Shown: piece after piece, positions 1 to 36,136 of the stretch
How positions within the stretch are numbered: the stretch's first letter is position 1
Layout of the letters: each line of letters opens with the position of its first letter
Origin: a virus
IMG/VR virus record: IMGVR_UViG_3300050014_000810
Location: 1-36,136 of that record
Strand: one strand, 5' to 3'
DNA length: 36,136 bases
Program-made: the position numbers and the translations under genes
The notes under the pieces: model-generated
The model's input: only the letters and a program-made list of their open reading frames with translations
Told to the model about the DNA's origin: nothing
The model's database searches: none

Positions 1-1951
1 TTTGAATCCATGTCATGACGTCCGCGGAGCTGACCGGACAACTCAGTGTCGTATCCGCCGTCTTCCAGGTCCCTGTCGAGCCCGGCGCCAATAACGGAGT
101 TACTGTGATATTGCTGACAGGTATTTCATCGTAAGGGGCGAAGAACGAGGTAAAAAACCTGTTTTGCACCCACGCCTGAATAGTGTTTGTCGTAGGGCCA
201 ATGACAGATGCTAACTGATTGGCGATATCGCGCGGAGAAGGGTCGGGAGGAAGTCCCGGCATCCAGGTTCCCTCCATGGATATATTTGCGGTAGCGGTCG
301 CAAAGCCGAAGGTCTGCAAAGTTATAGCTACTCCGTTGTTAACGATACTGTAACCTGTGGTATTAGGACTTGGGTTTGTGTCCATGCTTCCGTTTGCTAT
401 AGCCGCGGCGTTCATAGCCTCCATCCAGCTCAAAGAGACAAATGGTATCCCTGGTAGAGAATAAGGGTCGATGTAAGGGTCAACGAAATAGCTAATGCCA
501 GGGTCGATGCCTGTGTATGTGACCTCGTTGCCTGTGTATGTGCTCTCGTTACCAGGAAATGAAATTGACACCGGAGATGGGGGAGGGATTACCGGAGAAT
601 TTTCAGGCTGTGTATTATCGACATTGTATTTTGCCGACACAGTCTCATCCGCCTCTTTAACGACGTCGTTAGGAGTACGGGAGCCTTTAGCCGGCACCTG
701 GTATTTAGGCCAAGGTAGAGTGCCTGAAAAGTCACTGCTGTCGTTTCCACCTTGCTGAACCCAGTTACCGTCCTGGTCTTGGTTCCAGATAGACTGTAGG
801 GCAAAAGCGCCGGTCGACAGGGTCGGTGCACCGTTCGTACTTACCTTGCCCACGGTGCCCTGACCGACTACTTCTTGCGCAGCAGTTGTCCCGTTTGGGC
901 TCGCTGCGTACGTAGACGACAGATCGATATACATCCCTGGACCGTAGCCAGGGGCTGGCGTGTTGTCGGTAGGTTCCTGCGACAGGGCAGTGAGGATGAC
1001 TGTCTGCAAACTGAAGTTATAAAACGGCATCGTCGGCAGTGCGCCGAGCTTCGCTGTGATCAGCGCTTGTAACGCGGTGCTAGCTATGTAGAAATTCGTG
1101 AAATCACTGGATGGTCCGAATGGCTTACTACCCGTAGGCGACGGCGGTAAGTCTCCAGAGGACGTAGGGTAGGCCCAGCCTAGAGTTGCTTGAATTCCGG
1201 TGCTAAACCAGCTCGGGGCATAGTAATAATTGCCCTGCGGGTCGATGAAATATGGCATCGACCCTGGGTCGCCTCCTGCACCTTGGTGGCTGAGTTTTCC
1301 GTTCCGGTAGCCGAACACATCGCGCGCGGTGTAAATCTGCGTCCCATCCGCGCTACCGTTCATGATCGGCACATGCGGAAACTCGGTCGATGTCGCCACG
1401 GCGTCGGCCAGCGCGGTCGTCGACAGATAGAGAAACTTCGCAGCGTCGCTTTGTGGTTTCCAGTTGACCGGTGTCAGGACCACGCCGGTCTTGCCGAACT
1501 TGTACTGCGCGACGCGGAACGGCTGACCGCCCCAGTCGCTGTCTTTCGACGTGCCTGACCATAACTGCTTGAGCGAAGGCAACGCCGTCATGTCGAACGC
1601 AGCGATGCCATTCTCCTCGCCGTTGGTTTTGTAGAGCACCATCAGGCAGAGCGGACCGGTCGGCTGCCCCCCAGGTCCAGGAGACGGGTACGGCTGCAGG
1701 GTCAGCACCTCCTGGCCGAAGTGGTTGTGATAGACCATATCCAGATTGATGCCGGTGATGGTCGCCTTGGAATTGTCGAGGCCGCTCAGTCGATGACGTT
1801 CGCGCTGGTGCTGAATAAAGCCTTGGATCAGGCCAGTGTGTTCCTGGATTATCGCCTGCGCCTCAGGTGTATCCGCGTCCGGCCCGATCAGCTGGATGGT
1901 CAATGGGGACGGAAAGCCACGTCGCGAGGAGAAGTCGGACGACTCGGCCAT
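1..1951 (-). CDS. Unknown late protein, probably tail-associated (3' end cut by window edge)
   Basis: An open frame of 650 codons runs from ATG at 1951 to base 1 with no stop, so the C-terminus lies outside the window. I checked the frame codon by codon. The start overlaps the stop of the upstream tail gene (ATGA), which points to translational coupling. The first ~150 residues look globular and predicted soluble. The remainder is rich in Gly, Pro, Ser, Thr and Tyr, as in phage surface proteins. A 7-residue tandem repeat (NEVTYTG/NESTYTG) sits near residues 468-481. There is no signal peptide, no clear membrane span and no enzyme motif that I recognise. Position directly after two tail-type genes suggests a tail or fibre component; this is inference from context only. 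Confidence 0.8.
   Translation of the reverse strand, partial: MAESSDFSSRRGFPSPLTIQLIGPDADTPEAQAIIQEHTGLIQGFIQHQRERHRLSGLDNSKATITGINLDMVYHNHFGQEVLTLQPYPSPGPGGQPTGPLCLMVLYKTNGEENGIAAFDMTALPSLKQLWSGTSKDSDWGGQPFRVAQYKFGKTGVVLTPVNWKPQSDAAKFLYLSTTALADAVATSTEFPHVPIMNGSADGTQIYTARDVFGYRNGKLSHQGAGGDPGSMPYFIDPQGNYYYAPSWFSTGIQATLGWAYPTSSGDLPPSPTGSKPFGPSSDFTNFYIASTALQALITAKLGALPTMPFYNFSLQTVILTALSQEPTDNTPAPGYGPGMYIDLSSTYAASPNGTTAAQEVVGQGTVGKVSTNGAPTLSTGAFALQSIWNQDQDGNWVQQGGNDSSDFSGTLPWPKYQVPAKGSRTPNDVVKEADETVSAKYNVDNTQPENSPVIPPPSPVSISFPGNESTYTGNEVTYTGIDPGISYFVDPYIDPYSLPGIPFVSLSWMEAMNAAAIANGSMDTNPSPNTTGYSIVNNGVAITLQTFGFATATANISMEGTWMPGLPPDPSPRDIANQLASVIGPTTNTIQAWVQNRFFTSFFAPYDEIPVSNITVTPLLAPGSTGTWKTADTTLSCPVSSADVMTWIQ
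509..550. repeat. 21-bp tandem duplication inside the partial tail gene
   Basis: Two adjacent 21-bp units (509-529 and 530-550) differ at two bases and encode a 7-residue repeat on the minus strand. The unit is a multiple of three, so the frame is kept. It looks like a recent slippage or duplication event. Confidence 0.85.
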
Positions 1952-3255
1952 CAGATCCTCCGGGTCGCACCGATAGGCAATAGTTCGACACTTTCGAGGT
2001 CGAAGTCCTGGCCGGTACTAGTCAGCTGGAAGGCGAAGTAGCGCGCGCGCAGCCCCTTGCCGAGGTTGATGCGGCTGCTCTTCATGTCCTTGACCTCCGC
2101 CTTGTAGATGTATTCCTTGTCGTCGCCGGTGATCAGCTTGAAGATGAACTCGCCTTCACCCCGGATACCGAGATAGGCAGCTTTGAACGCCGTGTAGCGC
2201 GAGCCCGCAAACTGTGCGAAACCCGAGATGATATCGGTGATGATAGGGGTGCCGTCGTCATCGGGCCCATCAAGTTCGAAAAGACCCTCTTTCGAGGCAC
2301 CCATGTATCGGAAGGATCGTCCCATTCTCGCGAAAGAATTGAAGTCATAATTAGTGTACTCGCTGATCGCGCCGGTGCGTGTGTTGATGGCCCAGGTCGT
2401 GAAACTGCCGCTCGGAGAGGCATAAGCGATGCTGAACTCGATGGTGTCGCTCAGCTCACCATGGTAGATGGCGGAGACCAGCTGCTCGTCGGTGATCTCG
2501 ATCCCGTCGTTCTCGACAACACGCCAGATCAGCGTGTGCCCCAGCACATCGGTGAGCGTGACACCGTCCGCCAACACGGGGCGACCGATGAACTGTCTGG
2601 AGACGTTGTCGGTGAGCCCGACGACATCGAAAATGCCGCCACCGAAGAAGGCGCTGAGGCTCGGGTGCAGCGCCAGCAGCTCGGCGATCTTGACCGAGTA
2701 GACGCCGGAGACCGTCAGGGCAGAGGAGACTTTGAGCTGGTCCAGAATGAACAGCGCGTGCGTGGCGGACACGACCTCGGTAATATTGAGCCGCTCGATG
2801 AGCCTCACAGTGAGGCCGTTGACCAGTGCATCGCTCAGCAGCGCCTGCCCGACCAGCGTCTGGTGGTAGCTGCTGCTGACAGACATCTGCGACGTCAGCT
2901 TGATCACGTCGTCGATCTGCGCACCGACGCCGTAGATGTACGAACTGGAATCCGTAAGATTGATCGACTCGGTGTTGAACAGCGAGAGGACCGCGACATA
3001 GGTGTCCGACAGACTCAGCGTTTCTGTCAGCCCCCAGATGATGGTCTGGATGTCCGCACTCACAGCCTCGGTGAACGCGACGATGTTCGACGTGTGATTG
3101 TAGGCAGGCGTCAAGGTCGATTGTCGACCATCCACGCTCACAGCCTCGGTGAACGCGACGATGTTCGACGTGTGATTGTAGGCATGCGTCAAGGTCGACG
3201 CGCTCACAGCCTCGGTGAACGCGACAACGTCGCTGGTATGTGTGTAGTCCGTCAC
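1951..3255 (-). CDS. Repeat-containing phage tail protein, 434 aa
   Basis: Starts at GTG 3255 with a strong GGAGGA site 7 nt upstream. Residues ~1-70 hold three near-identical copies of a unit reading roughly HTSxxVAFTEAVSA, followed by more diverged copies (SDTxxxxLS, TDxVS) to about residue 245. The C-terminal ~150 residues resemble a tail module common in podovirus-like phages: WAINTRTGAISEYTNYDF, then a segment on the surface signal of a sample (RSFRYMGASKEGLFELDG), then paired strands ending in LESVELLP. The same repeat reappears in the 996-residue protein at 11022-14012, 8 kb away. Function is probably a tail or fibre structural subunit; the exact position in the virion is not shown. 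Confidence 0.8.
   Translation of the reverse strand: MTDYTHTSDVVAFTEAVSASTLTHAYNHTSNIVAFTEAVSVDGRQSTLTPAYNHTSNIVAFTEAVSADIQTIIWGLTETLSLSDTYVAVLSLFNTESINLTDSSSYIYGVGAQIDDVIKLTSQMSVSSSYHQTLVGQALLSDALVNGLTVRLIERLNITEVVSATHALFILDQLKVSSALTVSGVYSVKIAELLALHPSLSAFFGGGIFDVVGLTDNVSRQFIGRPVLADGVTLTDVLGHTLIWRVVENDGIEITDEQLVSAIYHGELSDTIEFSIAYASPSGSFTTWAINTRTGAISEYTNYDFNSFARMGRSFRYMGASKEGLFELDGPDDDGTPIITDIISGFAQFAGSRYTAFKAAYLGIRGEGEFIFKLITGDDKEYIYKAEVKDMKSSRINLGKGLRARYFAFQLTSTGQDFDLESVELLPIGATRRI
3059..3225. repeat. In-gene DNA repeats encoding HTSxxVAFTEAVSA units
   Basis: A 48-bp block at 3059-3106 recurs identically at 3137-3184, and identity continues nearly unbroken for about 12 bp more. A shorter third copy (about 23 bp) begins at 3203. 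Spacings are 78 and 66 bp, both multiples of three. Near-identity at DNA level means recent duplication or active homogenisation, unlike the older, diverged copies further along the gene. Confidence 0.9.
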
Positions 3256-3269
3256 TCAAAATCCTCCGA

Positions 3270-3818
3270 TTACGCGGAGGTGGCGCCGATAGCGTAGGTA
3301 AAGATCAGCTGATCGGTGTTGACCACAGTCTTCGGCGAAGAGAACTGCGCCGCCGCGGCGGCGACGCCCGACGTCGAGCCCTTGGCACTGGCGGACGTCA
3401 GCCATGCTCCGTAGATGGTCACTGATCCGGTGAACGTAAAGCTCGCCGGTGCCGCGCTATTGGTCACTTGCTGGCTGCTCTCGACGCCGCTGTAAGGCAC
3501 GCGCGTCGAGGACGTGTAGGCCGAGGACTCGGTCGCATTGCCTGGCAGGCTCGACGCGGTATCGGAAGCAGTCGGGGTATAGTTCCCGGAATAGACCGCC
3601 ATGTACCAATTGCTGATCTGCGATCCACCGGTGAACTCGGTAGCGAGAAGGTGGTCGATCCCTTGATTTAGATAGATATTATGATCTTCCCACTCGTCGA
3701 TGACGTGGCCGGCGCGGATCAACTTGCCGTGCAAAACGCCGCCGATGTGCAGCCGCTGGGGCAGCAACAACTTACCGTCGCGCGGCCCGAAGGGGCCGAA
3801 ATTCTCGATGTCGTTCAT
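3270..3818 (-). CDS. Phage tail-type structural protein, 182 aa
   Basis: ATG at 3818 overlaps the previous stop (ATGA). The N-terminal ~60 residues (GKLLLPQRLHIGGVLHGKLI, then a NIYLNQGIDHLLATEF stretch) match the pattern of small tail proteins that precede a Ser/Thr-rich beta domain. Residues ~70-180 are rich in Ser, Thr, Ala and Gly with motifs of the WYMAVYSGNYTP and SGVESSQQV type. The protein at 14077-14505 has a related plan (LAxGxxxL near the start, then GVESL and a short beta region), so the two may be distant relatives. Probable tail accessory or fibre-attachment protein; role inferred. Confidence 0.75.
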   Translation of the reverse strand: MNDIENFGPFGPRDGKLLLPQRLHIGGVLHGKLIRAGHVIDEWEDHNIYLNQGIDHLLATEFTGGSQISNWYMAVYSGNYTPTASDTASSLPGNATESSAYTSSTRVPYSGVESSQQVTNSAAPASFTFTGSVTIYGAWLTSASAKGSTSGVAAAAAQFSSPKTVVNTDQLIFTYAIGATSA

Positions 3819-4891
3819 AGCCTAACTCCGGGTCCGCGGATTAGTTCCGCTGTGAGGTGGTCGCCGAGGCGCGCGGTCGCCTGGGGAGTTCCCTGCGAAT
3901 CAAGCGTGCTGACGAAGGAGTTTATGCCGTCCTGCCGCCGGAACATAGCCGCTCCGCGAACAGCGTCCGGGAACAGGAAGCGCGACTCGCTGACGTTGAA
4001 GACCTGGCCGCCGTCCAGCCCGACGCAAACTCCCGCTGTGGTGACGAACATGACGGCCGGTTTGACCTGCACCGGCTGCTCCGGGTTGAGCCGCACCTGC
4101 GGGTGCACCAGCTCGGCGGGTACCTGCACCATCGTGCCCGGCAGGACACCGACATCCAGCACGCGCTGCCGGACCATCTCTAGGAATGTGCCGTTCAGGA
4201 ACCAGAGAGTCGACTTGGTGCCGATATAGATCCCATCCGTCACCACGCCTATGGCAGTAATCTCGGACTCAAAAAACTTGTAGTCCTTCGTCTTGTCCAC
4301 GAAGTTATACAGATAGAGCTCTGTGGCCCAGAGCGTAGTTTGTGAGGCCAGGTAGATCCTGCCGTTGAAGTATGCGAGCGATGTAGCCAGCGGTGGCGCG
4401 CCGAAGAGACGACCACGAATTGCCGGGAGTGTCGGCTGCGGGTTAACAACTGGCGAGAACCAGACACCATTGCCTCCTGTCTGCCCCCAAGGGGTCACCA
4501 CGTTGGTCCTCAGGTTGAGCTGCCCGGAGACGACACGGCTGGAAAAATACAGCGTCTCACCCACCTGCGCATAGGCCAGCGGTTCTGGTCCGACACCGGA
4601 CAAGAGCGAGACGGTGCTATAATCCGGGTTGATCAGGCTCAGCACGCCGTCCTTGACCGCGACGGTCTTGCCCTCGAACGTCGTGAACAAGCTGTGAAAA
4701 ATCCCTGCGACGACCTGCCGATAGCCGCGGCGGCGGTGCGCCTCGTCGGCGTCGTCCAGGTCGATGTTGCGCGCGCGGGCTAGTTCCTGCGGCGACAGCC
4801 GCTCAGGGTCGATCGTGTTACGCAAACCAGAAAAGTGCGCGAACGTGACCGAGTCGGCTTGAGGATCTGGAGGCGCGGGAGCGTCGGCCAT
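3815..4891 (-). CDS. Phage structural protein, probable beta-propeller-like tail component, 358 aa
   Basis: Start placed at ATG 4891 because it overlaps the upstream stop (ATGA); a GTG codon directly before it is in frame but less likely. The N-terminus has the pattern GLRNTIDPERL, then ELARARNIDLDDAD and RRRGYR, which I recognise as the opening of a family of phage virion proteins found next to tail genes. The rest is a series of short beta-type segments (YFNGRIYLA, TDGIYIGTKSTLWFL, FVTTAGVCVGLDGG) that suggest a propeller-like repeat fold. No catalytic motif is visible. Likely part of the distal tail. Confidence 0.75.
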   Translation of the reverse strand: MADAPAPPDPQADSVTFAHFSGLRNTIDPERLSPQELARARNIDLDDADEAHRRRGYRQVVAGIFHSLFTTFEGKTVAVKDGVLSLINPDYSTVSLLSGVGPEPLAYAQVGETLYFSSRVVSGQLNLRTNVVTPWGQTGGNGVWFSPVVNPQPTLPAIRGRLFGAPPLATSLAYFNGRIYLASQTTLWATELYLYNFVDKTKDYKFFESEITAIGVVTDGIYIGTKSTLWFLNGTFLEMVRQRVLDVGVLPGTMVQVPAELVHPQVRLNPEQPVQVKPAVMFVTTAGVCVGLDGGQVFNVSESRFLFPDAVRGAAMFRRQDGINSFVSTLDSQGTPQATARLGDHLTAELIRGPGVRL

Positions 4892-5163
4892 CACAGCTCG
4901 AGTCCGATGCGGTTTCTCGCCGCGGTGAGCTCGACGGTCAGCTGACGGAGCTCCTGCTTCAGTTCAGCGACCTCAGTGCGCAGAGCGTTGATGGTCGACT
5001 CGTACTGCTCCAGCAGCAACTTGATTCTGGCCTCGGTCCGGGCATCCAGTGAGTTCTTTCGCCCGAGCAGCGCCAGCACGACGTTGAGTAACCAGCCGCC
5101 GACACCCGAGGCGCCGATCAGCAACCAGGTCTGTACCCAGGAGTCCAAAGGATCGGAATTCAC
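4891..5163 (-). CDS. Small membrane-anchored coiled-coil protein (spanin- or holin-like context unclear)
   Basis: I place the start at GTG 5163 because AGGA lies 8 nt upstream. An ATG at 5178 is in frame but has no purine-rich site. The 90-residue product has a hydrophobic segment at about residues 10-35 (WLLIGASGVGGWLLNVVLAL) followed by a charged helix of about 50 residues with a heptad-like pattern (LLLEQYESTINALRTEVAEL). One membrane span plus an extended coil resembles inner-membrane spanin subunits, but it sits away from the lysis block and no spanin partner is adjacent. Function not assigned. Confidence 0.65.
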   Translation of the reverse strand: MNSDPLDSWVQTWLLIGASGVGGWLLNVVLALLGRKNSLDARTEARIKLLLEQYESTINALRTEVAELKQELRQLTVELTAARNRIGLEL

Positions 5164-5211
5164 GGGACTGGTCCTCATTTGCGAAATTGTTACAGACAGT
5201 TACAGTTCAGG

Positions 5212-5439
5212 TCAATCAGTGGACCTGACTTTCACCCCCGGCACACACGAAAAAGTCACAACTTCCGCGCTCGGACGTACCAACCAAGGCAGTGTCACGT
5301 CGATCGCCCGCTTCAGGATGGCGCGGACTTCCTTGTCTTCACTCCAAGTCCCCATCGAATCAGCGGTGCGCCGGATCGCCTCCAGCCGCGCAGCGATAGG
5401 GTCGTCCTCGAACTGAATCACTTCGGCTTCGTCTTCCAT
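5212..5439 (-). CDS. Small hypothetical protein, 75 aa
   Basis: ATG at 5439 is preceded by GGAG at about 8 nt. The N-terminal half is acidic and helical, with many Glu and Asp; the C-terminal half is mixed and ends in SCVPGVKVRSTD. No motif or membrane segment is recognised. It lies 22 bp downstream of the metallophosphoesterase gene and is read in the same direction, so it is probably co-transcribed with it. Confidence 0.55.
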   Translation of the reverse strand: MEDEAEVIQFEDDPIAARLEAIRRTADSMGTWSEDKEVRAILKRAIDVTLPWLVRPSAEVVTFSCVPGVKVRSTD

Positions 5440-5461
5440 TGCGATGCTCCGTCCAAGAGAA

Positions 5462-6790
5462 TCACTCGGTCACAGCTACTTTCGTGCGCGACACCTCGCC
5501 ATGAACCTTATCGTAAACGATCGACTGAAGCGACCGCCCGGACAGGAACCCAGCGCCGAAGTGCCAGGCGTCCTGGGGGGCTATAATCTGATGCGTTTCA
5601 GTGATGCAGCCATTGCCCTCGGACAAAATCTTGCTGGTGTGATGGACATGGAACCCATGCACAAATCTGTGAGTAGTGCGCCCCCACATCTCGGGCTGCC
5701 TGGTGGCCATGATCGCCGGCATATCCTTGAGCTTGAGCGTATGTCCATGAGTCGAGCCAATCATGACCTTGCCAAACTCCCGAAACCTGAACAGGGACGG
5801 CGATGTGTCGACCTTGACGCGCGGCTCATTGCGATACCAGGCATGCAGGAAGAAGGCGATGGCGTGCGAGGCGTGCTCGTCATGGTTGCCTTGCAGCACG
5901 ATGACTTCAACTTCCGCATGCCGACTCAGCATCAGATCGATGATGTGGGCGCTGGTTTCGCAGGCGGTCAGAAGGACTTTCGGATAGCGGCCATCTACCT
6001 GCAATGGATTGCCTGACGCAGCCGTACGGTTCTCGTTCGAGTCGGCGTGCAGCGTGTCACCGCCGACCAGCAGGAGCGCCTGCTGAGTCGTTGGTGTGCG
6101 CGCGATCACTTTCTCGAAAGTCCCGCGAATCATCCGCACCGCGGTGCGCAGGTCCCAATTCACCGAAGCTTCCTTGCCCCAGATGTAGAGTCCGAAATGC
6201 GGGTCCGACCAAGGATAGAGAGCGAGCTGGTCGGTGAAGCTTAGCGGCGGCGCATCGGCGCGCGTGGTACAAGGTTGAAAGTCTGCGAAATGCTCGGCGA
6301 GCGCCTCGACGAAGGCCCGCGGGTCGACGCCGCCTTCCTTGGTCTTGATCCATCGCTGGACCGTGCGCCCTTCGGCATCGATCAGAGCTGAGACGCCCTT
6401 GACCAGATGCCCGTCCGGCACCTCGAAAGCCTCGCCGTGGGCGCGCTCTTGTTTGACCCAGGCCCCGTCGATCCTCTCCGCCGTGGTCTTGATCTCGAAG
6501 CCGGGGAGAACCGGCTTGAACCCAAGCTCGCCGCGCAGCGCCTTGATCCGGTTGATGTCCTCGTCGCGCGGCACGTAGACCGTCCAGTCGATCGGGAATC
6601 CCTCGCGATCGCAGAGAGCGTCTGGCTTGACTCTGTCTCTTACCGTGTTGCGGTGGACGCCGAGAGCTTCGGCGGCGATGCTGACGGCCCCGATGTGATT
6701 GCCGTGCCTGTCCGATAGCGGCGGATAGCCGGCGCGCAGCGCGGCTTCAACAGCCTCTTTGGTGCGGCGGGCATCGTCAACATCGCTCAT
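5462..6790 (-). CDS. HTH-containing calcineurin-like metallophosphoesterase, 442 aa
   Basis: Start at ATG 6790 with GGGAGGGG 6 nt upstream. Residues ~10-55 form a helix-turn-helix of the type used for site recognition (AVSIAAEALGVHRNTVRDRV). Residues ~190-370 carry the metal-binding signature of calcineurin-like phosphoesterases: a DPH triad at 196-198, GGD at 243-245, GNHD at 301-304 and GHT near 349-351. This predicts a two-metal phosphodiesterase or phosphatase acting on nucleic acid or nucleotides, with the HTH giving DNA binding. Phage proteins of this plan are known, often poorly named. The substrate is not shown. Its place between lysis and tail genes is unusual for a DNA enzyme. Confidence 0.85.
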   Translation of the reverse strand: MSDVDDARRTKEAVEAALRAGYPPLSDRHGNHIGAVSIAAEALGVHRNTVRDRVKPDALCDREGFPIDWTVYVPRDEDINRIKALRGELGFKPVLPGFEIKTTAERIDGAWVKQERAHGEAFEVPDGHLVKGVSALIDAEGRTVQRWIKTKEGGVDPRAFVEALAEHFADFQPCTTRADAPPLSFTDQLALYPWSDPHFGLYIWGKEASVNWDLRTAVRMIRGTFEKVIARTPTTQQALLLVGGDTLHADSNENRTAASGNPLQVDGRYPKVLLTACETSAHIIDLMLSRHAEVEVIVLQGNHDEHASHAIAFFLHAWYRNEPRVKVDTSPSLFRFREFGKVMIGSTHGHTLKLKDMPAIMATRQPEMWGRTTHRFVHGFHVHHTSKILSEGNGCITETHQIIAPQDAWHFGAGFLSGRSLQSIVYDKVHGEVSRTKVAVTE

Positions 6791-6820
6791 AGGTGCCCCT
6801 CCCTTCTGTGAGGCAGCTAC

Positions 6821-7294
6821 TCAGGCATGGCGGTGACGTCTTTCCCATAAGCGCACACGGTGCCACCGCGAGACGCGCCGGATCGACACGCCATCGTCCA
6901 CATGCCCGCAATCGCGGAACGAGCAGCCGTCGCGCAGGCCCCACTTCGCGATCAGCGCCCCCGCATGATGCATCCGCGCCGACGTCAGGCCATAGCCATG
7001 CTGATCGATGTCGAGAGCCGCGCCTGCGTAATGCCTTGAATTTTTCACGTGGCCATGCGTGGCGAAGGAGCCGATATGCCGCGGGTGGTAGCCGCCGGCC
7101 ACGAGATCGGCGATGAACCCTTGGAAACGATAGACCAGATCGCGGGCTACCGTGATCGGAATGCCCGCGGCCGTGGGAACCGTGACGATCGCGCCTTGAT
7201 GCCGCGGCGCCGCGTGCGCGGCGTCGAACACCAGAAAGCCGTTCATGGCGAGAGCGACGACCCATAGGACCAAGGCGGTGATGAATGTCTTCAT
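6821..7294 (-). CDS. Exported M15-type peptidoglycan peptidase (endolysin candidate), 157 aa
   Basis: Start at ATG 7294 with GGAG 8 nt upstream. Residues 1-30 form a signal peptide or signal-anchor: MK, a long hydrophobic core and an AHA-A type cleavage site. The mature part has the SxHxxGxAxD signature (SRHYAGAALDID, preceded by THGHVKN) of M15/extensin-like D-Ala-D-Ala peptidases, which bind zinc through this His and Asp. The usual third ligand is less clear; the His in CGHVDD is the best candidate. Export by the host Sec system would put the enzyme in the periplasm without a holin, as in secreted or SAR endolysins. The C-terminus is Arg/His-rich (RLWERRHRHA). Confidence 0.8.
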   Translation of the reverse strand: MKTFITALVLWVVALAMNGFLVFDAAHAAPRHQGAIVTVPTAAGIPITVARDLVYRFQGFIADLVAGGYHPRHIGSFATHGHVKNSRHYAGAALDIDQHGYGLTSARMHHAGALIAKWGLRDGCSFRDCGHVDDGVSIRRVSRWHRVRLWERRHRHA

Positions 7295-7461
7295 TGCACG
7301 CACTCCAGGTGCAGCGTCACGCGCTGCCATTCTCCGTTGACAGGAGCCTCCGCCTTGGTGAGCGCCGGGAGATGGCAGTAGGACGAGTCCACGCGCACCT
7401 GGATTTTGCTGAGCACCTGGTGAGTGCTCAGCAACTGGATGATGAGGAAAGCGGCCACCAT
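7291..7461 (-). CDS. Small hydrophobic-N-terminus protein, 56 aa
   Basis: An unbroken frame runs from ATG 7461 to a TGA at 7291-7293. It overlaps the upstream lipoprotein stop as TAATG and its own stop overlaps the peptidase ATG as ATGA, so both ends are coupled. The first ~13 residues are hydrophobic (MVAAFLIIQLL) and the rest is polar with two Cys, giving a short membrane-tethered or exported protein. Dense coupling on both sides is the main support. It may be a lysis accessory protein. Confidence 0.65.
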   Translation of the reverse strand: MVAAFLIIQLLSTHQVLSKIQVRVDSSYCHLPALTKAEAPVNGEWQRVTLHLECVQ

Positions 7462-7790
7462 TAGTGGGCAGCCAGTACAGTGGCGGTCGTGCCGTTCAAC
7501 GCGGCAGGCAGACCACTTAGAGAAGCGCAGGTCAGTGCATCAATCTGCGAGACTTTCGTGAGCGTGCCAAGCACCGACTGGCCCTTGCCGCCTGTGGCCG
7601 CGTTCGGAGCGACGACATTATCGATCGCCAAAGCGCCGCTAATACCGACAACCGACACCGTGCACACGCCGTTGATGACCTCCGTGGCAAGTGTGGCCTG
7701 CTGCGTGGGGGTCATGTTTTCGATCGCGGTAAAGACGGCGCAGCCGCCAAGAGACGCCGCGAGGGCGCTGGCAAGAAAAATCTTATGCAT
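7461..7790 (-). CDS. Phage lipoprotein with lipobox, 109 aa
   Basis: Start at ATG 7790 with AGGAGA 7 nt upstream; an earlier in-frame TTG or ATG would only add residues before the signal. The N-terminus MHKIFLASALAASLGGC is a classic lipoprotein signal with Cys at 17. The mature part is small, rich in Ala, Thr, Val and Gly, with two further Cys (near residues 42 and 87). A small lipoprotein in a lysis cassette could act as an outer-membrane spanin subunit, but it lacks the usual Pro-rich tail, so this is only a possibility. Confidence 0.75.
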   Translation of the reverse strand: MHKIFLASALAASLGGCAVFTAIENMTPTQQATLATEVINGVCTVSVVGISGALAIDNVVAPNAATGGKGQSVLGTLTKVSQIDALTCASLSGLPAALNGTTATVLAAH

Positions 7791-7998
7791 GAGTGTCTCC
7801 TGATTTAACATGAAGTTGACGCATCCCGACGCACAAATGAATGCACACCACCTCCATTTCCGCGTCCAGCATAGCCGCGTAGACTGGCGCTCCGGCGAAA
7901 AAGGCGCTGTAAAGTTTTGCCAGATGTCTGCGGGCCTCCTTCAATTCTTTGTCTGCATCCATTTCTTTGCCTGCGTTCATTTCTGTGTCTGCCCTCAT
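7783..7998 (-). CDS. Small hypothetical protein with charged N-terminus, 71 aa
   Basis: ATG at 7998 overlaps the previous stop (ATGA), and the 3' end overlaps the lipoprotein start by 8 nt. The first 30 residues are a charged helix with an imperfect repeat (EMNAGKEMDADKELKEARR); the centre (SAFFAGAPVYAAMLDAEMEV) is mildly hydrophobic. No known motif. Coupling supports it as a real gene. Confidence 0.55.
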   Translation of the reverse strand: MRADTEMNAGKEMDADKELKEARRHLAKLYSAFFAGAPVYAAMLDAEMEVVCIHLCVGMRQLHVKSGDTHA

Positions 7999-8408
7999 TG
8001 CTGATTACCCAGGGTTGTTGACCATCCGTTGTCTGTGTTCTGATTCGGTGAGAGCGTATTCGGGACCAGCGGACCGATCGCCGAATAGTCGTTGAGATGC
8101 TTGCCTCCTTCCGTAATGAGCCAAGGTAGTACGAAATTGGCGACATCGATCGGCAGCGCGAAGGGCCCCTCGATCGCGTTCATCGGCGCCGAGGCCGCGA
8201 TACCGAGCGCATCTTCGACGGCCAGGTTCTCCATTGCCGTATAGTCCCCGGACTTGAAGGCCGCGGACAAAGCAACGAGATTGCCGGTCATCGAGTCGAT
8301 ACCAGCGGCGAGCTGAGCCGGGGTGAGCGTCACCGGACCGACGACGAGAGACTTGCCGCCGGTCAGAAGGTTCGCCACGCTGGTGAAGAGATCGCCCAGC
8401 GCGCTCAA
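7995..8408 (-). CDS. Hypothetical phage protein, 137 aa, TTG start
   Basis: Begins at TTG 8408, which overlaps the upstream stop as TTGA and has GAGAAG just upstream. The product opens with an amphipathic segment (SALGDLFTSVANLLTGGKSL), then Ala/Leu-rich helices, and ends in a Ser, Pro and Asn-rich tail (NTLSPNQNTDNGW). There is no clear signal peptide. Position among membrane and lysis genes suggests a membrane-associated or accessory lysis role, but nothing proves it. Confidence 0.6.
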   Translation of the reverse strand: MSALGDLFTSVANLLTGGKSLVVGPVTLTPAQLAAGIDSMTGNLVALSAAFKSGDYTAMENLAVEDALGIAASAPMNAIEGPFALPIDVANFVLPWLITEGGKHLNDYSAIGPLVPNTLSPNQNTDNGWSTTLGNQQ

Positions 8409-8590
8409 GACTTCTCTACCGCGTTCGTGGCGTGGCCGAAATTCAGCGCGGCGTAATTGACCACACTGCGGATCTCGTCCCAGATCGAACCAGGTTTGCC
8501 TTGCGGAAGGACTGCCATCGCCGCTGCCGCGGCAGTGACCACGATCGGTACCCAGGTCGCAAGGAAGGTGAGGATTGATTGCATGTTCAT
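8405..8590 (-). CDS. Small one-span membrane protein, holin candidate, 61 aa
   Basis: ATG at 8590 has GGAG about 9 nt upstream; a second in-frame ATG lies 2 codons later. Such a dual start (MNMQ) is a trait of some holin genes, where the shorter and longer products differ in activity. Residues ~6-28 are a transmembrane segment (FLATWVPIVVTAAAAAMAVL), followed by a polar tail. Small size, single span and location beside peptidoglycan enzymes make it a reasonable holin candidate. The other small membrane proteins nearby are equal rivals. Confidence 0.65.
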   Translation of the reverse strand: MNMQSILTFLATWVPIVVTAAAAAMAVLPQGKPGSIWDEIRSVVNYAALNFGHATNAVEKS

Positions 8591-8592
8591 TA

Positions 8593-8778
8593 TCACATCT
8601 CCGTCAGGGCATTGCAGAGCTGCCGGCAATGCTCGTGCACGACCGGCGAATCACGTAGAACCGCACCGGCAGTATACAGCGAAGTGGTCCCTGCAAGAAG
8701 CACGAGGCCGGCGGCGAAGGCGATATAGGCCCCGACCAGCGCTAGAGCAGTCATCAGAAGCCGATGTCGCATGGTCAT
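8593..8778 (-). CDS. Small membrane or exported protein, 61 aa
   Basis: ATG at 8778 is preceded by GGGAGA at 5 nt; a second ATG follows two codons on. A basic start (MTMRHR) and a hydrophobic stretch over residues ~9-30 (MTALALVGAYIAFAAGLVLL) give a signal anchor, followed by a periplasmic-type tail with two Cys (CRQLCNAL). The two Cys in an exported tail could form a disulphide, a feature seen in some exported lysis regulators. Function unassigned. Confidence 0.6.
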   Translation of the reverse strand: MTMRHRLLMTALALVGAYIAFAAGLVLLAGTTSLYTAGAVLRDSPVVHEHCRQLCNALTEM

Positions 8779-8981
8779 GCATCTCCCAACATACAACCCA
8801 TGAGCGCGTCACAGCCGAGACGGATCCAGCCGCCTAGACAAACCATGATCGACGCGGAAGCGCTGAGCAGCATGATCGGCATCATGACGAGTGTGAACAA
8901 GAGGACGATCAGCAGCCGCACGAGCAAGAAATCGAAAAGCCAGTCGCGGACTCGCCGCGCACATTCAATATGATTTTGCAA
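8775..8981 (-). CDS. Small hydrophobic membrane protein, 68 aa
   Basis: The best start is TTG 8981 with AGGGGAAG upstream; an in-frame GTG at 9020 has no ribosome site. Residues ~15-48 are almost continuously hydrophobic (LLVRLLIVLLFTLVMMPIML and beyond), enough for one long or two short spans. The end overlaps the next start as ATGA. A lysis-related membrane role is likely from context. Confidence 0.55.
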   Translation of the reverse strand: MQNHIECARRVRDWLFDFLLVRLLIVLLFTLVMMPIMLLSASASIMVCLGGWIRLGCDALMGCMLGDA

Positions 8982-9195
8982 AGGTCTTCCCCTTACTCGA
9001 GTAAACGGTCGTGCGCACACCGGGCCACGCGCGATGAGCCTGTTCGCTGACCAGATGCTGCAGCCTCAGATAGTCGGCTTCGGACTTGACGACGATACCG
9101 AGGAACCCGAACAGCCCGGCGATCTCGCCGATCTTGAGCGTTCCGGCCTCGCCCGTGATAACGTATTCCTGCTCGTCGATCATGATCGTCGCCAT
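8965..9195 (-). CDS. Small soluble hypothetical protein, 76 aa
   Basis: ATG at 9195 with GGAGAAA upstream. The sequence reads as a compact alpha/beta protein (MATIMIDEQEYVITGEAG, then LKIGEIAGLFGFLGIVVKSE) with no membrane span. It overlaps the next hydrophobic gene by 17 nt. It is the only clearly soluble short protein in this block; it might bind another lysis protein or be an anti-lysis regulator, but there is no motif to say so. Confidence 0.6.
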   Translation of the reverse strand: MATIMIDEQEYVITGEAGTLKIGEIAGLFGFLGIVVKSEADYLRLQHLVSEQAHRAWPGVRTTVYSSKGKTFAKSY

Positions 9196-9196
9196 G

Positions 9197-9301
9197 TCAT
9201 TTCTCCGATGAGAGAGGGTAGATGTAGGGCAACCCCCAAAGCCTGCAATTGCTCCTGACGACGATCGTGGTCAGCAGGATCATGAGCGTGAAAAAATCCA
9301 T
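9197..9301 (-). CDS. Tiny membrane protein, 34 aa
   Basis: An open frame from ATG 9301 to TGA 9197-9199, with AAGGAA 5 nt upstream of the start. It fits exactly between the stop of the lysozyme-like gene and the next gene start. Residues 2-16 are hydrophobic (DFFTLMILLTTIVV), so the product is a single-span micropeptide. Spacing and ribosome site are the only support; there is no homology claim. Confidence 0.55.
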   Translation of the reverse strand: MDFFTLMILLTTIVVRSNCRLWGLPYIYPLSSEK

Positions 9302-9302
9302 G

Positions 9303-9758
9303 TCAGTTCCTTACGGATGTAAAATATTTCTGCCACATCGTCGCGTAAGTGGCGCTGAGGTCCAGTGCGTTCTTTGCACCGGCACGTTCGAAGTATTCGC
9401 AGATCGCTTGTGCCGCGCTTTCCGCTGTCGCGCATGCTTTGATCTTTGCCCAAGCTGCCTGCTCGTTGCCTCGGGTCAATTCCCAATGCATCGCAACGAG
9501 CGCGTTTTCGAGTGTGCACGTGCGCACGTCGATGCCGCAGCCGGCGAGAATGTTCGCGCCGCGCGGCTGCCAATGCCACTGACCGATGTTGAATGCTGTG
9601 TCTTTGTCGCCGATCGCCTCGATATCGAAGGCGTCTTCACGGCAGACATTTGCCACGAAACCGATCGCAATCGCGTCAATCGTGTAGTTCATCCAGAACG
9701 AATGGATCAACGCGGCGGCCGATTTCTGTTTGGCTGAATACTGGTCGATCGTGTTCAC
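9303..9758 (-). CDS. Phage tail-lysozyme-like muralytic enzyme, 151 aa
   Basis: Start at GTG 9758, overlapping the previous stop as GTGA with AGAGGA 6 nt upstream; the longer frame to 9935 is only overlap with the upstream gene. The N-terminal half carries GFVANVCREDAFDIEAIGD followed by AFNIGQWHWQPR, matching the phage tail lysozyme pattern in which the Glu of the first segment is the catalytic acid and the Gly-Gln-Trp-His segment lines the cleft. The C-terminal half is helical (ALVAMHWELTRG). It probably cleaves the glycan strand, in lysis or in entry. It lies between two other wall enzymes. Confidence 0.8.
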   Translation of the reverse strand: MNTIDQYSAKQKSAAALIHSFWMNYTIDAIAIGFVANVCREDAFDIEAIGDKDTAFNIGQWHWQPRGANILAGCGIDVRTCTLENALVAMHWELTRGNEQAAWAKIKACATAESAAQAICEYFERAGAKNALDLSATYATMWQKYFTSVRN

Positions 9759-9907
9759 TTGATGTCCTCTAGCGGCGGCGGCTCGACATAGCTGGCCGAA
9801 ACGACGAACACCCAGCCGATGATTCCGAGGCCGCAGGCAATGCCAGCGCGGACCCAATGCCAGCAGCGGACGAAAGGGCGGTCGGTCAACCAGGATTCGA
9901 GGCTCAT
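9755..9907 (-). CDS. Small one-span membrane protein, 50 aa
   Basis: ATG at 9907 overlaps the previous stop (ATGA) and has AAGGAG about 10 nt upstream. A single hydrophobic segment at residues ~20-40 (AGIACGLGIIGWVFVVSAS) is followed by a short Pro-rich acidic tail (YVEPPPLEDIK). The stop overlaps the lysozyme GTG start, which ties its translation to that enzyme. A short tail rich in Pro recalls spanin or holin-partner proteins; no assignment is made. Confidence 0.6.
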   Translation of the reverse strand: MSLESWLTDRPFVRCWHWVRAGIACGLGIIGWVFVVSASYVEPPPLEDIK

Positions 9908-10086
9908 TTCGCCTTCTCCTTCGATCCAGAGACAAAATCTACGAGTAACTCGACGAAGCAACAGAGCATGACAGCTATGCTATGGACTGCGAGAATGCAG
10001 GCCACGACCACGTAGGCTAGCCCCCAGCCGACGCACTGAAGAAATCTATGGACAAATCCGCCGATCACTTCAGCGTTTCGATACAT
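9904..10086 (-). CDS. Small hydrophobic membrane protein, 60 aa
   Basis: The start is uncertain: ATG 10086 gives 60 residues, while GTG 10068 overlaps the amidase stop as GTGA and gives 54. Neither has a strong ribosome site. Residues ~15-50 are hydrophobic with several Cys (VVACILAVHSIAVMLCCFVE), giving one or two spans, and the end is basic (GSKEKAK). It follows the amidase directly, a usual holin position, so it is another holin candidate. Confidence 0.6.
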   Translation of the reverse strand: MYRNAEVIGGFVHRFLQCVGWGLAYVVVACILAVHSIAVMLCCFVELLVDFVSGSKEKAK

Positions 10087-10652
10087 GTTTTGACGCGCGC
10101 GACCATGTCGATCTTGCTGACCTGCCCGCCAGGGCATTGATGGTGATCCATCACGCAATCACGGTGAAAATGCAACGTTTCCGGGTCGATGCCGAGATGC
10201 TTGTGCAGTACAGCGAGAGCGAACACCGTATTGTCGCGGACTTTCCGTCCATCCGGCCCGGACCATTCATCAGCCGCTGGCGCGCCGGAGTAGAACTCGT
10301 CCCTCGTCGCAAAATTCCCGACCATCTCGATGCCGAGCGATTCTGAGTTATAGCAGGACGCGTGCACGCCGTTCGCCGTGAGCGAGCACGGGTTCCAGAT
10401 GCCGTCGTCTTCGGGGCCGATGAACAGATGCACGCCGGAATGCCAGTGGCGATTACGGTACATTTTGTCGATATTCTCGAGACGCCGCTCATGGCCGACG
10501 TCGCCGTGATCCTCGAGCCATTGGGCCAGCGTCGGGCCTGCCGTGTTGTGCAGCACGATGAATTTCGGGTGCCATAAAACCCAATTCAGCGAGCCGACAA
10601 ACTCCTTGAACCTGATGCGTGTGTAGTTCTTCGGCTGTGCAAGAAAGGTCAT
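10065..10652 (-). CDS. N-acetylmuramoyl-L-alanine amidase (Amidase_2 type), 195 aa
   Basis: Start at ATG 10652 with GAGGAG 6 nt upstream. The longer frame to 10796 is only overlap with the upstream gene. Zinc-ligand motifs of the amidase-2/PGRP fold are present: FIVLHNTAG with His35 near the start, an internal GVHLFIGPEDDG strand, a NSESLGIEMVG strand, and HHQCPG near the end giving the His and Cys ligands. The enzyme would cut the bond between muramic acid and the stem peptide. No signal peptide, so it needs a holin or acts from the virion. Full length for a single-domain phage amidase. Confidence 0.92.
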   Translation of the reverse strand: MTFLAQPKNYTRIRFKEFVGSLNWVLWHPKFIVLHNTAGPTLAQWLEDHGDVGHERRLENIDKMYRNRHWHSGVHLFIGPEDDGIWNPCSLTANGVHASCYNSESLGIEMVGNFATRDEFYSGAPAADEWSGPDGRKVRDNTVFALAVLHKHLGIDPETLHFHRDCVMDHHQCPGGQVSKIDMVARVKTCIETLK

Positions 10653-10662
10653 GTCGGCTCCT

Positions 10663-10956
10663 CTAATCGGCTGCGAAAGCGCTCGCCCGGACTTCGAACC
10701 TGCTTTCAGACGCGGAGATGACCGCGCCGGTGCCTTCCCAACGGTATTTCCAGATGCCTGGCAGCGTCGGTGTGATTTCCTGTTGATAAGTGCCAATGAG
10801 TGGGTGCGTCATGGTCAGGATCGAGTAATCGACCTCGGTTCCGGACGGGTCCTGCACCCGCAGCTTCACCGTCGTCGGATCGGCCGGTAGCAGCGTCACC
10901 TGATCGATGAACGTCGTCTTCAGCGTGATCAGATTGCCGGCCGGGTAACTATCCAT
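10663..10956 (-). CDS. Small phage structural protein, Ig-like, 97 aa
   Basis: ATG at 10956; the ribosome site is weak (GGGG about 11 nt away). The sequence is all-beta in character: MDSYPAGNLITLKTTFID, then DPTTVKLRVQDPSGTEVDY and a WKYRWEGTG strand. The YPxG...LPADPTTVxLxVxDPSG pattern is familiar from small phage tail or head-decoration proteins. It sits between the repeat protein and the amidase and likely belongs with the tail genes. Confidence 0.7.
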   Translation of the reverse strand: MDSYPAGNLITLKTTFIDQVTLLPADPTTVKLRVQDPSGTEVDYSILTMTHPLIGTYQQEITPTLPGIWKYRWEGTGAVISASESRFEVRASAFAAD

Positions 10957-11021
10957 GGCGAATCGGAGACCCCTTAAGAACTGATCTATTTAGGCTCCGC
11001 AGCGACGCCGAGCAACTCGGA

Positions 11022-14012
11022 TCAATGGATCGTAAGCCCGTAGACCATCCAGTTCGCTATGTGCGAAATCGTCACAGCGGGAGTTGTCCAGTAGGACCCG
11101 CTCTCGCCGGCATTAGTATCGGAATGCAGCAAACTGACCGTTACGCTGGAGGTGAAATTGCCGTTGAACCGCGCCGTGACGCCGCTGGGGTTGGTTATGG
11201 TCGCGCCATTATATACTTCCCATCCGAACAAGATTCCCAGACAGGTCAGACTGTTGTTGGTGACATTGACGCTATCCATGCTCACAGAGTCACCGACGCC
11301 TCCATTCGACGACTCGACCGTAGAGACGCCGCTGTAAACCGCCATATATGCAGCCTGATCACCTGTCACGAATGTAAGTGTGTCCGAGCCCGTCGCGATG
11401 CGCGACAGGATCATCGTGTAGTAACTGTCCTGCGTCTGGCTACTGACTAGAGTGTATCCAGCAGGGACATGGTAAGAGGAGTTGCACTGCATAAAGACGA
11501 GAATGAGATCGCCTACCACGGTGCCAGCCGGAGTTCCGAGTGTAGTGCCGGCAACCCCATAAGTGGTGCTATTCCCAACATAAGATACCGCCGCGTTGTA
11601 GACCAGCGTGCTCGCGCACACCGCCTCGGCGAGGGCGATCGACTCGGCGTCCAGTCTATATCCAGAAGGCAACTGACCGAGCACGTCGGCCACGCACGCC
11701 TCCCAGCGCTGACCTTCCGGGTACTCGACGCCGCCGTCCCAGTGAAATGATTGATCCAAAACGGTCATACCACAGGCGAGCGGTTGGCTGATGTGTGCGC
11801 GATGCACAGCCAGCGCAGCCGCGCCTAGCGTGGTCGCCAGCGCATCAGGCGCGGACGTCGTTCCGCGCGGGCGCGAAAACATGTGATTCTTGAACCCCAG
11901 CATCAACGACTCCGGCGCCGACACATGGCTGCGTGCGCAGGCCAGCACGGTCGCGGAGGGGCTCTCGGCGTAAGCAATCGGAGCCATGGACAGCCTGCGC
12001 CACGCTGCCGAGAGCGAGTGCTGACTCTCGGTTAGTGCCAGGCTGATGGTGGCTCCGGCGAGGTTACGGTTGCGCGCGAGCAGCGCTTCGTTCTCGTCCA
12101 CCCGATAGGCGATCGTCTCGGCCTGAAGCTGATGGAAAGCAAGAAGCGCGGCAGTGGATAGCGTTTCAGCGAATACATCAGCGTTCGAGGTATGAAGGCG
12201 ATGAGCCGCGAGACTCGCCGCGAATATGGCTTCGGCGATCGTGACCGTGTCGCTCGCGTGCGCGCGTGCCAGCTTTAATGTCGTAGCCGACACCGCCTCG
12301 GCGATGGCGATCGCCGCCGTGGCAAGTTTGCGATCAGCTGCGAGATAAATATTGGATGGCGCTTCGGAGAATGCCGCCGGTGTGCCCGCCAAGCCCCGAT
12401 TATACGTCCATGCCACGGCGGAAACCGCCTCGGCGAATACCGCCGCGGAAGATGTATGCAAATAGCCAGCATGGATACTCGCGACCGAGATCGCTTCCGC
12501 GAAAACAATCGTGTCAGAGGCATGCTTGTGATATGCGTGGAGCGTCGCCGCGGAGACAATCTCGGTAAAAACCGCGGTATCCGATGCGTGGAGATAATGA
12601 CCATCGGCCACGAGCGCCGCGGCCGAAACTGCCTCAGCGACAGCGACCGTGTCACTCACATGCGCGTGATTGAACGCAAGATTGGCACCAGATACAGCCT
12701 CAACGAAAACCGCTGTACTCGGATAAATGTAAGCTTCATCAGAAGGGACGTATACGACTACCGTGGGCGGAGTCTCGATCAGAACCGCCATAGCCTCGAG
12801 ATTGGCGCCGGAGAATCCCATCGACTGCGCGCCGCTGGGATTCGACGCAGGCCACGCCCATCCAGCGTTGAGGCTCGGGGCACCACCAGGATTAGAATTG
12901 TCGGCATCGAACGTCAGGCTAGGGTACGAGCTGAACGACTGGGGGTAGTTGTTGTAGTCGCCGAAGAAACAGAGAAGCAGATCATCCGCGGTGGCCGGCG
13001 TCAGGCTCGGCGCCGACTGCGGCGGTGAACCATATATGCTGCTGTGCTGACCGATGAGTGGCGCGACACCACCCATCCCGCTGACCACCACGTATTCATA
13101 TACTGTGCTCGCACCAGATGGTGTCCACGACGGGGCAACCGTGTCACCATAAACATAGGTGTGATAGTAGAGATAGAACGTCTCGGAGATCAGCAAAGTG
13201 TAGCCGGTCGGCGGCGTCGGCGCACCGGTATCCTGCGTGATCGCGAGAAAGATAAGATCACCGACGTTCGGCTGGATCGGCAGCTGCGGCGTGATCGGGC
13301 TGCCACTACCCGTACCACCCTGTAAAACGCCAGAAATGTATGGTCTGGGAGGGGCGACTACCGCCGCCGAAGCACCGCTCGCTTTCAGCGCGACCTGCGC
13401 GCCGAATTGTGGCCCAGATTGAACGCCCCAAGGACCTAGCGACAGATCTCCGGTCGCTGTACCGTCGGTGAGTGCCTTGTCCCCAATGACGAGGAGGGCG
13501 CCACTGGGGTCTAACGCTTGTTGCGTGAGGCCACCTGGCAGAGTTGGTGTCCCGCCGCTGCCATAATATGCTGATGAGTAAAAAACGACGAGCTGAGAAC
13601 CCATATAGTTCGGGTTCAGTGACGGGGCTCGATAATTGTCTGCGACCGAAGCACCGCCGCCACTAACCGCGAGCACGCAAGCGGCTAACGTATCAATCGG
13701 GCTCGACGTGTCGCAGCCTGAATAAGATGTGCCGGCGTAACCCCACGTGGCGCCACTGACTCCTGTCGAGAAGGTAACCGAGCTCGGGTCGCCGGACTGG
13801 AATACGCGCCAGCACAGAATAGCCCCGAGAGTCGAGGCCAGCACCCACCAACCAGAGGGCACGGTGATGTCGGAGAAGCCGCCACCAGCGCTCTGCTGGT
13901 TCACCAACACGACAGTGACATCGCCGATCGTCGTACCAGCAGGCAACGGGACCGAGGCCGTGGTGCCTGCGCTCAGACCACCGGCATTCGCGGCTCGTAA
14001 TGCGATAGCCAT
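11022..14012 (-). CDS. Large repeat tail/fibre protein, 996 aa
   Basis: Start at ATG 14012 with AGGA 7 nt upstream. Three copies of a beta-rich domain can be seen, at about residues 10-110, 225-330 and 810-910; each has [PI]xxGxxxGDLxxxxxxQ, a PxGYTLL-type turn and a YxGV-like end. Between the second and third lies a long array (about residues 430-810) of 20-30-residue units reading roughly HxSDTVxxAEAVSAATL, with later copies more diverged. The same unit occurs in the 434-residue protein at 1951-3255. Architecture fits an elongated receptor-binding or tail-surface protein. No enzyme motif is visible. Confidence 0.8.
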   Translation of the reverse strand: MAIALRAANAGGLSAGTTASVPLPAGTTIGDVTVVLVNQQSAGGGFSDITVPSGWWVLASTLGAILCWRVFQSGDPSSVTFSTGVSGATWGYAGTSYSGCDTSSPIDTLAACVLAVSGGGASVADNYRAPSLNPNYMGSQLVVFYSSAYYGSGGTPTLPGGLTQQALDPSGALLVIGDKALTDGTATGDLSLGPWGVQSGPQFGAQVALKASGASAAVVAPPRPYISGVLQGGTGSGSPITPQLPIQPNVGDLIFLAITQDTGAPTPPTGYTLLISETFYLYYHTYVYGDTVAPSWTPSGASTVYEYVVVSGMGGVAPLIGQHSSIYGSPPQSAPSLTPATADDLLLCFFGDYNNYPQSFSSYPSLTFDADNSNPGGAPSLNAGWAWPASNPSGAQSMGFSGANLEAMAVLIETPPTVVVYVPSDEAYIYPSTAVFVEAVSGANLAFNHAHVSDTVAVAEAVSAAALVADGHYLHASDTAVFTEIVSAATLHAYHKHASDTIVFAEAISVASIHAGYLHTSSAAVFAEAVSAVAWTYNRGLAGTPAAFSEAPSNIYLAADRKLATAAIAIAEAVSATTLKLARAHASDTVTIAEAIFAASLAAHRLHTSNADVFAETLSTAALLAFHQLQAETIAYRVDENEALLARNRNLAGATISLALTESQHSLSAAWRRLSMAPIAYAESPSATVLACARSHVSAPESLMLGFKNHMFSRPRGTTSAPDALATTLGAAALAVHRAHISQPLACGMTVLDQSFHWDGGVEYPEGQRWEACVADVLGQLPSGYRLDAESIALAEAVCASTLVYNAAVSYVGNSTTYGVAGTTLGTPAGTVVGDLILVFMQCNSSYHVPAGYTLVSSQTQDSYYTMILSRIATGSDTLTFVTGDQAAYMAVYSGVSTVESSNGGVGDSVSMDSVNVTNNSLTCLGILFGWEVYNGATITNPSGVTARFNGNFTSSVTVSLLHSDTNAGESGSYWTTPAVTISHIANWMVYGLTIH

Positions 14013-14035
14013 GAATCATCCTAACGTCAGAGAGA

Positions 14036-14055
14036 GGCCTGGTCACGACCAGGCC
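14036..14055 (-). promoter_or_regulatory. Strong hairpin in the gap ahead of the 996-aa gene
   Basis: GGCCTGGT and ACCAGGCC pair perfectly around a 4-nt loop (CGTG in the leftward RNA). The gap between genes here is only 64 bp. There is no T-run after it, so it is more likely a transcript-processing or stability element, or a weak terminator, than a full terminator. Confidence 0.6.
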
Positions 14056-14076
14056 CCGTCACCGCCGATAAGGCGA

Positions 14077-14505
14077 TCAGGTCAACGTCACCAGCACGCC
14101 ACCGGCGGGAGTGTCGACGAAGGTCTCGCCTGCCACACCGTTCAGCGTGATGCTGGAACCATAATCGTACCAGGCGATCAGCGGCTTGTCGGTGGGGGTG
14201 CTATCGTAATACACGACATACCGGAATGGCCCCATGTTACCGGTGACCGACGTCCAGGTCGTCGCGCCCGCGGCGAGCGACTCGACCCCGGACGAGTTCG
14301 ATACGCTGGTGCCGGACACCGTAGCGCCGCCGGTCGTGTAACCGGCGGCGCTGGCGAGCTCGGTGCCTGAAATATCCGAATACTTGGCGTTGGTGATTAC
14401 CGGCAGCGTGTTGGTCAACATCACCTTGATGGTGTCGGTGTTGAGGTTCACGAGACCTTTGGCGAGATAGTCTGTCCATAGATTGAACTTGGTTGCAGTA
14501 GTGAT
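14077..14505 (-). CDS. Phage structural protein, apparent AUC start, 142 aa
   Basis: A perfect AGGAGG (14511-14516) lies 5 nt before an ATC codon at 14503-14505. From there the frame reads TTATKFNLWTDYLAKGLVNL then NTDTIKVMLTN, matching the N-terminal pattern of a known small phage protein family (fold pattern FxxWxxxLAxGxxNLxxDxxKVMLTN...). The first canonical start is a GTG at 14451, which would remove this conserved part. The frame is also in phase with the stop of the giant gene, only CAAGCCAAACAGGAGGCTGCC apart. The remainder has GYTTGGA, GPFRYVVYYDSTP and PLIAWYDYGSS. Probably a tail or virion accessory protein. Confidence 0.8.
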   Translation of the reverse strand: MTTATKFNLWTDYLAKGLVNLNTDTIKVMLTNTLPVITNAKYSDISGTELASAAGYTTGGATVSGTSVSNSSGVESLAAGATTWTSVTGNMGPFRYVVYYDSTPTDKPLIAWYDYGSSITLNGVAGETFVDTPAGGVLVTLT

Positions 14506-14526
14506 GGCAGCCTCCTGTTTGGCTTG

Positions 14527-17500
14527 TTACCTTCCGAGATATTGCTGAAGAACAGGCCACGCGGCCATCGGAACATTCGTGGGCTTGCCTGTCGCCCTCG
14601 CCCTTTGTAGCTGATTCGCTTGTTTCATGTAAGCAGTCCCTAGGGTGTTGGACATCGGTGTCCCCTGATGCGCAGGGTCCAAATCATAGGCCCTAGCCTC
14701 CTCCAGCGCCGCCAGAACACCAGCCCTATCACGGTTCTGCATCGCCACCTTGTACTTCTGTTCGATGACCCCGGCGTGGAACTCGCGACCCTCCATCGCA
14801 CCGATGGCGGCGCGATTGGTTTCCTGATAGTTCGACTTCGCCCCCGTCTCGAAACCGAGCGCGGTGGCGAGCACATCACGCGCGTCGGCCGTGAGCGGCA
14901 TCTCCATGCCGTTTTTGTCCACATAGCGCGTTTTACCGTCATCTCCTTGGACCATGCGGAAGGCACCGACGAGGTTGCGCAACGACGTCGGCAGGAACTC
15001 CTGCATACCCTTCAGCGTCTGGCCGTTGGCGATGTCACGGCCGCCGACGACCCACTTCTGTAGAATACTGAACGGCGATCCCGCAGCCTTGGAGAGATAA
15101 TCCGGGTAGGCGTCCTCGAACTTACGGCGGTCCTCCAGCAGGCGCGTGCCGGGGAGAATGTCCGCGTCGCCGAGGTCGGCCGTGTCGACGCCCAGATAAC
15201 GCGGCAGGCCGCGGCTCAAGAGCGCGCCGACGTCGGGGCCGAACATGCTGCGTAAAAAGTGTTGATAATGCGCCTCGATGTCGTAGCCCTCTCCCTCGTC
15301 GAACGCTTCCGACACACGCGTCATCGCCCCCGCCGCCCAGCCGGCCCCCGGCAGACCGAGCGTGCCGGCGGTCAGGATGACGGCCGCGCCGTGCGCGAGA
15401 AGGAACCTGCGCGCCTCGACCTTCTCTTCCGGGTTCGCTGAAGAGATCGCGTGATGCACTTCGAGGTAGAGCTTCTCCAGCAGTTTGAGTTGATAACCGT
15501 GAAAAGCCGTGACGATCTTCGACATGGAACCAACGATACCTTGCTCGCCGAAAGCGCGCGGCTGGTTCGACGCCTCCCAAGGCATCATGGCTTCGTTCAG
15601 CGCATGAAGGGCATAATCATGAATCTGCTGGTCGTTCCAGCCCTTCTGCCGGCCGAGACGCTCGGCTGCCAGAGCGACGCTCAGGCGGCTGGCGGTCTCG
15701 CCGTAGACCGCCGTCATGTTGCCCCAGTGAAGGGCCTTGTTCAGCCACGTGTGCGCTGTCCCCTTGTCCAAGGTTCCGAAGCTTCCGACGTGCCCCATGC
15801 CAAGCTCGACCGCGCCGCTATTGATGATCCTGGTCAAGAATTTGATGGTGTGTTCCGCGACGCGGGCCTTACGGAGAATATCCGGTGTGAGCGCCCCGCT
15901 CACTCGATTCTCGCCGGTCGTCGCCATCGCACGAATGATCTTGAACGCATCGTTGGTCGAAGCGCCGATCGCCAGCGCCGAGTTCACCGCCCCATGTTTC
16001 TTGATGAACTCAGGCCACGCCAACAGCCCCACTTGGCTCATCTGCTCCAGCACGTAGCTGGGCGACATGCCTAGATAGAAGCCGTGGTTAATAGCCTGTG
16101 CCATGTCCCTGTACGTGTGCGGCACCCGCGCACCACTCTGACTGTCGCGCAGCATGATCTCGTCGACAGCTTTTTGTATTCCGAGACGCGTCTGATGATC
16201 GTAAGCCGGGTTGGACGCCGCCGCGAGACGCTGCTGACGCAAGCCGGCCAAGATGTCCATGCGGTAGCGTAGCGACGCCAGTTTAGCCACCGCGTTCGAT
16301 GTCACCGAGCTGGAAAACATCGCGTTGCGCGTCATGTCGGTGGAATAGCCTTGGATGCTCTGCTTTTCAGCCATCAGCTTCTTGATGGAATTGTCCGGCA
16401 GGACATCCATCGCCAAAGCGCGCATCTCGCGCAGGAACTGACCTTTCTGTTCGTCGGTCATCGCCTTGATCATCGGATGCGCCTCGGCGCTCGATACGAA
16501 TTCCTGCACGAACTTCGGTGCTACGTCCTGCATTTCCTGACTGTTGACGGCTCCGCTCGATATTTCCTTCTCTGGATCGGCATCGAGCAACCCTTTGGCT
16601 TTGGCCGCGTTGGCGATATCCAGCATGCCAGCGGCGTCCTGGCTGCTCTTGAAGCGCATGAATACGTGCCCCTGCGACGACAGCTGGTTCATCGAGACAT
16701 CGCCATAGTCCTTGGACATCATCTGCTGAAGCTCGCGGATCGCAGCCGGATCCGGCGCGCCGTTCGCGAGCGTCCTGATGTACATGGAAACGAAATTGTC
16801 TCCTGTACGCCCCAAGTGCACATAAGGCGCACGTTTATCCTCCGCGGCGGTGTGCTCGGCGAATTTCGCCTGCATGGATGCTAAAGGCGCGGTCTCGGTA
16901 CGGATGGCGGTCTTTCCGGCCTCATCCGCGCTGGACAGCGCGCCACTGCGCTCCTTCAGATAATCCCTGATGCCAGCCTCACGCTTCAGATACTCGGACT
17001 TCATGAACGCCGCGGCGCCATTGATGTCCTGGTGCAGGTCGTTATGTGCGAAATAGTCGCGGAACGGATCGTTCTCGAAGCCTTTGATGCCTTCCGTCTT
17101 GTAGACGGACTTCACCAATTGTTCCTGGAACCCTAGTTTGTGTCCGTAATTGTCCATCACGCCGGCAGCTAAACTATTACGCAGCAGCTGCTGTCCTGGG
17201 TTCGGCGTCGAGCCATCACGTGATTGCCCGAGCTTGTTCCAGTTGGCGCGCGTTTCCATATGGACCGCTTCGAGGTCCTTCACATTCGGTGCATTGTGCA
17301 GCCAAGAATTCTCGCCCCAGGTTTTTGTCGGATCGACGTTGAACTCACCCATCGCGCGGCGCACGCTGTCGACGGCGATACCCATCTTCTTGTCGCCGCG
17401 CGCGTACTTATCCAACGCCTGGATGGCACGCACCTTGGGCATGTCGATGCGGCCCTTCAACTGGCCCGAATAGACAGCATTGACGCGGTGCTGCTCGATG

Positions 17501-20500
17501 CCATCCAAAATGCCCTTCCAGAACCGACCCATGCTATGTTCCGACGACCACTGGTCCATGCCGGCGAGTAACTTGTCGCCTTTGAAGCCAGCGAAACCGT
17601 TCTTCACACCTTGCCAAGTCAGGTCACCGAGCTTGGCGGAGAACGACCCGACATAGCGTTGAGTGCGCCCCATCGTGTCTTCCATGCCGGGGACCGTCTT
17701 CACCAGGATACCCTGCGAGCCGCCGGTGAAGCCGCCCTTGGAGACAGTCTGCAAGCGCTGCTGGAACTGGTCATCCGGCTTGGCCGAGAGTCTCTCTCTG
17801 GAGTCCCGCAGGAACTTGGCCACGTCGCTGACCGAGTAAGTCTCGAACTTCTTAGCGAACTCGGTCAGCCCGAAATCGCGCAATCTGGTCGCGATGGCTT
17901 GTTTGAACTTGCCGACGATCGCCATGAGGGCGAGTTTCATCTTGCCGACCGTCGTGCTGGCCGAGGCGTGCGCGATCATTTCCTCGACCGCGACGACCTT
18001 GTCGCGCGCCGACAACGGGAAGCCTTTGGCCGGAAGATAAGATGCCACGCCCTCGCTATGCAGCGATCGATCCCACACGCCGAACTGTCTGGAGATCTTC
18101 TCGATATTGTCGACGCCGCCGGCACGATCGAAGATGTCGGCGATGCCATGCGCGTAAGAGTCCGAACCGTGTGGCCCAAGCAGCGCCTCTGTGGCCATAT
18201 GGCCCATGACCTCGTGCTTGAACGTGTCTTCGATGTCGGCGCGCGTGCGCGCCTTGTCCAGGATCGTATATGCATGACCGTTGTCGTAGAAGCCGGAGAG
18301 TTCTTGCGGATCGAGCCCTTGTTTCACTGCCTGTGAAAGGAACTCGGGAGGCATGTCACCGACCGTGTCGAGCAGATGCACACGCGATTGAGCATCCGGG
18401 TTTAGCCTCGATGCAAGTTCGTTATGATGTTGACGCAGAGCTTCTTGCGAAACGCTCGAGTTCATGCGCTCTTGGGTCATCGGCTCGACGGTCTTGAACA
18501 GCGGATGACCTGTCATCTGCGTCGCCGCGCGCAATTGGTCGGTGATGGGGAAGGAGTGAACGGTTCGCGTTGTCGGGACGTCTTTGGTCAGCTTACCACC
18601 GAGCAGCTCAGCCACGCCGGTGCTGCCATGCTCGACGACCGCCTGATTAAAATTCACACCCCTCTCTAGTGCGTCAGCAACCGCACGTAATTGTCGTGCA
18701 TACGAAACGCTAGGTGCGTGGGTTGCTAACTCGCGTACTTCCGCAGACGGGCGCCGTGGGCCTTCGTAGCTCCACCTATCATTACCGATAGGAAGCTCAT
18801 ATGGTTCGACTCTCGAGCCGAACTTCTTGACGAGCTTGTTGGCCTCGTTCACCATCATCTCGTTGTAGGCGACCTTCATCCCGCGTTCGCGTACAGCGTC
18901 ACCACCGTAGCGTGCGAAGTTCGTCTCGCCGGTGTCCCAGGTAATACGATCCTGCCCGGTGCGTACAGCCTCGTGGATCATGTGCTTGAGCATCAGGCTC
19001 ATCCACTGAGTGGTGTTCTTCAAGGGGGCTTCCGGCACGCCCTTGGTCGGGTCACTGGTGTCGCGGACATTTTGCTCGGCTTTATCGACGGCCACCTGAG
19101 CAGCGTAGGTGGTCTCCCTAAGACGGATGTATTCCTTACGCAGACTAACGAGTCCTTCTGAATCTGGACTAGTGCGGAGCTTTATGGCTTCACGAAGTTT
19201 ATCTTCGGCCCGGTTCTCTTCAGCTAATGCTTTCGTAAGAGGGTCTTTCGCAGCCTCCAGTTTCTTCTGCGCTTTCTCTATGGCTACAGGATCAGGAACG
19301 CGCTTTTGATTCTGCAATTCCCTTAAACGAGCAGCAGTCGGCATCAGCACCTCACGCTGATATTTGTCACGCGCTGCACTCAGTTCACTATAGGAAGCGT
19401 CATGTGCGTCATAATCCTGCCGCGCTCGTACCACATCCGGGCGCGAGGCATCGTACGCGTGCTGTTTACTTGCTATCCGCAGCCGTTCAACAGCAGCACC
19501 CAATTTGTCGGCTTCTGCGTAATATTCTCTGTCGAGTGTGTTAAATTTATCGAGGGCCGTATCATGCTCGGCCTGACGCTTAGCCAACTCGACAGGATCC
19601 GGCTTGAACCCGCGCGGACGATAACCTTCGTCTTGTGCCTTCTGATGCAGGTCGCTCTGAGCCTCACTGGAGTGCAGGATCTTCTCGCTATTCGCAGCGA
19701 CGCGGTTATCCATACGGTTGTGCCCGATGAAGTTAGTCTCGCCAGGCCAATGAACGTGTGTGAAATCATCTTCGGATTCCTTATACCGCTCCAGATAAGC
19801 TGGTTTTTCCTCCGGATCACTAAGGATATGCCTGAACAAAACCTCACGGTAGTTGGTGCCGCCAGGTGTTGTGTATGGTTCATAGTGCACATTCCCCTCG
19901 TCCAGCGTGACGGTGTGTACAGCAGGGAATGCTTCTTTGAAGTGCGCGGCGATCTGTGCCTTGGTGATCGGGCCTTTCTGGTCAGCCAACCAATTATGCG
20001 TGTGCGTCCAGTCGAGCTCTGTCTGCTTCGCACCGGCACTTTTCAGCGTCGCTTCCCATGCCGGGCCTGGCATCTTGTCTTGCTTGATGTTGTCTAGCGC
20101 GCGCAACGCCGTCGAGTAGCCGAGACCTTCAGGCAACGGCTCTTGTCGGCGCTGCGCGAGGATATCTTTGGGATCGAGTGCCGATCGAATATTATCGGGA
20201 TTCAAAACGGCAACCTGATCGCGACCGCGGCTCTCTGGTATCCCCCGCAAAATCACGGTGTCCAGCCCTTGTTGTCTGGCACGCGCGATTGCCGCGGAAG
20301 TCGCCCCTAAGCTGCCCCTGAAGTTAGGCTTGGGCTCTGGCTCACCCTCCGAAGCATAGAGCTTTTTGTTGCTCTCGTGTATCTGCATATCTTCTTGGAA
20401 ATTCTTGTCGAACATTCTCCCGAGACGCTCGGCGTCTTCTACCGACGTCGGACGGCCCGAATATTTCGTCGCAATCTTCCGCATCGACGCACGAAATTCT

Positions 20501-22707
20501 GGATCGAGAGGGAGACGCTGCACATCGAAAACCGCGGATTTGCCGGGGGTCACACGAACCGGGTAAACACGCGGCCCAGCCGCGTCTTCCTCCTTGTGAG
20601 AAAAAGATCCGGCGTAGCCTGCCGCTTCCTCCGGAGATGCAGAAAAAAACGAAACACCTTTCTCGCCCACGGCCGAGAATTTCCCTGCGGCGTTTACATC
20701 GAACTTATCGAACGAGATAGGGCTGGATGTGCCATGATATAACCGCCATTCTTCAGCATTCGGGTCTACACGTCCATAAGGGTAGATCGGAGATGGGCTA
20801 TTGGGCTCTGGTCGGCGCTGCGCGAGGATGTCATCGGGATTTTCCGGCATCTGCTGGCGTTGCTGCTGCCGAAACCGTTGAAAACCTGCGACCGTCTGTC
20901 GTATACGCGCGGCTTCCTGCGTCTCCGGCGTCAGAGGAGCATGCGGCGCCTGATCTTGCGGCGCCTGATCCGAAGGCCTCAAGCTTTCGAGGTCGGCTTG
21001 CGCGATGTCTTGGATACGCGCCTCGAGATTTTCATCGTTTTGTCCGGGTGCAGCTTCTGGGGCAACGGCATCCCGCGCGGCGTCGCCGCCTGGAACTCCG
21101 CCGCCAGCTCGGGCATTTCCGCGAACATCATCGCTCGCTGCGCTTGCGACTTGAACGGCATTGCGTGGATCTCCATCGATAAAAAAAGCGTTATATTGCT
21201 TATCTTCTTCGCTGGGGACTTTGAGGAATTTCTCACCCGGCCGCGTCGGCCGGTCAGCCTCGACGAGACGCATGTTCAACGCCGGATCAGCATGCAGCTC
21301 GCGCAATGCGTCATTGAACTGACGCGGCGTCACCGCCCCCTCTTCCTCATCCCGCTCGGCATTGACCTTGGCATACAGATCCTTCAGTTCGACCGGCCGG
21401 TTGAATCGGCCGGGCTGGTCGATCGAATCATTCTTGCCGCGCGTCAGATCGGAAACAGCCTCGACAATCTGCTGCTGAAGGGCGAGTCTGGGCGACGGTT
21501 CAGGAGTTACCCCGTCAGCCGGCCGCGGCCCTTGCTCTTGAGGGTGTACGGGCTGAGTTTCTTGATTGACGTCGCGCGGTCCGGCAGCCGCTTCCATGGC
21601 GGCGTCTCGGCTTCCAGCCGCTTCGCCAGCTCGGGATTGTTCTCCCGCGTCCACTGGCGCTGTGCCTCGCTCTTGTACAGTGGTTGGTTCTCCTGCCTGA
21701 GGTTCAGACGGTGCTGCTTCTGCCTGAGGTTCTGGTGGTGTACCCGGCACCTTCGATGCGGCATCGAGCGCGTTCGGGTCGCTGAGAATGCTCTCAGGCG
21801 CCTTGCGAAGGCCGAACAGGCCGCCCATGACGCCGCCGATCGCGCCGCTTTCCAGCGTCGACGAGACGATCGACTTCATCTTACCCATGGTCGGAATATC
21901 AGGCCGCCATGCCACATCGGCCGCTTTTTGCAGGCCGCCGCCGACCGCGCCGACCGCACCCATGCCGAGGCCGCCGTGAATGACGCGGCTGAGCAGCTTA
22001 CCTTCCGTACCCCCCGCGAGCATGCCAGCACCGTGACCAGGCATGATCGACTCGATCGCGCCGAGCGGCACGCCGAGTGCGAGCGCACGCGCCGCGTCCA
22101 GCTGTGACTCGCCGCCTGGCTGCTGCATGGATGATTCGTGCTGGGCAGCGATCGCGCTAGGCACCTGCACAGCCATGCCACCGAGAATACCCGCCGCGGT
22201 GCGGGCGCCGACAGCGGTCGCCGCCTCACCGGTCAGAGCGCCAGCGCCGCCCAAGAAGCTCGGTAGTGCCGCGCCGATGCGTGATAGACCAGCTGGAATC
22301 GCGACTTCAGGCGTCGCGTACATCGCCGCGCCGGCACCGACCAGCGCGGGCACCATCTGGCCGGCCGTGTAGGCAGCCTTGCTGGCAAAGGTGCCGGGAC
22401 TGTCGAACCAACCAGCTTGCTCGAGATCAGGACGGCCTTGCTCTTGCGCGCGCGCATTCAGATAGTCGGACAGACGTTGTGCGTCCATCCACGGCGGGAT
22501 CTTGCTGACGTCTTCGGGGGCAACAGCCGCCCGCTGAATGGTAGCGACAGTCCCGGCAAGCGCGCTGCTGAGCCCGATCGTGCCGACCTTCAGCCCCGCC
22601 CACGGCGCCCAGCCGCCATTCGGGGGCGGCGGTGTCAGCCCACCCGCCCGCATGTAATCCGCCGCGGTCGGCAGAGTGTTCGGATCGAAACTGCCCCAAC
22701 TCGCCAT
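14527..22707 (-). CDS. Giant polyvalent virion protein (ART-like, PGGTNYREVL-domain, metallopeptidase-like, LPD38-like), 2726 aa
   Basis: Start at ATG 22707, overlapping the previous stop (ATGA). The N-terminal ~300 residues hold hydrophobic Gly/Ala-rich stretches; 310-400 and 510-620 are low-complexity linkers. Residues ~650-845 match polyvalent ADP-ribosyltransferase domains (RLYHGTS, GVSFFSASPEEAAGYA). Residues ~885-1290 carry PGGTNYREVL, SEAQSDLHQKAQDEGY and, beyond a coiled-coil insert (~1040-1215), APLKNTTQWMSLMLKHMI, a module seen in many polyvalent proteins. A HEVMGH motif near 1498-1503, with an EE about 75 residues on, marks a metallopeptidase-like domain. Residues ~2270-2560 resemble LPD38. 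Such proteins are thought to enter the host with the DNA and counter its defences. No RNA-polymerase motifs were recognised. Confidence 0.88.
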   Translation of the reverse strand: MASWGSFDPNTLPTAADYMRAGGLTPPPPNGGWAPWAGLKVGTIGLSSALAGTVATIQRAAVAPEDVSKIPPWMDAQRLSDYLNARAQEQGRPDLEQAGWFDSPGTFASKAAYTAGQMVPALVGAGAAMYATPEVAIPAGLSRIGAALPSFLGGAGALTGEAATAVGARTAAGILGGMAVQVPSAIAAQHESSMQQPGGESQLDAARALALGVPLGAIESIMPGHGAGMLAGGTEGKLLSRVIHGGLGMGAVGAVGGGLQKAADVAWRPDIPTMGKMKSIVSSTLESGAIGGVMGGLFGLRKAPESILSDPNALDAASKVPGTPPEPQAEAAPSEPQAGEPTTVQERGTAPVDAGEQSRAGEAAGSRDAAMEAAAGPRDVNQETQPVHPQEQGPRPADGVTPEPSPRLALQQQIVEAVSDLTRGKNDSIDQPGRFNRPVELKDLYAKVNAERDEEEGAVTPRQFNDALRELHADPALNMRLVEADRPTRPGEKFLKVPSEEDKQYNAFFIDGDPRNAVQVASAASDDVRGNARAGGGVPGGDAARDAVAPEAAPGQNDENLEARIQDIAQADLESLRPSDQAPQDQAPHAPLTPETQEAARIRQTVAGFQRFRQQQRQQMPENPDDILAQRRPEPNSPSPIYPYGRVDPNAEEWRLYHGTSSPISFDKFDVNAAGKFSAVGEKGVSFFSASPEEAAGYAGSFSHKEEDAAGPRVYPVRVTPGKSAVFDVQRLPLDPEFRASMRKIATKYSGRPTSVEDAERLGRMFDKNFQEDMQIHESNKKLYASEGEPEPKPNFRGSLGATSAAIARARQQGLDTVILRGIPESRGRDQVAVLNPDNIRSALDPKDILAQRRQEPLPEGLGYSTALRALDNIKQDKMPGPAWEATLKSAGAKQTELDWTHTHNWLADQKGPITKAQIAAHFKEAFPAVHTVTLDEGNVHYEPYTTPGGTNYREVLFRHILSDPEEKPAYLERYKESEDDFTHVHWPGETNFIGHNRMDNRVAANSEKILHSSEAQSDLHQKAQDEGYRPRGFKPDPVELAKRQAEHDTALDKFNTLDREYYAEADKLGAAVERLRIASKQHAYDASRPDVVRARQDYDAHDASYSELSAARDKYQREVLMPTAARLRELQNQKRVPDPVAIEKAQKKLEAAKDPLTKALAEENRAEDKLREAIKLRTSPDSEGLVSLRKEYIRLRETTYAAQVAVDKAEQNVRDTSDPTKGVPEAPLKNTTQWMSLMLKHMIHEAVRTGQDRITWDTGETNFARYGGDAVRERGMKVAYNEMMVNEANKLVKKFGSRVEPYELPIGNDRWSYEGPRRPSAEVRELATHAPSVSYARQLRAVADALERGVNFNQAVVEHGSTGVAELLGGKLTKDVPTTRTVHSFPITDQLRAATQMTGHPLFKTVEPMTQERMNSSVSQEALRQHHNELASRLNPDAQSRVHLLDTVGDMPPEFLSQAVKQGLDPQELSGFYDNGHAYTILDKARTRADIEDTFKHEVMGHMATEALLGPHGSDSYAHGIADIFDRAGGVDNIEKISRQFGVWDRSLHSEGVASYLPAKGFPLSARDKVVAVEEMIAHASASTTVGKMKLALMAIVGKFKQAIATRLRDFGLTEFAKKFETYSVSDVAKFLRDSRERLSAKPDDQFQQRLQTVSKGGFTGGSQGILVKTVPGMEDTMGRTQRYVGSFSAKLGDLTWQGVKNGFAGFKGDKLLAGMDQWSSEHSMGRFWKGILDGIEQHRVNAVYSGQLKGRIDMPKVRAIQALDKYARGDKKMGIAVDSVRRAMGEFNVDPTKTWGENSWLHNAPNVKDLEAVHMETRANWNKLGQSRDGSTPNPGQQLLRNSLAAGVMDNYGHKLGFQEQLVKSVYKTEGIKGFENDPFRDYFAHNDLHQDINGAAAFMKSEYLKREAGIRDYLKERSGALSSADEAGKTAIRTETAPLASMQAKFAEHTAAEDKRAPYVHLGRTGDNFVSMYIRTLANGAPDPAAIRELQQMMSKDYGDVSMNQLSSQGHVFMRFKSSQDAAGMLDIANAAKAKGLLDADPEKEISSGAVNSQEMQDVAPKFVQEFVSSAEAHPMIKAMTDEQKGQFLREMRALAMDVLPDNSIKKLMAEKQSIQGYSTDMTRNAMFSSSVTSNAVAKLASLRYRMDILAGLRQQRLAAASNPAYDHQTRLGIQKAVDEIMLRDSQSGARVPHTYRDMAQAINHGFYLGMSPSYVLEQMSQVGLLAWPEFIKKHGAVNSALAIGASTNDAFKIIRAMATTGENRVSGALTPDILRKARVAEHTIKFLTRIINSGAVELGMGHVGSFGTLDKGTAHTWLNKALHWGNMTAVYGETASRLSVALAAERLGRQKGWNDQQIHDYALHALNEAMMPWEASNQPRAFGEQGIVGSMSKIVTAFHGYQLKLLEKLYLEVHHAISSANPEEKVEARRFLLAHGAAVILTAGTLGLPGAGWAAGAMTRVSEAFDEGEGYDIEAHYQHFLRSMFGPDVGALLSRGLPRYLGVDTADLGDADILPGTRLLEDRRKFEDAYPDYLSKAAGSPFSILQKWVVGGRDIANGQTLKGMQEFLPTSLRNLVGAFRMVQGDDGKTRYVDKNGMEMPLTADARDVLATALGFETGAKSNYQETNRAAIGAMEGREFHAGVIEQKYKVAMQNRDRAGVLAALEEARAYDLDPAHQGTPMSNTLGTAYMKQANQLQRARATGKPTNVPMAAWPVLQQYLGR
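20979..21161 (-). CDS. Nested out-of-frame small protein, KSxAQR family, 60 aa
   Basis: This lies wholly inside the giant gene, same strand, different frame. ATG at 21161 has GGAG 9 nt upstream. The product starts MPFKSQAQRAMMFAEMPELA, then ATP...LPQK, and ends in a basic tail. This matches a small phage protein family with the pattern MPFKSxAQRxxMFAxxPExAxxxxxxTPxxxxLPxK. The giant protein in the same stretch is low-complexity linker (about residues 515-575), so little would constrain that frame. Expression is unproven. See the second copy at 21507-21680. Confidence 0.5.
   Translation of the reverse strand: MPFKSQAQRAMMFAEMPELAAEFQAATPRGMPLPQKLHPDKTMKISRRVSKTSRKPTSKA
21507..21680 (-). CDS. 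Second nested KSxAQR-family ORF, ATG lost or CTG start, ~57 aa
   Basis: Also inside the giant gene and in the same alternative frame as the copy at 20979. It reads YKSEAQRQWTRENNPELAKR, then LEAETPPWKRLPDR and a basic tail. It aligns with the other copy at KS-AQR, PELA, TP and LP. Where that copy has ATG this one has CCA, but CTG follows at once (21678-21680), with AGGAG 9 nt upstream, the same spacing as in the other copy. An in-frame ATG exists at 21764 without a ribosome site. It may use CTG or may be a relic absorbed into the giant frame. Confidence 0.4.
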   Translation of the reverse strand: MYKSEAQRQWTRENNPELAKRLEAETPPWKRLPDRATSIKKLSPYTLKSKGRGRLTG

Positions 22708-23519
22708 CAACGCTGCTCGGTGTTTTGCATTTGCCTACCGGTGTAATTCCCGAGGATGTTCATCTTCATGAGCTCATCCAGCGCCTCAGTGTGTGCTCTA
22801 CTGGCAGCGAGCATATTCTTGCTGTGCTGAGTGGCGTTAATCTCGTTATTATCCAACAAGGCCTGCGAAGCCGCCGCCGAATTGTTGTACTCGAAGTTCG
22901 CTTTTCCGAGGAGCACCCGCGCCGCTTCCGGGACGCCGGCATGCGCAAGGTGAATCTCGTACAGCCGTATCGCCTGATCCGCGGTCAACCCGTTGATTAT
23001 CCGCGACTGCTGCTCAGGATTGACGCGTGGCTGCACCTTCGCGCCAGGCATGCCTACCGCCTGCGGATTATTCGCTGCGGCTTTTGCCTGTCCTACATCC
23101 GCGGCATGATCGGCGATGACCGCGGCCGGATGATCTGCATCCACAGGATAACCAGCGACATAGGAGCCGGCCGCATGTGCCGAAGGATTGAATGTTCCGG
23201 CCGATTTCGTCCAATCGAGAGATGGCGCATCCGGCGCGGGCGCCCCGGTCAAACCACCCAAAAAACTCGGAACGCCAGCGGCGACATACTTGCCTAATGC
23301 CACAGGTGCCGCAGCGAAGTCCTGAGCCGCCTGACCAACCGCCTGTATCGGACCAAGCACACCCGCACGCACGCCCTGGCCGATCTGCCGGGCAGGGTCT
23401 GCGAACCAGGTTTGTGGCGTGGCGACATTAAACGTCGGAGGCAGCGGCCCAGGTGGAGAAGAAGGAGGCGGTATTACACCGGTAGCCGGATCAAACGTCG
23501 GAAGTGGAGCGTCGACCAT
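22707..23519 (-). CDS. Hypothetical virion/ejection protein, 270 aa
   Basis: Start at ATG 23519 with AAGGGA 8 nt upstream; the longer frame to 23564 runs back into the adaptor gene. The N-terminal third is Pro/Gly/Ala-rich (PLPTFDPATGVIPPPSSPPG), the middle is Ala-rich, and the C-terminal third is helical (GLTADQAIRLYEIHLAHAGV, then SQALLDNNEINATQHSKN). It ends on the overlap with the giant gene. Position between the adaptor and the giant ejected protein suggests an internal virion or connector protein. I do not recognise the family. Confidence 0.7.
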   Translation of the reverse strand: MVDAPLPTFDPATGVIPPPSSPPGPLPPTFNVATPQTWFADPARQIGQGVRAGVLGPIQAVGQAAQDFAAAPVALGKYVAAGVPSFLGGLTGAPAPDAPSLDWTKSAGTFNPSAHAAGSYVAGYPVDADHPAAVIADHAADVGQAKAAANNPQAVGMPGAKVQPRVNPEQQSRIINGLTADQAIRLYEIHLAHAGVPEAARVLLGKANFEYNNSAAASQALLDNNEINATQHSKNMLAASRAHTEALDELMKMNILGNYTGRQMQNTEQR

Positions 23520-23521
23520 GG

Positions 23522-24337
23522 TCAATTCCCTTCGTAAGCCCACCCATTGCGGCCGAAACCCCACAATTCCGGGGAAAACAACTTACGCAACATCTCGCGC
23601 CGCGCCTCATCGACATGCGCCTCGAAGCTTTTCAGAAACTCCGCCGCGCGAGCCGGATCTCCGAGCTCGTGGTCGACAATTCTTAGAGCCAGATAGGCGG
23701 CGTAGTCCAGCATCGGCAGGTGGTAGTCCTCAGGAATCTCTGGATAAATATCGAGATTCTCGAGCGTGAACGAAGTCTGTGGCAAACGGCAGATGCGCAG
23801 CTGCACAGTGCACCCGGCGTAGTCTACGTCGGGCGGCGGGTAGAGCCGCATCAGCATGGTGCCGCGCGAACCCTTCGAGTCGACAGTGGTGCCTTCGTCG
23901 GTGGTGAACGCCATCGGCTTGCCAGGTGTCAGTCTGGCCAACTCGCTCGGGTTGAAAAAGTATGTGTCCGGCACCGTGTAAGTGCTGAGCTGCGAATGCC
24001 CTGCACGCGCCAGATCCGCCTTGTCAGGATACAGCGACCCGGTATAAGCGCCCCCGGACCAGATGCCGTTGCCCATGAAGCGCGCCGAGATGACAGCCAC
24101 GACGGAAGGGTCGAGCGGGTAATTTTCCTGGTAGGCGACAGTGGTGAATTGGGTCAGCGAGGATGGCGTCGCGTCGCGGATGCACAGCGAGCGCCGGGCG
24201 AACCGGCGCTGCGCTTCGTTCATGAACCCGATGAGTGTCGTGTCCGACCAGAGATAATCCTGAGCGCCGGCTACGCGGTCAGATCTGTCGTGAAGAATGT
24301 CCTCACGCAAAACCCGAAGCAGATCGCTGAGGAGCAT
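23522..24337 (-). CDS. Head-tail adaptor protein, 271 aa
   Basis: ATG at 24337 with a GAGAG purine stretch upstream. The N-terminus matches phage adaptor proteins: MLLSDLLRVLREDILHD, then LWSDTTLIGFMNEAQRRFAR, SLCIRDATPS and a YPLDPSVVAV strand. Later come RLYPPPDVDYAG and the helical end (PMLDYAAYLALRIVDHELGD, then FLKSFEAHVDEARREM), also typical. Adaptors bind below the portal and join it to the tail. Gene order portal, scaffold, capsid, small genes, adaptor supports the call. Confidence 0.85.
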   Translation of the reverse strand: MLLSDLLRVLREDILHDRSDRVAGAQDYLWSDTTLIGFMNEAQRRFARRSLCIRDATPSSLTQFTTVAYQENYPLDPSVVAVISARFMGNGIWSGGAYTGSLYPDKADLARAGHSQLSTYTVPDTYFFNPSELARLTPGKPMAFTTDEGTTVDSKGSRGTMLMRLYPPPDVDYAGCTVQLRICRLPQTSFTLENLDIYPEIPEDYHLPMLDYAAYLALRIVDHELGDPARAAEFLKSFEAHVDEARREMLRKLFSPELWGFGRNGWAYEGN

Positions 24338-24344
24338 CGCACTC

Positions 24345-24647
24345 TCATTCTCTCGTCTTGGTGATGACCCGGTACGGGAATCTTAGACGGTCACGATAAC
24401 CCATCACACGCCGGTTGTCGGGGTTGATGATCGGCTGCGATTGCACGGCATGGTCGAGAATGTCGACGAGAGCCGCCGGAACATCGACAGGAATGCCGGT
24501 CTTCAGCATATAGCCCTTGCCGTTGATCCCGAAAAACTGCCCGGTGGGCGGAATCTCGTCGTTGTCTTCGAGCTGGATGCGTATATAATTTGACAGCAGC
24601 CCGAGAGGAGCCTTAACAGGCGCTTTCTGCACTTGGATTTCTGACAC
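24345..24647 (-). CDS. Small phage structural protein, 100 aa
   Basis: GTG at 24647 with AGAGGTGA 5 nt upstream. The centre reads RIQLEDNDEIPPTGQFFGIN, then GKGYMLKTGIPVDVPAALVD, a pattern I know from small proteins lying near the capsid genes of phages with N4-gp56-type capsids. No enzyme motif. Probably a head or connector accessory protein. Confidence 0.7.
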   Translation of the reverse strand: MSEIQVQKAPVKAPLGLLSNYIRIQLEDNDEIPPTGQFFGINGKGYMLKTGIPVDVPAALVDILDHAVQSQPIINPDNRRVMGYRDRLRFPYRVITKTRE

Positions 24648-24661
24648 AAATCACCTCTTGT

Positions 24662-25381
24662 TTATGCCGCGAGCGTAAAGCTCGCTGTGAACTCGTAGTC
24701 GATCGACGCCGTCGAAGTCTCGCTCGGTGCCGTCGTCGGCGCATAGGTGCGAGCCGCCGTATCGATCGTGCCAGCCACTCCGTCGTCGCTCGGAACCACC
24801 CCGATCGCGGTCACCGTGGTGCCGCCACCCGTCCATGTCGAGGTGATCTTGCCGCACTTGACCATCGCGAAGTTGCCAACGGCGCCCTGACCGCAAGCGA
24901 TACCAAAATCATTGGTTTGACCGATGGCGATCGTATTGCCGGTCCCCGATCCAGCCGCCGCGTAGGCCGCGACCGTCGCACTCGTGAGCTTGGAGCACGC
25001 CCGCGAGCTTTTCAGCACCGTCGTCGCCGTCATGATCAGGCTGAGCACGTCGGTGATAGGGTTGCCATCCTGATCAGCATAGACCAGCGTGCAGGTTCCA
25101 GCGGTGATCGCCGTCGTGGTCGACGTGCCGATGATCACCTGCACAGCGAGCTTGCGCGCCTGCGGTGGCTGTACCGCGATCGTCAAAGCGACATTGGAGG
25201 GCGTCACCTGCGTAACGATCGCGGGCGTGCTGCTCGTCGTGTCAGCCGCGGCCGGCGCACGAAAACCTTGTTTGGTCGTCAAGACCTGCGCCGAAATCGC
25301 CTTGAAATTCGCATTGACCGCGCTCCACTGAAGCGCATACGCTTCGTTACCGGTCGTATCGAGCAGCGTAAGAATGGCCAT
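24662..25381 (-). CDS. Hypothetical virion protein, Thr/Ala/Ser-rich, 239 aa
   Basis: ATG at 25381 follows directly on the TAA of the preceding gene, with AGAGGA upstream. The protein is rich in Ala, Thr, Ser and Val and reads as beta-strands (KLAVQVIIGTSTTTAITAGT, then GNTIAIGQTNDFGIACGQ). There is no signal peptide and no known motif. In this position it may be a head decoration, head-completion or minor capsid protein; it is not a match to any family I can name. Confidence 0.65.
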   Translation of the reverse strand: MAILTLLDTTGNEAYALQWSAVNANFKAISAQVLTTKQGFRAPAAADTTSSTPAIVTQVTPSNVALTIAVQPPQARKLAVQVIIGTSTTTAITAGTCTLVYADQDGNPITDVLSLIMTATTVLKSSRACSKLTSATVAAYAAAGSGTGNTIAIGQTNDFGIACGQGAVGNFAMVKCGKITSTWTGGGTTVTAIGVVPSDDGVAGTIDTAARTYAPTTAPSETSTASIDYEFTASFTLAA

Positions 25382-25642
25382 TTAATCCTCTTTCTCATCA
25401 GCCTCTGAAGAGGCTTCTTTGAACGCGGCGGCGAATGAATCTGGCGGTGAAGTCTCTTTCGGCATTGCCTTGTCGGCGATCGCCTCGATGAACTCGAGGG
25501 CCTTCTTCAGGTCCTCGAACACGTATTCACGCTCCGCGTCGCGCCATTTCGAGTCGGGCTTGTTGTTGGCTTCCTTGATCTTCGGATCAGTGGCCCGGAC
25601 GACGTAGCCGTTGTCGGCACGCTCGATGCGGATACAGCACAT
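25382..25642 (-). CDS. Small hypothetical head-region protein, 86 aa
   Basis: I use ATG 25642, which has GAGG about 9 nt upstream; an ATG at 25657 overlaps the previous stop (ATGA) and would add five residues. The product reads MCCIRIERADNGYVVRATDP, then EYVFEDLKKALEFIEAIADK, and ends in an acidic tail. The layout (short beta part, then a helix after YVFED) is one I know from small phage head-region proteins. Function unknown. Confidence 0.65.
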   Translation of the reverse strand: MCCIRIERADNGYVVRATDPKIKEANNKPDSKWRDAEREYVFEDLKKALEFIEAIADKAMPKETSPPDSFAAAFKEASSEADEKED

Positions 25643-25656
25643 GGACTCGAGCCTCA

Positions 25657-26118
25657 TCAGCCGAAAGCAACCCAGACATAGAGATCGCCAGTGAGATTGG
25701 CAGGCGCCGCGGAACTTCCACCCGTGCCAAAGGTGCACTGCGGCGTGCCGGGAGCAGGACTCGACTCGACCACTGACACCGTTCCGCTGGTGCCGTCACC
25801 GGGAGCATTGCCACCATAGGCGACTTCCGTCACCGTCACGATCGTGCCATTGGTGACAACGAACGAAGACGTGTCGACCGCCTGCGTGGACGCGATCACC
25901 GAAATCGAATCAGTGGCCGCCATACCTTCGGCCCACTCATAGGAAGAGGCCGTAGTCATATTCCAGAGCTTCACATATCGTGGTGTGAAACCGACCGGCA
26001 CGACGATGCCACCGGTGTTACCGTCGCCGGTATAATAGCCGTTGGCGAAATTGCAGACGCCGGCCGACTGATCGAGGACGGGAACTCCGTTGAGCGTGTT
26101 CCCAGTGTTCGCTGCCAT
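25657..26118 (-). CDS. Head decoration protein candidate, 153 aa
   Basis: ATG at 26118 with GGAG just upstream. Gly, Thr, Ser and Val dominate; segments such as GGIVVPVGFTPRYVKLWNMT and SFVVTNGTIVTVTEVAYGG read as beta-strands. It is placed directly after the major capsid gene, a common site for decoration or cement proteins. Assignment rests on position and composition. Confidence 0.65.
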   Translation of the reverse strand: MAANTGNTLNGVPVLDQSAGVCNFANGYYTGDGNTGGIVVPVGFTPRYVKLWNMTTASSYEWAEGMAATDSISVIASTQAVDTSSFVVTNGTIVTVTEVAYGGNAPGDGTSGTVSVVESSPAPGTPQCTFGTGGSSAAPANLTGDLYVWVAFG

Positions 26119-26149
26119 TGTGGTCTCCGTTCAAATTCCTGAGGTCGAA

Positions 26150-26175
26150 GAACGAGTGGCCGTGACCCCTCGTTC
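26150..26175 (-). promoter_or_regulatory. Hairpin downstream of the major capsid gene
   Basis: GAACGAG and CTCGTTC pair across a 12-nt loop in the gap after the capsid stop. The leftward RNA shows only a short TT after it. A partial terminator or 3'-end stabiliser for the capsid transcript is plausible. Confidence 0.45.
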
Positions 26176-26186
26176 ACAGCGAACTA

Positions 26187-27242
26187 TTAGTCGGTGGCAC
26201 CGACTTCGAGACGCGCCAGCCAAGCATCCTGAAGGATGATGGTCGTGGTCCAGAGCTTCCAGCCGACCGTACCGCGCTGCCCGAGAGGGTCGCCTGCCGC
26301 CGGCTTGGGGTTGACCACCATCGGCGTCATCGAAGACTTGCCCTTCAAGGGCACGATGCCGAAGCAATCGCGCGAGAAGACCAAAATCGGATAGACGTCG
26401 CTGGTTGCGCTGGAACCGGTGTAGCGAAGGCCGGCCGCGACGGCCGAACCACCGGCGCCGAGCCAGGGGGTCATGACGGTGGAGGTGAGATAACGCACCT
26501 GCTCGCAGGAGCCGATCTCGCCTTCGAACGGCGTGGTGTGCGGGCCGTAATCCGCAACCACTTTGAAGCCCGTCAGCGAGCGGATGTCGGTTTCGAGATC
26601 CGGATGACAGACAGCCATGAAGGAAGCTTCGACCGACTTCGTGTTGAAGTCGGTGGACGAAGCGACCACCTGGGTGATCTTCTTGGCGTTCTGGCGGTTG
26701 AGGGCGGTCGTGACGCGGCGCTGATCCTGCAAGGAGATCGCGGTGACGATGCTGGAACGACCCGCGACGCTGTTGGCGTAGAAGACGTTGGTTCCGGCCT
26801 TGAGCACGTTGAAGCGCAAGGTCTCGACGGTGACCGCGGCCTGTTCACCCAGGATGTCGGTCATTTGCTGCAAGATCGGATCGGTATGCACGTCTTCGAT
26901 GACGTCGGTGATCACCATGAAGTCGCCGTACTGAGCCAGCGTCGCGGTGTAGTCCTGGTTGGTCAGGACCGAGCCGGAGGGAGTCACACCCTCGATGAGC
27001 GGGGTCGTAGCGACTGGAATGAAGAAAGCCGAGGATCCGGTGCTGTCGGGACCTGCCGCGCCGGTGGCGCCCTGCATGAAGTAACGACGGAACTTGGCGG
27101 TCTGCGTCGAATTGGTCGGCAGCGGGTAAACCTGCCCGAACTTCTCCAGATGCAGATAAGGCATTGCGCGCTTGAGCATGCGGACAACGCTGTAGGCGGC
27201 GACGGCTGGCGAAATGTCACCATACCCTGTAACTGCTGCCAC
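26187..27242 (-). CDS. Major capsid protein, N4-gp56 family, 351 aa
   Basis: GTG start at 27242 with AAGGAG 7 nt upstream. The whole length fits the N4-gp56 capsid family: TGYGDISPAVAAYSVVRMLK, then PYLHLEKFGQVYPLPTNSTQ, TAKFRRY, TPLIEGVTPSG, ATLAQYGDFMVITDVIEDVH and, near the end, VGWKLWTTTIILQDAWLARL. The protein forms the HK97-fold shell. The scaffold gene lies just upstream, as expected. Length is near the usual range. A 142-bp leader precedes it, unusual in such a packed genome and consistent with extra control of this highly expressed gene. Confidence 0.95.
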   Translation of the reverse strand: MAAVTGYGDISPAVAAYSVVRMLKRAMPYLHLEKFGQVYPLPTNSTQTAKFRRYFMQGATGAAGPDSTGSSAFFIPVATTPLIEGVTPSGSVLTNQDYTATLAQYGDFMVITDVIEDVHTDPILQQMTDILGEQAAVTVETLRFNVLKAGTNVFYANSVAGRSSIVTAISLQDQRRVTTALNRQNAKKITQVVASSTDFNTKSVEASFMAVCHPDLETDIRSLTGFKVVADYGPHTTPFEGEIGSCEQVRYLTSTVMTPWLGAGGSAVAAGLRYTGSSATSDVYPILVFSRDCFGIVPLKGKSSMTPMVVNPKPAAGDPLGQRGTVGWKLWTTTIILQDAWLARLEVGATD

Positions 27243-27384
27243 GATATTTCTCCTTGGATGTCAAGAGTTTACTAATTGACTAAACAATTTAGTTCTGCCT
27301 GATCGTCCAAGGAGTGCCCGCTTGTTTGGGACTCTGGCGCAGCGCGTCGCTATGTAGTGGCCTACTACAACTTATTGTCAGTAG
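27243..27384 (-). promoter_or_regulatory. 142-bp leader between scaffold and capsid genes
   Basis: The longest gap in the head operon. It holds a hairpin (TGTAGT/ACTACA, 27353-27369, loop GGCCT) and an AT-rich dyad (GTTTA 27267-27271 with TAAAC 27281-27285, nested with AATTG/CAATT). No good -35/-10 pair was found on the minus strand. A translational control leader or a phage-specific promoter is possible; neither is proven. Confidence 0.35.
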
Positions 27385-28284
27385 TCAACTCTGGTCGAAC
27401 TGTTTCGCAAAGGTTGCAAAAGCAGAGTCGAAGTCGAGTGGATTGATTCCCGCCGACACGTTGGTCCGTTTGCTCGGTACTGGTGCCAATCTGGCAGCCG
27501 CTTGTTTGGCTGCCGGAGTGAGTGCCGGTGCCACGGGAACTGAAGCAGCAGCAGGAATTACTGTTCCCGACTGCTTCCTCCACGTGTCGATGAGGTGCTG
27601 CACCTCTTCGGTCGTGCCTTGCTGGATGACATGATTGTAGGCGTTCCTCAAATAGCCCGGCTGCTCTTGCGCCCAGTTCACTACCTTGTCCCGCACGTCG
27701 GCGTAATCTTCAACCGCGCTCTCCAAGTCGGCGACATGCGTGCGGCCGGAAAGCTCTTGCAGCGTCGCCATCATCGGGCGGATCTGCGCGCCGATCTGGT
27801 CGAAGGCATAAGACAACAGATCCCGATACTCGGCCTTGCGCAGCAGTGCTTCGCCACGCCTCACATCGGGCCAGTCTTTTTCATAAGTTGCGAGAAGCGT
27901 CTTCTCCTCCGGCGAAAACATCTCCGGTTCCGGCGCCGGCTGCTGCACTCGCGGCTGCTGGACCCGAGGCTGTTCGGGCAGCTTGGAGGCCTGCTTCAGG
28001 GTGTCCATGAAGGCGCGAAGCGTTTCGGCATCCTGAGAATTGTCCACAGGAATTTTCGGCTCTGCTACCGGCTCCGGCTCGATTACAGGGGTCAGAACCG
28101 GGTCTTTGCCTGACGGCGGCAACGAATCATCCGGTGTCTCTACCGGTTTGGCGACCGGCGCTATATCTGATCTGATGTCCTCCGCCGTCACGGCGGGCTT
28201 ATCCGCCTGCGAACTGAACTCGGCGAAGGCGGCATCGAACGGGTCCGGCTCGACGGCCGGGGTCACAACAACTGGGTCGGCCAC
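27385..28284 (-). CDS. Scaffolding protein, 299 aa
   Basis: GTG at 28284 with AAGGAG about 8 nt upstream. The first ~110 residues are acidic, Pro-rich and disordered, with a RVQQP pair at about residue 106-115; the centre (LLATYEKDWPDVRRGEALLR, then LLSYAFDQIGAQIRPMMATL) is helical; the C-terminus is basic-amphipathic (NPLDFDSAFATFAKQF). Interestingly, a DPFDAAFAEF near the start echoes this DFDSAFATF at the end. Gene order (portal, scaffold, capsid) and make-up fit a scaffold with a C-terminal capsid-binding helix. Confidence 0.85.
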   Translation of the reverse strand: MADPVVVTPAVEPDPFDAAFAEFSSQADKPAVTAEDIRSDIAPVAKPVETPDDSLPPSGKDPVLTPVIEPEPVAEPKIPVDNSQDAETLRAFMDTLKQASKLPEQPRVQQPRVQQPAPEPEMFSPEEKTLLATYEKDWPDVRRGEALLRKAEYRDLLSYAFDQIGAQIRPMMATLQELSGRTHVADLESAVEDYADVRDKVVNWAQEQPGYLRNAYNHVIQQGTTEEVQHLIDTWRKQSGTVIPAAASVPVAPALTPAAKQAAARLAPVPSKRTNVSAGINPLDFDSAFATFAKQFDQS

Positions 28285-28294
28285 TAGGGGCTCC

Positions 28295-28537
28295 TTATTC
28301 TCGAGTATCTGAGTTGATGGGTTTACGCGTCAGGACCTTGAGCAGGTCACTGTAAGCCTGGCATTTGCCCTGCTGGGCCGGGAAGTCCACCGGGAGGCTG
28401 TAGACCAGGCCCGCCTTGGCCTGCTCCAGCAGGCAGGCCACCAAGCCCAGAATTGTCAATTGGAGCGGGTTGTCCACCGCCGCCTGGAACTGCCGCTGGA
28501 GCTCCGCCTCCATCGCTCTGTGATCCAGCTTTTGCAC
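28295..28537 (-). CDS. Small protein overlapping the portal 3' end, 80 aa
   Basis: I choose GTG 28537 with AAAGGATTGGAAG just upstream. An ATG at 28513 lacks a site. The product reads VQKLDHRAMEAELQRQFQAA, then LTILGLVACLLEQAKAGLVY, and ends in a basic tail. About 190 nt overlap the portal end, where the portal is Gly/Pro-rich and weakly constrained. Small helical proteins after the portal are common in phages. Overlap this long is unusual but both frames look coding. Confidence 0.6.
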   Translation of the reverse strand: MQKLDHRAMEAELQRQFQAAVDNPLQLTILGLVACLLEQAKAGLVYSLPVDFPAQQGKCQAYSDLLKVLTRKPINSDTRE

Positions 28538-30683
28538 CTTCCAATCCTTTCTCCAGTATGGCGAGCGCCGTGTCGACCATTTCCGCATCGGCGCCGGCTG
28601 CGTTCTTCTGACCCTGCGCGATGCCCTTGTAGGCATCCGACAAGAGCTTGCGCACGTTGGCCTCGTTGAGCTCCTGCTCGCGCTGGTCGATCTTGTCTTG
28701 CTGCGCGGATTGGGCGGCCTGGCGACGTGTCGCCTCGGCCTGCGGCACCAGCAGGTCCTCCAGGTCGCGCACCCGCAGCCGCGCGTCCACCAGCTTGCGC
28801 TCGTCGACGTGCAGCATTTCCTCCGGACGCAGAGTCTGTGCGAGGGAGTCCACCTGGATGCCGCGGATCTCCTTGGCCATCAGCGATGTCGCGCCGCGGG
28901 CGATGACGTCGTAGTCACCGTCCTCGGCCAGCTCCGGATTGAATTTTCTATTGAACTGCACCAACGACTGAATGACGCTCATGGTGAAGCGGTCGAAGTT
29001 GCGGATGATCTGCTTGAACGGCAACGCGGCGTTGCCGCGCAGCATGCTGGCCCCGGCCGCGGTACGCATCGGCTCACTGGGGGCCTGTGACATGTCACCG
29101 CCGGTGGCTGGGCCCACGAACGTCTCGGCGTCGGCGAAGCGCATGAACAGCTCGACGATCTGCTCGAGTTCTTGCAAATGCGAGTCGACCTTGACTTCGC
29201 GAATAGCTGGCCATTGCGAGGTCGGGCCTTCGTCGTCCCGGTAGAAATGCTTGTACGCCGTCAGCGACGTCAGATCCTGGTCCGGGCGCAGCAACGCGGT
29301 GTTGAGCTCCAGGATCGGGCCGCACACGACGCTGGCGTTGTCCATCATCATGCGCGCCGCGTGGCAGATCGACATCTGCGTGTCACGCATCACGTTGGGC
29401 AGCCCGAACCCGATCACCGAAGTGTCGTCGCGATCGAATAGAAACGTGTGGCAGGTGTTGACGTCGACGTCGAGCTCGACCCAAGGGTTCATTACTGCCT
29501 TGATCACATAGCCCTCGACCAACCAGATCTCCGCGTCGATCTCTTCGGCGAGCTTGTCTTCTGGCACGTCGACGCCGGCCATCTGAAGATACTGACCATT
29601 CACAGGACCGTGCCAGGACAGCACCTCGTACTTCATGGTCTCGGTCTTCATCTCGTTGACGTTGACCTTGACACCCATTGCACGCAGCTCGGTCTCGAAC
29701 ACCTGCGGACGGTAGTTGCCGACCGGGTGCGCGGTGATGTACTGCTTGATCACGTCACCGAAGAAATCTTCGCGCTTGGCCAGTGCACGCAGCTGCGTCC
29801 GGCTCATGACTTTGCGGACGAAGTAGCCATCCATGCTCTCCAATGTCTTGGCCGACATGTCAGGGTAAAAATCCCAGATGGAGAGCCACTCGAACATCGG
29901 CTTGTACGCTGTCACCCTCTTGGGGCGCGGCACGGGAGGGTTGGTCTTGTCGTTCATCTCCCAGGCGACGGTCTTATATGGCGTGGCGAACGGCCCGCGC
30001 AAAATGCCGAGACCAAAGATAATGCCGGACTGCACGACCTCGGTATTGAGCGCGACATAGTCGTAAGTCTGATCGCCGCCGAGCTCTTGCAACTGGTCGT
30101 CGATCAGAAGAGAGAGTCTCTCCGCGCGCGATTCCGCGAGCGTGTGGATGGCGTTCATCACGTAATCGAGGTCCATGTCCGGCTGCATGCCGGCCGCCTG
30201 ATCCTGAGTCGACTGATCCTTGATCGCCTGCATCACGTCCTTGACATCCATGTCCGGCGTCGGACTGGCGGTGATCTTCCAATTGCGTTCGGTGCCGGGG
30301 AACATCAAATCCATGATGCGAGACAGCACGCTGATGCACTTGACACGCGTGATCTTCGGATAGGCTCTGGATCGTTGCGGCGACAGCTGCTTGTCTAGCT
30401 CCGGATCGTAGAATCCCAGGTACTGGCGAAGATTACGCAGCCAGCGCAACTCGGCGATGGCTCGATCGGCACGGTACTGGTTGAACAGTCTGTCCAGGTT
30501 CTGCCCGAGCGCTTTGAGCTCATCCGAGTTGATTTTTCTGACAGGGGCATCTTCGCCGGGGACTTGCACCGCCGGCGGCGTCAGGTTGTCGAGCAGCGTC
30601 GCGGTGGCCTGCGGGAACGACAAGCCGGCGGGAGACGCTGACGCGGCGTAAGCGTTCACACCGATGTTGTTGCGCGTGACCAT
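28347..30683 (-). CDS. Portal protein, 778 aa
   Basis: ATG at 30683 with AAGGAA 5 nt upstream. Residues ~60-130 contain RADRAIAELRWLRNLRQYLG, then PQRSRAYPKITRVKC and DLMFPGTERNWKITASP, typical of podovirus-type portals. Later segments (NTCHTFLFDRDDTSVIGFGL, then PNVMRDTQMSICHAARMMMD) and the wing/crown helices (QAEATRRQAAQSAQQDKIDQ) also fit. The last ~50 residues are Gly/Pro-rich, overlapped by the next gene. It forms the 12-fold ring through which DNA passes. Length is at the upper end of the family. Confidence 0.92.
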   Translation of the reverse strand: MVTRNNIGVNAYAASASPAGLSFPQATATLLDNLTPPAVQVPGEDAPVRKINSDELKALGQNLDRLFNQYRADRAIAELRWLRNLRQYLGFYDPELDKQLSPQRSRAYPKITRVKCISVLSRIMDLMFPGTERNWKITASPTPDMDVKDVMQAIKDQSTQDQAAGMQPDMDLDYVMNAIHTLAESRAERLSLLIDDQLQELGGDQTYDYVALNTEVVQSGIIFGLGILRGPFATPYKTVAWEMNDKTNPPVPRPKRVTAYKPMFEWLSIWDFYPDMSAKTLESMDGYFVRKVMSRTQLRALAKREDFFGDVIKQYITAHPVGNYRPQVFETELRAMGVKVNVNEMKTETMKYEVLSWHGPVNGQYLQMAGVDVPEDKLAEEIDAEIWLVEGYVIKAVMNPWVELDVDVNTCHTFLFDRDDTSVIGFGLPNVMRDTQMSICHAARMMMDNASVVCGPILELNTALLRPDQDLTSLTAYKHFYRDDEGPTSQWPAIREVKVDSHLQELEQIVELFMRFADAETFVGPATGGDMSQAPSEPMRTAAGASMLRGNAALPFKQIIRNFDRFTMSVIQSLVQFNRKFNPELAEDGDYDVIARGATSLMAKEIRGIQVDSLAQTLRPEEMLHVDERKLVDARLRVRDLEDLLVPQAEATRRQAAQSAQQDKIDQREQELNEANVRKLLSDAYKGIAQGQKNAAGADAEMVDTALAILEKGLEGAKAGSQSDGGGAPAAVPGGGGQPAPIDNSGLGGLPAGAGQGGPGLQPPGGLPGPAGQMPGLQ

Positions 30684-30692
30684 CGTCGTTCC

Positions 30693-30887
30693 TTATTCTA
30701 TCTGTGCCCACTTATCAAAAGCCTCGCAGAACTCTCTCCACTCACGAGCCGGAGGCCGAGGAATCGGCTTCTCTGTGAATTGTCGCCATCCATCAAGTAC
30801 CGCGTGCCGGAGCTTATACAACCACCGATAGCGATGGTAGAGCAGGTGCCATTGCCACCAGATGGCGTTGCGTGTGCGTGTGATCAT
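30693..30887 (-). CDS. Small aromatic/basic hypothetical protein, 64 aa
   Basis: ATG at 30887 with GAGGAA upstream. Its first half is rich in Trp, Tyr, His and Arg (MITRTRNAIWWQWHLLYHRY), with no clear membrane span. The translation start region is almost the same as the portal's (GGAACGACGATGRTCACRCGCA), suggesting a local duplication. No family recognised. Confidence 0.55.
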   Translation of the reverse strand: MITRTRNAIWWQWHLLYHRYRWLYKLRHAVLDGWRQFTEKPIPRPPAREWREFCEAFDKWAQIE

Positions 30888-30904
30888 CGTCGTTCCTCAG
30901 GTTG

Positions 30905-31354
30905 TCAGACGTTTGAATACTTCATCAAGTCTGCGGATAAGGTTTCACGCTGCAAATAAGGTTCCACACACCGCAGCATCCTGGTAACAGCGCGCGCTCC
31001 TGCCTCTTCCGACGACTGAGCCGGCACGTCGGGTCGCGGCGGCCATTGTGCGTAGGCCCGTCCCTCACCGATGCGGACCGACTGCACCCAATAGGTGTCG
31101 TTGCCGTCAAGAAACACCTGGCCATTGAAGTGAGACTCCGGTTGGTCTCCCCAAACCCTGACGATGATCATCGGCACCACCTCTCCCGCCTGGTGCTCAT
31201 TACCGACGTGCAGCTGGGTGCCAGAGAGGGTCTGAAGTCGCATCGGCCCCGCCGCCGCCACCGCGGCCGCGGCGTCCTTCCGGCGCTTGTTGATGTAGTA
31301 GACGTCGGTTTCAGACAAAGTATAGAGCACGAAGTGCCCAACAGTCGGGGTCAT
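30905..31354 (-). CDS. Phage protein of the head-region P-V-G-H-F-V-L-Y type, 149 aa
   Basis: I start at ATG 31354 (AGGAG 8 nt upstream), just past the terminase stop; the frame extends to 31531 but that part only overlaps terminase. The product begins MTPTVGHFVLYTLSETDVYY and has VPMIIVRVWGDQPESHFNGQ, then VFLDGNDTYWVQSVRIG and QWPPRP. Proteins of this kind (GxxVxY start, VF.DGNDT.WV..V centre) are common in phages beside the terminase and portal, role unknown. The C-terminal ~40 residues are an extra helical part. Confidence 0.7.
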   Translation of the reverse strand: MTPTVGHFVLYTLSETDVYYINKRRKDAAAAVAAAGPMRLQTLSGTQLHVGNEHQAGEVVPMIIVRVWGDQPESHFNGQVFLDGNDTYWVQSVRIGEGRAYAQWPPRPDVPAQSSEEAGARAVTRMLRCVEPYLQRETLSADLMKYSNV

Positions 31355-31364
31355 AAGCACACTC

Positions 31365-33806
31365 CTAGACAAAATGGTAGTTGGGAAGGTTCTGGGTGAG
31401 AGGCCGCTTGCCACGGCCGTCCCCGTCGCCGCCATGATAGCGCAGTTCCCGCTCCGTCCGCCGGTGAAAATACCTGCATAGGTAACCAAAGCTGTCGCCT
31501 GGATGCGAATACTGATTCTTTTCCGGGGCAATTCCTTTAATGTCGTCTTTCTTGGTGTCCATCGTGTAGCGCCAGCCGCCCTTGAGCGCCCGAATCAGTG
31601 TCGGGCACTCCTTGGCGTCGATTTGTAACGCCGCGCCACCCACCGTCAACCGCGTTGTGAAGTGCTCGATGGCGTCGAGACGCAGCGGCAGCCGGTTGTT
31701 GGTCTCGCAATGCACCATGAAGTGCTGCTTGAAGCGGTCGACAACCGTCTTTTCGTCCGTTTGCGTTCGATTGTTGGCCGCTGGATCCGCCGCGATGACG
31801 ATCATGCCAGGTACATGGCCGGGGATGTCCGGGAACCGGCGCCGCAGGTAAGGCTTGAGCTTCTCGCTGATCAGCCGGTCGGCGCCGTAGCCCGACTGCA
31901 CCAGCTCCCCCAGCACGTTGAGCCTGCCTTGCAGGTCCTCTTGCCCAAAGATGAGTGCCGAACCAGTTATGCCTGGATCGAGGCCGATAATAAGCGGTAA
32001 GTGCTTGTTATATCTAATGTCGCCGTTGGATATGTGGATGCTTGCCTTGAACGTCGGAACGACCGCCTGGCCGGAGATGCTGAAGCCCCACTCGGCCTCG
32101 ACGAACTGCTTGACCCAGGCCTCCGAATTGCCTGCCGCGAGGTTCAGATAATACTTGTTGGACCCGTCGCGCGGCGGCAGGTTAACTAGATTCTCAGCGT
32201 CCGGGTCAAACCCGCCAGGCTGGTGGAAATAGGTTATCGTCCGATTATCGTCCGGCATTCTCGGTGCATCGAGATTGGCCCTGGTCATTTTCCGGACCTT
32301 GGTCGCATCGTGCAGATAGTCGAACCACCAGCTATCCTCGGTGCTCGGGTTGGAAGACCCCCAGACACCGTAGTTGGTGGCGCCACCATCCTTGGGAGGC
32401 GGAAAACGCCCTGCCCGCGCGCTGATGGCCTCGAGGATCTTCTTCGGGATCTGCACGAACTCGTCGATCAGAACGAAAGTCACTTCGAGGGAAAGCACCC
32501 GCGCCACGTCGTCTTCGGTGTCCAGAGGACGAAACAGCACCTCACACTCGACGTCACCGAATCTAAGTGTGAAGATCTTGTTCGTGGCCTGCCACTTGCC
32601 GGCCTGCCCATCCTTGAACCAGTAGTTCCAGGATACTAATGTCGTATCGGTCAACTGAGGATTGGTATTCCTCACGATGACGGCGCGGGTGCGACGTATG
32701 CCGTCAGCCCAGGGCGCTTGCAGACTGGCCATGTAAGCCAACTTAAAGAAAATTCCGGTAGTCTTACCGGAGTTTCCAGTGACAAAGATTGTGTCATTGC
32801 AGCGCGCGACAAAAAATCCGGTCGAGGTCGAAAAGCAGTATTTCATCCCATTGATCAGGCCACCGACCGGCTCAATACACGAGATCCGGGTCGTGTCGGT
32901 CCGGATGGCCGCCTTATTTTTATGGTTGTCCGCCACACGAATCTGGACGGTGTACTGAGTCAACCATTCCGGGTGTTGTGAGTCGTAGACCGCTTTGATC
33001 GTTGCCCGGAACCCGCACGCGTGGGCTGCGAACTGGATCGCGTCGGCATGCCTCTTTACCGTCGAGTAGTAGCGCTTCTCGGCATGCTCGTTCAGTCCAT
33101 CCCAACGCAGACACTCGTCGAGCACAATCTCCAGCTGGCGTGTCGAGAGCCCCCAGACGAAGTTCAATGACTTGGAGGCCTCCGGCCACCGCAGCGTGAA
33201 CCGTGTCTCCGTCTCACGTTGAGCATAAGTGGTCTCCTTCCAAGGTATGCCGGCATCCCTCAGCAGCTCGCGCAGGCGCGTCTTCTTGTATTCCTTGCGG
33301 ACGACGATGAACTGCTGCTGGCCACGCTCCGGGATATGCCCGTCCGCGCTGAAGGCGATACGCATCCTGATCTCAGCTTCTCCCATCCGGACGTCGTCGC
33401 GAACAAGCGAGAAAGTCGTAGGGATAGTCCTCCTGGACGGATGAGCAGCGCATTCCGCCGCTGTCGCGACTTGCGAAACACCGCGATAGTCATTGTAGAG
33501 AACCTTGTGCTCAGGCGACAGCTCCATCTCCAGGGAGCCGCTATCGAACCGAATGAAGGGTGTCGTCGCGGGTAGGCATACGTACTCGGCCGGCTCGAAG
33601 AAGACCTCACCGTCTTTGTAGACCGCCACCAGATCGTCGGTCTGATAAGCGTCCATCCGCCGCCAGCCGGCCGGCGTCAGAAATTCACTGTCAGCCGGCA
33701 AGCAGCCCACCGGCCCTACGATCCAGTCGAAAAAAAGGTCGTGCGGCTTGTAGTCCTTGATGAACGCGTTGATCGTATCAGGCGGGACGTAGTCGATTAT
33801 GCTCAC
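31365..33806 (-). CDS. terL: Terminase large subunit with intein in Walker A, 813 aa (502 aa after splicing)
   Basis: Start at GTG 33806, overlapping the upstream stop (GTGA). The host protein is split at residue 34: IVGPVG, then an intein from Cys35 to Asn345, then SGKTTGIFFK. Joined, this gives the P-loop GPVGSGKT. Walker B (FVLIDE) lies near 444-449. The nuclease domain has the three acidic sites of the RNase-H fold: Asp610 in IGLDPG, Asp674 in AADP and Asp771 in HPGDS. It drives ATP-dependent packaging and cuts concatemers. Without splicing the ATPase site cannot form. Confidence 0.95.
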   Translation of the reverse strand: MSIIDYVPPDTINAFIKDYKPHDLFFDWIVGPVGCLPADSEFLTPAGWRRMDAYQTDDLVAVYKDGEVFFEPAEYVCLPATTPFIRFDSGSLEMELSPEHKVLYNDYRGVSQVATAAECAAHPSRRTIPTTFSLVRDDVRMGEAEIRMRIAFSADGHIPERGQQQFIVVRKEYKKTRLRELLRDAGIPWKETTYAQRETETRFTLRWPEASKSLNFVWGLSTRQLEIVLDECLRWDGLNEHAEKRYYSTVKRHADAIQFAAHACGFRATIKAVYDSQHPEWLTQYTVQIRVADNHKNKAAIRTDTTRISCIEPVGGLINGMKYCFSTSTGFFVARCNDTIFVTGNSGKTTGIFFKLAYMASLQAPWADGIRRTRAVIVRNTNPQLTDTTLVSWNYWFKDGQAGKWQATNKIFTLRFGDVECEVLFRPLDTEDDVARVLSLEVTFVLIDEFVQIPKKILEAISARAGRFPPPKDGGATNYGVWGSSNPSTEDSWWFDYLHDATKVRKMTRANLDAPRMPDDNRTITYFHQPGGFDPDAENLVNLPPRDGSNKYYLNLAAGNSEAWVKQFVEAEWGFSISGQAVVPTFKASIHISNGDIRYNKHLPLIIGLDPGITGSALIFGQEDLQGRLNVLGELVQSGYGADRLISEKLKPYLRRRFPDIPGHVPGMIVIAADPAANNRTQTDEKTVVDRFKQHFMVHCETNNRLPLRLDAIEHFTTRLTVGGAALQIDAKECPTLIRALKGGWRYTMDTKKDDIKGIAPEKNQYSHPGDSFGYLCRYFHRRTERELRYHGGDGDGRGKRPLTQNLPNYHFV
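32772..33704 (-). mobile_element. Intein with LAGLIDADG-like endonuclease region, 311 aa
   Basis: Residues 35-345 of the terminase frame. It starts CLPADSEFLTPAGW (Cys1, block A), has LSPEHKVLY (block B), and ends YCFSTSTGFFVARCND then TIFVTGN before Ser+1 (blocks F and G). The residue before the last Asn is Gly, not the usual His. Between these lie two short LAGLIDADG-like motifs (IRMRIAFSADGHI and IVLDECLRWDG) typical of dodecapeptide homing endonucleases; the DG acids are kept. The unit therefore looks able to splice and perhaps to home to empty alleles. Confidence 0.9.
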
Positions 33807-34027
33807 TTGTGCCGCCAGCCTTCCATCGTCTTGGCGCGGATCGCGTCGTCACGCACCTCGCGGTCAGAGGATTTCGCGGCCGCAGCGAGTTTTCCGGCCG
33901 GGATTTTCTTACCCTCCAGCACACCGAGCTCGCGATGCAGCTTGCCTTTCTTGCCACCCGGCTTAAAGGCTTTCTTCTTCTTCTTCTTCGCTGTTTTCGA
34001 TGGCGGCGGCATTCCTAGTCCAGCCAT
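33803..34027 (-). CDS. Lys-rich small protein between terminase genes, 74 aa
   Basis: ATG at 34027 with a GTGA overlap into the large terminase at its end. Residues 10-30 are extremely basic (SKTAKKKKKKAFKPGGKKGK), followed by an Ala-rich helix (AGKLAAAAKSSDREVRDD). Such a protein could bind DNA or RNA, and its place suggests a packaging accessory role. The Lys tract is a run of 'ttc'/'ctt' codons and may be prone to slippage. Confidence 0.6.
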   Translation of the reverse strand: MAGLGMPPPSKTAKKKKKKAFKPGGKKGKLHRELGVLEGKKIPAGKLAAAAKSSDREVRDDAIRAKTMEGWRHK

Positions 34028-34033
34028 TTCGAA

Positions 34034-34450
34034 TCACCTCAAGTGAATATTGATACTAAGCGCATTCCCTGCACCTGCCGACTCGACATTCTTGCTTGGT
34101 CCGAGACCGGCGGCGTTGACCGTGTACTTTATCAAGTCGGCCTTGACGCTGGGCGGAACATCGCCTGTCTTGTCATGAATCAAGTTCCAGCTCGTGACGA
34201 GCAGTTCCTCGCTCTGAAGCGCAGCCTTGAGCTTAAAACTCATACCTTCTTTCTTCAAGGCCTCCACGTAGCCCTTGACCGCGAGTATGAACACCGGATC
34301 TACGCGCAGCGCATCCCAGCGCAGGCGCTCTATACCATAGGCCGCGCAGATATCTTTCACGGGTTTCATACGCAACGCCACCTCTATAGGCAGCGTCGGC
34401 GGGAACCCCAAGCGAGAGGGATCAGGGCGGGTGATGTCGAGGTCGTTCAT
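34034..34450 (-). CDS. terS: Terminase small subunit, 138 aa
   Basis: I start at ATG 34450 (MNDLDITRP); an in-frame ATG at 34465 adds five residues. Neither has a Shine-Dalgarno site. Residues ~25-65 look like a helix-turn-helix (VKDICAAYGIERLRWDALRV, then DPVFILAVKGYVE), a middle helical part follows, and the end has VPPSVKADLIKYTVNAAGLG then SINIHLR. These match small terminases, which recognise the packaging site and pass DNA to the large subunit. Placement just before the large terminase agrees. It is the first gene of the leftward block. Confidence 0.8.
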   Translation of the reverse strand: MNDLDITRPDPSRLGFPPTLPIEVALRMKPVKDICAAYGIERLRWDALRVDPVFILAVKGYVEALKKEGMSFKLKAALQSEELLVTSWNLIHDKTGDVPPSVKADLIKYTVNAAGLGPSKNVESAGAGNALSINIHLR

Positions 34451-34465
34451 CGTGTGAGCATGCAT

Positions 34466-34495
34466 ATATATAGAGAGTCGGTCAAATTACCTAAA
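34466..34495 (-). promoter_or_regulatory. Weak candidate leftward promoter for late operon
   Basis: In leftward reading TTTAGG, 17 nt, TATATA sit just ahead of the small-terminase start. If real, the transcript would start close to the ATG at 34450 and be nearly leaderless, explaining the missing ribosome site. The -35 match is poor, so this is tentative. Confidence 0.25.
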
Positions 34496-34682
34496 AATTT
34501 CACAGAAAAATTTTGCGATAGTATGTCTTGTAGGCACTCATGGCTGTGAGAAGTTTCCAGGATTTTTCAGATTTTATGTGGTTGATCATGGACGCCGACC
34601 GCAACGAGCCTTGAACCCCCTGCGCCGGGGATCGATTTCGTAAAGTAATTCTTTGTCAGGCACTCTAACAAACCCTAAAGTA

Positions 34683-34711
34683 TTGACAGATGAGTGAGAA
34701 CCAACTATACT
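34683..34711 (+). promoter_or_regulatory. Near-perfect sigma70 promoter, rightward
   Basis: TTGACA (34683-34688), 17-nt spacer, TATACT (34706-34711), then the first plus-strand gene 48 bp further on. The -35 is the full consensus and the -10 has five of six bases. The host RNA polymerase could use it at once on entry, fitting an early promoter. The remaining part of 34466-34758 holds no gene that I can see. Confidence 0.85.
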
Positions 34712-34758
34712 TAAAATGCTGGGAAATACACTAGTAACCGACTGAAAGGAACTAGATC

Positions 34759-34920
34759 ATGCGTATACGTCTCACTATTGAGTATGACAACGACGAAGGC
34801 GACGAGAAAACCCTCAAACAAGAGGAAGCCGCTTGGCGCAAGGGCGATGTCGAGTTCATGGATCTCGCCGCGCTGGCCGATGACGAGCCCGACATCACCA
34901 TCAAGTTTGAGCAGATCTGA
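34759..34920 (+). CDS. Small acidic early protein, 53 aa
   Basis: ATG at 34759 preceded by GAAAGGA at about 9 nt. It reads MRIRLTIEYDNDEGDEKTLK and then an acidic helical part ending in DITIKFEQI. Strong negative charge and small size recall phage early proteins that mimic DNA or bind host factors, but no family is recognised. It lies right behind the strong promoter at 34683-34711. Confidence 0.7.
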   Translation: MRIRLTIEYDNDEGDEKTLKQEEAAWRKGDVEFMDLAALADDEPDITIKFEQI

Positions 34921-34933
34921 GACCTCGCGAGCG

Positions 34934-34951
34934 CGGGCCACACGTGGCCCG
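34934..34951 (+). terminator. GC-rich hairpin after the 53-aa gene
   Basis: CGGGCCA and TGGCCCG pair around a CACG loop, 14 bp past the stop. There is no T-run after it, so it may attenuate rather than end transcription, or protect the 3' end. Confidence 0.45.
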
Positions 34952-34989
34952 TTACGCGGCGCCTCACCGCACTGAAAAGGAAACCACAA

Positions 34990-35088
34990 CGGTTGATTGC
35001 ACGAGTCCACGCCCTACGGGGCGCGGTACGCGCACCACGCAAGTTACCGGTTGATTGCACGAGTCCACACCCTACGGGGCGTGGTACG
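34990..35088. repeat. Two copies of a 41-bp element with hairpin
   Basis: Copies at 34990-35030 and 35048-35088 differ at two bases. Each has the box CGGTTGATTGCACGAGT followed by an 8-bp hairpin with a TACG loop in plus reading. In plus RNA each copy has one A-C mismatch; in minus RNA both give full stems with a G-U pair. A diverged relative (box CGGTTGAT then a hairpin) lies at 35737-35777. Function unknown: protein site, RNA element or regulatory repeat. Confidence 0.8.
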
Positions 35089-35147
35089 GGCGACCCGCCC
35101 ATCAGACTCTATGATGTTGCTCGAATCTACTGAAAGGAAACCAAAAC

Positions 35148-35711
35148 ATGAGCGAACTCAATGCGCTTAACCATGTGTTCGTCACGGCGCGTAACCAAGG
35201 CGAATCCGACTTTCTCGCGATTGACGCCGTGATAGCGGCAGGAGGACTCCAGGACGTTGTGCGGCGCGAGTATATCTTGGGCCGCTTGGCCGCAAGTCTG
35301 GACATGGACCACGCCAACGCCGAGCAGGTTCTGGACATGAAGGGCGCCAACTCCAAAAGCGACGAACGCAGGACAGAGAGTCAAGAAAAAGCCTATGGCG
35401 CGTCGCGCACTGCCTGGAGCGCTCTAATCAAAAAAGCCGGGCTCGTCAGCACCGACAAGCGTGGTGGCGCCAACCAGAAGACTCCACCGGCCAAGCTGCC
35501 ACCGGCCAGCGTCAGTCTGGAGGTGATCCAGACTCCGCCGTGCGGGACACGGGAGCAAGTGCTCGGTTTTCTGCACACGATGGCAACTGTTCTCGGCAAG
35601 TTTGAGAGTCGAAACTCGAAAGTTCTGGATATCGAGACTCGTCCAATCATCGAAGACTTCGTGGTCGGAGTCAGACGCTTGTGCGTAGAACAAATGCAGA
35701 AAGCTGCATAA
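35148..35711 (+). CDS. Hypothetical early-region protein, 187 aa
   Basis: ATG at 35148 with GAAAGGA about 10 nt upstream, in the same context as the 53-aa gene (ACTGAAAGGAA). It reads MSELNALNHVFVTARNQGES, then FLAIDAVIAAGGLQDVVRRE and a region rich in Lys, Gln and Ala, a Pro-rich link (TPPAKLPPASV), and a helical end (GTREQVLGFLHTMATVLGKF). No motif is recognised. Helical ends joined by a Pro-rich link suggest two small domains. Possibly a regulator. Confidence 0.75.
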   Translation: MSELNALNHVFVTARNQGESDFLAIDAVIAAGGLQDVVRREYILGRLAASLDMDHANAEQVLDMKGANSKSDERRTESQEKAYGASRTAWSALIKKAGLVSTDKRGGANQKTPPAKLPPASVSLEVIQTPPCGTREQVLGFLHTMATVLGKFESRNSKVLDIETRPIIEDFVVGVRRLCVEQMQKAA

Positions 35712-35748
35712 ACACCAACACATCACAAGATGTTTACGGTTGATGCTA

Positions 35749-35777
35749 CGGCAGAGTTCACGCTCTGCCGGGGTTTT
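35749..35777 (+). terminator. Rho-independent-type terminator after the 187-aa gene
   Basis: CGGCAGAG and CTCTGCCG pair as an 8-bp stem with loop TTCACG, followed by GGGTTTT. It lies 38 bp past the stop. The T-run is short (four), so it may be partial. Confidence 0.7.
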
Positions 35778-35837
35778 CGTGCTTGCGATAAAGTCTGCAT
35801 ACAAGATAAGAGGTTTTTCGGGGTTTTCGTGCTTGCG
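35769..35837. repeat. 19-bp direct repeat, 50 bp apart
   Basis: CGGGGTTTTCGTGCTTGCG occurs at 35769-35787 and 35819-35837 with no mismatch. The first copy overlaps the terminator tail. The second is followed by TTGC-GTGA-GCAA, a GNRA-loop hairpin. Confidence 0.85.
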
Positions 35838-35923
35838 TGAGCAACGCTCCACAATGTCTCTGTACGAGACGATCAAAACGCCAAGACAAAACACCCGAAA
35901 GCAAAAAACGGGGTCTCCACTGG

Positions 35924-35988
35924 ACGAAAAAGGGACAAAAAAAGAGACAAAAAAAGAGACGAAAAAGGACGAAAAAGGACGAAAAAGG
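35924..35988. repeat. A-rich tandem repeats with 12- then 10-bp period
   Basis: Units ACGAAAAAGGG, ACAAAAAAAGAG (twice), then ACGAAAAAGG (three times, exact) follow each other without a gap. The 10-bp phasing of A-tracts would bend DNA. This could be a replication, packaging or regulator-binding site. Confidence 0.85.
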
Positions 35989-36048
35989 ATTCCGGCGGAA
36001 AAATCTCCATGGGGAAAAAGGGATAAATGCTTGATTCTATATATATGT

Positions 36049-36076
36049 CTGACTCTGACTCCATAGAGTCTATAAT
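36049..36076 (+). promoter_or_regulatory. Second rightward promoter candidate with dyad
   Basis: CTGACT (36049-36054), 16 nt, then a perfect TATAAT (36071-36076). A 14-bp dyad GACTC-CATA-GAGTC (36057-36070) fills the spacer, as an operator would. Any target gene lies past the window end. Confidence 0.5.
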
Positions 36077-36114
36077 AACCACACTTTTTTAGTACTGTTA
36101 CGAGAGGGTTTATA

Positions 36115-36133
36115 CCCCCCCCCCCGTTTTTTT
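36115..36133. repeat. C11 then T7 homopolymer runs at window end
   Basis: Eleven C (36115-36125), G, seven T (36127-36133). Such runs are error-prone in sequencing and might mark a contig end rather than biology. Confidence 0.7.
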
Positions 36134-36136
36134 CGG

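Follow-up and report, generated by a model that had tools for sequence, protein, structure and literature searches.

An apparent AUC start codon behind a strong Shine-Dalgarno sequence, recurrent in the phrog_644 family of phage tail-type proteins

The 36,136-nucleotide stretch of viral DNA analyzed here (the window; positions 1 to 36,136 of IMG/VR virus record IMGVR_UViG_3300050014_000810) contains a minus-strand gene for a 142-residue minor tail or fibre-tail-adaptor-like protein that is very likely translated from AUC, a very rare start codon, at 14505-14503 by fMet initiation, with the weak codon rescued by a strong Shine-Dalgarno sequence and synthesis presumably throttled as a result. 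The site of the start is well supported: its alignment with the ATG of related genes, together with the codons found in its nearest relatives, makes AUC the best-supported reading, and it is from this conservation that we infer initiation there. A sequence-only reading of the window had proposed such a start for a structural gene, and both the arrangement of the site and the identity of the gene bear this out.

On the minus strand the TAA (14529-14527) of a giant upstream gene (14527-22707, with its ATG at ~22707) is followed by CAA GCC AAA CAG GAG GCT GCC and then by ATC ACT ACT GCA ACC AAG TTC AAT, in the same frame as the giant gene. This confirms that a perfect AGGAGG (14511-14516; predicted duplex energy about -9 to -10 kcal/mol) lies 5 nt ahead of the ATC, separated from it by the spacer CTGCC (14506-14510), and relative L147 has the same AGGAGGCTGCC leader. 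The frame closes at a TGA (14079-14077) after 142 codons, so that the gene spans 14077-14505. We found no in-frame ATG, GTG or TTG between the giant gene's TAA and the ATC, as had been noted, and the first standard in-frame start is a GTG (14449-14451) 54 nt downstream of the ATC. The next gene downstream (11022-14012, minus strand) encodes 996 amino acids, has an ordinary ATG start, and has no Pfam or PHROG match.

The window contains three copies of the motif AGGAGG-N4-9-ATC where shuffling predicts 1.56, and the motif is not significant alone; a second AGGAGG-ATC at 8096-8109 was discounted because it lies inside the reading frame of another gene. The ATC site described here stands above chance because it falls at the exact N-terminus of a protein family and recurs in relatives. 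No RNA structure was found at the AUC start (z=+1.0), and the window contains no tRNA genes, so no altered initiator tRNA is seen there. Elsewhere in the window, the gene for the major head protein begins with a GTG that has an in-frame ATC immediately before it (27242-27247), following AAGGAG, and the better spacing is that of the GTG.

Among the genes of the window, which is from a tailed phage, are those for terminase, a portal-type protein and the major head protein; an 813-residue open reading frame in the terminase region (31365-33806) has a PhoH-like profile at residues 31-350 and a terminase large subunit profile at residues 346-785. Searching phage records by DNA similarity identified no near relative, and a plasmid search gave no matches. 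The 142-residue product matches phrog_644 in a profile search (E=2.2e-15, residues 9-123), and annotated relatives include the minor tail protein of Mycobacterium phage MooMoo (gp21), a homologous protein from a family whose sampled members nearly all start at ATG, GTG or TTG. An AlphaFold model of the product (pLDDT 82) has a fold that may be similar to that of the fibre-tail adaptor of Ralstonia phage GP4 (PDB 8jou; VIA-align Z 8.6, rmsd 3.4 over 120 residues), although the two share only 11% identity, and also resembles the T4-type baseplate chains 5iv5_BJ and 9f4a_A0 (VIA-align Z 12-13). Foldseek gave a weak match to the GP4 8jou-like fold (E=0.009, TM about 0.56), and a sequence profile compared with solved structures gave weak, unrelated matches only. 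The MooMoo annotation and the fold match agree with the designation of a structural gene, and the product is a candidate adaptor in this phage.

Members of phrog_644 open with M-A-x-F-N-K-F straight after the start, and the start codon can therefore be read by alignment. The window sequence ITTATKFN aligns to MATFNKFN without a gap, and the distance from the ATC to K-F-N is exactly that from the family ATG to K-F-N, in keeping with the view that the family pattern begins at the ATC. Among 287 distinct relatives the codon at the aligned start is ATG in 260, GTG in 15, TTG in 4, ATC in 5, ATA in 1, CTG in 1 and unclear in 1; these counts include searches targeted to ATH, such that the overall frequency of AUH (third base not G) is biased. 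Start-blind searches returned three AUH genes (L003, L078 and L564) in roughly 205.

The earlier suggestion that the same codon be examined in relatives was informative, since the start is ATC in L003 and ATA in L564, the two nearest, and a non-canonical start is thus conserved among the three (ATC, ATC, ATA). In L003 (~65% identical to the window) the ATC follows a weaker Shine-Dalgarno sequence, GGGAG, at 8 nt, and in L564 (~65% identical), recovered in a final start-blind protein search with the window and L003 as queries, the arrangement is TAGGAGGTTCCA-ATA with AGGAGG at 5 nt, as in the window. Members of the window clade are all metagenomic contigs. Further afield, L078 and L153, which come from two data sets and differ at 2 positions in 8 kb, are one virus and both have TAGGAGGCGACA-ATC, while L139 has AAAGGAGAACAAAA-ATC and L147 has ATA after its AGGAGGCTGCC leader, each being a single contig from the ATH-targeted search. 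L371, found likewise, lies in an isolate genome (Bradyrhizobium sp. CSA112, the only cultured carrier among those found) and has TAGGAGGCGACA-ATC, and in its sibling Bradyrhizobium prophages an identical TAGGAGGCGACA leader leads into ATG.

Two other candidates were set aside. L421 (CTG) was discounted as one base removed from L422 (ATG) in gene and leader: position 1923 of L421 and 4001 of L422 mark the sole mismatch in 4.15 kb, CTG versus ATG at the start codon, which may be either a SNP or a sequencing error. L100 (TCG), which adjoins the window clade, was not counted as AUH, as it has an in-frame ATG ~27 codons upstream (about 2920-3000) that would add a signal-peptide-like extension (MNKIMSCFGTAAITLATWLALSVGAEA). 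In the CSA112 prophage the gene immediately upstream (L371 3600-3852) looks by eye like the terminal part of an HNH/AP2 homing endonuclease (GLKGVHFHKQSGLWRARI...), the siblings have a different gene in that place, and an insertion of this kind may have touched the start codon.

Starts other than ATG, GTG and TTG have stronger Shine-Dalgarno pairing than ATG starts (MWU p=0.001), and AGGAGG is present in 4 of 6 AUH genes as against 19 of 260 ATG genes (Fisher p=0.0006). This enrichment is an independent test because the search patterns left out the Shine-Dalgarno sequence. Gene families neighbouring phrog_644 on the same contigs, scored by the same rule, gave no AUH starts in about 508 distinct genes; centroid clusters were used for these controls, single-linkage clusters having been rejected as too mixed. 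In L003 and L564 too, the AUH gene follows a homologue of the giant gene, with about 30-33% identity among the three. L437 and L440 (start 4001), which also lie behind the giant gene, use TTG after AGGAGGCTACA, and members that follow the giant gene seem to have more than their share of non-ATG starts (three AUH and a TTG lineage among about eight).

The three nearest genes are far diverged from one another. Synonymous divergence (dS) is 1.34 between the window and L003, in the two other pairs it is 4.2 or too large to measure, dN is 0.33-0.39 among the three, and dN/dS for the window and L003 is about 0.25. Because ATC or ATA has been stable across synonymous divergence that is near or past saturation it is not a recent error. 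A tree of 110 proteins places the window, L003, L564, L100 and the long-branch L102 in one supported clade (96/85), although with about 140 columns from a short protein the details are uncertain, and L102 (ATG, on a very long branch) lies inside the clade with poor support. The AUH label requires five changes on this tree, gains or losses, at least four of which are forced by supported branches, and against shuffles, of which 2 in 500 scored as low, it is clustered.

The occurrence of a non-G third base in the window, L003 and L564 (C, C and A) suggests that the weak start is maintained rather than being a recent accident. Near-neutral drift, a rival to the purpose of the AUC start and not to its site, has close to an even chance of being the explanation: a low-copy protein would tolerate a weak start given a strong Shine-Dalgarno sequence or coupling to the upstream gene, with no regulation involved. 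The scattered single cases among ATG siblings (L139, L147 and L371) fit drift, as does the pairing of AGGAGG with a TTG start in L437, whereas the window, L003 and L564 all lack a third-position G even though one substitution would restore ATG. Somewhat less probable, and put forward tentatively, is that the phage clade selects against AUG at this virion gene, the third base drifting between C and A but not to G. A near-cognate start, controlled by IF3 of the host and by the supply of ribosomes, would then set how much tail adaptor is made, and this arrangement would have evolved several times in one gene family.

Three alternatives bear on the site itself, and recurrence in relatives, the Shine-Dalgarno enrichment and the lack of AUH in the control families make all of them unlikely. 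The first is that the true start is the internal GTG at 14451, the upstream 18 codons being untranslated. This is a standard codon in an open frame, yet starting there would delete the conserved K6 and F7, as the sequence-only reading had argued in saying that the conserved part would be lost. The start of the ATG relatives aligns with the ATC and not with this GTG, a scan for Shine-Dalgarno pairing of -3 kcal/mol or stronger reported none for it, and the internal candidates lie at differing codons across the AUH relatives; we regard it as improbable for the main start. Every AUH case examined does have a standard start within the gene, 10-28 codons from the AUH codon, and a truncated product could arise from it.

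Programmed readthrough of the giant gene's TAA, generating a fusion of about 2,870 residues in which the small gene needs no start, is more improbable still. It draws some support from the window, where a single in-frame stop lies between the two genes; two in-frame stops separate them in L003, the giant gene is in another frame in L564, the upstream gene of L078 is unrelated and in another frame, and an AGGAGG with ideal spacing would be left unexplained. The third alternative is that the codon was originally ATG and has been altered, by a null mutation or by an error of sequencing or assembly, for which single-base cases such as L421 and L422 offer a precedent. It is just as improbable given that several contigs of independent origin, one of them from an isolate genome, carry ATC or ATA at this codon, and that a non-ATG codon is kept at such divergence with a dN/dS of about 0.25 for the window and L003.

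The proposed AUC start has the anatomy of several known bacterial ones. According to the literature, non-canonical starts are read by the ordinary initiator tRNA, disfavoured by IF3, and offset by a strong Shine-Dalgarno sequence. The infC gene, encoding IF3, starts with ATT in E. coli, ATC in Streptomyces and AUA in S. aureus (PMC5472188, PMC13009471); the Streptomyces case agrees with the earlier remark placing AUC starts mainly in regulated genes. The infC gene shares with the phage gene an AUH start whose third base varies among non-G bases, but infC autoregulates its own product, whereas no feedback is known for the phage gene and its tail-type protein. Streptomyces sigR starts with GTC in 32 of 34 cases and GTT in 2 of 34, behind a strong conserved AGGAGGTG, and is repressed by IF3 (PMC5472188); the likeness is of a strong Shine-Dalgarno sequence with a start codon lacking a third-base G, while sigR is a host regulator with GTC rather than AUC, and the IF3 effect shown for sigR may apply to the phage gene by extension. 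The S. aureus genes cvfC1 (AUU) and ccpN (AUA) likewise have conserved non-canonical starts with extended Shine-Dalgarno sequences, and in poor medium their expression is about 10% of that from AUG (PMC13009471), although these are bacterial genes with starts mapped by ribosome profiling and the phage start is predicted from sequence. The phage gene thus appears to share the features of infC-, sigR- and ccpN-type starts, a conserved non-canonical codon and a strong Shine-Dalgarno sequence (that of L003 being weaker). In a search of the open-access full-text literature, no previous description of a phage gene with an AUC start came to light.

Initiation at the AUC would proceed with the ordinary initiator fMet-tRNA(CAU) pairing at bases one and two of the codon and mismatched at the third, with the near-perfect Shine-Dalgarno sequence and its 5-nt spacer making up for the weak codon. 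The product would be M-TTATKFN..., with the Met probably removed, giving a small tail or fibre-adaptor protein. By analogy with the bacterial genes, we infer that the AUC would limit synthesis to a small fraction of the AUG level and confer sensitivity to initiation factor IF3, and any adaptive value might lie, for example, in a low copy number of a tail adaptor.

Bacterial regulatory genes supply the handful of known cases in which a non-AUG start is conserved, and here such starts appear to recur in a family of phage virion proteins. The strongly conserved N-terminus of phrog_644 lets the start codon be read in hundreds of genomes, and the natural series of AUG, GUG, UUG, AUC and AUA with matched leaders is well suited to testing how Shine-Dalgarno strength buys start-codon freedom. 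Gene callers restricted to ATG, GTG and TTG would truncate or miss such genes, and the weak start signal apparently used in this group of bacterial viruses is one that standard gene finders overlook.

Follow-up and report, generated by a model that had tools for sequence, protein, structure and literature searches.

In lambda Rz1, which lies inside Rz, and in the other wholly embedded o-spanin genes, a small gene is read on the same strand as the larger one, in another frame and from its own start. Same-strand genes wholly inside another gene are, on our understanding of gene callers, easily omitted from annotation, so that the tailed-phage family described below can stay largely invisible in giant genes. 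A second point of reference is provided by the DarB-like or polyvalent giants, very large proteins encoded beside head genes (PMC5512222), the label implying several recognised enzymatic domains. Nested genes go unmentioned in those passages of that paper which our search covered, and a wider literature search, directed at the present family and at genes nested within phage giants, returned nothing, most subscription journals lying outside its reach. Here we describe a 36,136-nucleotide stretch of viral DNA (IMG/VR record IMGVR_UViG_3300050014_000810, hereafter the window) in which a giant gene holds two out-of-frame members of one small protein family.

The host gene (14527-22710, minus strand) encodes a protein of 2727 aa and was delimited as an open reading frame with C-terminal homology to other giants. 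It is like the DarB-like and polyvalent giants in its very large size and in being encoded beside head genes; its homology to proteins annotated as DarB-like in Itty13 and Atu_ph08 is weak, with only 22-23% identity over the C-terminal 600 aa, and no Pfam family was found in it at E values up to 10. PHROGs gave no match at 1e-3, and none of the several recognised enzymatic domains was detected by either search. The first-pass annotation had called the gene polyvalent; the label thus has weak C-terminal homology behind it but no domain hits. As a separate observation, the protein contains a metallopeptidase-like motif (KHEVMGH) and a stretch reminiscent of ADP-ribosyltransferases (YHGTSS...GVSFFS), both without a Pfam or PHROG match. 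A scan with the whole giant protein as query returned zero relatives, and these were reached instead via its C-terminal alignment and via the capsid protein.

The two small open reading frames share one alternative frame of this giant (22710-14527) and lie about 500 bp apart. ORF1 (20979-21161, minus strand, stop included; 60 aa; MPFKSQAQRAMMFAEMPELAAEFQAATPRGMPLPQKLHPDKTMKISRRVSKTSRKPTSKA), recognised by its translation, the family HMM and its relatives, has an ATG at 21161, and its first base is codon position 2 of the host gene. A GGAG Shine-Dalgarno sequence (21171-21174, minus strand) stands 9 nt 5' of the ATG with a duplex energy of -6.4, a value reached by only 4.7% of the control ATGs taken from this frame of the giant gene. 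ORF2 (21507-21680, minus strand, stop included; 57 aa; LYKSEAQRQWTRENNPELAKRLEAETPPWKRLPDRATSIKKLSPYTLKSKGRGRLTG), placed by sequence and the family HMM, has neither ATG nor GTG at the corresponding site: CCA occupies the Met position, with a CTG, a possible start at 21680, one codon later, and a Shine-Dalgarno-like GGAG (21690-21693, minus strand; duplex energy -7.4) again 9 nt 5' of it. The position of both ORFs, their common frame and the exact spacing of GGAG before ATG and CTG are as the first-pass annotation had described them, and both indeed fall over linker, in a variable region between the conserved N- and C-terminal parts of the giant. The length of the open frame was considered as evidence and rejected, as the frame survives host-synonymous codon shuffling in 57% (ORF1) and 56% (ORF2) of cases. 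The giant gene being GC-rich, an open alternative frame is unremarkable; what is remarkable is the match to a family.

The core of that family reads MPFKSxAQR...PExA...TPxxxxLP and is followed by a basic tail; ORF1 and ORF2 both retain K4, S5, A7, Q8, R9, P17, A20, T27, P28, L33 and P34. The family HMM found them with E values of 1.2e-18 (ORF1) and 9.6e-10 (ORF2). When every sequence of the window was left out of the model they still scored 69.6 and 42.4 bits, the best of 1000 host-synonymous shuffles of each reaching 19.1 and 17.7, and a six-frame search of the window with the family HMM matched nothing else. These scores and the shared core residues therefore bear out that the two peptides are members of a single family of small phage proteins. 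The support comes from the family model built here; Pfam gave no hit for the window's own two peptides, and PHROGs, including PHROG 1375, left them unmatched at E values up to 10. Free-standing members of the family do give weak matches to PHROG 1375, of unknown function, across the KSxAQ...LP core (E from 9e-5 to 0.07), but the PHROG profile begins 16 residues earlier.

The two ORFs are 38% identical over 39 residues, in the same phase and some 500 bp apart, and the host frame over them shows a parallel similarity, which had prompted the suggestion that one DNA segment was duplicated. A recent duplication within the window's giant, which would be independent of whether either copy is expressed, nevertheless seems unlikely to us. 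The pair scores 61, compared with 151 and 116 to copies in other phages, so that each copy is nearer to those than to its neighbour, and no second locus with two copies was found among those examined. ORF1 and ORF2 therefore do not appear to be recent duplicates, and the parallel similarity of the host frame follows from two homologous peptides being read in the same phase.

Relatives are numerous in viral contigs, most of them from uncultured phages: at least 348 were found with ORF1 alone as query and at least 504 with a 12-sequence alignment. A single scan of contigs from bacterial and archaeal genomes added four, three of them nested in the same phase, and searches of the cultured-phage collection brought up only a few groups. 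In about half of the first 80 loci the small gene lies out of frame within ORFs of roughly 1450-2790 aa, and all 68 distinct nested copies collected are in one phase, nested codon position 1 coinciding with host position 2. Because the first scan had used the small protein as query, giants were re-collected by their own C-terminus. Of the 43 loci in this set, 32 have the small gene nested, always in the same phase. Several of the 11 without it lack their 5' end through truncation, and the set includes some near-duplicates and some loci from contigs encountered earlier. Closer relatives were reached via the major capsid protein of the window, to which theirs are 75-85% identical; the gene is present in 12 of their 35 giants. 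As the remaining 23 lack it, and likewise the giants of the cultured phages Atu_ph08 and Mwe-JY07, phages can evidently do without the gene or replace it.

In nine marine loci the small gene lies directly 3' of a homologous giant instead of within it. The stop of the giant and the start of the small gene overlap as TAATG in L032, whose giant is 37% identical, over almost its full length, to that of L015, where the gene is nested. A cultured example is provided by the Flavobacterium phage elemoF (Elemovirus, NC_055853), whose 11-kb 'structural protein' gene contains, at 52379-52504 and again in the same phase, a family member beginning MPFKSKAQMK; no feature marks this copy in the annotation of NC_055853, the one cultured-phage record with a copy that was checked. 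Two further loci are recorded as side observations. In L258 (14392-14490), a relative of the window, the nested copy is shortened to 33 aa (MPLKSQAQQKYLFASNPKVAKEFAFKTLKDKQL) and apparently decaying, and in L033, a 198-kb phage contig, a 425-aa protein (5001-6275) starts with an MPFKSQAQR module followed by glycine-rich hydrophobic segments and a HEIGH motif.

Divergence at host codon positions 1, 2 and 3 is 0.26, 0.13 and 0.09 in the overlap, compared with 0.29, 0.20 and 0.45 in the flanks; host position 3 is nested position 2, so the sites that the host could freely change are frozen. A class test on 13 independent pairs counted 28 nested-only changes against 54.8 expected and 119 host-only changes against 46.5 expected (P=4e-18), and when a window was slid along the whole giant gene, the nested window was the poorest in position-3 differences in 14 of 18 pairs. 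These 18 pairs are not all independent, and neither are the statistics across copies fully so. Purifying selection in the alternative frame, which the first-pass annotation had named as the decisive test, is thus found by divergence, class and sliding-window tests for ORF1-type genes in relatives; no relative was found that is close enough to the window's giant for a direct test on its own two copies. The giant frame is constrained too, as far as can be judged from sequence comparison, since it must stay open across the nested gene. Indeed, Phe3 is encoded by TTC in all 62 nested copies, compared with 11 of 36 free-standing ones, because a TTT codon followed by Lys would introduce TAA into the giant frame, and only 16% of free-standing copies are stop-free in the giant's phase. 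Over the nested ATG, the giant has an Asp or Asn codon (GAT or AAT) in most copies, and exchange for the synonymous partner would abolish the ATG with the giant protein unaltered.

It had been left undecided whether the small genes are still expressed or were swallowed by a growing frame. On the latter account the small genes were overrun by the growing giant frame, have ceased to make protein and keep their frame by inertia alone, which would agree with the missing ATG or GTG of ORF2, the shortened copy in L258 and the many giants without the gene. We regard this as quite improbable in general, given that in relatives both the nested amino acids and the start signals are under strong selection, and it fits ORF2 better than ORF1. 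Expression is much better supported for ORF1, through selection on ORF1-type genes in relatives, whereas ORF2, which lacks an ATG and draws no such support from relatives, may be a relic. ORF2 is a diverged second family member that has lost its Met and may use CTG or be such a relic; that it is expressed, possibly from the CTG behind its good Shine-Dalgarno, we would put slightly below an even chance.

In all 34 copies tested outside a flavobacterial-type group the duplex energy with the anti-Shine-Dalgarno is -5.0 or lower, compared with an average of -1.9 for control ATGs in the same frame. The other 21 copies, including that of the Flavobacterium phage, have no Shine-Dalgarno and instead show T at -15 followed by A from -14 to -11, a leader resembling that of the flanking genes and unlike that of control ATGs. 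Work on Flavobacterium johnsoniae (PMC6847099) describes an enrichment of adenines from -14 to -11, links the ones at -12 and -13 with efficient translation and also describes an A at -3; we saw no enrichment of A at -3 among the nested copies.

An in-frame stop lies no more than 15 codons upstream in 44 of the 68 nested copies, and 41 have that frame closed at 0-10 codons 5' of the ATG, which makes the copies hard to reach save by internal initiation and speaks against frameshifting. Programmed frameshifting, whereby ribosomes would slip to +1 and a truncated giant would end in the small domain, is compatible with the common strand and fixed phase and with the few phages in which the nested frame is open far upstream (38 codons for ORF1, 138 in L214), but in view of these closed frames, and of the ATG with a start signal that nearly all copies keep, we consider it very improbable. 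If the segment were a DNA or RNA element, for packaging, recombination or as a structural RNA, with merely incidental coding, its strong local nucleotide conservation would be explained, but this is barely credible, as that conservation is codon-structured, nested position 3 being the most variable and position 2 the least, and the same peptide is encoded with different codons in free-standing genes.

We thus consider it very probable that this is a genuine nested gene, internally initiated on the giant's mRNA, with the production of protein inferred in the absence of transcript, ribosome-profiling or peptide data. A small conserved gene lies wholly within the giant gene in the +1 frame, and according to this model ribosomes would start afresh at an internal ATG of the giant's mRNA, directed there by a Shine-Dalgarno in most phages and by an A-rich leader in the flavobacterial ones. 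Over the same bases, the frame of the giant would be an acidic, probably disordered linker, and as it reads through these bases, one stretch would code for two proteins. Sequence data establish that the copies form one family in a constant phase, that selection acts on the nested frame, that start signals are present and that the giant frame has to stay open; ORF1 itself is most likely such an internally initiated nested gene, although its expression remains an inference.

A more speculative, and rather doubtful, extension is that nested gene and linker travel together from one giant phage gene to another as a two-frame cassette, always entering in one phase. While blastp links most giants to one another, it detects no link between those of L004 and L006 and the rest, and in both the nested gene is still in the same phase. 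The mean net charge of the overlap is -2.5 in the host frame versus +12 in the third frame. If the idea were true, the host frame would become an acidic linker in the phase of entry, and the cassette would make the yield of the small protein follow that of the giant.

The role of the small protein can only be guessed at. An AlphaFold model of ORF1 (82-sequence alignment; mean pLDDT 77, pTM 0.41) predicts two short helices, at residues 6-15 and 17-26, with the basic tail beyond them; a fold search with this model found no match, and searches of Pfam, PHROGs and the PDB yielded no usable function, the PDB sequence hits Cake and Scone being set aside because they look compositional. Free-standing genes lie between portal and head genes or between head genes and the head-closure gene, in one setting beside a holin, and in a myophage-like group with neck-type genes on one side and tail-sheath-like genes on the other, these last neighbours being named by sequence inspection without a database hit. 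From this neighbourhood, and with no support from fold or structure, we tentatively suggest a short helical, basic accessory of virion or head assembly acting beside the giant. Most economically, it would serve virion assembly, or an internal virion protein, as an accessory, a guess that we hold with less than even confidence.

Other features of the window are noted for completeness. The terminase large-subunit ORF (31365-33806, minus strand, 813 aa) is interrupted in frame by an insertion of some 310 aa, starting with Cys (GCLPADSEFLTPAGW...) and finishing with ...FVTGN directly before the SGKTT of the Walker A motif; residues 31-350 match PHROG 32482 and residues 346-785 match terminase. The insertion looks like an intein in the ATPase site. 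In addition, the translations of 1951-3255 and 11022-14012 (minus strand) are structural-type proteins with repeated VAFTEAVSA-like units (VVAFTEAVSAST... and TVAVAEAVSAAAL...).

In summary, the family offers a deep, recurrent and measurable case of nesting, and an example of a large protein accepting a linker dictated by another gene. Elemovirus on Flavobacterium sp. BAL314 is a cultured system in which the nested gene can be tested. Its 11-kb gene resembles that of the window in carrying a nested family member in the same phase, but the host protein has no direct blastp match to the window's giant, and the nested copy has a Bacteroidetes-type leader instead of a Shine-Dalgarno. Compared with Rz1 and the embedded o-spanins, the host here is a giant virion-type gene rather than a spanin, and the product is without a lipoprotein signal or membrane segment in its sequence. 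As free-standing copies exist, the nested family was probably not born by overprinting. What it has in common with Rz1 and the embedded o-spanins is that the small gene is wholly enclosed by a larger one, is read from the same strand in a different frame and has a start of its own.

Follow-up and report, generated by a model that had tools for sequence, protein, structure and literature searches.

The gene for the terminase large subunit on the phage contig described here is interrupted in its P-loop by an insert of 311 amino acids which, judged from its sequence, is an intein, and very probably a homing LAGLIDADG intein that is spliced out to give an active ATPase. Its splice residues combine signatures of class 1 and class 3 inteins. 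By "the window" we mean the whole stretch of DNA analysed, 36,136 bases, which constitutes one IMG/VR virus record. The interrupted gene comprises the following features:

31365..33806, minus strand: ORF of the terminase large subunit precursor, 813 aa, GTG start
33705..33806, minus strand: N-extein, 34 aa, ending in GPVG, the first half of Walker A
32772..33704, minus strand: intein, 311 aa, from Cys1 to Gly310-Asn311
31365..32771, minus strand: C-extein with Ser+1, starting with SGKT, the second half of Walker A; stop codon included
32772..32777, minus strand: C-terminal splice junction Gly310-Asn311, kept in 45 of 45 family members

The GTG start of the 813-aa ORF overlaps the stop of a 74-aa ORF just ahead of it (33803..34027). 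The extein matched two PHROG families, 979 and, with E 6e-25, PHROG 2 (terminase large subunit). Homologs of the extein were found in 75 viral contigs with 51-65% identity, and a protein of Pseudomonas phage Rollin is 45% identical to the window terminase. By this homology and by its Walker A motif the product is a terminase large subunit, of the podovirus-like type. The contig also encodes an N4-type major capsid protein and, according to PHROG matches, head-tail proteins. Near the N4-gp56-type capsid protein lies an ORF of 2727 aa (14527-22710, minus strand) for a giant probable virion protein, the C-terminal part of which resembles the PLxRFG tail-700 domain (NF032893, E 3e-54). Two near-identical repeats of about 39 bases, cggttgattgcacgagtccac[g/a]ccctacggggcg[c/t]ggtacg, each with an internal inverted repeat, are located at 34990-35028 and 35048-35086 in the gap ahead of the plus-strand ORF 35148-35711, and a hairpin-like stretch similar to them follows this ORF near 35738.

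The insert corresponds to residues 35-345 of the ORF and separates Walker A residues 4 and 5; its Cys1 codon lies at 33702-33704 and its Asn311 codon at 32772-32774. When it is removed computationally, an extein of 502 aa with a rebuilt GPVGSGKT is obtained. An earlier note, made from the sequence of this DNA, had given the same coordinates, intein length and spliced product, and re-reading of the ORF and the junction proved them exact. Its placing of the junction between GPVG and SGKT is borne out by intein-less terminases: the site could be read in 73 homologs (72 viral contigs and phage Rollin), 70 of which join the two halves directly in an uninterrupted GPxG-S[GA]K[TS]. At three empty sites (L059, L074 and L024) even the DNA resembles the window flanks at 26-27 of 30 bp. 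Thus, the insert shows the hallmarks of an intein: it is absent from orthologs, its flanks rejoin exactly, Asn311 is followed by Ser, and block B contains His66.

The remaining three of the 73 homologs are occupied at the same point. Two of them, L019 (64% identical) and L034 (44%), bear relatives of the window intein. The third, L006, the terminase of which is 63% identical, carries at the same GPVG|SGKT site an unrelated canonical intein of 291 aa (positions 2128-3000) with Asp at F:4, an HHN end and no evident LAGLIDADG motif; among the NCBIfam models, the C-terminal one scored above its cut-off with this intein and the N-terminal one below. The site is therefore found empty, with an intein of the window family or with the L006 intein, i.e. 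one site serves two intein families. We predict with high confidence that the window intein splices, since otherwise an ATPase essential for packaging would be left with a split P-loop, and since the reading frame is kept intact. The earlier note had concluded that packaging is conditional on splicing. The need for splicing is supported, but it is generic for any intein in an essential enzyme, and the idea of a regulation is not supported.

Inteins in the terminase P-loop have been described in mycobacteriophages, in which TerL is the commonest intein host protein; TerL1-a is inserted at GK|T and TerL1-b one residue away (PMC5050341). The window intein likewise interrupts the P-loop of a phage TerL, but it splits Walker A between residues 4 and 5, and its host belongs to another family of terminases. 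Among the matches listed, the relatives of the window intein from mycobacteriophages reside in a DNA primase gene and not in TerL. Further, the phage intein Bethlehem RDF, which has a penultimate Gly, splices completely, and exchange of this Gly by His slows its splicing (PMC5050341). Since both TerL P-loop inteins and an active Gly-Asn phage intein have been published, the main observation of the earlier note is of a known kind.

The structure of the window intein was modelled with AlphaFold2 from 16 family members (mean pLDDT 91.8). The model consists of a HINT splicing domain and a LAGLIDADG endonuclease, and dozens of inteins matched it at Z 13-23. The best match over the whole length was the TliVMA intein with its endonuclease (Foldseek E 1e-12; Z 23.2, 286 residues), and the best match to a mini-intein was the class 3 intein AceL NrdHF (6zgq; Z 18.2, 2.1 A, 144 residues), the next one reaching 15.5. 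The likeness to VMA inteins (TliVMA 7qsu, PI-SceI) extends over the entire fold including the endonuclease, while the sequence identity is only 8-15%. VMA inteins have P-loop ATPases as hosts and are canonical class 1 inteins. The endonuclease part resembles the folds of I-DmoI and PI-SceI and contains two motifs:

33339..33368, minus strand: LAGLIDADG motif 1 (block C), RMRIAFSADG, with the catalytic Asp121 and helix 109-121
33096..33125, minus strand: LAGLIDADG motif 2 (block E), region of VLDECLRWDG, with the catalytic Asp202 and helix 188-202

Both Asp121 and Asp202 are located at the ends of the predicted helices and, like Lys140, are present in 45 of 45 distinct family members; the two LAGLIDADG-like motifs mentioned previously are thus both found again, with invariant acids. 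According to sequence and model, the window intein holds a LAGLIDADG homing endonuclease with conserved catalytic acids.

By cutting empty P-loop alleles, such an endonuclease would carry the intein into them and also into terminases of quite a different kind. The only pair of near relatives that could be scored, L129 and L130, shows dN 0.018 and dS 0.53 in the endonuclease (dN/dS about 0.03), which indicates purifying selection in that pair. In the same pair dS is lower in the intein (0.30-0.53) than in the extein (1.14), the pattern that a more recent movement of the intein than of its host gene would leave. In addition, the identities of inteins and exteins to those of the window are incongruent: they amount to 59 and 37% in L100, 59 and 35% in L102, and 53 and 34% in L117, whereas in L034 the intein is 47% and the extein 61% identical. 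This indicates that the intein moved between unlike terminases.

A search at the protein level of 50,697 phage records revealed 158 with a relative of the window intein, mostly of full length and with 20-32% identity. The hosts include DNA primase/helicases, PhoH-like and RecD-like proteins, RtcB-like ligases, ribonucleotide reductase, a nicotinamide phosphoribosyltransferase and others. In P-loop ATPases the most frequent insertion point is the one seen in the window terminase (G|SGKT, G|TGKS, G|CGKT), and in some terminases the intein is found three residues earlier, at YGG|SAGGGKT. The RtcB-like RNA ligases (L154, L157, L158, L166 and L080) are split outside any P-loop at DIG|CGM, the +1 residue being the Cys of the CGM motif. 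A scan of genomes added three good relatives (L241-L243; L242 is probably identical with the 16,979-base contig L223) and three weak ones. The family is hard to detect with standard tools. The window intein matched no profile in Pfam and NCBIfam, and among 15 family members compared with these databases one showed a weak match to an intein N-terminal model and four matched LAGLIDADG_3 (PF14528), which was not found in the window copy. As a single sequence the window intein gave no match among PDB sequences and no confirmed match in viral contigs; the relatives emerged when alignments were used. With the family profile, 6zgq was the sole strong match among all PDB sequences (E 3e-7; 5e-8 for the splicing domain alone). 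Since the window copy is not seen by Pfam and NCBIfam and the family mostly is not either, the family is under-annotated in phage genomes.

The earlier note had overlooked Cys290 (block F position 4), which is another candidate for the nucleophile. The conservation of the splice residues was determined in 45 distinct full-length inteins collected by a scan with an endonuclease-only alignment, which is blind to both splice motifs. A larger scan had to be discarded for Cys290, because its search pattern contained YCF, and the count was redone with the endonuclease-only alignment. The residues in question are:

33702..33704, minus strand: Cys1, class 1 nucleophile position; Cys in 38 of 45, Pro in 7 of 45
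33507..33509, minus strand: His66, block B position 10 (SPEH, TxxH-like); 45 of 45
33501..33503, minus strand: Val68, block B position 12 (Trp in class 3); V, M, L or I in 45 of 45
32835..32837, minus strand: Cys290, block F position 4, class 3 nucleophile position; 45 of 45
32778..32780, minus strand: Thr309, block G position 5, class 3 signature Thr; Thr in 44 of 45, Ser in 1 of 45

Gly310 and Asn311 are each present in all 45 members, so the Gly before the final Asn, which had been noticed as a deviation from the usual His, is real but not peculiar to the window copy. The +1 residue was Ser in 43 and Cys in one of 44 relatives.

Class 3 inteins are defined by Trp at B:12, Cys at F:4, Thr at G:5 and Ser or Thr at +1 (PMC5222942). 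The corresponding residues, together with the block B His, are Trp67, Cys124, Thr143 and His65 in MchDnaB1 (PMC7664689), Met70, Cys124, Thr144 and His68 in AceL NrdHF (PMC7891396), and Val68, Cys290, Thr309 and His66 in the window intein. The terminal Asn follows this Cys at a spacing of 21 residues in the window intein and in MchDnaB1 (C124-N145), and of 22 in AceL NrdHF (C124-N146). The match of the family profile to 6zgq ends just before Cys124; the assignment of Cys290 to F:4 is therefore based on spacing, alignment and fold, and not on a residue-level superposition. Taken together, the window intein has the class 3 residues Cys(F:4), Thr(G:5) and Ser+1, but it also has a nucleophile at position 1, where class 1 inteins have Ser, Thr or Cys, and Val instead of Trp at B:12. 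As it thus departs from two defining features of class 3, a non-nucleophilic residue 1 and Trp at B:12, we do not file it as a class 3 intein.

Among splicing domains of known structure, that of AceL NrdHF comes nearest by profile and, when mini-inteins are compared, also by fold. This intein was proven to be of class 3 although it has MCT instead of WCT and lacks the histidines of blocks F and G (PMC7891396). The window intein is like it (6zgq; PMC7891396) in having an xCT triplet without Trp and no block G His, and AceL NrdHF stems from a probable phage contig, as does the window intein. It is, however, split, has Ala1, resides in a ribonucleotide reductase gene and has a GIY-YIG nuclease between its halves, whereas the window intein is contiguous, starts with Cys1 and contains a LAGLIDADG domain of its own. 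Two further inteins share the mixed signature. Tori and Perler are said to have described in 2011 MP-Catera Gp206 and Nocardioides TOPRIM as combining blocks F and G of the class 3 type with Ser1 or Cys1. Both reportedly carry Trp(B:12), which is absent from the window family.

The seven members with Pro1 (L034, L131, L137, L203, L207, L211 and L223) all reside in terminase P-loops, in open frames with intact terminase exteins, and all retain Cys(F:4) and Ser+1. They originate from six different metagenome samples, which together with the open terminase frames makes a sequencing error unlikely. In the phylogenetic tree they are found inside the terminase-type clade, and the members outside the Pro1 branches all have Cys1; some of the Pro1 members are placed with middling support. 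The best tree implies two changes between Cys1 and Pro1, but the AU test does not reject a tree in which all Pro1 members form one clade (p 0.197). We therefore claim one to three changes from Cys1 to Pro1. The earlier note had held that substitution of Cys1 in relatives would speak against an intein. Such a substitution does exist, but with splice partners and frames intact an alternative chemistry is likelier than a dead intein. Pro1 in seven relatives argues that the nucleophile at position 1 is dispensable in the family, and the intact Cys(F:4), Ser+1, frames and exteins make a class 3-like initiation more likely than a loss of splicing.

We propose that the translated intein would fold and that one of its cysteines would take over the acyl group of Gly(-1), which would cleave the Gly-Cys bond of the N junction; the acyl group would then be handed to Ser+1, and cyclisation of Asn311 and ligation would restore GPVGSGKT and thus yield an active 502-aa ATPase. 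By a slight preference we consider that Cys290 (F:4), aided by His66 and Thr309, would be required as in class 3 inteins, while Cys1 would be ancestral and contributing but replaceable, given the sister inteins with Pro1 at the same site. Against an obligatory Cys290 speaks that Cys1 is kept in 84-96% of the members, depending on the sample, which is above the expectation for an idle residue. Moreover, Trp(B:12) is absent, and among inteins generally only one residue is commoner than Cys at F:4, so that on its own this Cys does not prove class 3 (PMC4031507). The latter two points would equally suit a plain class 1 intein, in which Cys1 initiates, Cys290 assists as Asp(F:4) does elsewhere, and the Pro1 relatives represent a separately rewired lineage; the presence of Cys1 in the window intein and in all its nearest relatives (L019, L098, L099, L100, L102 and L117) also fits. 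However, Cys290 is better conserved than Cys1, the nearest solved splicing domain is of class 3, and position 1 is the only alignment column in which Pro1 and Cys1 members are cleanly distinguished, so that no set of compensating changes is obvious. Plain class 1 chemistry is thus a possibility that we take seriously, but we favour the obligatory Cys290 over it.

Two other explanations are improbable. Splicing could be a regulated switch gating DNA packaging, for example by redox control of the Cys1/Cys290 pair: with the insertion in the P-loop there is no ATPase without splicing, the two cysteines would be close to the N junction if Cys290 is F:4, and oxidative control is described for a mycobacterial DnaB intein (PMC6195587). 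But we found no regulatory element, 70 of 73 relatives manage without an intein, and the pair is missing from the Pro1 members, which makes a switch very unlikely. At least as unlikely is a dead or decaying insertion, with another terminase performing the packaging or the contig stemming from a defective phage. One decayed family member does exist, a stand-alone and apparently dead copy almost without extein (L114/L230 and L115/L229; IMGVR 3300027365_000272 and 3300010372_000044). In L230, part of which is also present in L229, Asn stands at position 1 instead of Cys, Gly at F:4 instead of Cys, and Cys at the end instead of Asn; the three residues are thus lost together. It resembles the intein pseudogene that was reportedly published as Arth_1007. 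This copy illustrates how loss manifests itself, while in the window the 813-aa frame is open, the splice and endonuclease residues are all intact, and the terminase part is that of a normal TerL.

In the open-access literature searched we found neither this family with its mixed signature nor the branch with Pro1 at the same site, and to that extent both are new. Class 3 inteins are held to be monophyletic, and loss of Cys1 in class 1 inteins is held to block splicing until second-site changes occur (PMC3196547, PMC4031507); a path from class 1 to class 3 via loss of Cys1 was even called implausible (PMC7664689). Returning to the obligatory Cys290, we tentatively suggest, with somewhat less confidence than for this chemistry itself, that a class 3-type mechanism arose inside a Cys1 family at the terminase P-loop, by one to three replacements of Cys1 by Pro and without Trp(B:12), and that the inteins with both Cys1 and Cys(F:4) are the living intermediate. 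If true, such an origin contradicts the published single-origin view as well as the view that an intein losing Cys1 cannot splice before additional mutations have occurred. The window family offers candidate natural intermediates between class 1 and class 3, and its always-kept internal Cys and sometimes-lost Cys1 may show one splicing type turning into another. At one and the same site, a natural series extends from the empty site over the canonical intein of L006 and the inteins with Cys1 and Cys(F:4) (window, L019, L098 and L099) to those with Pro1 and Cys(F:4) (L034 and L207). This series makes testable the disputed question (PMC3196547, PMC7664689) of how class 3 arose from class 1 while the essential host gene survived.
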